IMG/VR virus record: IMGVR_UViG_3300028384_000441
Coordinates: 1-43,786 of that record
DNA length: 43,786 bases
From: a virus
Strand: one strand, 5' to 3'
A program made the position numbers and the translations under genes. The notes beneath the pieces were generated by a model. That model was not told the origin of the DNA. It did not search any database and saw nothing but the letters and a program-made list of their open reading frames with translations. Within the stretch, counting starts at the first letter, position 1, and each line of letters opens with the position of its first letter. Of this stretch, positions 1 through 43,786 are shown in pieces.

Positions 1-1
1 G

Positions 2-22
2 TTTTCCACAGGTTTTTCCACA
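2..22 (+). repeat. Tandem DnaA-box-like repeats
   Basis: TTTTCCACA occurs at 2-10 and again at 14-22, each followed by GG, giving a 12-bp period. This 9-mer matches the DnaA box form known from cyanobacteria. More copies could lie to the left of the window. Whether host DnaA binds here, or whether this is a common host-like repeat, cannot be told from the sequence. Confidence 0.55.
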
Positions 23-89
23 GGTTGATTTTCATTTTAAAATATAACAAAAAATATACTGTAGTAGCTCTATAGATACTGTGTAGTGT

Positions 90-133
90 CTGTGAAGGTA
101 CTGTGAAGATGCTCAGAAGGTGCTCTGAGGATG
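90..133 (+). repeat. Four degenerate 11-bp tandem repeats
   Basis: Four consecutive 11-mers occur: CTGTGAAGGTA (90-100), CTGTGAAGATG (101-111), CTCAGAAGGTG (112-122) and CTCTGAGGATG (123-133). The period is close to one helical turn, so repeated sites on one face of the DNA would be possible. The elements TACTGTAG and TACTGTGTAG just upstream are related. A function as protein-binding sites is inference. Confidence 0.55.
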
Positions 134-185
134 TTGGCTTAGCACGCAACCCATCGAAAGTCAAGTAAGCATGTGCCACCCCTCA

Positions 186-230
186 AAGTGTCACAAAGAC
201 CCTCAGAATCCCTCAGAAGCACGTTATAGT
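186..230 (+). promoter_or_regulatory. Early-type promoter cassette (copy 1)
   Basis: AAGTGTCACA (186-195), 28 nt, then T and TATAGT (225-230). This matches the layout of three further cassettes ending at 1080, 1589 and 2397, but is 2 bp shorter inside. No TTGACA-like -35 is seen at normal spacing. The ATG at 237 begins 7 nt after the -10 box, so a transcript would start at or within a base or two of the start codon. Confidence 0.6.
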
Positions 231-236
231 AAGTCC

Positions 237-290
237 ATGGAATTCACAGATTCCTCAAAATCTGAAAAAGACAAAAAACTGACTTTTTAA
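237..290 (+). CDS. Possible leaderless 17-aa peptide
   Basis: A short ORF encodes MEFTDSSKSEKDKKLTF, a charged lysine-rich peptide with no recognisable domain. The only support is positional. The ATG lies exactly 7 nt after the -10 box TATAGT, the same spacing as in the better-supported genes at 1087 and 2404, which share the promoter cassette. It is followed by a long A/T-rich inverted repeat rather than a second close gene. It could be a translated leader peptide of an untranslated RNA, or a chance ORF. I cannot assign a function. Confidence 0.35.
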   Translation: MEFTDSSKSEKDKKLTF

Positions 291-348
291 GAATATTCAA
301 AAACTGAGAAAGTTTAATTTTTAAGTTTTTTCGTTTTTTTCAGATTTT
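257..348 (+). repeat. Long A/T-rich inverted repeat
   Basis: The 13-mer AAAATCTGAAAAA (257-269) has its perfect reverse complement at 336-348. Inside it, AAAAAACT (273-280) pairs with AGTTTTTT (324-331). The two arms form an imperfect stem of about 21 pairs, with a small internal loop and a large top loop. It overlaps the end of the 17-aa ORF and ends about 20 nt before the gene at 370. It may be a processing or attenuation structure. A classic terminator is less likely because the stem is A/T-rich. Confidence 0.45.
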
Positions 349-369
349 AAACTTTAAAACCCTCTAAAA

Positions 370-618
370 ATGTCTAAAACCTACGACAATCTAATTTCAA
401 CTGCAGTACATAGTGTCACTATTGGTGAAAACGATGTAAAAGTCGTTTATAATAGTAATAAAGACAAAGAATACACTTATAATTGTAAGAATATCGATGA
501 ATTTAACGATGAATTCATTAAAGTATTGATTGGTATTGAATTGAGAAATGAAAATGCTAGTATTGGTAAGTTTCTTCACAATCAAATCAAAGAAGGATTG
601 ATTATTGAATCTAAATAA
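370..618 (+). CDS. Small KTSC-like hypothetical phage protein (82 aa)
   Basis: An 82-aa protein with a beta-rich first half (SVTIGENDVKVVYNSNKDKE, then YTY) and a helical second half ending SIGKFLHNQIKEG. This layout, short strands, an aromatic turn, then a small residue plus GKF and a helix, recalls KTSC-type domains. The lysine-threonine-serine-cysteine signature itself is not intact, so the match is weak. Similar short proteins occur in cyanophages. No clear Shine-Dalgarno sequence precedes the ATG; the leader is A/T-rich and follows a long inverted repeat. It stands alone, with 31 nt to the next start. Function unknown. Confidence 0.7.
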   Translation: MSKTYDNLISTAVHSVTIGENDVKVVYNSNKDKEYTYNCKNIDEFNDEFIKVLIGIELRNENASIGKFLHNQIKEGLIIESK

Positions 619-649
619 GTTATTGTTTAATAATTACTATACAATTACA

Positions 650-808
650 ATGGGTAAGCGTTACAATCAGTCTGATAACCAAAAGTATCAACAATTCGAT
701 GATGATTTCGAAGACTTTGGTTACAAGGTAAAGAATATTCGCAGACAGTCAAAAAAGAAGGTAGCAAAGTTTAAAGACAGATCCGACTACTTTGAGGACA
801 CTTATTGA
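650..808 (+). CDS. Small charged hypothetical protein (52 aa)
   Basis: A 52-aa protein with a Gln/Asp-rich first half (YNQSDNQKYQQF, DDDFEDFGY) and a strongly basic middle (NIRRQSKKKVAKFKDR). I chose the ATG at 650 because the longer reading needs a TTG inside the upstream gene. Acidic-then-basic composition suggests a nucleic-acid- or protein-binding role, but no family is recognised. A hairpin with a T-run follows at 834-872. The A/T-rich gap before it (TTACTATACAATTACA) could hold a weak promoter. Confidence 0.65.
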   Translation: MGKRYNQSDNQKYQQFDDDFEDFGYKVKNIRRQSKKKVAKFKDRSDYFEDTY

Positions 809-833
809 ACTGTCCATAATCACTTGATTTTCC

Positions 834-872
834 ATCCCGATCGTGTATTCTATACATGTTCGGGATTTTTTT
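834..872 (+). terminator. Hairpin with T-run, overlapping a possible promoter
   Basis: ATCCCGA (834-840) pairs with TCGGGAT (860-866), with T at 866-872 extending into a run of seven Ts. This is a good intrinsic terminator for the gene ending at 808. The loop contains TATTCT/TATACA, and a TTGATT element lies about 16 nt upstream, so a promoter may be nested in the same element. The next ATG (873) begins directly after the last T. Confidence 0.65.
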
Positions 873-1049
873 ATGTCTGATCAACTCGAAATGCTCATGG
901 CAAGAGAACAACTCATGGAGGACATTCAGTGTATCATTGAATCAAGAATTGATGACGATTGTGATGGGTTGATTGAAGCATTGTGTGACGCAGTTTGTCA
1001 TCACTTTCCCGTTGAACGTTCAACCAGTTGGCAAAGTGGCACAACCTGA
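873..1049 (+). CDS. Small hypothetical protein (58 aa)
   Basis: A 58-aa, mostly helical, acidic protein (MSDQLEMLMAREQLMEDIQC, later DDDCDGLIEALCDAVCHHF). I chose the ATG at 873; a longer reading from GTG at 843 would run through the terminator hairpin. Four cysteines plus a His pair occur in about 35 residues, but their spacing fits no zinc motif I recognise. The tail overlaps the promoter cassette for the next gene (AAGTGGCACA at 1034-1043), so the last codons are also regulatory sequence. Function unknown. Confidence 0.6.
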   Translation: MSDQLEMLMAREQLMEDIQCIIESRIDDDCDGLIEALCDAVCHHFPVERSTSWQSGTT

Positions 1050-1080
1050 CCCCCAAACGTCCCCACCCTGTGCTTATAAT
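1034..1080 (+). promoter_or_regulatory. Early-type promoter cassette (copy 2)
   Basis: AAGTGGCACA (1034-1043), CCCCAAAC at the -35 position (1051-1058), CCCTGTGC, then TATAAT (1075-1080). It aligns without gaps to the cassettes at 1543-1589 and 2351-2397. With copy 3, similarity extends upstream over CCAGTTG. The ATG at 1087 is 7 nt after the -10 box, predicting a leaderless mRNA. Confidence 0.75.
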
Positions 1081-1086
1081 GGTTTC

Positions 1087-1251
1087 ATGAAAACAAACAA
1101 CCCCTACGTTCAACAGATCCTCTCTAAGGGTCGTGATTATGTTCCCACCCCTGCTAAGTTGGGTGAGTTTCCTAAGACTATCCATGGTAGAGTTTTTGAT
1201 ACTGAAGAGCAGTATCGTGAAGCAATTGCTGACTTTCTCAACGGTAACTGA
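1087..1251 (+). CDS. Small hypothetical protein (54 aa)
   Basis: A 54-aa protein, MKTNNPYVQQILSKGRDYVP and onward, ending EEQYREAIADFLNGN. I chose the ATG at 1087 because a TATAAT box ends 7 nt before it. A longer reading from 973 would be antisensical to that promoter and overlap the previous gene heavily. It is the first of three tightly packed small genes (gaps of 2 and 1 nt), probably one transcript. There is no Shine-Dalgarno sequence, consistent with leaderless translation. No domain is recognised. Confidence 0.7.
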   Translation: MKTNNPYVQQILSKGRDYVPTPAKLGEFPKTIHGRVFDTEEQYREAIADFLNGN

Positions 1252-1253
1252 TT

Positions 1254-1376
1254 ATGTGGGATGAAATCATGGACATGCCAGGTGAGATTTTTGACCTGGA
1301 CATTGATGATCGTGAGATGATGCCACCTGACATGCAGGATGACATCGAAAAAGAAGATCCTTTGCTTGATGACTGA
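1254..1376 (+). CDS. Tiny acidic hypothetical protein (40 aa)
   Basis: A 40-aa, very acidic, methionine-rich protein (MWDEIMDMPGEIFDLDIDDR, then EMMPPDMQDDIEKEDPLLDD). It starts 2 nt after the stop of the previous gene and ends 1 nt before the next ATG, so translational coupling in a three-gene unit is likely. Its strong negative charge could fit a protein-binding or DNA-mimic role, as in several phage early inhibitors, but that is speculation from composition alone. Confidence 0.6.
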   Translation: MWDEIMDMPGEIFDLDIDDREMMPPDMQDDIEKEDPLLDD

Positions 1377-1377
1377 C

Positions 1378-1530
1378 ATGAATTACACTGAAATTCTCAA
1401 AGTTTGGAATAGCGAAACACCAGATGATTTCGCTATCTTCAGTGACTTCTACTATCAAATGTTTGGGGGAGATTTTGATGTCCCCTACACAACAGATAGC
1501 ACCACCTCAGCGTTTTATCCCTACGACTGA
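1378..1530 (+). CDS. Small hypothetical protein (50 aa)
   Basis: A 50-aa aromatic-rich, acidic protein (MNYTEILKVWNSETPDDFAI, later FYYQMFGGDFDVPYTTD). I chose the ATG at 1378 because it follows the previous stop by one nucleotide (TGACATG). An earlier in-frame ATG at 1339 would overlap the upstream gene by 38 nt. It is the last gene of the small unit starting at 1087; a new promoter cassette begins 12 nt after its stop. Function unknown. Confidence 0.65.
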   Translation: MNYTEILKVWNSETPDDFAIFSDFYYQMFGGDFDVPYTTDSTTSAFYPYD

Positions 1531-1542
1531 GACCAGTTGCCT

Positions 1543-1589
1543 AAGTGGCACAGTATCAACCCCAAACGGTCTGACCCTGTGCCTATAAT
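1543..1589 (+). promoter_or_regulatory. Early-type promoter cassette (copy 3)
   Basis: AAGTGGCACA (1543-1552), CCCCAAAC (1560-1567), ACCCTGTGC, then TATAAT (1584-1589), gap-free against copy 2. The match continues downstream (TTC and AAACAAAC). Here the position of the expected ATG reads AGTT, so no start codon lies 7 nt after the -10 box and translation must begin further downstream. Confidence 0.75.
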
Positions 1590-1620
1590 GACTTCAGTTC
1601 AAACAAACCGCTTCTCACTC

Positions 1621-1977
1621 ATGCGTAAGATCGAACAACTCATGAACGTTGCTATCACTAACAACAATGAGTATTGGTCCAAAGATAACACTTCTGTCGA
1701 GACAATTGACGGTGTTTCTTATGTGCGTCTCCATGGCAATCTGATCGCTGAGGTTGATGATAATGGCATCAAACTTTACGATGGTGGTTGGCAATCTAAC
1801 ACCACTAAGTCTCGAATCAATGCTATTCTGACTGAGCATGGAATTGCAGGCGAAGGTGTATTCCAGAAGAACTATCAGTGGTTCATTCGTCTCTACAATG
1901 GCACTGAATTCTTCGTCACTGAGTTTCGCTCTGGAATGCGATTGGGTGCTCTGACTAATGCTGACTTGCTCGCCTGA
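1621..1977 (+). CDS. Conserved phage protein with DGGWQ-NTTKSR motif (118 aa)
   Basis: 118 aa from the ATG at 1621. An in-frame ATG at 1588 lies inside the -10 box and would only work on readthrough RNA. Motifs are an N-terminal helix, WSKDNT, VSYVRLHGN, then the conserved block YDGGWQSNTTKSRINAIL and VFQKNYQWF, with a final FRSGMRLG. I recognise this block (substrate-like W/Y, DGG, T-x-TTK-x-R, FQK-x-x-WF) from small proteins of many cyanophages and other tailed phages, without a known biochemical role. A single-gene transcript from the promoter at 1543-1589 is likely. Confidence 0.8.
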   Translation: MRKIEQLMNVAITNNNEYWSKDNTSVETIDGVSYVRLHGNLIAEVDDNGIKLYDGGWQSNTTKSRINAILTEHGIAGEGVFQKNYQWFIRLYNGTEFFVTEFRSGMRLGALTNADLLA

Positions 1978-2032
1978 GCAACACTTAGCCCACACAATTA
2001 TCGTCTTCCATTGTCTCACTATTCCATGCCTT

Positions 2033-2055
2033 ATCTGCCCACCGTTGGGACAGAT
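2033..2055 (+). promoter_or_regulatory. Stem-loop upstream of promoter
   Basis: ATCTGCCCA (2033-2041) pairs with TGGG and CAGAT (2046-2049, 2051-2055) with one bulged A and a CCGT loop. There is no T-run, so it is not a clean terminator. It lies about 45 nt before a TATAAT box, an arrangement like the promoter stem-loop elements found between small early genes of T4-like phages. Confidence 0.4.
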
Positions 2056-2099
2056 GCCAGACTGTCTACCTATGTGGCGCTAGGTCGCCTGCTTGCCTC

Positions 2100-2105
2100 T
2101 ATAAT
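2100..2105 (+). promoter_or_regulatory. -10 box upstream of the gene at 2127
   Basis: A consensus TATAAT occurs at 2100-2105. It lacks the AAGTGGCACA plus 30-nt layout of the other cassettes, although GTGGCGC lies 18 nt upstream. A start about 7 nt after it would give a leader of roughly 15 nt before the ATG at 2127. Confidence 0.5.
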
Positions 2106-2126
2106 TAAGGGAACAAAGCAAAGCAC

Positions 2127-2348
2127 ATGAACCACAGCATCGCAGTTCAACCTAAAGCATTCGGAACGTTTGATCCTCACGGTTGCGAGTGGGCAACGGA
2201 CATGACCCATGCTTACCAACTGGCAGCAACCTACGATGAGGACGTGGTGATCTGGAAGTGCCCTGCTAAGGGTGACCCCATGCCATGGGTCACAGTAAAG
2301 GCAGAGGAGGCAGGCATCGAAGCAATCGCTGCTCTGTTGTTCGATTGA
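2127..2348 (+). CDS. Hypothetical protein (73 aa)
   Basis: A 73-aa protein, MNHSIAVQPKAFGTFDPHGC, then TDMTHAYQLAATYDEDVVIW and a helical C-terminus EEAGIEAIAALLFD. The alternating strand-helix pattern suggests a compact alpha/beta fold, but I do not recognise the family. Codon choice here is noticeably richer in C and G at third positions than in the A/T-rich genes before 800, as also in the next two genes. It is followed within 3 nt by the next promoter cassette. Function unknown. Confidence 0.65.
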   Translation: MNHSIAVQPKAFGTFDPHGCEWATDMTHAYQLAATYDEDVVIWKCPAKGDPMPWVTVKAEEAGIEAIAALLFD

Positions 2349-2350
2349 CG

Positions 2351-2397
2351 AACTGGCACACCATCACCCCCAGACTGCGCCCCTCACCCCTTATAAT
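2351..2397 (+). promoter_or_regulatory. Early-type promoter cassette (copy 4)
   Basis: AACTGGCACA (2351-2360), CCCCAGAC (2368-2375) at the -35 position, then T and TATAAT (2392-2397). Internal spacing is identical to copies 2 and 3. The ATG at 2404 again begins 7 nt after the -10 box. Confidence 0.75.
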
Positions 2398-2403
2398 TGA
2401 CTC

Positions 2404-2586
2404 ATGAGCAATCAACCCATGAAATTCGATCAGGACGGCATCTATGCCAGCAACCCCTATCTCAAGAGCATTGCCATGCAGTGTCTAGAGCAGGAACGCC
2501 AGGAACGTGCCTGCCGTCGTGCCATGCGTGATCAGGACCTAGATGGTGGACAGTGGGGGAACTGGTCTATCAGTGACCGCCACTGA
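2404..2586 (+). CDS. Hypothetical protein (60 aa)
   Basis: A 60-aa protein with a helical, charge-rich centre (AMQCLEQERQERACRRAMRD) and a Gly/Trp-rich tail (GGQWGNWSISDRH). The start is fixed by the promoter cassette ending 7 nt upstream; no Shine-Dalgarno sequence is present, so a leaderless message is expected. No family is recognised. Confidence 0.65.
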   Translation: MSNQPMKFDQDGIYASNPYLKSIAMQCLEQERQERACRRAMRDQDLDGGQWGNWSISDRH

Positions 2587-2636
2587 GGCACAGACCGACT
2601 AGGATACACACAACAAACAAACACACACAACACACC

Positions 2637-2888
2637 ATGAACGGTTGGGCAAACTACGAAACCTGGAACGCTGCCCTGTGGATCGGCAACGATGAGTTTC
2701 TCTACAACACTGCTAAGGCATGTGTCATCTATAGAGAGGCAGGAATTGAGACCCCTTGGGATAAGTTTGTCCGTTGCATGATGGACGGACAAATTGGTAA
2801 GTTCCTCGGTCAAACTGGTGACGGTGTTGCATGGAATGATCCTGCAATTGATGCAGACGAGATGAACGAAATGCTCTGGGAGTTGTGA
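2637..2888 (+). CDS. NGW-NYETWN family phage protein (83 aa)
   Basis: An 83-aa protein starting MNGWANYETWNAALWIGNDE. The N-G-x-x-NY-x-TW-N-x-ALW-x-x-ND motif is a recurrent signature of small proteins in phages and some bacteria (DUF7249-like as I recall it); no biochemical role is known to me. The rest is acidic and helical (IDADEMNEMLWEL). The 50-nt leader is unusually C/A-rich and lacks G runs, so it should be unstructured. The next gene starts 2 nt after the stop, suggesting a two-gene unit. Confidence 0.75.
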   Translation: MNGWANYETWNAALWIGNDEFLYNTAKACVIYREAGIETPWDKFVRCMMDGQIGKFLGQTGDGVAWNDPAIDADEMNEMLWEL

Positions 2889-2890
2889 TC

Positions 2891-3091
2891 ATGAACATCA
2901 GGAAGTATCGCAAGATTGTCGACACCATCATGGCAGACAATGATTTCTACATTCATGATGAATCCAAACATTTGAAATACAAACACAAAAAACTAGGTAT
3001 CATTCAGACATGCTCAAAGACACCTAGTGATAACTATGCCATCTCACAGATTAAGCGACAAGTGAGACGCTCACTGGCAGCAGTTAATTAA
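2891..3091 (+). CDS. Small basic protein, HicA-like fold possible (66 aa)
   Basis: A 66-aa basic protein. The order is helix (RKYRKIVDTIMADND), strand with His (YIHDESKHLKYKHKKLGI), strand, then helix (ISQIKRQVRRSLAAVN). This resembles the small dsRNA-binding-like fold of HicA/YcfA proteins, in which a GSH-type histidine lies in the first hairpin. Here the pattern is ESKH rather than GSH, so catalytic identity is uncertain. No HicB-like antitoxin lies next to it; its partner upstream is the NYETWN protein. I chose the ATG at 2891 (2 nt after the upstream stop) over the GTG at 2885. A GC hairpin follows directly. Confidence 0.65.
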   Translation: MNIRKYRKIVDTIMADNDFYIHDESKHLKYKHKKLGIIQTCSKTPSDNYAISQIKRQVRRSLAAVN

Positions 3092-3097
3092 TACTGA

Positions 3098-3117
3098 GGG
3101 GGCAGTTAATTGCCCCC
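3098..3117 (+). terminator. GC hairpin at the end of the small-gene region
   Basis: GGGGGCA (3098-3104), loop GTTAAT, TGCCCCC (3111-3117), followed by CTTATAT. The stem is strong and the downstream T-run weak. It lies 6 nt after the stop at 3091 and separates the small-gene region from the late module. The stretch 3118-3255 otherwise holds only a late promoter motif and an A-rich leader. Confidence 0.7.
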
Positions 3118-3190
3118 CTTATATGTTAATTAGGGTCGCCAAGCGAAAATCAATGGGTCCCTCCTAACCTACAAAAGTATCCAGACGCCC

Positions 3191-3199
3191 GCTAAATAA
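3191..3199 (+). promoter_or_regulatory. T4-like late promoter motif
   Basis: GCTAAATAA fits the TATAAATA-type late promoter used by the phage late sigma factor (gp55) in T4-like phages, in the CTAAATA form that recurs before structural genes here (20556, 34422, 43217). It lies about 57 nt before the ATG at 3256. Confidence 0.55.
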
Positions 3200-3255
3200 T
3201 TTTGAAAATTGGTTTTTGAAAACCTCGGAAAGAAAAAAAATTCGCCCAGAAAAAA

Positions 3256-3507
3256 ATGATGGAAAACCGTTTTGAGAATTTTGAAGAAATTCTGAATCAT
3301 TTCGATGAATTCTGCGATGCATTCGAGTCGAAAGCAGCAGAAGCATTTAATAAAGGAGATAGTAATAATGGAGAAGTTGTCAGAGCAGCGACAGCAAAGC
3401 TTGGAGGAGAAACTCCTAGTGTTGTTACAGAGGTTAGAGAGTTTAGAGAACAGGGTGAATCTATTGGAGAGACCGACATTAGCGTACCGTCGCCCGAAGG
3501 CGAGTGA
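3256..3507 (+). CDS. Hypothetical acidic protein overlapping the next gene (83 aa)
   Basis: An 83-aa acidic protein (MMENRFENFEEILNHFDEFC, then AAEAFNKGDSNNGEVVRAAT), helical at the N-terminus and loose at the C-terminus. It follows a late promoter motif and an A-rich leader without a strong Shine-Dalgarno sequence. Its last 140 nt overlap the next gene in another frame. Composition of the first 37 codons, which do not overlap, looks like real coding sequence. The C-terminal part could be a by-product of the overlapping frame. I do not recognise the family. Confidence 0.55.
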   Translation: MMENRFENFEEILNHFDEFCDAFESKAAEAFNKGDSNNGEVVRAATAKLGGETPSVVTEVREFREQGESIGETDISVPSPEGE

Positions 3508-3598
3508 GTATGAAAGTTTGTCAGACACTTTAGATTATCTACATAACAATGTAGAAGGGATCAAGAAAGATCTTATACAAGTTGCGAAAGCAGTCTAA
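3368..3598 (+). CDS. Small coiled-coil protein before PAAR (76 aa)
   Basis: 76 aa from the ATG at 3368, which has a good Shine-Dalgarno sequence (AAAGGAG) about 9 nt upstream. Residues 8-35 form clear leucine heptads (LEEKLLVLLQRLESLENRVN), then LERPTLAYRRPKASEYE and a second amphipathic helix. The stop overlaps the PAAR start (TAATG), so the two are translationally coupled. A trimeric or dimeric coiled coil encoded next to the spike tip suggests a virion or assembly role, by inference. The gene starts inside the previous ORF. Confidence 0.75.
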   Translation: MEKLSEQRQQSLEEKLLVLLQRLESLENRVNLLERPTLAYRRPKASEYESLSDTLDYLHNNVEGIKKDLIQVAKAV

Positions 3599-3906
3599 TG
3601 GCAAATGTAGCAAGAATGGGTGACAGTGTTAATACTGGACATGGTTGTGACACAATCGTAGAGATCCTAGGAGGGGATGTTACAGTGCTTGTGGAGGGGA
3701 AACCCGTAGCAGTCCAATCAAGCGCCTTAGAACCGCATACAATCACGAATCCAAGTGCTCCACCAGCATGTATTCCTCACCCAGGGCAGATTATCAATGC
3801 AGGATCTGGTACAGTGATTGTAGGTGGTAAAGGTATTGCCAGGGTAGGCGATAGTGCAGATTTAGGCAGTATTTCTACAGGATCTAGGACAGTCATTGCG
3901 GGATAA
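3598..3906 (+). CDS. PAAR-repeat tail spike tip protein (102 aa)
   Basis: A complete PAAR protein: ARMGDSVNTGHGCD near residues 5-18, repeated short beta turns, PSAPPACIPHPGQIINAGS in the centre, then VIVGGKGIARVGDSADLGS and a terminal SRTVIAG. PAAR proteins form a sharp cone bound to the end of the gp5/VgrG beta-helix, with a metal held by His/Cys residues. Here H16, C18, C57 and H60 are the candidate ligands. In T4 the equivalent is gp5.4. Its place directly before the baseplate wedge genes agrees. It is coupled to the upstream coiled-coil gene. Confidence 0.93.
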   Translation: MANVARMGDSVNTGHGCDTIVEILGGDVTVLVEGKPVAVQSSALEPHTITNPSAPPACIPHPGQIINAGSGTVIVGGKGIARVGDSADLGSISTGSRTVIAG

Positions 3907-3947
3907 TCAAATTTGTGTTATAGTAAGAAAGTAATTCGTTAAAGATT

Positions 3948-4094
3948 ATGGCAAGAAGTAAAGTTGGTCTCAGTGGTGGGAAGATGATTGAGTCATCTCC
4001 CAAGAGTACTCGTCAGGGTATGGGAAAGAATACAAAGTATGCTGCTACGAGTCGTAACAAAGCTAAGAAAAAGTATCGTGGTCAAGGAAAGTAA
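3948..4094 (+). CDS. Conserved 48-aa basic cyanophage protein
   Basis: A 48-aa, strongly basic protein, MARSKVGLSGGKMIESSPKS then TRQGMGKNTKYAATSRNKAK and a KKKYRGQGK tail. I recognise this from many cyanomyoviruses, where a near-identical short protein (GLSGGKMIES, RQG, NTKYAATSRN, YRGQGK) is found in the same region. Its function is not known to me; the charge suggests nucleic-acid or virion association. It starts 42 nt after PAAR and is followed 11 nt later by a very strong terminator hairpin, so it closes the PAAR unit. Confidence 0.85.
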   Translation: MARSKVGLSGGKMIESSPKSTRQGMGKNTKYAATSRNKAKKKYRGQGK

Positions 4095-4105
4095 TTTTAT
4101 TCATG

Positions 4106-4150
4106 AATCTACGATTCCTTTTAATGTATGTGAAGGAATCGTAGATTTTT
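4106..4150 (+). terminator. Strong intrinsic terminator
   Basis: AATCTACGATTCCTT (4106-4120) has its perfect 15-bp reverse complement at 4133-4147, with a 12-nt loop. The right arm runs into TTTTT (4146-4150). It ends the transcript of the PAAR and 48-aa genes. A T-rich stretch also precedes the left arm, so it could act on the other strand as well, although no minus-strand gene is seen. Confidence 0.85.
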
Positions 4151-4177
4151 ATTATAACAACGATAATTACAAAACAC

Positions 4178-4477
4178 ATGAGGGATGTTGATAAATTCAA
4201 TATTCAATGGTATCCTCCTGGTGGGGGATATAAGGTATGGCATTTTGAGAGAACTTCAAAGAGACATTGTGTGAAACGTCATTTGGTATGGATGACTTAT
4301 TTGACAGACAATCCTGATGGTGGTACAGAGTTTCTATATCAGGATTTGTATGTTCCTGCTGAGAAGGGAAAGACGTTAATTTGGCCTGCTGAGTGGACAC
4401 ATACTCATCGTAGTAGACCTGATACTAAATATGAAAAAATGATCATTACTGGTTGGATTGAGTTGGACTCACTATGA
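4178..4477 (+). CDS. N-terminally short 2OG-Fe(II) oxygenase (99 aa)
   Basis: This is the core of a prolyl-4-hydroxylase-like 2-oxoglutarate/Fe(II) oxygenase. YPPGGGYKVWHFE carries H22 and E24 of the HxD/E iron motif, and LVWMTYLTDNPDGGTEFLYQ is the central double-stranded beta-helix. KGKTLIWPAEWTHTHRS carries the distal His (H75 or H77), and YEKMIITGWI may supply the 2OG-binding basic residue. Such proteins in cyanophages are usually near 180-200 aa; the first 80-90 residues are missing. Upstream is a terminator hairpin and no in-frame extension. It may be a truncated remnant or a minimal enzyme. Its stop overlaps the next start (ATGA). Confidence 0.85.
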   Translation: MRDVDKFNIQWYPPGGGYKVWHFERTSKRHCVKRHLVWMTYLTDNPDGGTEFLYQDLYVPAEKGKTLIWPAEWTHTHRSRPDTKYEKMIITGWIELDSL

Positions 4478-5133
4478 ATTTAATTTGTAATCTTCCTGCT
4501 GAGAAAGTTTGGGTGAGAAAAGAATATCTCCGAGATCATCAAGATGGGCATGGGGAATTTGTTGAGGGCATTTGGGTATGTGTAAAGTCAATACCTGGAC
4601 GTACTTTTTATTTTGAGACTTATCTTCCCGAGTATGGAGCAATGTATGATAAGTTACCGATTAGTGCGTTTCTCCGAGCGCCGAACGTGCCTGATCCAGA
4701 TATGTCTCTAGAGAATTTACAATTTTGGAATTGTATGGATTATGGTGTTGTTTGTATGAACAAAGGTTTTGTATCGTCCATGGATTGTGAGGTATATACT
4801 CGTGATCATGGGTTGATGAGAGGTCAGTATTTGTTTACTTTAGATAATTACCATGCAAATATTGATGTAATAGATAATAATGTAAGTGAAGTGCCACAAG
4901 AGCACAAATCACATAATTGTATTGCTTTGGAGAATGGTCAATATGCATTGTATCCTAATAATAGGATGCGTTTGTATGACCTTTCTATTACTCCTGAGGA
5001 TCCTAAGTTTCCTGATTTCAAGGTATCTACTATAAAGTACCAAGTAGAGGCAGGAATTGATTGGGGACGCCTTGGAGACACTGATGATTATTTCTGGCAA
5101 ACTCAAAAGGAAAAAAACAATGGGCAACAGTAA
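4474..5133 (+). CDS. Conserved cyanophage protein of unknown function (219 aa)
   Basis: A 219-aa protein starting MNLICNLPAEKVWVRKEYLR, with blocks RTFYFETYLPEYGAMYDKLP, ENLQFWNC, CEVYTRDHGLMRGQYLFTLD, EVPQEHKSHNCIALENGQYA and PNNRMRLYD. I recognise this sequence type from many cyanomyoviruses, where a protein with the same N-terminus (LICNLP, V-K-EYLRD, GHGE) and the EHKS...QLDNGQ block lies near baseplate genes. No enzyme motif is visible. It overlaps the oxygenase by 4 nt and the next gene by 14 nt, so it belongs to one tight unit expressed before gp25. Confidence 0.82.
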   Translation: MNLICNLPAEKVWVRKEYLRDHQDGHGEFVEGIWVCVKSIPGRTFYFETYLPEYGAMYDKLPISAFLRAPNVPDPDMSLENLQFWNCMDYGVVCMNKGFVSSMDCEVYTRDHGLMRGQYLFTLDNYHANIDVIDNNVSEVPQEHKSHNCIALENGQYALYPNNRMRLYDLSITPEDPKFPDFKVSTIKYQVEAGIDWGRLGDTDDYFWQTQKEKNNGQQ

Positions 5134-5293
5134 AGTTGATAAAAGTCAAGGTTTTATTGATGAGGGGATGACTCTTATTACTGAAACTGATAGTGAGAAA
5201 TATTTAAAGAAAGCAAGAAAATTAAAGAATGTAAAAGAGGGTGAAATCTTTGATAATCAAGAGGAATGGGCAGATGGGTTTTGTGGTAAGTGA
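5120..5293 (+). CDS. Small hypothetical protein (58 aa)
   Basis: A 58-aa charged protein (MGNSKVDKSQGFIDEGMTLI, then KYLKKARKLKNVKEGEIFDN and EWADGFCGK). The ATG at 5120 is preceded by AAAAGG and lies inside the 3' end of the upstream gene, a typical coupled start. A longer in-frame reading from 5057 would overlap 77 nt and lacks a ribosome site. No domain is recognised. Its stop lies within the late promoter of gp25. Confidence 0.65.
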   Translation: MGNSKVDKSQGFIDEGMTLITETDSEKYLKKARKLKNVKEGEIFDNQEEWADGFCGK

Positions 5294-5299
5294 TAAATA
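5292..5299 (+). promoter_or_regulatory. Late promoter motif before gp25
   Basis: GATAAATA overlaps the stop codon of the preceding gene and lies 25 nt before the gp25 ATG (5324). It is one base from the T4 late consensus TATAAATA. Confidence 0.55.
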
Positions 5300-5323
5300 G
5301 TAACAGCCTATTGCTGTGTCTAA

Positions 5324-5716
5324 ATGCCGACCTTTGAGACATTCAAAGATTTGAGTGTTACATTTAAGAAGCATCCTGTATCAGATGATCTGGTAACGGT
5401 GAAAGATAAGGCAGCTATCGTTCAAGCGATTACTGCCTTGCTTCTTACTAGGAAGGGAGAAAGACCATTTCAACCTCAGTTGGGATGTGGTATTCAGAAT
5501 GTATTATTTGAACCATTAGATTATGGTAGTGCTGGTATTATCCGATCAGAGATCAAGGATGTACTAAATCGATATGAACCACGAATTACTGTAGATAGTA
5601 TTCGTTGCACTCCAGATGAACTTAACAATGGATATGAAGTTGAGATGTCTTATACTATTGTTGGTAGAGATGATGCACCAATAGCAGTAGAATTCTTCTT
5701 AGAGCGAACACGATAA
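5324..5716 (+). CDS. gp25: Baseplate wedge subunit gp25
   Basis: At 130 aa, the length matches T4 gp25 (132 aa). This family has a lysozyme-like fold and forms part of the inner wedge and the sheath-initiating platform. The diagnostic block is RKGERPFQPQLGCGIQNVLF followed by EPLD (residues about 48-72), the ERPF-P-x-G-GI-LFEP signature shared by gp25 and GPW proteins of contractile systems. Then come a helix, IRSEIKDVLNRYEPRI, and two strands. The stop overlaps the gp6 start (TAATG), keeping the T4-like coupling of wedge genes. Confidence 0.96.
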   Translation: MPTFETFKDLSVTFKKHPVSDDLVTVKDKAAIVQAITALLLTRKGERPFQPQLGCGIQNVLFEPLDYGSAGIIRSEIKDVLNRYEPRITVDSIRCTPDELNNGYEVEMSYTIVGRDDAPIAVEFFLERTR

Positions 5717-7512
5717 TGCCTTACACTCAGGTTGCCAATTTAGACTTTGAAGATATTAAAGTTGCTCTAAAGGAATACCTTAGGGCGCAATCAGATTTTA
5801 CTGATTATGATTTTGATGGTAGTGCGTTATCGACGTTGATTGACACACTCGCCTATAATACGTACTATACGGCGTTTAACGCTAATATGGTAGTCAATGA
5901 ACTATTCATTGATTCTGCCACGTTGAGAGACAATGTAGTAGCAATTGCGAAGCAGTTAGGATATAGACCCAAGAGCGCAACGTCTCCAACTGCTTACATA
6001 TCATTTAATGTAACATATAATACACCAACTAGCGACACCGAACTCCTGCTGAAGAAAGGAACGGGATTTATTGCTTCATATGATAACAACATTTATCAAT
6101 ATGTTGTATTAGATGATGTCAAGGCACAAGTATCAAATAATGTAGCTACGTTTGAGAATGTAGAAGTAAGAGAAGGAACGCAGTTAATTAATACTTACAC
6201 TGTTAATACATCACTCAAGTCTCAACGTTTTGTTCTTGATAATGAGAATATTGATACCAATACTATTAGAGTAAAAGTATTTCCAACAGGTGGATCTCTT
6301 AGTGAATCCTGGTTAGTTGCGGATAATATTATTGGTATTAATGGTGCATCAAAAGTTTTCTTCTTAGAAGAGATTGAAGATGCTAGATATGAGTTGCTAT
6401 TTGGTGATGGTGTTTTAGGTAAGGCACTAGAGAATGGTGCGAGGGTGGAAGTGTCTTACCTAACTACTTCTGGTCCAGAGAGCAATAGTGTAAGAACATT
6501 CGTCTTCTCTGGCGTCTTGGAGAACCCACAAGGCGTCTCTCCTAACTCGTTCGATGTTTCTATTACATCCACTGTTGCTGCTGCTGGAGGGGAGGAAATT
6601 GAGAGTACAGAGAAAATTAGATATACAGCACCAAAGGCATATGGCACCCAAGATCGTGCGGTTACTGCTGATGATTACTCTGCTATCATTCGTAGAATTT
6701 ACCCTGCTACCAGCGACATCATTATATTTGGAGGTGAGGAGCAAGATCCACCAGACTATGGAAAGGTCTATATCGTTTTAAAACCAAAAGATGCTGCTTA
6801 TCTAACTTCAATTACAAAAAGTAATATTGTAGAGGAGTTACAAAAATATTCCGTAGCATCTGTTGAACCAGTTATTGTAGATCCTTCTATTTTGTATGTT
6901 GAGTTAGATAGTAAGATTTATTACAATGGTAAAGTAACAGATCAAACACCTGTACAGATCAGAGACAAAGTAATCGGTTCTTTACAATCTTATCTTAATA
7001 CAAGTGATACTGAAAAGTTCAATGGTAAGTTCAGACATAGTAAAGCAGTTGGAGTTATTGATGATGCTGATCGTTCCATTAATTCTAATCTTACCGAGGT
7101 TACCTTAAGGAAAGATTTCTATCCTCAGTTGAATTCTACATTCTATTACGAACTATGTTACCAGAATGCTTTTGATAAGGACTGTGATGGTCCAGTCCTT
7201 GCTACTACTGGTTTTAGAGTTACTGAGTATCCCAACTTTGATGTGTATCTAGAAGATAGGGATGGTAAAATTGTCCTATATAGACTAGATACTGCAACTG
7301 GCGAAAAGGTTGTCCTCGACAAAGAAGTTGGCGATATTGATTATGTAAAAGGCGAACTTAAAATGTACGCTTTGACTATTATTAAAGGCACTTTCTTTGA
7401 TAACAGAATTTCTGTTAGAGTAAAACCACTTTCTAATGATATCAAGGCACTCCGCGAGGTTTATCTTGACGTTGATGTAGCAAATTCAAGTTTCACCGCA
7501 TACAAAGAGTAA
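5716..7512 (+). CDS. gp6: Baseplate wedge subunit gp6
   Basis: At 598 aa, it is close to T4 gp6 (660 aa). The N-terminus reads LDFEDIKVALKEYLRAQSDF, then FDGSALSTLIDTLAYNTYYT, AFNANMVVNELFIDSATLRD and KQLGYRPKSATSP, the conserved gp6/Baseplate_J start. A central REGTQL block and YELLFGDGVLGKALENGARV (FGDG-x-G) give the typical baseplate J signature. The downstream IRYTAPKAYGTQDRAVTADD then DYSAII block is also a hallmark. gp6 dimers join neighbouring wedges into the inner ring. It sits between gp25 and the gp7-position gene, as in T4. No frame break is seen. Confidence 0.95.
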   Translation: MPYTQVANLDFEDIKVALKEYLRAQSDFTDYDFDGSALSTLIDTLAYNTYYTAFNANMVVNELFIDSATLRDNVVAIAKQLGYRPKSATSPTAYISFNVTYNTPTSDTELLLKKGTGFIASYDNNIYQYVVLDDVKAQVSNNVATFENVEVREGTQLINTYTVNTSLKSQRFVLDNENIDTNTIRVKVFPTGGSLSESWLVADNIIGINGASKVFFLEEIEDARYELLFGDGVLGKALENGARVEVSYLTTSGPESNSVRTFVFSGVLENPQGVSPNSFDVSITSTVAAAGGEEIESTEKIRYTAPKAYGTQDRAVTADDYSAIIRRIYPATSDIIIFGGEEQDPPDYGKVYIVLKPKDAAYLTSITKSNIVEELQKYSVASVEPVIVDPSILYVELDSKIYYNGKVTDQTPVQIRDKVIGSLQSYLNTSDTEKFNGKFRHSKAVGVIDDADRSINSNLTEVTLRKDFYPQLNSTFYYELCYQNAFDKDCDGPVLATTGFRVTEYPNFDVYLEDRDGKIVLYRLDTATGEKVVLDKEVGDIDYVKGELKMYALTIIKGTFFDNRISVRVKPLSNDIKALREVYLDVDVANSSFTAYKE

Positions 7513-7516
7513 GTAA

Positions 7517-9142
7517 ATGGCTGCTGTTAAGACTAAGAGAATTTCCACTCTAATTGAGTCACAGCTTCCTGAATTCATTTCTACCGAGTACGAACTATTT
7601 GCTAAGTTTGTACAGAAGTATTATGAATCACAGGAAGTACAAGGTGGTCCATTAGATGTTCTTAGCAACTTACAAAAGTATGCTGATATTGATTACTATG
7701 AGAAAAATCTACTAAAACAAAATGATTCTCTTGCTTCTACTATTAGTGCTACAGACACTACTATTACTCTCACAGATGCCAGTTCCTTCCCCAGGAAGAA
7801 CGGTTATGTAAGAATTGGTAATGAGATTATCTTTTATGCTTCTAGAACTAACACAGAACTTCTAGAGTGCTCTAGAGGGGTTAGTGGCAACACTACACTA
7901 GGTGATCTATATTCCAACTCTGATTTCCAGAGCACAGATGCTGCTTTACATCCTGCAGGAGAAAAAGTTTATAATGTCAGTAATCTGTTCTTATATGCTT
8001 TAGTTAAAAACTTCGAGTCCCAATATTTGGGTTCTTTTCCAGAAAAATATCTCAAAGGCGAAATTGATAAGAGGACTCTTATCAAGAATATTCAAAAGTT
8101 TTATAAGACAAAAGGAACTGACAGTTCTATTAAGTTTGTCTTTACTACAATTGTTACTGAAAACGATGGTAACGATCCAGAAGTTTATAAACCAAAAGAT
8201 TTTACATATAAGGCATCCAAGTCAGATTGGATTAATGTTTATGCTTTAAAAGCAAAAGTCATCTCTGGCGATCCAAAAGATTTAATTGGACAGGTTATTG
8301 TACAACCAGAAACAGAAGAATATGGATATGTTTCTGCTACGGTAGATAATGTATATCCAGATGGCACTGCAGATGGTGAAAAGATTTGGAACATTGTATT
8401 AGCACCAGAAACTTTAACTGGTGAATTTGCAGTTTCAACAAAAACAACACTACAAAAGAATCTTTCCCAAAATGATGGTGTTGGTAAGCGTGTTAATGTC
8501 TTCTCAACCATTGGTTGGGGTAAGACTGGTGAGATTCTGATTGGCGAAGAAACGATTCAATTTGAAGAAAAGAATATCACTCAATTTGTTATTAAAAAAA
8601 GGGGAGACATTACCTATAATCATAATACAGGTGATTCTGTTTATAAACCAGTTACGATTTCTGGTTCTGGTGTAACTCTATTAACTCTTGGTGTAGTTTA
8701 TAATTTTACTACAGAAACTTCGCATCCACATTCATATCCTGGTGATAAGATTCAAATCTCAAATCCAGGATTTGAAAGTTCAGATCCAAAGATTGTAAAA
8801 ACTGGCACAAATGAATCCAGATGGATTCTGAGTAACAATTTACCAATAAATGCTCCGACTGTACCAACGGTACAATCTGCTTTGGGTCAAACTTCTACTG
8901 ATGTATCTGCTATTTTTGCAGATGATCAATATTATTATATCACATCATCTAGTTTCCCATCACATAAAATTTTAGATGGTTCTACAGTAACTCAAACTGT
9001 ACAAGACCAGAAGTTGCTTCGTATTATTAGAAAGCAAGCAACTAGAACTACAGAAAAATATAAAACACCAAAGACCGATGTAGGTATCTTGGTAAATGGT
9101 GTTCGTGTATATATGATACTTTCCCAAGAGTTCCTACTGTAG
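7517..9142 (+). CDS. gp7: gp7-position baseplate protein, 5' part (before frameshift)
   Basis: A 541-aa reading frame with the conserved cyanophage wedge N-terminus. Blocks are ISTLIESQLPEFISTEYELF, KFVQKYYESQEVQGGPLDVL, SSFPRKNGYVRIGNEIIFY, GVSGNTTLGDLY, VSNLFLYALVKNFESQYLGS and FPEKYLKGEIDKRTLIKNIQ. It has the place of T4 gene 7 between genes 6 and 8. Homologous sequence stops near residue 532; the last ten codons (MILSQEFLL) are out-of-frame nonsense. In the -1 frame the protein continues as DTFPRVPTVEVTSGRG from 9115. The break sits in a TATATAT-like run at 9108-9114, best explained by two extra bases (TA). Confidence 0.85.
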   Translation: MAAVKTKRISTLIESQLPEFISTEYELFAKFVQKYYESQEVQGGPLDVLSNLQKYADIDYYEKNLLKQNDSLASTISATDTTITLTDASSFPRKNGYVRIGNEIIFYASRTNTELLECSRGVSGNTTLGDLYSNSDFQSTDAALHPAGEKVYNVSNLFLYALVKNFESQYLGSFPEKYLKGEIDKRTLIKNIQKFYKTKGTDSSIKFVFTTIVTENDGNDPEVYKPKDFTYKASKSDWINVYALKAKVISGDPKDLIGQVIVQPETEEYGYVSATVDNVYPDGTADGEKIWNIVLAPETLTGEFAVSTKTTLQKNLSQNDGVGKRVNVFSTIGWGKTGEILIGEETIQFEEKNITQFVIKKRGDITYNHNTGDSVYKPVTISGSGVTLLTLGVVYNFTTETSHPHSYPGDKIQISNPGFESSDPKIVKTGTNESRWILSNNLPINAPTVPTVQSALGQTSTDVSAIFADDQYYYITSSSFPSHKILDGSTVTQTVQDQKLLRIIRKQATRTTEKYKTPKTDVGILVNGVRVYMILSQEFLL

Positions 9143-12100
9143 AGGTAACTTCTGGTAGAGGTGCCGTAGTTCGTGCTATTGTCACTGGTGATCAAGTAAC
9201 TAGTCTTGTTATTGATAACCCAGGTGAATACTACTCTTCTCCACCTCTTGTACGAATTACTGATAGTAATGGAAAGGGTAGATTTGCTGATTATACTGCT
9301 GTCGTAAATACTGACGGTAAAATCACAGAGTTTATTCAGAATGCTGCTGGTAGTTTCTATAATCAGAATACTGTAAAAGTTGATATTATTCCAGTTGGAA
9401 GTGGTGCTACTGCAACACCTCTTCTTACTGAGTGGAACTTTAATAGATTTGAAAAATTAAAACCTCAATTAGATACTGAGTTTGGATATGTATTTAAGAA
9501 TTACAACAACATTCTTGAATATGGTTATGGTCAAGTTGCCAACCCTAAAGCACTGAGAGTTGCTCTAAATGATAACATCAGTGTTACTGGTTCGGAACCA
9601 GTAGTAAAAACACACTCACCTATCCTTGGATTTGCATATGATGGTAACCCAATTTATGGACCATTTGCTCACGAAAATCCTTTAGATCAATCTTCAAGTA
9701 TTGTAAGAATGACTTCCAGTTATTCTAAAAATGGTTCTCGTGCATCAGGTCCTTCTTTGACCGATTATCCATTAGGATCATTTATAAATGATTATACTTA
9801 TGTTCATAAATCTGGATCTTTAGACGAGAATAATGGAAGATTTTGCGTTACCCCCGAATTTCCAGAAGGAGTTTATGCTTATTTCCTTACTATTGATAGC
9901 AATCAAGTACCGCAATTCCCATATGTTTTAGGTGAAAATTTCTATTCATTACCAGTGGATAGTAATTATAACTCGAATATTAATCAAAATGATGTTCCCA
10001 AGAATTCAAAGAGATTCTACGTTCCTGGTATGCCCAGAAATGGAGAAGGTGTTGTTGCACAAATCTCTGAAGTAAAATCTGGAACTATTGATTCTATTGG
10101 CATCGATAGATCATCAGACAATTTTTCCGTAAATAATAAAGTTTATTTTGATAACCGTGGATCCGAAGGAATAGGAGCAGAATCTCTTGTAGAATCGGTT
10201 AAAGGAAAACTTGTTTCTTATATCGATAGTTTTGAGAATAAAGTTGTAAAATTGACTACTATTCAAAATGCATATCTCTTCACTGATGATATTTTACGTC
10301 AACCATCTTCTGGTGCATCTGGAACGATTGTTGGTAATATTAGAAATGACAATTTGATCGTTCTCAAAGATGTTATTGGTGTTTTTGATAACACAGGAAC
10401 ATTCTCTGCTGATATTAAAACTTTCTTTATTCTATTAGATCAAAAGAGTTCTTATACTAAGGGCGCTACTCTTAGTCTAACAGATGGTATAAATCCAGCG
10501 ATTGCAACAGGTGAAGTTTTAGAAGGAACAAGTAACCAAAATACTGTTGAGATCAAGGTTCTTTCTGGAGATTGGTTAGATTTTAACACTGGAGAATATT
10601 TTTTACAGTCAGATAATTTCTTTAATACTTCAGGAACTAGACCAGTAATTCTAACATCGCTAAGTGATGGTCTAGAACCATTTGATGTGAATCAAAGTGT
10701 TGCTCTTGTTGAGACTACTGAGAATCATGGTCTTGGTATTGGTGACTTGGTTGATATTAATATTTTACCAGATGACGCTCAAAAGACGAAAACATATTAC
10801 TTAAGAAAGAGACTTTATCAAGAAGTTGTTTTTCAAACACCAAGTTTTAGTTCTACTATTAATGATACAGGTATTGGTAGATTTCAAATATTAAATGGTG
10901 GTGCTGACTATACTGCTGGAACATACAATGATGTTCCTTTGACTGGTGGTACTGGGACTGGAGCTACGGCAAATATTACAGTTTCCTCTGCTGGTGTGGT
11001 GTCTTCAATCACCATTCAAGAAAAAGGTTCTGGATATAGAAAATCAGATTATCTTGGAGTGGATGATGAATCTCTTGTAAGGTCTGGAGCATCACAAAGC
11101 ACTGCTAGACTTACTTTATATGTTGACCATGTTGGGTTTGCTTCTGGATCAACTATTTTAACTTTAGATAGCACATCTGGATTCTCTGAAGGTGATTTAA
11201 TTTCCGTTGGACAAGAAATAATGGAAATTGTTTCGGTGAATGGAAAAAATCTTACAGTTACAACAGGAAGAGAGAATACTGCAGTAGTAGATCACTATGA
11301 TGAACAACAGGTTTCTTTGTATAAAGCAAGATATAATTTTGATACAGGATTCCAAGTAGGAACTGTTGCTGGATCTGGTTATGTGAAATCTTATGACTTA
11401 AATACTCAGAAAGCAGTTATTGTCTTTGATTATAACATTGATAAAACCACTGCTCAGAGCATTCAAGTTAGTACAACTTTCTTTGATTCAAGTTCTCCAC
11501 AGAGATTAGTTTCTGTTAAGTCCGCAGAACCGATTGATTTTAAATTTGAATTTTCTGAAGACAATATAACATATACAGAGAATCCCAATCTCGAACTTCA
11601 AGAATTCTACAAATATAAATTTGATACTTCACACTCTTCTCTCATTGGCACTTACTTTGATTTAAGTCCAAGTAAGAATTTTAACATTATTACTACAGAA
11701 AAGCAAGCATCTACTATTTTACCAGGAAATCCAGGAGCATTTACCGATGTTAAGTTTGGATTTGGTTCTAGACTTGCTTCCAATGATTATACTAAAAAAG
11801 TAGGAACTGATTTTACTAATTTTTATTACTTTGATAAAAATAATATTGTCAATGCTGATGACAAGTATCTTAAAATTGTAACTGATCCTTTACAAGGTCA
11901 AAAAATTGTTAATTATGTAACTCCCAATAGATTCACATATAATGTTGCTACGCCACCTCTATGGGATGGTTCTGGCACTATTACATATACAACAACAGGA
12001 CAATTTGCTGTTGGTGAAATTAATACTTTTAAGATTACCAATCTTGGATTAAATTATAAGAAAGTTCCTATCATTGTAGGCATCGATCCAAACGCAAACT

Positions 12101-15100
12101 TCAAAGCAGAAGCAACAGTATTATTTGATAGTGTAATCAATAAAGTAGTTGGAGTCAGGAGAGATTCTAAAGGATCTAATTATTCAAATCCAAAAGCAAT
12201 TGTAGTAGATGGTGATGGTGTAGATCTTTCATTCAACGTTGTTGTTAGAAATGGCGAGATTTTTTCTATTACTGTTGATAATCCTGGAAGAGGATATACT
12301 TATACACCAAAGATTGAAATTGTTGAGGGTGATGTTGAAGCATATGTAGATAGCAATACTATTGGTGTTCCTCAAAGTATTAGCATTACTAGAAATGGTG
12401 GAGCGTTTCACTTAGATAAAACAGTTGCTTCTACTTTCTCTTCAAAATATGTTGTAGCATTAAAAGATTTTGATGGAGATTTCCAAAAAGGAGAAATTGT
12501 TACTCAGAAAATTGGTAGCACTGAAGTTTCTAGAGCAAGAGTTTCTGAGTGGAGATTTGGTTCAAATTTACTTAAAGTTGAAAGCATTACTGGAACTTTA
12601 AGAGAAAATGTTGCTATTGCTGGTGCAACATCTAGAGCATCTGGCATTATTAAAGCAATATATGCTAGTACATTCAAAGAAAATATTACTGCGTTTTTTG
12701 ACAATATCGGATTCTATAGATCTGATAGAGGCAAGCTTGGTGTTTCTAACCAAAAGTTATTAGATAGTAATTTTTATCAGGACTATTCATATGTTGTTAA
12801 GTCCAAGACACCTATTGATACGTGGAGAGATTTAATTAAATCTACCACCCATCCAGCTGGATTTAAGCTATTTGGACAAGTCGATATCGAAGCAACCGCT
12901 GAAGCAGAAATGCCAGCACAACTTCCTCAGGCAAGTCACTTTAGTGTTGTCCAATTATGGGATCCAGATAAGAATAAAATTACGGTTGAAAACACTAGAA
13001 GAACTGTTACTCAAATTATTCAGAAAGTAGAAAACCAACGAATTAGAAAAGGTATTGGTTCTGTTGCTACTTCTGAGTTTAACTTCAATGAGTCTCGTGC
13101 ATTTACAGTATCTTTATCAGCACCATTTGATGGATACTATGATACTGATGGAAGACTGCAAGGAACTACTACATTCCAGTTGAGAGATGGCAATAATCTA
13201 CCATTTACACCATACAATGCAAAAAATCTTATTATTACACTTGATGGTGTTCTTCAAGAACCAGAAGTAGCATATACTGTTTCTGGAGATAATATCACTT
13301 TTTCACAACCTCCACTTGGTCCATATCAAAAACTAACTGGTTCTAATCTTTCAGAAATTACTTCATATAAAGGAGTTACATTCTATTGTAAGTATTTCAC
13401 CTTTAAAGATAATCAGTATAATAACAGATACTTTAAAAAACTCAGAAATATCTTCCAGCGTAATGGAAGATGGATTGACTCTGCAAATCAAATTGAAAGA
13501 AATAGAACTTTTATTATCGAAGAGTCTATTGGATATGGCAGACAGTTTTATCCTTCTTTAGATTGGAGTACAAAACTAGATGACTATCAAAGAGATATTG
13601 GATATATCTTAGATGCTTATGAACATGACATTCGCTTTGGTGGAAATGTCAAAACGGTAGATTACATTTCTATTTTTGATCAAGATACTACTTATGATTA
13701 TATTACAAATAACAAAGCGGAATCATTAAGTATCTTCAAATATGCTACAAATCTAGCAAAACTTGCAATTAGAAACTGGGATATTGTTGAGAATGGCGTC
13801 TCATATATTCAAGGTTCTAGACTCATGACAGTTGCTGATACCAATAGACTTGCTATTGGTATGCATGTCAGTTCTGGAAGAGCATATCCAGTAGGAACAA
13901 AAATCATATCTATTGATAGTGATACTCAAATTACATTATCAAATGCTGCTTTAGCAAATTCTGGTGGTAGCGGCGGTGCTCCACAAGGCATCACATCTTA
14001 TGATGGATTTACTAGTGGTGACGTTATTGTTCCTACTAATACTGCTGCTGTAGAACCAGGAGATACTTTTGCTGTCTCGCCAGGAGATACATTTATCGCG
14101 CCAACATCATTCTCAAGTTCCGACCAAGCAACATTCTTCTTTAGTGGTATCAATAATGGAACGTTCTACGATGCTTCTAATCTAATTGAAGCAAATAAAG
14201 AACTTATCCAGAATGAAGTTAGTAACTTTACCTTTGATAATTACACACTAACTAATGTTTCTCAGGAGAAATGTAAGAGAGACATTGGATACTTACTTGA
14301 TGCTATGATCTACCACCTAAGATTTGGTGGCAATCAAGAAGTTGTAGAGTTTGCTAGATTGTATTTTACTAACCTTGGATATCCAAGTGGTGAAGAAAGA
14401 ACTTATTTGAGATCTGATGAGGAAAAAGTTGCTGCCGAATATGCTTGGAATTTAGTTGGAATCTATACTAAAAATGCAATGAGAAATTCTCTCAGTGCTC
14501 CAACGTATCCAGGTTCTCCAGATCCAGTAGAAGATACTTCAATCGCTCTTGATAATCAATTACCATATTGTGCGGAAGTAGAATCAGCAATTGATTCTAT
14601 GATTAGTATTGTCAATGATATTATTGACAATGGAACTGGTGCTGTAGATGCTACACCAATTAATGCCAACAAACCAGGAAATTGGACTCCATCTACTCCA
14701 TATACAGATTATAACATTATTCCAGACACAGCACTGCCAGATGGAGAGTGTGATGATGTAGTATCATCTGTAGATTCTCTATATGATAACGTTGAGAGCG
14801 TATTAAACTCTCAATTAGTCGCTAAAACTTTGCCAGATTATGTTGATGGTGAAAATAAAATCTTTGAAATGTATTGGGATGATGGAAGTGAAGTCGATAC
14901 AGAAGAAGATGAAGATTTATTCTTGAGTCTCAATGCTGTTTTACAGAGACCAAAGTATAGCGCAAATTATCCTGGCGAAGATGCTTACTATATTGACAGA
15001 ACTACAATTCCAAATAAACTTGTATTTGATGTAGCACCAATTTGGGATCAAGACTTTGGTGCCAAGAGCATTGGCGAACCAACAGCTGTTGAAAAAGTCG

Positions 15101-18100
15101 TTGGTATTGGCGTCGGTAACTATAAGAGACTCACTATTGACTATGATCTAGTTAATGGCACTAGAACTGGTCCATTCCTGATTCTAGATGTAGAAGATAG
15201 TACAGTTCAATCTATTGAAGATAAGGAATATTTGTATGTTTTCTTAGATGGTGTTCTTCAGAGAGAAGGTTATAGTTATGAAATATCTGGTCCAAACATT
15301 TTCTTTAATATTCCAATAAAAAAAGAAATGAAGATTGACATGCGCTACCTCTATGGTAGAGATGTTGGTCAGATTCTAAACATCTTTGATTTTGCTCCAG
15401 ATACTTACTATGCTACTGGTACAATTACATTTACCACTTCATCCACTTTCTGGAATAATTTTGAGACTTATGCTTGGATGGGTGACAAGATTGGATCTGG
15501 TATTCATGCTTGGCAGGTAAAACCAGATGGAACTTATAATGTCATTGGTAAAGTAGGAAATTTATTCCGTACTCCAACATCTGCCAAGTTTGATATTATT
15601 AAAGCACAGAATGCTTTTGTTATTGATGGTCTCGATATAGTATTTGGTGTAGAAGGAGATTATTCTAGAAATATTACACTAGCATCATCAGAATTTACTG
15701 ATGTTACATTTACTCTTATCAAAGATGAAAAAGGTAGAAAACTTCTGAGAGCAGACAACCAAATTTGGGCAGGAACTATTCTTGGTAAGACTTATAAGAA
15801 TCCTTTTGTAAGTCTATCAAATGGTGATAAGGTTCGTGTAGAAGGTGAAGATAAATTTAGAAGTATTAAAATTCTCCCTGGACAACTTACTAGTAAAGAT
15901 GGCAGAGATGGAGAACAACTAACTGATGATATTTTTGGATCTGTTTCTGTCGAATCGTATAATGGCACAACTAGAGGAGAAGGTCTCAGTATTATCGCAA
16001 ATGTTGAGAATGGATCTGTTGTTTCTCTAACTTGGAACCAAAGAAGTTACAATCCTATTACTCAACCAACTGCTTATCAATATTTTACTCCACCTGTATT
16101 AGAGTTTATTCCTGAAGATGGTACTGGTGGCGGTGCTCGTGCTCAGGTTATCGTAAGCAAAGGTCAAGTCCTAAGTATTGAACTGATTGATGGTGGTTCT
16201 GGATATACCAAAGCACCAAAAGTTATTGTTGCTAGAAGATATGAAATTCTGAACGAAAGAGATGTTGGTGTATCACTGATCACGCTAGGAGTAAATCCAT
16301 ACGTTGATATGCAAGGTATGGTGATATCAGCGATTGTTGATACCATCAGTCTCCCACCACCACTGGCATTTACATCGTCTGCTGTTATTATTGATAGTCC
16401 AAGGCGTGTTGATATCGATCTGGAAGCAGAGATCCAGTTGTTTGAAACTGTAGGGGAAGAACTCTCTGGTGCTACTTCAGAAATTCGTAGTGACAGACCT
16501 CAACCAACAGGTGCTATTACTATTGATATGTTCACAGCGACTAATCAATACGTTTCTCAAGTTTCTGGTCGTGTTGCTGATATTATTAGCAATTCTATTG
16601 TAACTGCTAGCAGGCAGATTACAAGCACTGTACATAATATTATTCAAAATACTGCACTCAGTAACATCAACTACTATGAGGTTGCTGCGTACACTGATGT
16701 TGATACTCCTGCTAATGCTACTATTATCTACATCCCAGATACTACCAAGTTTAAGACCAATGGTTTCTTAATGATTGGTAATGAAATGGTACGCTACATG
16801 CGTAAGTTGGATGATAGATTCTTAATGGTAGAAAGAGGTCAGAATGCTCAATTCTGGCCAGCAGGAACATATCTCAGACAGGTCCCAGATCCAGTATCTA
16901 TTGCACCTGCAGGTGTTGCTGAGATTATTAGTGAGGCATCTATTGTTACAGTTCGTGTAGCAGCAGGAATTGATGGAAGAACTGGTCAAGATCGTATTCG
17001 TTACGAGGAAATTGTAACACCTGATGTAAGACAATCTACTGTTGCTTCTAGAGTTCTAACTGCTCAGGTCCAACCAGAGTTGAATATAGAATCTATCATT
17101 GATATTAATTCTGATAATCAGACATTCTATGAGGTTGGAGCACCAAACATTGATGTACAATTTGAGACATTTGCTCATAATCAAACAGAAGTTAAAGGAG
17201 AAATCAAAAAAGATCCATTTACAATAAGTCAAATTAGTATTGAACAAACAATTGTAAGTGTTGCCATTAATCCTGTTATAACTTCTACTGCTTCAATTCT
17301 ATTCACCAGTGAAGTTGTATCTAAGGTATCTACCGAACCCATAGAAACGCCTTTTGATTCTCTTGGACACAAAGAGACTACTGTACGTGGTGAAATTAAA
17401 AAACTACTGGTTGCTAACACATATGAAATTAATCAAACAATTGTAAGTGTTGCTGTTAATCCTACTATAACTTCTACTGCTTCAATTCTATTCATTAGTG
17501 AAGTTGTATCTAAGGTATCTACAGAACCTGTAGAAACAGTTTTTGATTCTCTTGGACACAAAGAGACTTTAGTTAGAGGAGAACTTCGTAAGGATATTAA
17601 AGATTTATATTCTGCTAAGGTATCTCAAACGATCGTTAATGTTGCTATAGGACCCGCAATTTCAAGCACATTTGAGGTTAAAATACTATCTGATGTCATT
17701 TCTTTCGTACAGGTTTCTCCAACAGCAACATCATTCTCTACATTTGAACACAAAGAAACCTTTGTAAGTAAGAGTAGAGATAGATTTGATGCTCTTCTAG
17801 GAATAATTTCATTTGAATTTAATGTAACTGATACTGTCGTTAGTGTTGCTGTTAGTCCTACAGTCGCCTCAACATCTACTGTTAGCGTTAATAGTGAGGT
17901 TAAACAAATTGTTATTAGAGAACCACGAATAACTTCTTTTGTTACTACTGCTTTCCAAGCAGAAGTTAATAATATAATTCAGACTGTACATAGTGAATTT
18001 GTAGTTCAGAGAAATGCTACCGAAGTTTTAATATTCACACCACCTTCTGGTGCTGTAGATGGTTATCAGGAGAGCATATTTATTTCCGATCCAATTTCAA

Positions 18101-18636
18101 CCAGACTAAATGGTTTTGTCGATCTTGATGATTCATATGAAGTTATCAAGAGAGATTTAACAAGTATTTTTGTTGGTAATAGTGTATTTGGATTGGATAA
18201 TGACTATATTGGATCTTACGAAAGAACTAATGCTGGACATACAATTAGTCACTTTGATGGTATTTTTGATGATGGTGTATGCAATACTTCTGGATTGACA
18301 TTACTAGAGTTTAGCGCATACTTCCCATCCATGACTATTAGAGACTTTACAGAAAGGAAAGATTCTAGTTATACTTTGACTGGTGCTAAATTTAATTTAA
18401 TGCCACCATCAATTCAAAATCCTGTTGCCATTAGTTCTTCCTTGGGAACTATTGGTGGACCGATTATTGTACAAGATACAACATATTTCCCCAACGAAGG
18501 TTACTTGTTTAGCAGTGGTGGAACTGTAATACAATACACTGGCAAAACGGATACATCATTCACTGGATGTACTCTAGTATCTGGACCAGATGCCATCAAT
18601 AATAATGATGAGTTGATTCCACATTCAATTTTATAA
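9115..18636 (+). CDS. gp7: gp7-position baseplate protein, 3' part (after frameshift)
   Basis: An open frame of 3,173 residues with no start of its own; joined to the 5' part it gives about 3,705 aa, against 1,032 in T4 gp7. Domains in order: GxGY beta repeats; a YHYH-like domain (9613-9948); more GxGYT modules (about 10890-11070, 12030-12350, 16095-16235); three LDGVLQ/LNAVLQ modules (about 13240, 14920, 15235); two RDIGY helical modules (13468-13800, 14160-14500). The C-terminus has ~63-aa tandem repeats (17056-17970) and a fibre-like end. An internal ATG at 9709 would drop part of the YHYH domain, so I do not treat it as the true start. Likely baseplate periphery; host contact is inference. 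Confidence 0.82.
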   Translation, partial: DTFPRVPTVEVTSGRGAVVRAIVTGDQVTSLVIDNPGEYYSSPPLVRITDSNGKGRFADYTAVVNTDGKITEFIQNAAGSFYNQNTVKVDIIPVGSGATATPLLTEWNFNRFEKLKPQLDTEFGYVFKNYNNILEYGYGQVANPKALRVALNDNISVTGSEPVVKTHSPILGFAYDGNPIYGPFAHENPLDQSSSIVRMTSSYSKNGSRASGPSLTDYPLGSFINDYTYVHKSGSLDENNGRFCVTPEFPEGVYAYFLTIDSNQVPQFPYVLGENFYSLPVDSNYNSNINQNDVPKNSKRFYVPGMPRNGEGVVAQISEVKSGTIDSIGIDRSSDNFSVNNKVYFDNRGSEGIGAESLVESVKGKLVSYIDSFENKVVKLTTIQNAYLFTDDILRQPSSGASGTIVGNIRNDNLIVLKDVIGVFDNTGTFSADIKTFFILLDQKSSYTKGATLSLTDGINPAIATGEVLEGTSNQNTVEIKVLSGDWLDFNTGEYFLQSDNFFNTSGTRPVILTSLSDGLEPFDVNQSVALVETTENHGLGIGDLVDINILPDDAQKTKTYYLRKRLYQEVVFQTPSFSSTINDTGIGRFQILNGGADYTAGTYNDVPLTGGTGTGATANITVSSAGVVSSITIQEKGSGYRKSDYLGVDDESLVRSGASQSTARLTLYVDHVGFASGSTILTLDSTSGFSEGDLISVGQEIMEIVSVNGKNLTVTTGRENTAVVDHYDEQQVSLYKARYNFDTGFQVGTVAGSGYVKSYDLNTQKAVIVFDYNIDKTTAQSIQVSTTFFDSSSPQRLVSVKSAEPIDFKFEFSEDNITYTENPNLELQEFYKYKFDTSHSSLIGTYFDLSPSKNFNIITTEKQASTILPGNPGAFTDVKFGFGSRLASNDYTKKVGTDFTNFYYFDKNNIVNADDKYLKIVTDPLQGQKIVNYVTPNRFTYNVATPPLWDGSGTITYTTTGQFAVGEINTFKITNLGLNYKKVPIIVGIDPNANFKAEATVLFDSVINKVVGVRRDSKGSNYSNPKAIVVDGDGVDLSFNVVVRNGEIFSITVDNPGRGYTYTPKIEIVEGDVEAYVDSNTIGVPQSISITRNGGAFHLDKTVASTFSSKYVVALKDFDGDFQKGEIVTQKIGSTEVSRARVSEWRFGSNLLKVESITGTLRENVAIAGATSRASGIIKAIYASTFKENITAFFDNIGFYRSDRGKLGVSNQKLLDSNFYQDYSYVVKSKTPIDTWRDLIKSTTHPAGFKLFGQVDIEATAEAEMPAQLPQASHFSVVQLWDPDKNKITVENTRRTVTQIIQKVENQRIRKGIGSVATSEFNFNESRAFTVSLSAPFDGYYDTDGRLQGTTTFQLRDGNNLPFTPYNAKNLIITLDGVLQEPEVAYTVSGDNITFSQPPLGPYQKLTGSNLSEITSYKGVTFYCKYFTFKDNQYNNRYFKKLRNIFQRNGRWIDSANQIERNRTFIIEESIGYGRQFYPSLDWSTKLDDYQRDIGYILDAYEHDIRFGGNVKTVDYISIFDQDTTYDYITNNKAESLSIFKYATNLAKLAIRNWDIVENGVSYIQGSRLMTVADTNRLAIGMHVSSGRAYPVGTKIISIDSDTQITLSNAALANSGGSGGAPQGITSYDGFTSGDVIVPTNTAAVEPGDTFAVSPGDTFIAPTSFSSSDQATFFFSGINNGTFYDASNLIEANKELIQNEVSNFTFDNYTLTNVSQEKCKRDIGYLLDAMIYHLRFGGNQEVVEFARLYFTNLGYPSGEERTYLRSDEEKVAAEYAWNLVGIYTKNAMRNSLSAPTYPGSPDPVEDTSIALDNQLPYCAEVESAIDSMISIVNDIIDNGTGAVDATPINANKPGNWTPSTPYTDYNIIPDTALPDGECDDVVSSVDSLYDNVESVLNSQLVAKTLPDYVDGENKIFEMYWDDGSEVDTEEDEDLFLSLNAVLQRPKYSANYPGEDAYYIDRTTIPNKLVFDVAPIWDQDFGAKSIGEPTAVEKVVGIGVGNYKRLTIDYDLVNGTRTGPFLILDVEDSTVQSIEDKEYLYVFLDGVLQREGYSYEISGPNIFFNIPIKKEMKIDMRYLYGRDVGQILNIFDFAPDTYYATGTITFTTSSTFWNNFETYAWMGDKIGSGIHAWQVKPDGTYNVIGKVGNLFRTPTSAKFDIIKAQNAFVIDGLDIVFGVEGDYSRNITLASSEFTDVTFTLIKDEKGRKLLRADNQIWAGTILGKTYKNPFVSLSNGDKVRVEGEDKFRSIKILPGQLTSKDGRDGEQLTDDIFGSVSVESYNGTTRGEGLSIIANVENGSVVSLTWNQRSYNPITQPTAYQYFTPPVLEFIPEDGTGGGARAQVIVSKGQVLSIELIDGGSGYTKAPKVIVARRYEILNERDVGVSLITLGVNPYVDMQGMVISAIVDTISLPPPLAFTSSAVIIDSPRRVDIDLEAEIQLFETVGEELSGATSEIRSDRPQPTGAITIDMFTATNQYVSQVSGRVADIISNSIVTASRQITSTVHNIIQNTALSNINYYEVAAYTDVDTPANATIIYIPDTTKFKTNGFLMIGNEMVRYMRKLDDRFLMVERGQNAQFWPAGTYLRQVPDPVSIAPAGVAEIISEASIVTVRVAAGIDGRTGQDRIRYEEIVTPDVRQSTVASRVLTAQVQPELNIESIIDINSDNQTFYEVGAPNIDVQFETFAHNQTEVKGEIKKDPFTISQISIEQTIVSVAINPVITSTASILFTSEVVSKVSTEPIETPFDSLGHKETTVRGEIKKLLVANTYEINQTIVSVAVNPTITSTASILFISEVVSKVSTEPVETVFDSLGHKETLVRGELRKDIKDLYSAKVSQTIVNVAIGPAISSTFEVKILSDVISFVQVSPTATSFSTFEHKETFVSKSRDRFDALLGIISFEFNVTDTVVSVAVSPTVASTSTVSVNSEVKQIVIREPRITSFVTTAFQAEVNNIIQTVHSEFVVQRNATEVLIFTPPSGAVDGYQESIFISDPISTRLNGFVDLDDSYEVIKRDLTSIFVGNSVFGLDNDYIGSYERTNAGHTISHFDGIFDDGVCNTSGLTLLEFSAYFPSMTIRDFTERKDSSYTLTGAKFNLMPPSIQNPVAISSSLGTIGGPIIVQDTTYFPNEGYLFSSGGTVIQYTGKTDTSFTGCTLVSGPDAINNNDELIPHSIL
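9613..9948 (+). other. YHYH-like domain within the gp7-position protein
   Basis: HSPILGFAYDGNPIYGPF, then a long insert, SLDENNGRFCVTPEFPEG, VYAYFLTID and FPYVLGENF. This order (SPI-G-AYDG-PIYGP, LDE-NGRF-VTPE-PEGTY-Y, FPY-IG) is that of YHYH-domain proteins. The eponymous YHYH reads YAYF here, so putative metal-binding histidines are lost. Confidence 0.75.
17245..17589 (+). repeat. Near-identical 189-bp tandem repeat inside the gp7-position gene
   Basis: The stretch starting CAAACAATTGTAAGTGTTGC at 17245 recurs at 17434 with the same first 20 bases or nearly so, and strong identity over about 155 bp (for example CTTCTACTGCTTCAATTCTA, then GATTCTCTTGGACACAAAGA). The encoded unit is QTIVSVAxNPxITSTASILF, then SEVVSKVSTEPxET and DSLGHKET. 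Three more diverged units flank it, giving a period of about 63 aa. Confidence 0.85.
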
Positions 18637-18657
18637 ATAATCGTATAAATATAAATA
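18632..18657 (+). promoter_or_regulatory. Three T4-type late promoter boxes before gp8
   Basis: Exact TATAAATA occurs at 18632-18639, 18644-18651 and 18650-18657, the last two overlapping. The first overlaps the stop codon of the gp7-position gene. The gp8 ATG lies 34 nt after the last box. Three exact copies of the late consensus suggest strong late expression of gp8. Confidence 0.8.
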
Positions 18658-18690
18658 ACTCAGGCACAAACACTACGTCGGAAAAAACCA

Positions 18691-20502
18691 ATGGCTGCTA
18701 TTATTTCAGATAAGTTTAGAATTTTTAATGCGAAGCAATTTCTAGAATCGCTAACTGAAGGTGCTTCAGATACTAGCACCGAACGTTCTAGAATGTATTT
18801 TTTCGTTGGGCGATCCCAACCATGGAAGGCGTACTTAGAAGTATATTCTAAGAGTGCTACTGACTTTACAGTAGGAAATGAAGTTTTTATTGGAACTTAT
18901 GGTTCCACTCCATTCCGTGCTACTGTTTCTGCTGTTTATGATAGTGCCCTCCTTCTAACCGACGTTTTTGGCAGCAACGGTGTTAATTCTACACCTGCTC
19001 TTGGCAGCACTCTTCTAGAAACTGCAGATGGTGGTTCGACAACAACTTCAGCAACGGCAGTCACTGGTGTCTATCGCTACGGTACTGAGGACGTTCCTCC
19101 CCTTCCTCTAGATAACCAAAGAGAGAAGATTGGTCTTTACGACGAGATCATTGCTGCTAAGCGTATTACTGATTCTTTCGCAAGAACTGTTATCCGCCGC
19201 TATAACTGGGATCTAGTTGCTAACCCCAAGTATGACATGTGGAAGCCTGACTACTCTGCTACTCCTGGTGGCGGTGGTCAAATCGGTAAATCAACCGCAA
19301 CTGGTCAAGACAGCATTGCTGATGCTAAGTTTTATGTAATGAATTCTTCATATGAAGTTTTCAAGTGCCTCTATAATGGCGAGAATCCTTCAAATGCTAC
19401 TGGTCAAAATGCAACTGAAGAACCACTCACTACAGGTGCTAACTTCGACGCAGGTACTGGTCTCTATACCGAGACAACTGGCGCTGGTTACATCTGGAAG
19501 CATATGTACACCATCCCAACTGATGATGTTTTGAAGTTCCTTTCTTCAGACTTCATGCCAATCACTCTTCCAGCGAACCCTTCTCGTGTTTCTGTTGAAG
19601 GTTTGGCAGTAGCAGGTGCTATTGATGTTGCTCTAATTGAAGATGGTGGCAACAATCTTCCTGCTTCACAAACCCTTTATACTGGAATCAAGGGTGATGG
19701 AACTGGTGGTGTTATCGAATTTGCAACTGATGGATCTGGAACTATCACCTCTGCTTCCGTAGCAGTTCGTGGATCTGGTTACACTTACGCTAACGTACTT
19801 CTAGGTAACGGCAACCTCTTCTCAGATCAAGCACTAACATCTGCTGTAGCAACTCCTGCTGGTGCCACTGGTGCTATTGAAGTTATCCTACCTCCACAAG
19901 GTGGTCATGGTTCTGATCATGAAACAGAACTTAACGGTAAGCGCGTAATGACCAACATTCGCTTAACCTATGCTGAAGGTTCTGGTGACTTCCCTGTTGA
20001 TAACGACTTCCGTCGTATTGGTATTATCAAAGATCCATTTAACTGGGGAACCACAACTTTCGCAACCTCTGATACTCTCTCAGGTCTTAAGGCAGTCAAG
20101 ATTACTGGAGCAACTGCTGACTACATTCCTGACGAGAAAATTAGTCAGACTGTAACGGATGGTACTGCATATGGTACAGTTGTTTCTTGGACACTTGATA
20201 GTGGTTCTACAACTGATGGTGTTCTTAAGTACATCCAAACAAATGACGCACATACCGATCAAGGTGTTGTAAGAGCATTTGAAAGCAATGGTGCCAATGC
20301 AATTTCAGGTGTTCAATCTGCTGCTTCTGGTAATGTTGATACTGCTTATGCAAACACGTTACTCGGTTCGACATTTACTGCTGGTCTAGCAGCTCCCGAA
20401 ATCGAGAATAATTCAGGTGATGTTATCTACATCGAAAACCGTCGCCTAATTACTCGTGCTCCTGACCAGATTGAAGACATCAAACTCGTTATCGAATTCT
20501 GA
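18691..20502 (+). CDS. gp8: Baseplate wedge subunit gp8
   Basis: The ends of this 603-aa protein align block by block with T4 gp8 (334 aa). Matching blocks are ISDKFRIFNAKQFLESL, SRMYFFVGRSQPW, VIRRYNWDLVANPKYDMW, FYVMNSSYEVFKCLYN, GAGYIWKHMYTIPTDDVLKF, NDFRRIGIIKDPFNWG and the C-terminal GDVIYIENRRLITRAPDQIE then IKLVIEF. The extra ~270 residues are insertions: an early beta region (residues 50-115), a GxGYT module around 330-365, and a beta region at about 450-570. gp8 forms dimers in the wedge that contact gp7 and gp10 in T4. Third-position C is frequent, unlike the giant gene before it, suggesting high expression. Confidence 0.93.
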   Translation: MAAIISDKFRIFNAKQFLESLTEGASDTSTERSRMYFFVGRSQPWKAYLEVYSKSATDFTVGNEVFIGTYGSTPFRATVSAVYDSALLLTDVFGSNGVNSTPALGSTLLETADGGSTTTSATAVTGVYRYGTEDVPPLPLDNQREKIGLYDEIIAAKRITDSFARTVIRRYNWDLVANPKYDMWKPDYSATPGGGGQIGKSTATGQDSIADAKFYVMNSSYEVFKCLYNGENPSNATGQNATEEPLTTGANFDAGTGLYTETTGAGYIWKHMYTIPTDDVLKFLSSDFMPITLPANPSRVSVEGLAVAGAIDVALIEDGGNNLPASQTLYTGIKGDGTGGVIEFATDGSGTITSASVAVRGSGYTYANVLLGNGNLFSDQALTSAVATPAGATGAIEVILPPQGGHGSDHETELNGKRVMTNIRLTYAEGSGDFPVDNDFRRIGIIKDPFNWGTTTFATSDTLSGLKAVKITGATADYIPDEKISQTVTDGTAYGTVVSWTLDSGSTTDGVLKYIQTNDAHTDQGVVRAFESNGANAISGVQSAASGNVDTAYANTLLGSTFTAGLAAPEIENNSGDVIYIENRRLITRAPDQIEDIKLVIEF

Positions 20503-20521
20503 TTTAAAATACATAAATTTG

Positions 20522-20548
20522 TCCCCCCAGCAATGGGGGGATTTTTTT
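20522..20548 (+). terminator. Intrinsic terminator after gp8
   Basis: CCCCCC (20523-20528), loop AGCAAT, GGGGGG (20535-20540), then A and seven Ts (20542-20548). It is a canonical rho-independent terminator 20 nt after the gp8 stop. Confidence 0.93.
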
Positions 20549-20555
20549 ATCTCTA

Positions 20556-20562
20556 CTAAATA
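20556..20562 (+). promoter_or_regulatory. Late promoter motif before the DUF4815 gene
   Basis: CTAAATA (20556-20562), followed by CTAG, 33 nt before the ATG at 20595. It comes directly after a terminator, so it must drive the next gene. Confidence 0.65.
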
Positions 20563-20594
20563 CTAGAGACTAGATAGTGTATTGGCGGAGTACA

Positions 20595-22268
20595 ATGCCA
20601 CAGAAGACCAACCTTAATGTAAATCCTTATTACGAGGACTTCGACGCGAGTAGGAATTTTTATAAAATTCTATTTCGTCCTGGTTACTCCATTCAAGGTA
20701 GAGAATTAACTCAGGTTCAATCAATTCTTCAGAATCAAGTTGAAAGCTTTGGTAAGTATGCTTTCAAGCAAGGAGAATTAGTCATTCCTGGTGAGGTAGG
20801 TCTCAATACAAAGTTAGATTACGTAAAATTATCTTCAGTATCCGAAGTTGCTATTTCGGAAGGAGATGATATTGTTTATAAAAAATATGATATTACTCAG
20901 TTAATTGGTCTACAACTGCGTGGTCTTACTTCTGGTGTTGTTGCTAATGTTCTCTCCGCAAATTTAGCAACAGAAACATCATCCGATACTTTATATGTAA
21001 GTTATCAGAATAGTGGTAATTCTAATGCAGAAAACACTTTCCGTCAAGGAGAAACTTTAGAAGTTATTGATGGAGTTAATACTCCTTTAATGGTTGTTGG
21101 TACTGATGGCAGTGTTTTACCCACAAGTATTAATGTAACCAATCCAGACACAGGTACTGTTGCGTCACTGGAAAGTCCAGCAATGGGATATGGTTCTGCT
21201 GTAAAAGTAGAAGAAGGCATCTATTTTGTTAATGGTTACTTTGTACGTAATGATGAACAACTTTTAGTTATTGACGAGTATTATAACAAACCATCCGCAA
21301 AAGTTGGTTTCACAATTAAAGAAGAAGTAATTACTCCAGAAGAAGATAAAAGTCTATATGATAATGCTATTGGTTCTTCGAATTATACAGCACCTGGAGC
21401 GCATAGGTTAAAAATTAGTCTAGAGTTAAAAGAGTTTGCTCTAGATGCAATCACAGACAAGAATTTTATTCAACTTCTCACTGTAAATCGTGGTGTTGTA
21501 CAAAGAAAAGTATCACCAGCAGATTATAGTGTTCTTGAGCAGACTTTAGCTAGAAGAACATTTGATGAAAGTGGCGATTATGTAGTGCAGGATTTCTCTA
21601 TTGACATTAGAGAATATGCTCAGAAAGACGGCAATAGAGGTTTGTATGCTATTGATGAGTTTGGTCTTTACAATAATCTTTCTGCTACTGAAGCAAGCAG
21701 AAAGATGATTGCCAGCATTGGTCCTGGTAAAGCATATATTAGAGGATATGAAATTGTTAATAAAGAAACTAAGTATCTTGAAATTAACAAAGCAAGAGAA
21801 AGTCTCAGTAGTGACAATGTAACTCTAAAAACAAAAGGACTTCCAACTTATACAATTACTAATGTATTCGGAAGTGTTCCTCTAAACAAAGAAGGATCAC
21901 AACTTACTGCATATCCAACTGTGTATCTATACTCTTTATTCAACGATGGATATGTTGGTCTCAGCAATACAGAATTAGATTCAAACTATCGTCAAACTAT
22001 TGACAGAAGAGGTAAATTCTTTGATTCAAATATTGGAATCAAAACTGTCACTTTAGAAATTGTTGATGTAAATATTCCAATTTCTAGTATTATACCCTCT
22101 GATCTCAACGATACGTTTAGCAAATTATGGTACGTTAAAACAAGGGCAGGTACAAACATTGTTAGTTATGTAGATGTTCTTTCATTCTCAAAAGTATTCA
22201 AACCACTCAAGAACCCAGGAACTACGGAAGAATCTAGATTCTTGGAAGTAAAACTATTACTCCTGTAA
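20595..22268 (+). CDS. DUF4815-type structural protein, 5' part (before frameshift)
   Basis: From the ATG at 20595, preceded by GGAG. The N-terminus MPQKTNLNVNPYYEDFDASR then FYKILFRPGYSIQGRELTQV and QSILQNQVESFGKYAFKQGE is the DUF4815 signature of phage virion proteins. Also seen are VNGYFVRNDEQLLVIDEYY, VGFTIKEEVITPEEDKSLYD and PGAHRLKISLEL. The position after gp8 is that of T4 genes 9/10, but I see no direct likeness to them. The frame closes after EVKLLLL. The true continuation (EVK-TITPVIGTAKPSNFYL) lies in the -1 frame, consistent with one missing A in a run at 22250-22253. Confidence 0.85.
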   Translation: MPQKTNLNVNPYYEDFDASRNFYKILFRPGYSIQGRELTQVQSILQNQVESFGKYAFKQGELVIPGEVGLNTKLDYVKLSSVSEVAISEGDDIVYKKYDITQLIGLQLRGLTSGVVANVLSANLATETSSDTLYVSYQNSGNSNAENTFRQGETLEVIDGVNTPLMVVGTDGSVLPTSINVTNPDTGTVASLESPAMGYGSAVKVEEGIYFVNGYFVRNDEQLLVIDEYYNKPSAKVGFTIKEEVITPEEDKSLYDNAIGSSNYTAPGAHRLKISLELKEFALDAITDKNFIQLLTVNRGVVQRKVSPADYSVLEQTLARRTFDESGDYVVQDFSIDIREYAQKDGNRGLYAIDEFGLYNNLSATEASRKMIASIGPGKAYIRGYEIVNKETKYLEINKARESLSSDNVTLKTKGLPTYTITNVFGSVPLNKEGSQLTAYPTVYLYSLFNDGYVGLSNTELDSNYRQTIDRRGKFFDSNIGIKTVTLEIVDVNIPISSIIPSDLNDTFSKLWYVKTRAGTNIVSYVDVLSFSKVFKPLKNPGTTEESRFLEVKLLLL

Positions 22269-25200
22269 TTGGCACAGCAAAACCAAGCAATTTCTACTTA
22301 CAGGAGAGAGGAAACGGTTTCAATCCCGATTCCGATATTATAATTTCAAAAGGAACCTTATCTCAAGGAGGGAGTGCATATACTGCTAAGTTTGCTTTAT
22401 CATACTTTGATCCTCAATTCTTCACTAGAATTATTTTGGAATCCGTAGTTCCAAGCAACTCATACAACGTTGGTGAATATGTTTATGGTTTGACTAGTGG
22501 TGCTTATGGTGTTGTAGAGGGAGCTCCAAATGGTGTATATTCTGTAGGAAAAATCTTATTCATCAAAACACTTTCTGGTAAATTTGTTCCTGGAGAAACT
22601 ATTAGAGACGAAGCAGGAAATCTTGTTAAAATTGCCAAAGAAAATACAATTTCTCACTTCATTGTTCAAGAAAGAGGACTAGGATATCCATCAACTTCGA
22701 CTATTGAAATTGATGGAGTTGGTTATCAACAGTCTCAGGTTGAACTAGGATTTAATGGTCAAGGTATTTACAGAGTAGATATTATTGATAGAGTTTCTGT
22801 TGATGTAGAATTCACAAAACCACCAATCATCACAATCAATTCTGGAGAAACAACTCCAACAACTTCCGCAGTAATTATTCCTGTACTTAATAGAAATACT
22901 GTTATCACTTATACTCCCCAGAACGTCAAGTCGTTTGGATCTTCTTATGGTTCTGGTGGTATTAATACATTTACAGCAGATACTGTCGTAGATGACAGGG
23001 AATTTGCAAATATTTCATCCGTAACTGATTTTACTTTCTTCGGTTCTAAGGGCACCAAATTCTTAGAATCTACTAGTTTTAGTGCTGATGCTAGTAGCAT
23101 TGTTCAGCAGGGAGATCTTATTCAATTCTCAGATGCTTCTAACAATGTTATTAGAGCAATTGTACAATATGCTACTCAGCAAAAAGGATCCGCTAAAACT
23201 AGAATCTATATTGATGAAACACTATATGATGATGTAACTAGCACCAGTATTGTATTACTTCGCCCCCAGATTAATAATCCCAATGCTGGAACTTTATTGT
23301 TCCCAACTGGAAGCAAGCAAATACAGCAAATCTCTGCTGGATCAGATGATACTAAAATTAAGTATTATTTCAGAAGAGATTTTGTAACTGCTGGTTCTAC
23401 TGGTGGTGGTATTATCACTTTTGCTGCTCAACTACCATTTGGCACACAAAGATTCACTACATTTAATGAAAGCAATTATATCATTACCGTTCTCAATAAG
23501 AATAGTGCTGATCTGGTTGAAGATGGTGATATTGTTTATATTGATGAGGACAATGTAGAGGTTACCTCAGCTACTGATACTGCCAGTGGATTGACATCTG
23601 GCAGTATTACATTCCAACTACCTTCTTCTTACTTTAATACAAACTTCGACAATGTAGAGAATTATGTTGCACCTGAGTTAAAATTAACAGCAACTTTAGA
23701 AGTTTCCAATGCAAAACCAAGACTCAAAACTGCTATTAAAAATAAGCGTATTGTTGTTGATTCTGCTGGCGATAGAGTTATCCCATTCAGAGGAACTGAC
23801 TATGATAGTAATGTTGTCGAAACCCTTTCTTTTTCTGACGCATATAGATTGCGTTATGTATATGAAGGAACGAGCACACAACCACCAGAGATTGACAGTG
23901 CTGGCAATCTAGTTTCTGGTACAGATGTAACAAATAGATTTACTTTTGATAATGGTCAGAGAGACACAATCTATGATGTTTCCAGAATCGTTCTAAAACC
24001 TGGATTTGATGCAACTGTTGGTCAGATTGTAATTGCTTTTGATTACTTCGAGCATTCACAAGGAGATTTCGTAACTATTGATAGTTACTTGCATGAAGCG
24101 GGAGTTCTAGAAGATGAAATTCCCACATTCAATTCTTCTTCTCTCGGAAATATAGAACTCAAGAATGTTATTGATTTCCGTCCTAAAGTCAATAGTAGCA
24201 CAATTGTTGCTGGTTATCAAGATACTTCAACTCTAGAAGTTACGACTAGCAACTTTACTGGTCCTGGTTCTGTTGTAGCAGCAACTCCTGCTCCAGATCT
24301 CAATCTGGAATATACATTCTCATTTAGTCAAATTCAATATCTAGATCGTATTGATGGTATCTTCCTTAATAAAAAAGGTGAGTTTATTGTTAAGGAAGGA
24401 AATTCTTCATTGAATCCTTCTAAACCAGATCCAGTTAAAGACGCTGTTCCTCTGTTCTACGCTTACATTCCAGCATATACAACTAGCAGCAAGGATGTAA
24501 GAATTACTCCTGTTGAGCACAAGCGTTACACAATGAAGGACATTGGTAAGCTTGAAAAACGTATTGAGCGTTTGGAGTATTATACAACTCTAAGTATCCT
24601 TGAGCAGCAAGCACTTAATATGCAGGTCAAAGATGAAATTGGTCTTGATAGATTCAAGTCTGGTTTCTTTGTTGATAACTTCGAGACTCATGGTATTGGC
24701 AACCTTGTTTCTGCAGATTATAAGTGTGCTATCGACAGCAGACAGTCAGTATTAAGACCACAGTCTAAAGAAGATTCAATTCTATTGAGAGAAGTTAATA
24801 CTAGAGAAGATCAAAGATCTGTTGCTGGTTACCAAAGAACTGGTGATCTTGTAACACTACCATATTCTAATCTCAAACTACTTGGAAATGATTTTGCTTC
24901 TAAGACAATCAATCCAAATCCGTTTGTTGTCTTCCAGTATGTTGGTGAAGGTTCTGTATCTCCACAAATCGATCAATGGTATGATCAAACTGTAGAACCA
25001 CTAGTTATTGATACGAATACGAGTCTATTTGACATCTTCATTGCTAAAGATGATACCAGAGAAAGTTTCTCTAGTCTTTTCAATTCATTTATAGTAAATT
25101 GGGTTGGTACATCATCTGCATTTACATCAATTAATTCACTCGGTGAAACAAATACATCACTCGCCAAATCTTCAGTTAAATCTGCATCTGTAGGAAGTTC

Positions 25201-28200
25201 TTCTAATATCAGTCCGCAGAATAATGAATTGGGCAAGGGAGTTCAAACTAAGAGCGTTGGTGAAAATGTTGTATCAACTTCTCTGCAATTCTTCTCAAGA
25301 ACAAGACCAATTAAATTTGTTATTGGCAGACTCAAGCCTCTAACTAAAGTATCAGTATTCTTAGAAGGCAGAAATATCAACCGTTGGGTAAATCCAGATT
25401 TGAGATTTACTGGTCTTGCTGGTAATTCTTTGTCTGCTTTCAATGGTGAAATTGTAACAGACGAGAACGGTAATGCCAGCGGTCTGATTTTACTTCCTGC
25501 TGGTTATGCTCCTAGAGAGAATGCTACTTGGACTGGTGATGTAGATACGGTTGAATATGATACATCATCTGAAGAACTAAGATTTACATCGGGTGAATTA
25601 ACATTCAGATTTACTTCCAGTAACACAAACGAAGATAAGGCAAATGTTGATACATATGCTGAAATTAAATATTATGCATCTGGTATCTTACCACAGAATC
25701 CTTCCAGCATTGTATCTACCAAACCTTCATACTTTAAGTCTAATGAAGGTGTTCAGTTTGTCGAGAGCAACACTGATAATCCACTAAGACCTAACCCACT
25801 TGCACAAGTATTCAAGGTTGAAAACTTTGAAGGTGGTGTATTTGTAACTGGTGCTGATCTATATTTCAAGACTAAGAGTGAAAATATTCCAGTAAGAGTC
25901 TATATGACTAATGTCGATTTCGACAAACCTGCTAAAAATATTGTTCCTGGTACAGAAAAAACACTAACTCCAGAAACGTATCTTAAGTGCTTCTCTTCTG
26001 GTAATATTTCAGTAACAAAAGGAGAGTATGTGGTGGGAACCAGTTCTGCTGCTTCTGGTCCCATTTCCAGAATTATTGATAAGAACGGTGTTGAACTAAC
26101 ACCCACCTCTACTGGAATTTATGCTTTGACCAATGAACAGGTTTATACTCTTGTTCTAAAAAATCATAATGGTCGCTCATTCTTGCAGAATGAATTATTA
26201 GAAGTTCCATCTTTGACTTTAGCAAATGCTACTGGTGGTACAGAATTGACACTTTCAATTGCTAAAGATAGTGGAAAACTTTCTGATATCAGAATTACAA
26301 ACCCTGGTCAAAATTATGACAGTGCAGTTTTAACTATCGAAAGTCCTCAACTCCCTGGTGGTTCTGTTGCAACTGCCAAGATCAATGTATCAAATGGTCA
26401 GATTTATAATGCTGAAGTTTCTATTGCTGGATTTGGATACACTGAATCGCCGTCAGTGGTCATCAAAGGCGTTGGAAACGGCGCTGGAGGGTGCGAAGTA
26501 GAGACGTTTATTGAGATTGATACACCTGCAGTTAGAATGGGTGTAGCGACCGATTTCGAGGGTTTGACAGAATCTACAACACCAACACATTTTAGGTTTG
26601 ATTACCCTGTGTATCTGGAGAATGATTCCGAATATGCATTGGTAATTGAAACTGATTCAACTGATTATGAATTATGGTCTTCTAAATTGGGTGAGGCAGA
26701 TCTATCCACCAGCACCGTTATTACTACACAACCATCACTAGGATCTTTGTATAAGTCTCAAAATACTGAAAATTGGACTCAAGATCTTGAGCAAGATCTC
26801 AAATTTACTCTATATCGCGCCGAGTTTGATATTTCTAGACCTTCAGAACTACTACTAAAGAATGTTAATCTTGGATATGAACTTCTAGAAATGAATCCAA
26901 TTGAGACGGATGCTACATCAGAGTCTATTGCTACTTCGAAGTTATTTAAAAATAATAACAGTATTATCAAAATTAATCATAGAGATAATGGATTTGAAGA
27001 TAGCGGTAATTCTTATGTATTCTTCAGAGGAGCAGAAGAAACAGGTGCTATTCCTTCAGAAACTTTCAATACCAATTTATTTCAGGTTATGAACTCTGGT
27101 ATTGATTCTTACAATATCAGAACCATAACTAAAGCGGCAAGAAGTTCTGTTGGCGGTGGTCATGTATATGCTACTTTTAATAGAAAATTTGAAACTCTAT
27201 ATCCACAAGTTCATTACTTGACAGTTTCTGGAACTACATTAGACACTTCTGTTAAAACAACTAATATTGTTCCAATTGATTCTTCCACTACAAATTATAC
27301 TTCATACTCACAGACCGATTTCGAAAGAACTTTCCTCAATGAACCACATTACTTCGATAATCAAAGAGTGATTGCATCTGAAATTAATGAGACTTTAAAT
27401 AATATTTCGAGATCTTTAACTTATAAGATGGAGTTATCATCTACATCATCTCATCTTTCTCCTGTCATTGATTTGTCTAGTGCCTCTGTTAAGACAATAT
27501 CCAATAGAATTGAAAATTCAGAGGGTCAAGAAAACAGATATGGCAGAAGAAATCAACTAATTGAATTCTACCCAGTTTATTCATTCTCATTATCAACAGT
27601 AACTCCAGGAGTTTCTTATCAGAATAATCAAAGCATCAAAGGTAAAGCTTCTGCTGCTAATGGTACTATTGCTAAAGTAGATGGAAATTCAGTTTGGGTA
27701 AAACTCAAGACAAAGCAAGGATTTACTGTTGGAGAAGAGCTTGAATTAACTCAATATGCAAATTCGCAATCTGCCCCTGTAGTTACTGTAGGATCTAGTC
27801 CTTCTCTTGTAACACCAATTATTAATAGTTCCACACAGTCTGCTGCTGGAGAGTCTATTACAATTGTTGCTCGCAATCCAATTGAATCTAAGATTTTAGA
27901 AACATATGATAATAGAATTACTGGCAAGTCTATCATTTGGAATAGAACAACTAGAGTATTGACTCTCAGAACTGATATTCAACCTATCAATGATGATTAT
28001 AATGCAAGAATTATTGATAGTAATTTGTATGCTAGAACGAATGAAGTAACAGATCAAATTGCTGATATCTTCCGTGTTGGTGATATTATTTCATATCCAG
28101 ATCAACCAGATGATGAAGCGTTCTTCATGGAAGTAGCAAAAGTAACATATAGTTCTGGTGTTGATTTTGTTGAAGAAGATACTTCCAAAAATAGTTCTTC

Positions 28201-28579
28201 GATTGCAAAGTACGTAACTAAAGAAGTTTATATTACTAATCCTGCAACAGCAATTAATGTTCATCTACTCGCTAATGTCAAGAATGTTACTGATATTGAA
28301 GTTCTCTACAAATATAAGAGAGCATCGAGTCAGGACAACTTCGAAGATTCTGAATGGTTCTATTTCAATGAAGGAGGGGAACCAGATACTCTAGAGATTG
28401 CTGGTGCAGAAAATACTATTTCTAGTATTGTTGAGAAGCAATCTTCTTATCAAGACTTTAAGTACAGCGTATCTGGTCTTCCAGAGTTTTCTTCATTCGC
28501 AATCAAGATTGTAATGAAGGGTGTTGATCCAGCATATGTTCCTAAGATTCAGGACATTCGTGCAGTTGCTGCTTTTTAA
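22253..28579 (+). CDS. DUF4815-type structural protein, 3' part (after frameshift)
   Basis: An open frame of 2,108 residues continuing the DUF4815 protein (about 2,661 aa joined). It starts TITPVIGTAKPSNFYLQERG, directly after the A-run. The conserved centre is KRYTMKDIGKLEKRIERLEY then YTTLSILEQQALNMQVKD and GLDRFKSGFFVDNFETHGIG (nt about 24520-24700), with a short coiled coil. GxGYT-like modules occur near 26280-26490 (NPGQNYDS, AGFGYTESPSVVIKG). The C-terminus, SVSGLPEFSSFAIKIVMKGV then PAYVPKIQDIRAVA, is typical of the family. An internal ATG at 22436 could start translation but would lose conserved residues. Likely peripheral baseplate or fibre attachment protein, by position. Confidence 0.82.
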   Translation, partial: TITPVIGTAKPSNFYLQERGNGFNPDSDIIISKGTLSQGGSAYTAKFALSYFDPQFFTRIILESVVPSNSYNVGEYVYGLTSGAYGVVEGAPNGVYSVGKILFIKTLSGKFVPGETIRDEAGNLVKIAKENTISHFIVQERGLGYPSTSTIEIDGVGYQQSQVELGFNGQGIYRVDIIDRVSVDVEFTKPPIITINSGETTPTTSAVIIPVLNRNTVITYTPQNVKSFGSSYGSGGINTFTADTVVDDREFANISSVTDFTFFGSKGTKFLESTSFSADASSIVQQGDLIQFSDASNNVIRAIVQYATQQKGSAKTRIYIDETLYDDVTSTSIVLLRPQINNPNAGTLLFPTGSKQIQQISAGSDDTKIKYYFRRDFVTAGSTGGGIITFAAQLPFGTQRFTTFNESNYIITVLNKNSADLVEDGDIVYIDEDNVEVTSATDTASGLTSGSITFQLPSSYFNTNFDNVENYVAPELKLTATLEVSNAKPRLKTAIKNKRIVVDSAGDRVIPFRGTDYDSNVVETLSFSDAYRLRYVYEGTSTQPPEIDSAGNLVSGTDVTNRFTFDNGQRDTIYDVSRIVLKPGFDATVGQIVIAFDYFEHSQGDFVTIDSYLHEAGVLEDEIPTFNSSSLGNIELKNVIDFRPKVNSSTIVAGYQDTSTLEVTTSNFTGPGSVVAATPAPDLNLEYTFSFSQIQYLDRIDGIFLNKKGEFIVKEGNSSLNPSKPDPVKDAVPLFYAYIPAYTTSSKDVRITPVEHKRYTMKDIGKLEKRIERLEYYTTLSILEQQALNMQVKDEIGLDRFKSGFFVDNFETHGIGNLVSADYKCAIDSRQSVLRPQSKEDSILLREVNTREDQRSVAGYQRTGDLVTLPYSNLKLLGNDFASKTINPNPFVVFQYVGEGSVSPQIDQWYDQTVEPLVIDTNTSLFDIFIAKDDTRESFSSLFNSFIVNWVGTSSAFTSINSLGETNTSLAKSSVKSASVGSSSNISPQNNELGKGVQTKSVGENVVSTSLQFFSRTRPIKFVIGRLKPLTKVSVFLEGRNINRWVNPDLRFTGLAGNSLSAFNGEIVTDENGNASGLILLPAGYAPRENATWTGDVDTVEYDTSSEELRFTSGELTFRFTSSNTNEDKANVDTYAEIKYYASGILPQNPSSIVSTKPSYFKSNEGVQFVESNTDNPLRPNPLAQVFKVENFEGGVFVTGADLYFKTKSENIPVRVYMTNVDFDKPAKNIVPGTEKTLTPETYLKCFSSGNISVTKGEYVVGTSSAASGPISRIIDKNGVELTPTSTGIYALTNEQVYTLVLKNHNGRSFLQNELLEVPSLTLANATGGTELTLSIAKDSGKLSDIRITNPGQNYDSAVLTIESPQLPGGSVATAKINVSNGQIYNAEVSIAGFGYTESPSVVIKGVGNGAGGCEVETFIEIDTPAVRMGVATDFEGLTESTTPTHFRFDYPVYLENDSEYALVIETDSTDYELWSSKLGEADLSTSTVITTQPSLGSLYKSQNTENWTQDLEQDLKFTLYRAEFDISRPSELLLKNVNLGYELLEMNPIETDATSESIATSKLFKNNNSIIKINHRDNGFEDSGNSYVFFRGAEETGAIPSETFNTNLFQVMNSGIDSYNIRTITKAARSSVGGGHVYATFNRKFETLYPQVHYLTVSGTTLDTSVKTTNIVPIDSSTTNYTSYSQTDFERTFLNEPHYFDNQRVIASEINETLNNISRSLTYKMELSSTSSHLSPVIDLSSASVKTISNRIENSEGQENRYGRRNQLIEFYPVYSFSLSTVTPGVSYQNNQSIKGKASAANGTIAKVDGNSVWVKLKTKQGFTVGEELELTQYANSQSAPVVTVGSSPSLVTPIINSSTQSAAGESITIVARNPIESKILETYDNRITGKSIIWNRTTRVLTLRTDIQPINDDYNARIIDSNLYARTNEVTDQIADIFRVGDIISYPDQPDDEAFFMEVAKVTYSSGVDFVEEDTSKNSSSIAKYVTKEVYITNPATAINVHLLANVKNVTDIEVLYKYKRASSQDNFEDSEWFYFNEGGEPDTLEIAGAENTISSIVEKQSSYQDFKYSVSGLPEFSSFAIKIVMKGVDPAYVPKIQDIRAVAAF

Positions 28580-28588
28580 TTTCCGCGC

Positions 28589-28795
28589 ATGACTTACATC
28601 AAAGTAAAAGGGCATGATGGTCTCGTTAGAGACGAGACCACAGGTGCCATCTTGAATCATGACAGTTCTGCTATTGAAGCAAGACGTAAACTAAAACACT
28701 TGAATTCCGCGTTGGAAGACATAAATATGTTGAAGGATGAAGTCTCTGAAATTAAATCCCTACTTAGAGAGTTAGTAAAAAATGCCAGCAATTAA
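28589..28795 (+). CDS. Small conserved phage protein with C-terminal coiled coil (68 aa)
   Basis: 68 aa starting MTYIKVKGHDGLVRDETTGA then ILNHDSSAIEARR, and ending in a heptad helix DINMLKDEVSEIKSLLRELV. This layout (YVKV-GH-LVRD-TGAILN, then a coiled coil with EI-SLL) is a recurrent small protein of T4-like phages and cyanophages, function unknown. It starts 9 nt after the DUF4815 stop and overlaps the next start by 14 nt. A structural or assembly role is inferred from its neighbours. Confidence 0.8.
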   Translation: MTYIKVKGHDGLVRDETTGAILNHDSSAIEARRKLKHLNSALEDINMLKDEVSEIKSLLRELVKNASN

Positions 28796-31700
28796 TGTAG
28801 CAAGAACTGATACTTTTGAGCAGCAAAGACTCAAAATTAATCAGATTGGAGATCAAATTTTTAACGTTACTGCTGGCGGTAGTGACTTATCTACTGGTCT
28901 TTTAAAACTAGGTGATGGAACTAGATTTACTCCATCACTAGCATTCACATCTGATGCAGAGCTTGGTATCTACAAACCATCACAGGATACTATTGGGTTT
29001 GTAGCAAATACAAAAAAAATATTCGATGTCTCTGATATCAATCTAAAGTCTTACAAGAATCTTCTTTTACAAAAGAACGTCATCACCACAGAAAGTATTG
29101 TTATTACCAACACTGGTTCTGAGTATGATGAAGGGACTTATCCAAACATTCCTCTTATTGGAGGAACTGGAGACGGTGCTTTAGCAGAATTTACCGTTGT
29201 GGGTTTTGATGGTACAGTCACAAATATTGGCGCTAACTATACTGCTGGTCAATATACTGGTATCGACCTCATTGGTGGTAATGGAACAGGTGCTATATGT
29301 GCTTTTGATGTTGATGTCCTTGATGGTGCTATTACAAATGGAGGATCTGGATATCCACCAGGATCATGGACAGCAGTTCCTGTTACTGGAGGAACTGGAT
29401 CAAATGGATCTTTAAACATCACAGTTACTGGTACTACAGATATTACTGGAAACATTTCAAATGCTGGTACTGGATATACACAAGGTGTATATGCTCAGAT
29501 TGATATTTTTAACGTTGCTAGGCAGACGTTTACTGTAATCTCGGTTGCCAATCCAGGAGTGCCACCACCAAATAACATTTACAATATTGATGGAACTAAT
29601 AGACCAGTTCTAACACTAGAAATTGGCAATACTTACAGATTTGATTTATCAGATCCTGGATTGTCAACACACCCATTTTACTTTCATGGTGCTAGTATTC
29701 TAGATATTTTACCTGAATCAGACTTTACTGTTGTAAGAAATGGACTAGAAGGTACTGTTGGCGCTTTCGCTGATCTAGTTATTCATGACACTGCTACACC
29801 ACAGACAATCGGATATAATTGTTCTGCTCACAACGGTATGGGCAACTCTATATCCGTTGTTACTGGAACAACCTCAAACTCTGGTAGAGGTGCTACTGCT
29901 AATGTTACTGTAGATGCTAATGGAAATGTAACAGATGTTATTGTTACCCAATCAGGTGAAGGATATGCAGCAGGAGACGTTCTTCGATTTATCAACTCAC
30001 AAATTGGTGGAGGTACTGGAGCAAGATATAGCATCACTGGAGTATCATACGATAGTACCGTTACTGCTGCTTCTGTCAATTCGGAAGGGCAAAACTATTC
30101 TGTAAATGATATTTTAGGAATTGATAACACTTTCTTTGGTGGATTTGGTAGTGGATTCGCATTTACTGTAACCACAAACCCAGGAAGGATTTCCAATCTT
30201 GATATAACATCATATGGTTCTGGATACACTGTAGGAGATCTTTTGAATCTACCAACAGGAGTAACAGGATTAACTACAGTTCTTCCAGGTGAAGTTACTG
30301 GAGTTGCCACCACACTAACTGCTGGTCAAGCACAGATCACTATTGCTAACACTTCCAATCTCCAAATTGGAATGAATGTGTTTAATGGTCCTGGTGATGT
30401 TGGATTCGTTGCTCAGGGTGCTGTAATTCAAAGTATTGACAGTGATACAACTCTAACAATGTCGTTCCCAGCTGACATTTCTGGTGCAGCAAACCTAACA
30501 TTCTCTTCTCCAAATACAACTCTAATTAATGTAACATCAGTTACTGGCATTGCTATTGGAGACTCGGTTACACAGACTTCTGGCAGTGGTGTATTAGCAG
30601 CGGATACTACTGTTAGCAGTATTGATGCTGCTGCTTTGACGATTACTCTGAGTGTTTCTCCAACCTCTCCTGGTAGTGCTACTCTGTCATTCGCACCATC
30701 CTTTGGTGTTGGTACTACCCCATTTGAATATAGAGTCGATGTTCTAGGGTCAGTAAAAACAGTCGAAGTTTCTGATGGTGGTAATGGATATTCTGTAACT
30801 GACCTACTATCTGTAAATCCATCAGATCTTATTCAACCGATTACAAGAGTAGTCAAATTCTATAGCGTACAAACACTAACGTTTAGTGGTAGTGTTCCCG
30901 ATAGTGCTATGTCTGTTGGCGACACTATCAAACAGAGAGATGGTGCTGTAGTACAGGTCACATTGACAGCTGGTGCTGCTGTACCAGCAGACGCAGATAG
31001 TACATATACTGGTGTCGCTACTAGTGGAGGTAGTGGAAGCGGACTTACTGTTGATGTTGTTCGTGGTGGGGATGGTTCACCATCAGCTATTGTAAATGCT
31101 GCTGGTTTTGATTATGTCCAAGGAGAAACAGTAACAGTCTTAGGTAGTCTAATTGGTGGCGCAAGTCCAGGAGATGATCTAACACTCGAAGTTTCTAGTA
31201 TTACAACATTCGACGCTCAAGATATTATTGCCGTACAGTCTTCAGGCGGTAATATTCAGAGTATTATTGTTGCTAATCTAACACAAGGCATTGATACTAC
31301 TTTTGCTGCTGGTGAGGTATGTATCGTAAATAGTGGAAACACATCATTTACTATTGCTACTGCTTCAGCGGAAGGTGGAGACTACAAGATTCTAATTGAT
31401 GATGTTTTTGTTCCCAATCTTACTCTATATGCTGGTAGCACATATGATTTTGATCTAACAGATTCTTCTAATGCCACGCATAACTTCTCACTATCTTCAT
31501 TCGAAGGTGGTGATAAAGCACCATCATTCTTTGACGGCATTGCTTGTACTCTAGATGATACTTCAACCACACTAACAGTACCTACAACAAATAATCTTGC
31601 TGTTGGCATGTCAGTATCATCTGAAGGTGATGGAAGTTTGGCAATAGGAACAACTGTTGTAAGTATCGACAGTTTAACAACTTTAACTATTGATAGACTT

Positions 31701-33917
31701 CCATCTAGCAGTGGAGCTTCTGTTCTAACTTTCACTGGTTCTGAATATACTGATGGTGTTACTAGAGAGAATGATATTCTCACTATTAAAGTAACTGCTT
31801 CAACACCAACTCTATATTACTATGATGCTGGTGATACTGGAGATGATGATGCTGGATTTAACTTTGGTACAGCAGCAACTCTAACAGTTGATACAAACAA
31901 TCCTAAAACTTTTGGCAGTGGATTCCAAGCAGAAGTCATAACTATTGATAGTACCGATATTGTTGTATCTAATGTAGATACAGGCAATATTTCTGCTGTA
32001 TCTTTCACTTCTACTGAGTTAGTTACTACTCTCGATGCTTCTGTAACTGGAACATTGACTGCTCCAGACATTAATGGAACAGATTTAGAAATTTCAACTA
32101 TTAACAGCACTGCTGGAATTACATTAACCACAGCATCTACATTTTTTATTCAGTCTAATATTGATGTATATAATCCCGATACAAGTACATCAACCTTATC
32201 TATAAATCTAACTGATGGCAATTTAACCACACAAGGTCAATTAAAAACTTTCAGTGATATTAATGTCAATGATCAAATTGAAATCGAAACAAATGAGATT
32301 CGTAGTTTAGGAACTAACGATCTTAAGTTAGTTCCAGCACCAGGAAGAATTGCTAACTTTGCTACTGATAGTGCTTTACAAATTCCAGTTGGTGATACGA
32401 GTGCTAGACCACCATCAAATCAACTGAGAGATGGTCAGATCAGATTCAATACAGACACACAGCAATATGAAGGATACAATGCTACAAATACAGCATGGTC
32501 TTCTCTTGGTGGTGTTAGAGACCTAGATGGAAATACTTTCATTAAAGCAGAAGAAACTGTAGGTGCTAATGATAACACACTATGGTTCATTAATGATGGT
32601 ATCAACACTATTAAAATTACAAATGAGTTCCTTGAGTTTGTAAATTGTAAGAAGATTTCTTCTAGTAATATAAACGCTCCGTCATATGTTGATTGGAATG
32701 CCAATACACCTGTAAATACTGGGGATTACTTAAAGTATAAGAATAATCTTTATGAAGTAACTACTGCTGGTACTACTGCTACTTCTGGTTCTGAACCAAC
32801 ACATACTACTGGCGCTGTTATCAACGGAACCGCTGAACTCACATTCTGGGGTCCTGCTGTTGCTCCTCTTAGATTTGAAGAACTTCTAAATGTTGAAATT
32901 GATCCAACTGGTTCTTCGCCTCTGCTCATCAATGGCGATTTAAGACTCAATGAGAATACTATTAGAACAGATGTCAGTGATTTAATTCTACAACCAAACT
33001 CTGGTAAGAAAGTAGTAATTGATGCTGCTACTTCTTTGGTATTGCCTACAGGAGCAGATGGAGATAGAGGAGCAGCAATAACAGGTTCTATTCGTTTCAA
33101 TACATCATCAACACAATATGAAGGATATGATGGAACTAACTGGGGATCTCTTGGTGGTGTTAAAGACGTTGATCAGAACACCTTTATCATTCCAGAGACT
33201 GCTCCAGGTGCTAACGAGAATATTCTATACTTCTACAATGATGGTAACAATACTCTCCAGTTAACAACTACAAGACTTGACTTCCTTGCCATTGATACTA
33301 TTAGATCGGTAACAACTGATGAATTCGAAGTTACCGCATCTCTAGTAACATTTGATGCTGCTACTACAACTTTAGATAATACATCATTAACAACAACATT
33401 CCTACACACCAACAAACAATATTTTGATATTGGTCTTTCTGCTGGTCTAACTGTAGATCCTGTTCTACGACTAGATAATGTAGGAGATGTGTATTTTAAC
33501 ACAAACTTTGGCAATGGCAATTTCCAGGGCGTTAAAGTATTTGATGGTGATCTAAAAGAGTTTGAACTAGCAGATATCAAGTTACTAACAGACAAGATTA
33601 CTCTTGTTAAGGGAACTTCTAACAATGGAAGCACTCTCTTGTATAACAATGCTTCTGAAGAAGCAGCAAAAGTTACTGTAGTTGCTCACGATCCAACTAC
33701 AGATGATAAAGAGTTTATTGAGTTTGGTGTCATTGATGATGGTACAGATGTATATGCTACCCAGTATGGCAATGTTAGAACTGGTATTCAATTGATTGAT
33801 GCTACTTTTGAAGTTACTGCTTCTAACAACATCAGACTAAATATTGAATTGGGATCTGGTGTCGCACCAACAAACAGTGTCAATATCACATTCACGTCCA
33901 ACGTAATTAAGAAGTAA
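28782..33917 (+). CDS. Giant fibre-like virion protein with cupredoxin-like domain (1,711 aa)
   Basis: The N-terminus ARTDTFEQQRLKINQIGDQI is a recognised start of cyanophage structural proteins. Residues about 100-250 hold GxGY beta modules. Residues about 255-362 form a cupredoxin-like domain with H297, C347, H350 and M353. Then more GxGY modules and IGM...SIDS beta modules (about 515-640, 930-975). A second, degenerate cupredoxin half begins near 865. From about 1210 come two fibre repeats with RFNT, QYEGY, LGGV and NTFI. The C-terminus ends VAPTNSVNITFTSNVIKK. Composition is Thr/Ser/Gly/Asp-rich throughout, as in tail fibres. It overlaps the small coiled-coil gene and precedes another structural gene by 1 nt. 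Confidence 0.85.
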   Translation: MPAINVARTDTFEQQRLKINQIGDQIFNVTAGGSDLSTGLLKLGDGTRFTPSLAFTSDAELGIYKPSQDTIGFVANTKKIFDVSDINLKSYKNLLLQKNVITTESIVITNTGSEYDEGTYPNIPLIGGTGDGALAEFTVVGFDGTVTNIGANYTAGQYTGIDLIGGNGTGAICAFDVDVLDGAITNGGSGYPPGSWTAVPVTGGTGSNGSLNITVTGTTDITGNISNAGTGYTQGVYAQIDIFNVARQTFTVISVANPGVPPPNNIYNIDGTNRPVLTLEIGNTYRFDLSDPGLSTHPFYFHGASILDILPESDFTVVRNGLEGTVGAFADLVIHDTATPQTIGYNCSAHNGMGNSISVVTGTTSNSGRGATANVTVDANGNVTDVIVTQSGEGYAAGDVLRFINSQIGGGTGARYSITGVSYDSTVTAASVNSEGQNYSVNDILGIDNTFFGGFGSGFAFTVTTNPGRISNLDITSYGSGYTVGDLLNLPTGVTGLTTVLPGEVTGVATTLTAGQAQITIANTSNLQIGMNVFNGPGDVGFVAQGAVIQSIDSDTTLTMSFPADISGAANLTFSSPNTTLINVTSVTGIAIGDSVTQTSGSGVLAADTTVSSIDAAALTITLSVSPTSPGSATLSFAPSFGVGTTPFEYRVDVLGSVKTVEVSDGGNGYSVTDLLSVNPSDLIQPITRVVKFYSVQTLTFSGSVPDSAMSVGDTIKQRDGAVVQVTLTAGAAVPADADSTYTGVATSGGSGSGLTVDVVRGGDGSPSAIVNAAGFDYVQGETVTVLGSLIGGASPGDDLTLEVSSITTFDAQDIIAVQSSGGNIQSIIVANLTQGIDTTFAAGEVCIVNSGNTSFTIATASAEGGDYKILIDDVFVPNLTLYAGSTYDFDLTDSSNATHNFSLSSFEGGDKAPSFFDGIACTLDDTSTTLTVPTTNNLAVGMSVSSEGDGSLAIGTTVVSIDSLTTLTIDRLPSSSGASVLTFTGSEYTDGVTRENDILTIKVTASTPTLYYYDAGDTGDDDAGFNFGTAATLTVDTNNPKTFGSGFQAEVITIDSTDIVVSNVDTGNISAVSFTSTELVTTLDASVTGTLTAPDINGTDLEISTINSTAGITLTTASTFFIQSNIDVYNPDTSTSTLSINLTDGNLTTQGQLKTFSDINVNDQIEIETNEIRSLGTNDLKLVPAPGRIANFATDSALQIPVGDTSARPPSNQLRDGQIRFNTDTQQYEGYNATNTAWSSLGGVRDLDGNTFIKAEETVGANDNTLWFINDGINTIKITNEFLEFVNCKKISSSNINAPSYVDWNANTPVNTGDYLKYKNNLYEVTTAGTTATSGSEPTHTTGAVINGTAELTFWGPAVAPLRFEELLNVEIDPTGSSPLLINGDLRLNENTIRTDVSDLILQPNSGKKVVIDAATSLVLPTGADGDRGAAITGSIRFNTSSTQYEGYDGTNWGSLGGVKDVDQNTFIIPETAPGANENILYFYNDGNNTLQLTTTRLDFLAIDTIRSVTTDEFEVTASLVTFDAATTTLDNTSLTTTFLHTNKQYFDIGLSAGLTVDPVLRLDNVGDVYFNTNFGNGNFQGVKVFDGDLKEFELADIKLLTDKITLVKGTSNNGSTLLYNNASEEAAKVTVVAHDPTTDDKEFIEFGVIDDGTDVYATQYGNVRTGIQLIDATFEVTASNNIRLNIELGSGVAPTNSVNITFTSNVIKK
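29544..29875 (+). other. Cupredoxin-like domain with C-x2-H-x2-M motif
   Basis: LTLEIGNTYRFDLSDPGLST is followed by HPFYFHGA, with H297 (codon 29670) or H302 as the N-terminal ligand. A long loop leads to TIGYNCSAHNGMGNSISVV with C347 (codon 29820), H350 and M353. The Cys-x2-His-x2-Met spacing is that of amicyanin/pseudoazurin-type blue copper sites, and the beta strand order agrees. Copper binding is not shown; the family call is from motif only. Confidence 0.65.
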
Positions 33918-33918
33918 T

Positions 33919-34419
33919 ATGCCAACCATAAAAGAAAAATTTGATTCTACAAGTGGATTTTCTGTTGATAAAACAGTTGTTGTTGATGAATTTAGAAATG
34001 GAAAGGATCTAAACTCATTAGAAATTAAAAACTCTTTCTTTTCTGATAGTAGCACTATTAACTATATTCTTCGTGGAGTTAATACCGCCATTCTAGAACT
34101 AGATGATGTTGGTACACAAATACCAATTGGTAGTAGCACACTCAATTTTATCACAGGTCATATTATTGGCGTGAATCCGCAGGGTTCTGTTTATTCAGCA
34201 AAATTAGAGACAATATTGTCTGCTGATATTGCTGGCAATACTACTGTTTTATCAAGCATGAGAACGGTTATCAAAGATGATATTCCTGGGGGTCAAACAT
34301 GGGATATCCAACCACTGGGATCTGCTAATCGCTTTAGTTATACAACCACAAGAGCGGGTACAACAAATCTAATCAAATGGTGTGTTTCAACTCAAGTTGT
34401 TAGTGTCGCGTGGAGTTGA
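33919..34419 (+). CDS. Structural protein of unknown function (166 aa)
   Basis: A 166-aa beta-rich protein (MPTIKEKFDSTSGFSVDKTV, then LRGVNTAILELDDVGTQIPI and SSTLNFITGHIIGVNPQGSV), ending IKWCVSTQVVSVAWS. The strand pattern and a C-terminal Trp-containing strand resemble small virion proteins that lie between fibre genes in cyanophages. It starts 1 nt after the previous stop. No enzymatic motif is seen. A role as an accessory or cap of the adjacent fibres is inferred only from context. Confidence 0.7.
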   Translation: MPTIKEKFDSTSGFSVDKTVVVDEFRNGKDLNSLEIKNSFFSDSSTINYILRGVNTAILELDDVGTQIPIGSSTLNFITGHIIGVNPQGSVYSAKLETILSADIAGNTTVLSSMRTVIKDDIPGGQTWDIQPLGSANRFSYTTTRAGTTNLIKWCVSTQVVSVAWS

Positions 34420-34421
34420 TG

Positions 34422-34428
34422 CTAAATA
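34422..34428 (+). promoter_or_regulatory. Late promoter motif before the 2,918-aa gene
   Basis: CTAAATA, then TATC; 36 nt before the ATG at 34464 and 3 nt after the previous stop. Same form and distance as the motif at 20556. Confidence 0.65.
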
Positions 34429-34463
34429 TATCATAGGAAAAGTAGGCGCAGGTAGTCAGCACC

Positions 34464-37400
34464 ATGAGTTTTAATATCAATTCCGATAAAGAGTTTATTA
34501 GGGGTTCAAAACCAAAACTCGTCGGTGATAATGAACTTACTATTAGAGGTGGAACAGGATCTCTGGAAAGGGAAATCCTAAGAACACAACTTGATAGCGA
34601 TACTGGTTTACCTCGTGTCGGTATTAACAGAACTGGACAAAGAGTAAACACTATTACCATTGTCGAGGGAGGTACTGGTTATACTAGTGTTCCTACTATT
34701 ACTGTGGATCCACCAACTACTCCTGGTGGTATTCAGGCACTCGCTTCTGCGTTTATTTTTAACGGTCGAGTTATTAACGTTGCTATTAACAACCCTGGTA
34801 GTGGATATACGCAAGCACCAAATGTTACTGTTACTGGTGGTTTTGGTGTTGGTTGTGAATTAGAAGCAGTTCTTGACACCGTTGACTTTGAACTTGATAT
34901 CAATGGTGCTATTAGAACCTCAACGTCTATTATTTCAGATACGGCAAGAGTTCTAAACCTTGACATTGATAACTTCGTTACTCCTGACCTAGAATTAAGA
35001 GGTCCACACCTTAAAACTTACATAAATGGTACGGGTAGTCTATACCCAACTCAAGCAAAAATTTTCCAAGAAAATGAGTACGTATATTTTGGTACTAACG
35101 TATATCAAGCATTAAACAGTGGAGAAGCAACTGCCGTACCTCCTACGCACACTGATGGTAACGTAGTCAATGGAGAAGTTACCTTCCAGCACATTGGTTT
35201 CCGTATTGATGACGCCAATGCTTTTGGATATGGAGAGACAGGAGAAGCTGGACTATTCCCAAGATCTATTACTCCTCTGCTTGGAGATAGATCAGATAAG
35301 ATTGCTACTACAGAATACGTCCTCAACCTAGCAACGAATGATGTTGGTGGTCGTATTTACGTTTCTGAACAGATTGGTTCTGACCTGAATGATGGTCGTT
35401 CAGCAGTTAATCCTGTTCGTACAATTAAGAAAGCAGCGCAATTAGCGTGGGCAACTCCTGGGATCAAAGAAACTATTATTGTTTCTGGTGGAGATTATGT
35501 AGAAGATAACCCAATCTCTCTACCACCTGATGCATCTGTTGTTGGTGATAACCTTCGTCTTGTTATCATCAGACCAGGAAATCCTGGTAAGCATATGTTT
35601 AAGTTTGGTGATAAAAACTACGTCATTGGTGTAACATATAGAGATAGAATTGATGGCAATGGCGATCCCGTCTCTACATGGGATTTCGCAATGGTCTTCG
35701 ACGACAAGCAACGTGTCGTCCTTGATTATGAAGTCAATGGAGACTTTGGAGTTGAGTTCCCAATTGGTCACCAAGTCTTTGGTCCCGATCAGTTTAGATT
35801 AGGATTCCAGCAGAATGGTGGCGGATCCGCTCTACAAGTAGGAACACAAGTTGTTGGTGTCAACCAGGGTGCTGTTGCTGAAGTTATTGATATTGATTTT
35901 ACTACTATAACTGGTCCTAGCGCATACCTTGCTGGTAACGTAGATGTAAGAGCAATCAGTGGTTCTATTGTTGAGGGCGAACAATTTAGATATATCACTT
36001 CAATTACTACAGGATCTGTTCTATCTCTAACGAGTACAGAGACTATTGGAGAAAATGGTTTCAGGGTAACTAGTGATCCTACTGGTATTATTGCTGCGGG
36101 TGATTACATCTTTATAGATGACGCTGATAATTCTAGTTTTACTTCAGGATATTTCCAAGTATTCAGTATAGTTGTTGATCCCGTCGCTGGTGCTTTTTGG
36201 GATGTTACAGTAATTCCCGTCTTTGGATCTACTGGATGGACTACTCAGCAATCAGAAGTATTGACTCTTAGTGCTGCTACAGCAACTTTCTTTACTTTTG
36301 ATACAGTCTCTCTAAAATCAATTAGAGCAGAAGGTGAGGTTGTTTCCATCGATGAGGATGTAACAGCAACTCTACCTATCCAAAGAATTGACTTTTCTCA
36401 GCAAGGTGCATTTACAGATGGTTTCCAAAGTGATCAGTTTGGCAATTCAGAAGACCTAGGTGGTATTGTATTCTACACCAATGAACTAATTGGTAGAAGC
36501 AATATTCACGAATTCAAAGAAGGTCAAGAGATTACTATTGCTGGTTTACCAACCGCCAACCCAGATCTTTCTTTCCTAAACGGCAAACAAAGAATCTACA
36601 AGGTTTTAGAAGATGCTGATGGAAGATCAAGAAGATTTGTGATTCCAAAGAAAGTAACAGCAATCAATGACGCAAACTTTGATCCAGGTCAATTTGCTAC
36701 TGTAAGTACATATTCTAGAAGCGTAACACTATCGCTATTAAACTCTCCAAATACATTCCCATTATCAACTCCAGTAGAGAGAAGATATCAGGATGCGTGT
36801 AATCTAATCAGAAACAACAGAGATTTTATTGCCGATGAAGTTGTTGGTAGAATCAACAGCGAATTTAAGAAAGAATATTATTCTGTATATGATATCTCAG
36901 GAAACGACTTTAAGATTTATCTTGGACCACTTGATCATGATAACACATACGATTCTGCTAATCCAACTGGAACTGTAACATTTGGTGGCGTTTCATATAA
37001 TATTACAGATTTTGTTTATGATACTTCTGTCACAGGTGTTGCTACAGTTACAACATCAGTTACTATTCCATCACTAGCAGAAGATGATATTGTACAACTA
37101 GCAGGTCTAGAAATTACCTGCGATGCTGGAACTAAAATCTATCCATCATATAGTTCCCCCGATTCTACGGGTAACAATGGTGACGCGCAATGTAAGCAAG
37201 ATGTTGTTCATTTTCTCAATGCTCTGATTAGAGACTTAGAATTTGGATCAAACCATAACATTATTGAAGCAGCGCAGAAGTACATTGTTGGCGCAAAGGT
37301 TGGATATATTGAAAATGAAATTATCCAAACTGTACGTGCCATTGAATACACTAGAGAACTAGCAATTTATGCGATGTGTAATTGGAGGACTGGTAACAGA

Positions 37401-40400
37401 ACTCCAAGTGATCCAATTTATGCTCCACAGTATTCTTCTTTAACAAGATACTTTGATGATACTGTAGTTACAAGCACTGCTCTACTTAACGCTGATGGTA
37501 CAGCAAATAACAGTGGATTTGCTTGTGATGATGTAAGATCTGCTATTGATACTTTATCATATCTCTGGGTAGATGTCATTGGTAACAATGCCTCTGGTAC
37601 ATACCTAGATGCTGCTTACTTAATTGCTAGAAACAGAGATCTGATTGCGGATCAGGCACTAATTGATACAGAGACAACATATCCATCTCTAGGATTATCT
37701 GATATCCATCAGAGAAAGTGCCGTCGTGACATCAATTACATTCTTGGTGGTCTGATTAGAGACTTAGTGTTAGGTGGCAACAGTGGAATTGTAACAAATG
37801 CTGAGGCTTACTTCACTGGCGCTGCTTTAACTGGTATTGATGCTGATCAACTAGATGAGACTATCTACGCATATCAGCAAGTCGCCACGTATGCTATCAA
37901 CGCAATGCGTAACTGGACTGATGGTTCTGGTAATGCTATCACCACTACATCTCCTATCCCTCAATTTACAGATGCTACCATTCTACCAGATCCTGGCAAT
38001 CCAGATTGTGCTAATGTAGAAGCATCTATTACTACATCAATGGGTCTTCTAGAAGATATTTTAGATGGCACAGTTCTTCCTGGCGAGACTACTGTAAATA
38101 CAGGAACTTTATATGATACATCATCCATTATTACATATCCAGATTCGTTTGTTTACGATCTACAGAATGTAAGAATGGCAATTCGTGGTATTTATGATGA
38201 TTATCCTATCATTGAAGCATCACCATACACTCAGAACGCTTCTGTTATCTCCTTCCTAGGCGGTGGCGGTGCTCTGGTTGATGGTTCTAAGGTCAAGCAA
38301 CCCAACTGTCCTTTCCCTGGTCTAGAACTAGATGGAACAGCATCTTTCCCCAACCAGGGTAAGTCGATGGTTGCTTCGGCATTTACTATCGTCTCCTTTG
38401 GTGGTACAGGATATAAGGTTATCGAAGATGGTTATACTCAGTTAGTTTCGGTCTTCGTTATCTTCTGTGCTGACGGTGTACTTGCTGAGTCTGGTGGTTA
38501 CTGCTCCATTACCAACTCTGCCACCAACTTCGGTATTTACGCTCTCCGTGGTATTGGATTTAGAAAAGAAGCATACGATTTTGACGTTGCTACCATCACA
38601 AATGTATCTGCTACTCCAACTGGCAGAACAATCTTTAATATTGATGGTCTTGGTAGAGAACCACTGGAACATTATATTATCAAGATTGATGGTATCGAGA
38701 ACGCAAATCCAGATATCGAATACTTTATCGATTCTGTTGGAGCAGTTGGTGCTGGTCCACCATTTGCTGCCGAACTAACCATCGATGATGGTCAAGGTCA
38801 ACCCATGAACTTGGTTGATAGTACGACTGGAAACCCAATTTCTACTGGTTCTCTAATCGGATACACCATTAGACTCCATAGACCATCTATTGTCAACTCT
38901 TCTTCTCACACTTGGGAATTTGCTGGTTCTGGTACTAACTATCTCGCACTACCTGAAAACGGTGGTACTAAGGTAGAGGCAAATGAACAAGTTTCCGAAG
39001 ATTATGGTCGTGTATATGTCTCTGGTACTGACGAACTTGGTGACTTCAAGGTTGGTACATTCGCTAGAATTGAAAACAGAACTGGTGCTATTACCTTTAC
39101 AGGTACGGTTACCATCTCTGAAGTTGAATTCTTGAAACTGAAAGGTGGCGATGTTGTTGTTACTGGATTCTCTGCTGACAATACTCTTGGTGGAGCAACT
39201 ACAAGCGACTCCGTTCTACCTACTCAGAAGGCAGTTAGAGATTACATCACTAACAATCTCGGTCCATATGTTAACAAACCATATTCGACCAATGCTGTTC
39301 CTAGAGCACTGGTTGAACTTACTGATTCTGGTAAGATTTCTATCGACCAGATTCCAGCACTCAGACCATTCGAAGTTTATACTGTTGCCAACCAATCAGA
39401 AAGACTCGCTATTGAAGGAGCACTTGCTGGTGACATCGCAATCCAACAGGATACTACAACATCGTTTATCCTTAATAATGATCTAGACAGTGTATTTGCT
39501 GCCTTTGTACCAGACCCAACAGTTCAGTTTACTCTTGGTGATATCTTCACAGGAAGTCAGACAGGTGGTCGTATTCAAGCAACTGAGTATAGACAGGGTG
39601 TTGTTTATAGACTTAACCTTACGGACGGTGGTACTGGATATACACAACCACCTACTGTTACTATCTCTGGAACAGTACAGCAAGGTGGTGTAGAAGCGTC
39701 TGCTGTTACTACAATCGCAAATGGCGAAGTCGTAACAATTGATCTCGTAGTATTCAATGGATTCTTAGGTGGTAAAGGATACACCTCTGCTCCTACTGTT
39801 ACCATCGCTGCTCCTCCAGGATCTGGAACTCAAGCACAAGCAGTTGCTCTAATTGAGAGCAGACTCTATGGTGATGTTGTCAATAGAATTCTCATTCAAG
39901 ATACCGATAACATTGACAGTAGTGATATTCCAGCAGTAACAATTGATATCACTAGAGTTGTTAATACTTCTGCTAATAATAACAACAACTGGGTATCACT
40001 ATCTTCCAACCAGATTGCTGCTTCTGATATCACATCTGGTGTTATTGAAACAGACAGACTTGCTAGTGGTGGTGCTGCTAACTCCTTCACCTTCTTACGT
40101 GGTGACCAAAACTGGGCACTTGCTGTTCAGTCAGTCAAGGGAGCAGAAAGAAGATACTTTGATAAACTCTATAGTACCGCATCTTCTGGAGCAAGTCAAC
40201 TAATCTTCACTACCAATGCCAATGTTCTTATTGGTCATGAGGTTATTAACAGTGTAGCAGGCATTCAAGCAAATACCAACATTACTGGTATTACAACTGC
40301 TGCTGGATTGACAACCATTTCGTTGAACAATCCTCTAACACAGACTATTAACGCTGGAACAATTATTGAATTCCAACGTGGCGCTTCGCCAATGGTATTC

Positions 40401-43220
40401 GAATCAACATATACTCAGGGTAACTTTGTTGATGACATTATCATCTCTGCTGGTGGTCTCGGATTTACAGATGGTCAATACTTTGATGTTAATCTAACAG
40501 GTGGTTCTGGTACTGGACTATCGGCAAACATTGTTGTTTCTGGAAATAGTGTAACTGAAGTTGTAGTTACTGCTGGTGGATCTGGATATGGTACTGACTT
40601 TACAATCACCACACCTCCTCTAGAGATTGGTGCTGGATCGGGTCTTGTATTAGAAGCAAAGATTTCTACTGTTAATAGACAATACGCAAACGTTTCTGTT
40701 GATGTTCAGAGGGTTACCGATCTAACCATTTCTTCTGACCTCTACGGCACAATTGGTGTTTCTAGATTTAAGAAAGATCAGTTTAATATTGGTTCTGCTG
40801 GTAATGGTTCTGTTGAACTCAAGACAGGTCCTGGTTCAGGTTTAGACGCTGACCTTCTCGATACAAGACAAGGTTCATTCTATCTAAACTCCAGCAACCA
40901 GAACGCTGGAACACTACCAACCGATAGACTTTCTGGTACATACAACATCAGTGTTTCTGGTACTTCTGGTAACACAATCAGACTACTAACTGGTACTAAC
41001 AACCCAACTTCAAACCCTGCTCCAAATAACTTTGTTGAAGGTCTAGTTGCTAACACTATCAACAACTCTGCCGATGGATTGAGTGATGGAGGATCTCAGC
41101 ACCTTGTTTTAACAATCAGAAATAAAGGTGAAGGTCTAACCGCTGAAGGTGGTGTACGTCAAATGGCGTTCACTGATAATGACAATATCTATCTACGTGG
41201 TTCTGGAACTGGTGTCACCACATTCGGTTCTTGGGCAAAGATGTGGTCATCATTGAATGATGGTCCTGGTTCTGATCTTGACGCTGATAAACTAGATAAC
41301 AAGCAAGGATCTTGGTATCAGAATGCTCTCAACATTAACTATGGTACTCTATCTGATAATAGACTACCAACGTTTATCAGTGCTACTAAGGTAAGAGATA
41401 CTCTAACAGTACAGTCATTTAATGGTGATCCTAAGTATAGAATTTACATTTCTGGTCGTATTCTAAACACGTCACCATTTACTCCTGGTACTAATGTAAA
41501 CCTATACAATGCTCAATCACAGGGAACAGGAACCATCTCTATCGATAACTTAATCATCAATGATGATTTAAGTGATAATTTTAATGATTATACCATTATC
41601 ATTGGTAGATTAATAACTGGTAACTTTAACGGTGCTGAAACCATTGGTACTACAGCAGTATCAGTTTCTTTCCAAGACTTCGCTATTGAAGACGATAACA
41701 TCGTAGAGGTAGCAAAACTTGAAAGTGATGGCGGTACTGCTAACCTAAGACTTGGTAGATCCGATGGTCAAGCAACATCACCTGCTGTGTATTTCACAAG
41801 CGCACAGTTGGCACCAACTAACTATAACGCTGCTATTATCGCTACTGGTGGTAATGCTACTGATGGTTCGGGTACTCTAAACGTTCTTGTACAAAATGCC
41901 AACGGTCTTAATGTAAATGGTAACGTTGTTTGGAACTCTGGTAACATTGAGTTCCAATCAGCAAATATTGCTAACACCGCTGTTCTTCGTGATGCTAATG
42001 GAGACTTTGCTGGTGGAACATTCACTGGTAACGTAACTGGTGCTTCTTCACTAAACGTCCTGAAGGCAGGCGACACCATGACTGGTTCGCTAAACATCAC
42101 GGGTACTAACTCTAACTTTAGCGTTAGTGGAACAGCAAGTGTATTAAGTGCTGCCTCTATTACTGGAGACCTAGCAGTAGATACTGACACACTATTTGTT
42201 GATGTATCACAAGATGGTGTTGGTATCAACGTTGGTACAACACTTACTGCTGGTGTTGGTCTTGATATTCTTGGTGGAGCAGTTGCTGCTCTAAGACTAG
42301 GTGGTCTTGCGAACCCAACTGGTCATATGCTACTGATTGATGGTTCTAGAAACTCTTATTATGATGATACTAGCCATGCGATGATGTTCATCACGTCTGG
42401 AGCACAGAACAGCACACATCCTGGCGAAGGCGCACACTGGATCTTTAACGGTAGAGCATCCGATAGAGATTTCATCTTCCGTAATAACTCTTCTAATAAA
42501 CTAATTATTCAAGGTAATGGTGGTCTCAAGATTGAGAACAGCGGAACAAATAATGGTCTTGACGTTGATAATCAAATTCTTGGTAGAGAAAGTCTGCAAC
42601 TTGGCACTGGCGCTGATAACGCTGGTCAGGGAATTACTTTCTATGGTGCTAACTCTTATAGAAATGCTAAGGTTTCCCAGAACCAACTTGCTAATGACCT
42701 ATTTACATTACAAGGTTCAACAGCAAATGGTGGTACAACTTGGAATGGAACACCAGCAATTTCAGTTAACTTAAGCAACAACAGAATTGGTGTTAATACC
42801 ACTTCTACTAGTGGCACTGATCCAGACAACGGAACTAACAGAAACTACATCCTCAATGTTGAGGGAGACATGAACCTCAATGGTCAGTTCTTCCAAAACA
42901 ATGCTGAATTCGTTACTTCTAGATGGACTGAAGCATCTAACGCAATCGACATCTATAGATTGTCGAAGGTTGGTATCAACCAAGCAGATCCAGATTATAC
43001 ATTGGATATTAATGGTGATACTAACGTAAGAGGTGTCTTCAGAATTAATGGAGCAGCACAACATCTAGATACATACGGTATCGTTAAGAGCAATCCTAAC
43101 GTACTCGATGAGGACATTACAGTCCCAGCAAACACAAACGCATTCATGTGCGGTGACATTACTATTGCTGATGGAAGAACAATTACCGTTGGAAACAGTA
43201 GTACCTTCGTTGTTATCTAA
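34464..43220 (+). CDS. Giant fibre-like virion protein (2,918 aa)
   Basis: A modular tail fibre-type protein. GxGYT repeats lie at about 55-145, 1715-1795 and 1990-2060. A parallel beta-helix (pectate-lyase-like) start is at about 295-390: GGRIYVSEQIGSDLNDGRSA, then PVRTIKKAAQLAW and SLPPDASVVGDNLRLVIIRP. Two RDIGY-type helical modules follow (about 773-976 and 1046-1151). A second beta-helix segment is near 1296-1367 (GKSMVASAFTIVSFGGTGYK). PTQKAVRDYI at about 1590 is a typical fibre shaft start. Two LDAD-LD-QGS-Y repeats (about 2130 and 2271) recall T4 gp37. The C-terminus is TVPANTNAFMCGDITIADGR then TITVGNSSTFVVI. Probably a side tail fibre or baseplate-proximal fibre; catalytic action on polysaccharide is possible but unproven. 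Confidence 0.85.
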   Translation: MSFNINSDKEFIRGSKPKLVGDNELTIRGGTGSLEREILRTQLDSDTGLPRVGINRTGQRVNTITIVEGGTGYTSVPTITVDPPTTPGGIQALASAFIFNGRVINVAINNPGSGYTQAPNVTVTGGFGVGCELEAVLDTVDFELDINGAIRTSTSIISDTARVLNLDIDNFVTPDLELRGPHLKTYINGTGSLYPTQAKIFQENEYVYFGTNVYQALNSGEATAVPPTHTDGNVVNGEVTFQHIGFRIDDANAFGYGETGEAGLFPRSITPLLGDRSDKIATTEYVLNLATNDVGGRIYVSEQIGSDLNDGRSAVNPVRTIKKAAQLAWATPGIKETIIVSGGDYVEDNPISLPPDASVVGDNLRLVIIRPGNPGKHMFKFGDKNYVIGVTYRDRIDGNGDPVSTWDFAMVFDDKQRVVLDYEVNGDFGVEFPIGHQVFGPDQFRLGFQQNGGGSALQVGTQVVGVNQGAVAEVIDIDFTTITGPSAYLAGNVDVRAISGSIVEGEQFRYITSITTGSVLSLTSTETIGENGFRVTSDPTGIIAAGDYIFIDDADNSSFTSGYFQVFSIVVDPVAGAFWDVTVIPVFGSTGWTTQQSEVLTLSAATATFFTFDTVSLKSIRAEGEVVSIDEDVTATLPIQRIDFSQQGAFTDGFQSDQFGNSEDLGGIVFYTNELIGRSNIHEFKEGQEITIAGLPTANPDLSFLNGKQRIYKVLEDADGRSRRFVIPKKVTAINDANFDPGQFATVSTYSRSVTLSLLNSPNTFPLSTPVERRYQDACNLIRNNRDFIADEVVGRINSEFKKEYYSVYDISGNDFKIYLGPLDHDNTYDSANPTGTVTFGGVSYNITDFVYDTSVTGVATVTTSVTIPSLAEDDIVQLAGLEITCDAGTKIYPSYSSPDSTGNNGDAQCKQDVVHFLNALIRDLEFGSNHNIIEAAQKYIVGAKVGYIENEIIQTVRAIEYTRELAIYAMCNWRTGNRTPSDPIYAPQYSSLTRYFDDTVVTSTALLNADGTANNSGFACDDVRSAIDTLSYLWVDVIGNNASGTYLDAAYLIARNRDLIADQALIDTETTYPSLGLSDIHQRKCRRDINYILGGLIRDLVLGGNSGIVTNAEAYFTGAALTGIDADQLDETIYAYQQVATYAINAMRNWTDGSGNAITTTSPIPQFTDATILPDPGNPDCANVEASITTSMGLLEDILDGTVLPGETTVNTGTLYDTSSIITYPDSFVYDLQNVRMAIRGIYDDYPIIEASPYTQNASVISFLGGGGALVDGSKVKQPNCPFPGLELDGTASFPNQGKSMVASAFTIVSFGGTGYKVIEDGYTQLVSVFVIFCADGVLAESGGYCSITNSATNFGIYALRGIGFRKEAYDFDVATITNVSATPTGRTIFNIDGLGREPLEHYIIKIDGIENANPDIEYFIDSVGAVGAGPPFAAELTIDDGQGQPMNLVDSTTGNPISTGSLIGYTIRLHRPSIVNSSSHTWEFAGSGTNYLALPENGGTKVEANEQVSEDYGRVYVSGTDELGDFKVGTFARIENRTGAITFTGTVTISEVEFLKLKGGDVVVTGFSADNTLGGATTSDSVLPTQKAVRDYITNNLGPYVNKPYSTNAVPRALVELTDSGKISIDQIPALRPFEVYTVANQSERLAIEGALAGDIAIQQDTTTSFILNNDLDSVFAAFVPDPTVQFTLGDIFTGSQTGGRIQATEYRQGVVYRLNLTDGGTGYTQPPTVTISGTVQQGGVEASAVTTIANGEVVTIDLVVFNGFLGGKGYTSAPTVTIAAPPGSGTQAQAVALIESRLYGDVVNRILIQDTDNIDSSDIPAVTIDITRVVNTSANNNNNWVSLSSNQIAASDITSGVIETDRLASGGAANSFTFLRGDQNWALAVQSVKGAERRYFDKLYSTASSGASQLIFTTNANVLIGHEVINSVAGIQANTNITGITTAAGLTTISLNNPLTQTINAGTIIEFQRGASPMVFESTYTQGNFVDDIIISAGGLGFTDGQYFDVNLTGGSGTGLSANIVVSGNSVTEVVVTAGGSGYGTDFTITTPPLEIGAGSGLVLEAKISTVNRQYANVSVDVQRVTDLTISSDLYGTIGVSRFKKDQFNIGSAGNGSVELKTGPGSGLDADLLDTRQGSFYLNSSNQNAGTLPTDRLSGTYNISVSGTSGNTIRLLTGTNNPTSNPAPNNFVEGLVANTINNSADGLSDGGSQHLVLTIRNKGEGLTAEGGVRQMAFTDNDNIYLRGSGTGVTTFGSWAKMWSSLNDGPGSDLDADKLDNKQGSWYQNALNINYGTLSDNRLPTFISATKVRDTLTVQSFNGDPKYRIYISGRILNTSPFTPGTNVNLYNAQSQGTGTISIDNLIINDDLSDNFNDYTIIIGRLITGNFNGAETIGTTAVSVSFQDFAIEDDNIVEVAKLESDGGTANLRLGRSDGQATSPAVYFTSAQLAPTNYNAAIIATGGNATDGSGTLNVLVQNANGLNVNGNVVWNSGNIEFQSANIANTAVLRDANGDFAGGTFTGNVTGASSLNVLKAGDTMTGSLNITGTNSNFSVSGTASVLSAASITGDLAVDTDTLFVDVSQDGVGINVGTTLTAGVGLDILGGAVAALRLGGLANPTGHMLLIDGSRNSYYDDTSHAMMFITSGAQNSTHPGEGAHWIFNGRASDRDFIFRNNSSNKLIIQGNGGLKIENSGTNNGLDVDNQILGRESLQLGTGADNAGQGITFYGANSYRNAKVSQNQLANDLFTLQGSTANGGTTWNGTPAISVNLSNNRIGVNTTSTSGTDPDNGTNRNYILNVEGDMNLNGQFFQNNAEFVTSRWTEASNAIDIYRLSKVGINQADPDYTLDINGDTNVRGVFRINGAAQHLDTYGIVKSNPNVLDEDITVPANTNAFMCGDITIADGRTITVGNSSTFVVI

Positions 43221-43223
43221 ATA
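43217..43223 (+). promoter_or_regulatory. Late promoter motif before the last gene
   Basis: CTAAATA overlapping the stop of the 2,918-aa gene, followed by TATAAAGG; 27 nt before the ATG at 43251. An AAAGGAAAA stretch may serve as the ribosome site. Confidence 0.6.
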
Positions 43224-43250
43224 TATAAAGGAAAAACCACCAGAAGAGAA

Positions 43251-43786
43251 ATGGCATCTAAAATTAGAGTTGATAATATCACTAACTTAGCTGGTAGTGG
43301 TGCAGTAGACGTTGAGGTTGGTATCGACATTAGTGGTGATATTAACTTCACTGGTTCTTTGCTGAAGAACGGACAACCGTTTGCTTCTCTGCCTGAACAG
43401 GGTCCTGAAACTGCTGGTTCCATGCTGATTTCGGATGGTCAAACTGCTTTCTGGGCATCGCCTACGAATGGTGGTGGTTTAGGTGTTACCAACCCAGCAG
43501 GTACAGATGAGATGCCTGCTGGTGGTGGTAGAACTGGCGGCATTAACCTACAAAACCCATCAGTTCCTGCTGATGGATACCTACCATTTAGTGGTCAAGC
43601 ACAATGGTTTGATAATACTGGTGCTACCTATACTGCTACAATTGGTTCTGAATTTAAATACAGAAGTATCTTCACTCATGGTTTCATGTGTGGAGGATAT
43701 CGTGGTGCTAACCCATGGAGAACTGTCAACCAGACATACCACGCAACAGACGTTACTATCTGTCGTGGTGACCAGTTAGACAGAGC
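43251..43786 (+). CDS. Fibre-type structural protein, 5' part (runs off the window)
   Basis: At least 178 residues are visible. It starts MASKIRVDNITNLAGSGAVD, with ISGDINFTGSLLKNGQPF as a fibre N-terminus. Then come SMLISDGQTAFWASPTNGG and the block YRSIFTHGFMCGGYRGANPW followed by NQTYHATDVTICRGDQLDR. I recognise the HGF-x-x-GGY-x-x-PWR-x-VN-x-T-HATD block from cyanophage tail proteins. The frame is open to the window end. It is preceded by a late promoter motif and belongs to the fibre cluster. Confidence 0.82.
   Translation, partial: MASKIRVDNITNLAGSGAVDVEVGIDISGDINFTGSLLKNGQPFASLPEQGPETAGSMLISDGQTAFWASPTNGGGLGVTNPAGTDEMPAGGGRTGGINLQNPSVPADGYLPFSGQAQWFDNTGATYTATIGSEFKYRSIFTHGFMCGGYRGANPWRTVNQTYHATDVTICRGDQLDR

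Follow-up and report, generated by a model that had tools for sequence, protein, structure and literature searches.

The large fibre-like gene of this cyanophage encodes a cupredoxin-like module that probably holds a type-1-like copper site, in a protein whose chains each probably retain one or more metal-type sites for a role on the virion exterior. The window analysed here, an IMG/VR virus record of 43,786 bases, belongs to a T4-like cyanophage (Kyanoviridae) as judged by gene order and PHROG matches. The gene (28782..33917, +) encodes a virion structural, fibre-like protein of 1711 aa related to T4-GC_350, with 5 Cys, 8 His, and 6 Met residues. The phrog_6005 profile matched the complete protein (E-value 0; 1904 bits), which places it in that cluster.

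The gene order gp7 - GC_112 - GC_350 - GC_512 of Synechococcus phage S-MbCM7 is common to the window. Here, a DUF4815/phrog_358 baseplate protein is followed by a small GC_112-like ORF, the GC_350/phrog_6005 gene, GC_512, and an ORF of 2918 aa, which occupies the place of a large tail-fibre/neck CDS in S-MbCM7. The GC_112-like ORF (28589-28795, +; 69 codons) is syntenic with other cyanophages, overlaps the start of the fibre gene, and is shorter than the length limit of the ORF list. The phrog_358/DUF4815 protein is split over two frames (20577-22268 and 22436-28579, +), while its S-MbCM7 counterpart is one CDS of 8463 nt. The frameshift near 22240 that splits the gene is either a sequencing error or a real lesion.

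Copy 1 of the module, supported by conservation, AlphaFold2, and Foldseek, comprises residues 245-363 (29514..29870, +) and has the full ligand set. The predicted ligands are H297 (codon 29670..29672, +) as the first His in the strand-4 position, C347 (29820..29822, +) as the Cys that closes strand 7, H350 (29829..29831, +) as the second His, and M353 (29838..29840, +) as the axial Met, followed by the conserved G354. Their numbering and order in the initial annotation agree exactly with the translation. The same annotation named H302 (codon position 29685) as an alternative His ligand; this candidate was rejected since the position is occupied by Ser, Tyr, or other residues in relatives, while H297 is invariant. 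The spacing C-x2-H-x2-M is that of amicyanin, whereas pseudoazurin and plastocyanin have C-x2-H-x4-M. The comparison made in the annotation holds, therefore, for amicyanin but not for pseudoazurin, and the offset is visible in plastocyanin alignments. The motif occurs once across the nine large ORFs of the window (12,122 aa) and was not seen in 300 composition shuffles of these ORFs.

All four residues are invariant in alignments of 28 and 58 rows, with pairwise identities of 24-76%. The survey of ligand conservation proposed in the annotation has thus given homologues that keep Cys, His, and Met. A DNA pattern encoding YYYC-x2-H-x2-MG, without the upstream His, matched at least 120 viral and at least 116 cellular stretches. 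Among the pattern matches listed, the module was confirmed by profile in 118 viral and 106 cellular loci. Because these scans fixed only the Cys, the second His, and the Met, they tested the first His independently. It was present in 119/119 viral and 106/106 cellular aligned copies (225/225) among the matches listed, a figure to be read with the fact that the aligning profile itself expects an upstream His. Phage Sf-CH1b (L019) has C-x2-H-x4-M, with a His-Met loop two residues longer, which is the loop of plastocyanin.

Structure prediction, which had been proposed as a check of the site, confidently gave a cupredoxin for copy 1 (AlphaFold2, 58-row alignment; pLDDT 94.2, pTM 0.87). Strands were assigned to model residues 5-14, 23-27, 35-38, 42-46, 57-60, 73-78, 87-92, 99-105, and 113-118, and both the model and Foldseek matches correspond to the eight-stranded Greek-key beta-sandwich of cupredoxins. 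H297, C347, H350, and M353 are residues 55, 105, 108, and 111 of the model, in which the first His stands at the start of strand 4, the Cys is the last residue of strand 7 (99-105), and the second His and the Met lie in the 7-8 loop. The top PDB matches were mostly cupredoxins, among them bilirubin oxidase, CotA, rusticyanin, Cu nitrite reductase, and ascorbate oxidase (E-values 7.5e-4 to 1e-2), with TM-scores of only about 0.5; a few unrelated non-copper beta-sandwiches (SO1698, EhICP2) also appeared. In BFVD, fibre and structural proteins of marine phages are among the best matches. Several further BFVD matches (A0A481YVH3, A0A481Z7Q7, A0A481Z6J5, and others), whose predicted folds are similar to that of the module, are 'Beta-sandwich proteins' from giant viruses of Loki's Castle (LCMAC, LCPAC).

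The window domain gave no significant match to Pfam, NCBIfam, or PDB profiles and none at the curated cut-off of PF00127, the family of plastocyanin, amicyanin, and pseudoazurin. PF00127 and TIGR02656 matched 2 of 58 family members, at 3e-5 and 2e-4; the best value for PF00127 among the 58 was 3.1e-5, and the relative L258 scored 20.4 bits against a cut-off of 21.2. The domain is internal to a 1711-aa virion ORF and does not have the small, secreted, soluble form with a signal peptide that is typical of PF00127. When plastocyanins were aligned to the module profile, H, C, and H fell in register and the Met was shifted by two residues (E-values 0.1-0.3). A profile-profile comparison with phage plastocyanins was also in register but weak (probability 4%, E-value 0.0095). 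One match above the PF00127 cut-off, in Sf-CH1b at 18086, was dismissed as chance, since it fell in a gp5-like OB/beta-helix ORF and the matched stretch had no ligand set. Because the cut-off was tested and not reached, we class the module as cupredoxin-like by fold and ligands and not as a member of PF00127.

The same fibre contains a second copy of the module with decayed ligands (residues 843-1038; 31308..31895, +), which has about 60 extra residues. The sequence 'LYYYDAGDTGDDD' stands where 'YYYCxxHxxMG' would be expected. H900 (codon 31479..31481, +) is the sole ligand remaining, and D1015 (31824..31826, +) takes the position of the lost Cys. Copy 2 was predicted to have the same cupredoxin-like fold (pLDDT 88.8), with rusticyanin as the best PDB match. 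In two IMG/VR relatives, L100 and L114, copy 1 is absent and copy 2 is intact. Elsewhere in the window, a weak partial match to the module without the Cys, His, and Met ligands was seen at 11575-11751 (+), within an ORF of 2975 aa (9709-18636).

The relation between the two copies was examined in 60 non-redundant proteins spanning both sites, with L377 left out. This set joined isolates and earlier loci with 80 of the 435 family loci found, which were fetched by the N-terminus alone to avoid bias; some of the earlier loci (phage tblastn matches with copy 1; L100 and L114) had been found through the module. Copy 1 was intact in 43/60 proteins, and 17/60 had no working copy 1. In the former group, copy 2 was strict (C-x2-H-x2-M) in 2 proteins, had a longer loop (C-x6-H-x2-M) in 3, carried Glu in place of Met in 15, and was devoid of the Cys in 23. 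The corresponding numbers in the latter group were 13, 1, 3, and 0. A strict copy 2 was therefore found in 13/17 proteins without a working copy 1 versus 2/43 with one (Fisher p 4e-8), and still in 11/15 of the former after L100 and L114 were dropped. The loss of the copy 2 Cys also depended on copy 1 status (Fisher p 6e-5). L345, L359, and L369 were considered as members devoid of any site and rejected as such, since Cys and His are kept in longer-loop or Met-to-Glu forms.

Each trait changed 12 times on a quick, moderately supported ML tree, so the pattern does not reflect just two clades. Pagel's dependent model was preferred over the independent one (LR 31.7, p 2e-6, with some rates at bounds). 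The strongly supported branches alone yielded 5 independent pairs, too few for significance. Overall, the relatives nearly always keep one site per fibre, though its location along the protein shifts. This trade-off indicates that a four-ligand site is maintained by selection at one place or another in the fibre.

Residues that are far apart in the sequence are also lost together, as would be expected of residues that serve one site. The upstream His of copy 2, located more than 100 residues before the Cys, was retained in 37/37 Cys-bearing copies versus 10/23 Cys-less copies (p 2e-7, relatedness ignored), and in the four dead copies of copy 1 the His has gone along with C, H, and M. Within the family, the ligands are thus conserved and lost as a set, as expected for a type-1 copper site. 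The upstream His was also present in 18/18 copies of the Glu type (C-xn-H-x2-E-GG), which include L391 (S-PM2), L345, L369, and 15 others. The sister sequences L332 and L333 differ in this very position (CANHEDM and CANHEDE). The Glu-type copies could represent a modified metal site with H/C/H/E ligands. Among the isolates, S-PM2 has only the Glu-type copy 2, whereas copy 2 of S-RSM4 is intact.

These observations bear on the possibility that no metal is bound at all and that Cys, His, and Met are kept for folding or for Ig-like fibre contacts, the likeness to cupredoxins being one of fold only. The sub-threshold scores against known cupredoxin sequence families would agree with this explanation. 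It is nevertheless improbable given that precisely those four positions that hold the ligands in cupredoxins never vary, that the ligands, including the distant copy 2 His, disappear together, and that the loop-length variants match known cupredoxins. The blue-copper site which the initial annotation placed in a fibre protein is borne out with regard to the cupredoxin-like fold, the complete type-1-style ligand set, and its invariance, while copper as the metal is inferred from this ligand set and the established chemistry of cupredoxins.

The suspicion that the domain is a recurrent module of marine phages was confirmed by tblastn, pattern, and profile matches. The tblastn search revealed it in 45 phage records, namely myoviruses of Synechococcus and Prochlorococcus, pelagiphages, and Methylophilales phages. 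The carrier ORFs in annotated records are labelled as structural, tail-fibre, or hypothetical proteins. The module profile detected 1-5 copies per genome in 17 phage genomes, and P-SSM2 tail-spike and S8-peptidase-type proteins are among the carriers. Baseplate proteins of cyanophages, pelagiphages, and Methylophilales phages contain relatives as well. As these phages have further copies in virion proteins other than the fibre, one site per fibre is not equal to one site per virion.

The cellular carriers among the matches listed are mainly marine Gammaproteobacteria (many of them SAR86), Alphaproteobacteria, Bacteroidota, Verrucomicrobiota, and marine euryarchaea. A lipobox-like N-terminus was identified in 30/107 cellular ORFs. 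The partner domains in the scanned cellular ORFs were cadherin, Big, and collagen repeats, plus a PBP domain in one case. In L251, L249, L189, L228, L159, and other genome_contigs loci, the carriers are marine bacterial and archaeal lipoproteins that combine cadherin, Big, or collagen repeats with the module at the C-terminal end. The module is extracellular in every setting seen. It appears to represent an undescribed cupredoxin family common to phage fibres and surface lipoproteins of SAR86, Flavobacteriia, Poseidoniales, and others.

In the explanation that we favour, His297, Cys347, His350, and Met353 would form a mononuclear type-1-like copper site on the fibre. The module family is widespread in marine organisms and serves at the exterior of both cells and virions, in fibres, baseplates, and surface lipoproteins. 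Selection would maintain at least one site per chain, in copy 1 or copy 2, and a working site would free the other to decay. Apo cupredoxins being preformed sites, copper would be taken up once the cell has lysed, with seawater or the host surface as its source. The metal-bearing module would then help the virion attach to the host surface or recognize it and add to fibre stability, rather than transfer electrons. The adhesin-type partners of the cellular relatives are in line with such a role of a carried metal at the host surface.

Stabilization of the fold, one of the roles considered in the initial annotation, could also be the sole function, with copper or another thiophilic ion acting only to stiffen the beta-sandwich so that it withstands heat, proteolysis, or light, comparable to the Fe or Zn bound by His in fibres of other phages. 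Metal ions in phage fibres and spikes are an established theme (T4 gp37 and gp12, P2 gpV), HxH sites are reported for Alteromonas phage R22Y (PMC11705849), and the extracellular location of the module would suit this purpose. The decayed copy 2 keeps the modelled fold, however, and persists in 23/60 proteins, so the domain is not obviously dependent on metal. About 650 residues separate the two possible positions of the site, a distance that fits the carrying of a metal better than local stabilization. With decayed copies that seem to be folded and a working site that moves over such a distance, a purely local staple is weakened, and we regard it as doubtful. The other roles considered earlier, the binding of host plastocyanin partners and the sensing of copper, found no support. 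An exchange of electrons between a blue-copper protein of the virion and host partners or reactive oxygen, or redox sensing, would be compatible with the full type-1-like ligand set including Met. Plastocyanin is encoded by 11/17 checked phages, though as a separate soluble gene. The module lies within long fibres and has neither a redox partner domain nor a signal peptide, and this function is quite unlikely. Still less probable is copper as bait or cargo that engages host metal-uptake proteins, a copper counterpart of the 'Ferrojan/Trojan horse' hypothesis for iron. That iron analogue is published for phage tails (PMC11705849). The recurrence of the module in phages of unrelated marine hosts would agree with bait, but no receptor is known, and the module is also borne by lipoproteins of the cells themselves, where bait would be senseless.

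Taken together, the data on this copper-type module point to a use of bound copper by marine virus tails without proving it. Should the site bind copper, a trace metal would be carried by the virions of T4-like cyanophages and of many pelagiphages, and the attachment of marine phages could be approached from a new side, through copper. A broader concept, in which abundant marine phages bear tails that are copper metalloparticles with type-1 copper needed for attachment, at least one site per fibre, and some H/C/H/E sites, is speculative and on balance unlikely. The trade-off between the copies supplies natural ligand-loss variants, which makes the metal question directly testable.

A search of literature available without subscription revealed no paper linking a cupredoxin with a phage tail fibre. 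The lone match for cupredoxin and cyanophage, a paper on Borgs, was irrelevant according to its title and abstract. Likewise, Pfam has no family for the module, and PHROGs contain it solely inside whole-protein clusters. The view of the initial annotation that the role is undescribed agrees with the descriptions in Pfam, NCBIfam, and PHROGs and with the literature searched. The ligand set and the fold are already known; the family, its virion location, and the pattern of one working site were not found described.

The module shares with plastocyanin, amicyanin, and pseudoazurin (PF00127) the sandwich and the ligand order His...Cys-x2-His-xn-Met, with H, C, and H in register. It differs from them in scoring below the family cut-off, the absence of a signal peptide, the C-x2-H-x2-MG motif, the location within a 1711-aa fibre, and His-Pro instead of His-Asn at the first ligand. 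The T1 domains of multicopper oxidases, Cu nitrite reductase, and rusticyanin are its best fold matches, and the 'HP' after the first His and the stretch 'tl..G.tY.F...HP....hg' resemble the T1 region of multicopper oxidases. Unlike these proteins, the module has no HCH trinuclear ligands, is a single domain, and lacks a catalytic partner. Among PHROGs, it is contained in phrog_30742 (tail fiber), phrog_677 (baseplate wedge tail fiber connector), phrog_27200, phrog_708, and phrog_6005, but these are whole-protein structural clusters, none of which names the module or a metal site. Fibres and spikes with iron in HxH sites (T4 gp37 and P2 gpV type; R22Y) have in common with the site predicted here a fibre metal held by conserved His. 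Their ions, however, lie on the trimer axis, whereas the predicted Cys/His/Met site of the window protein would be located inside one beta-sandwich of each chain.
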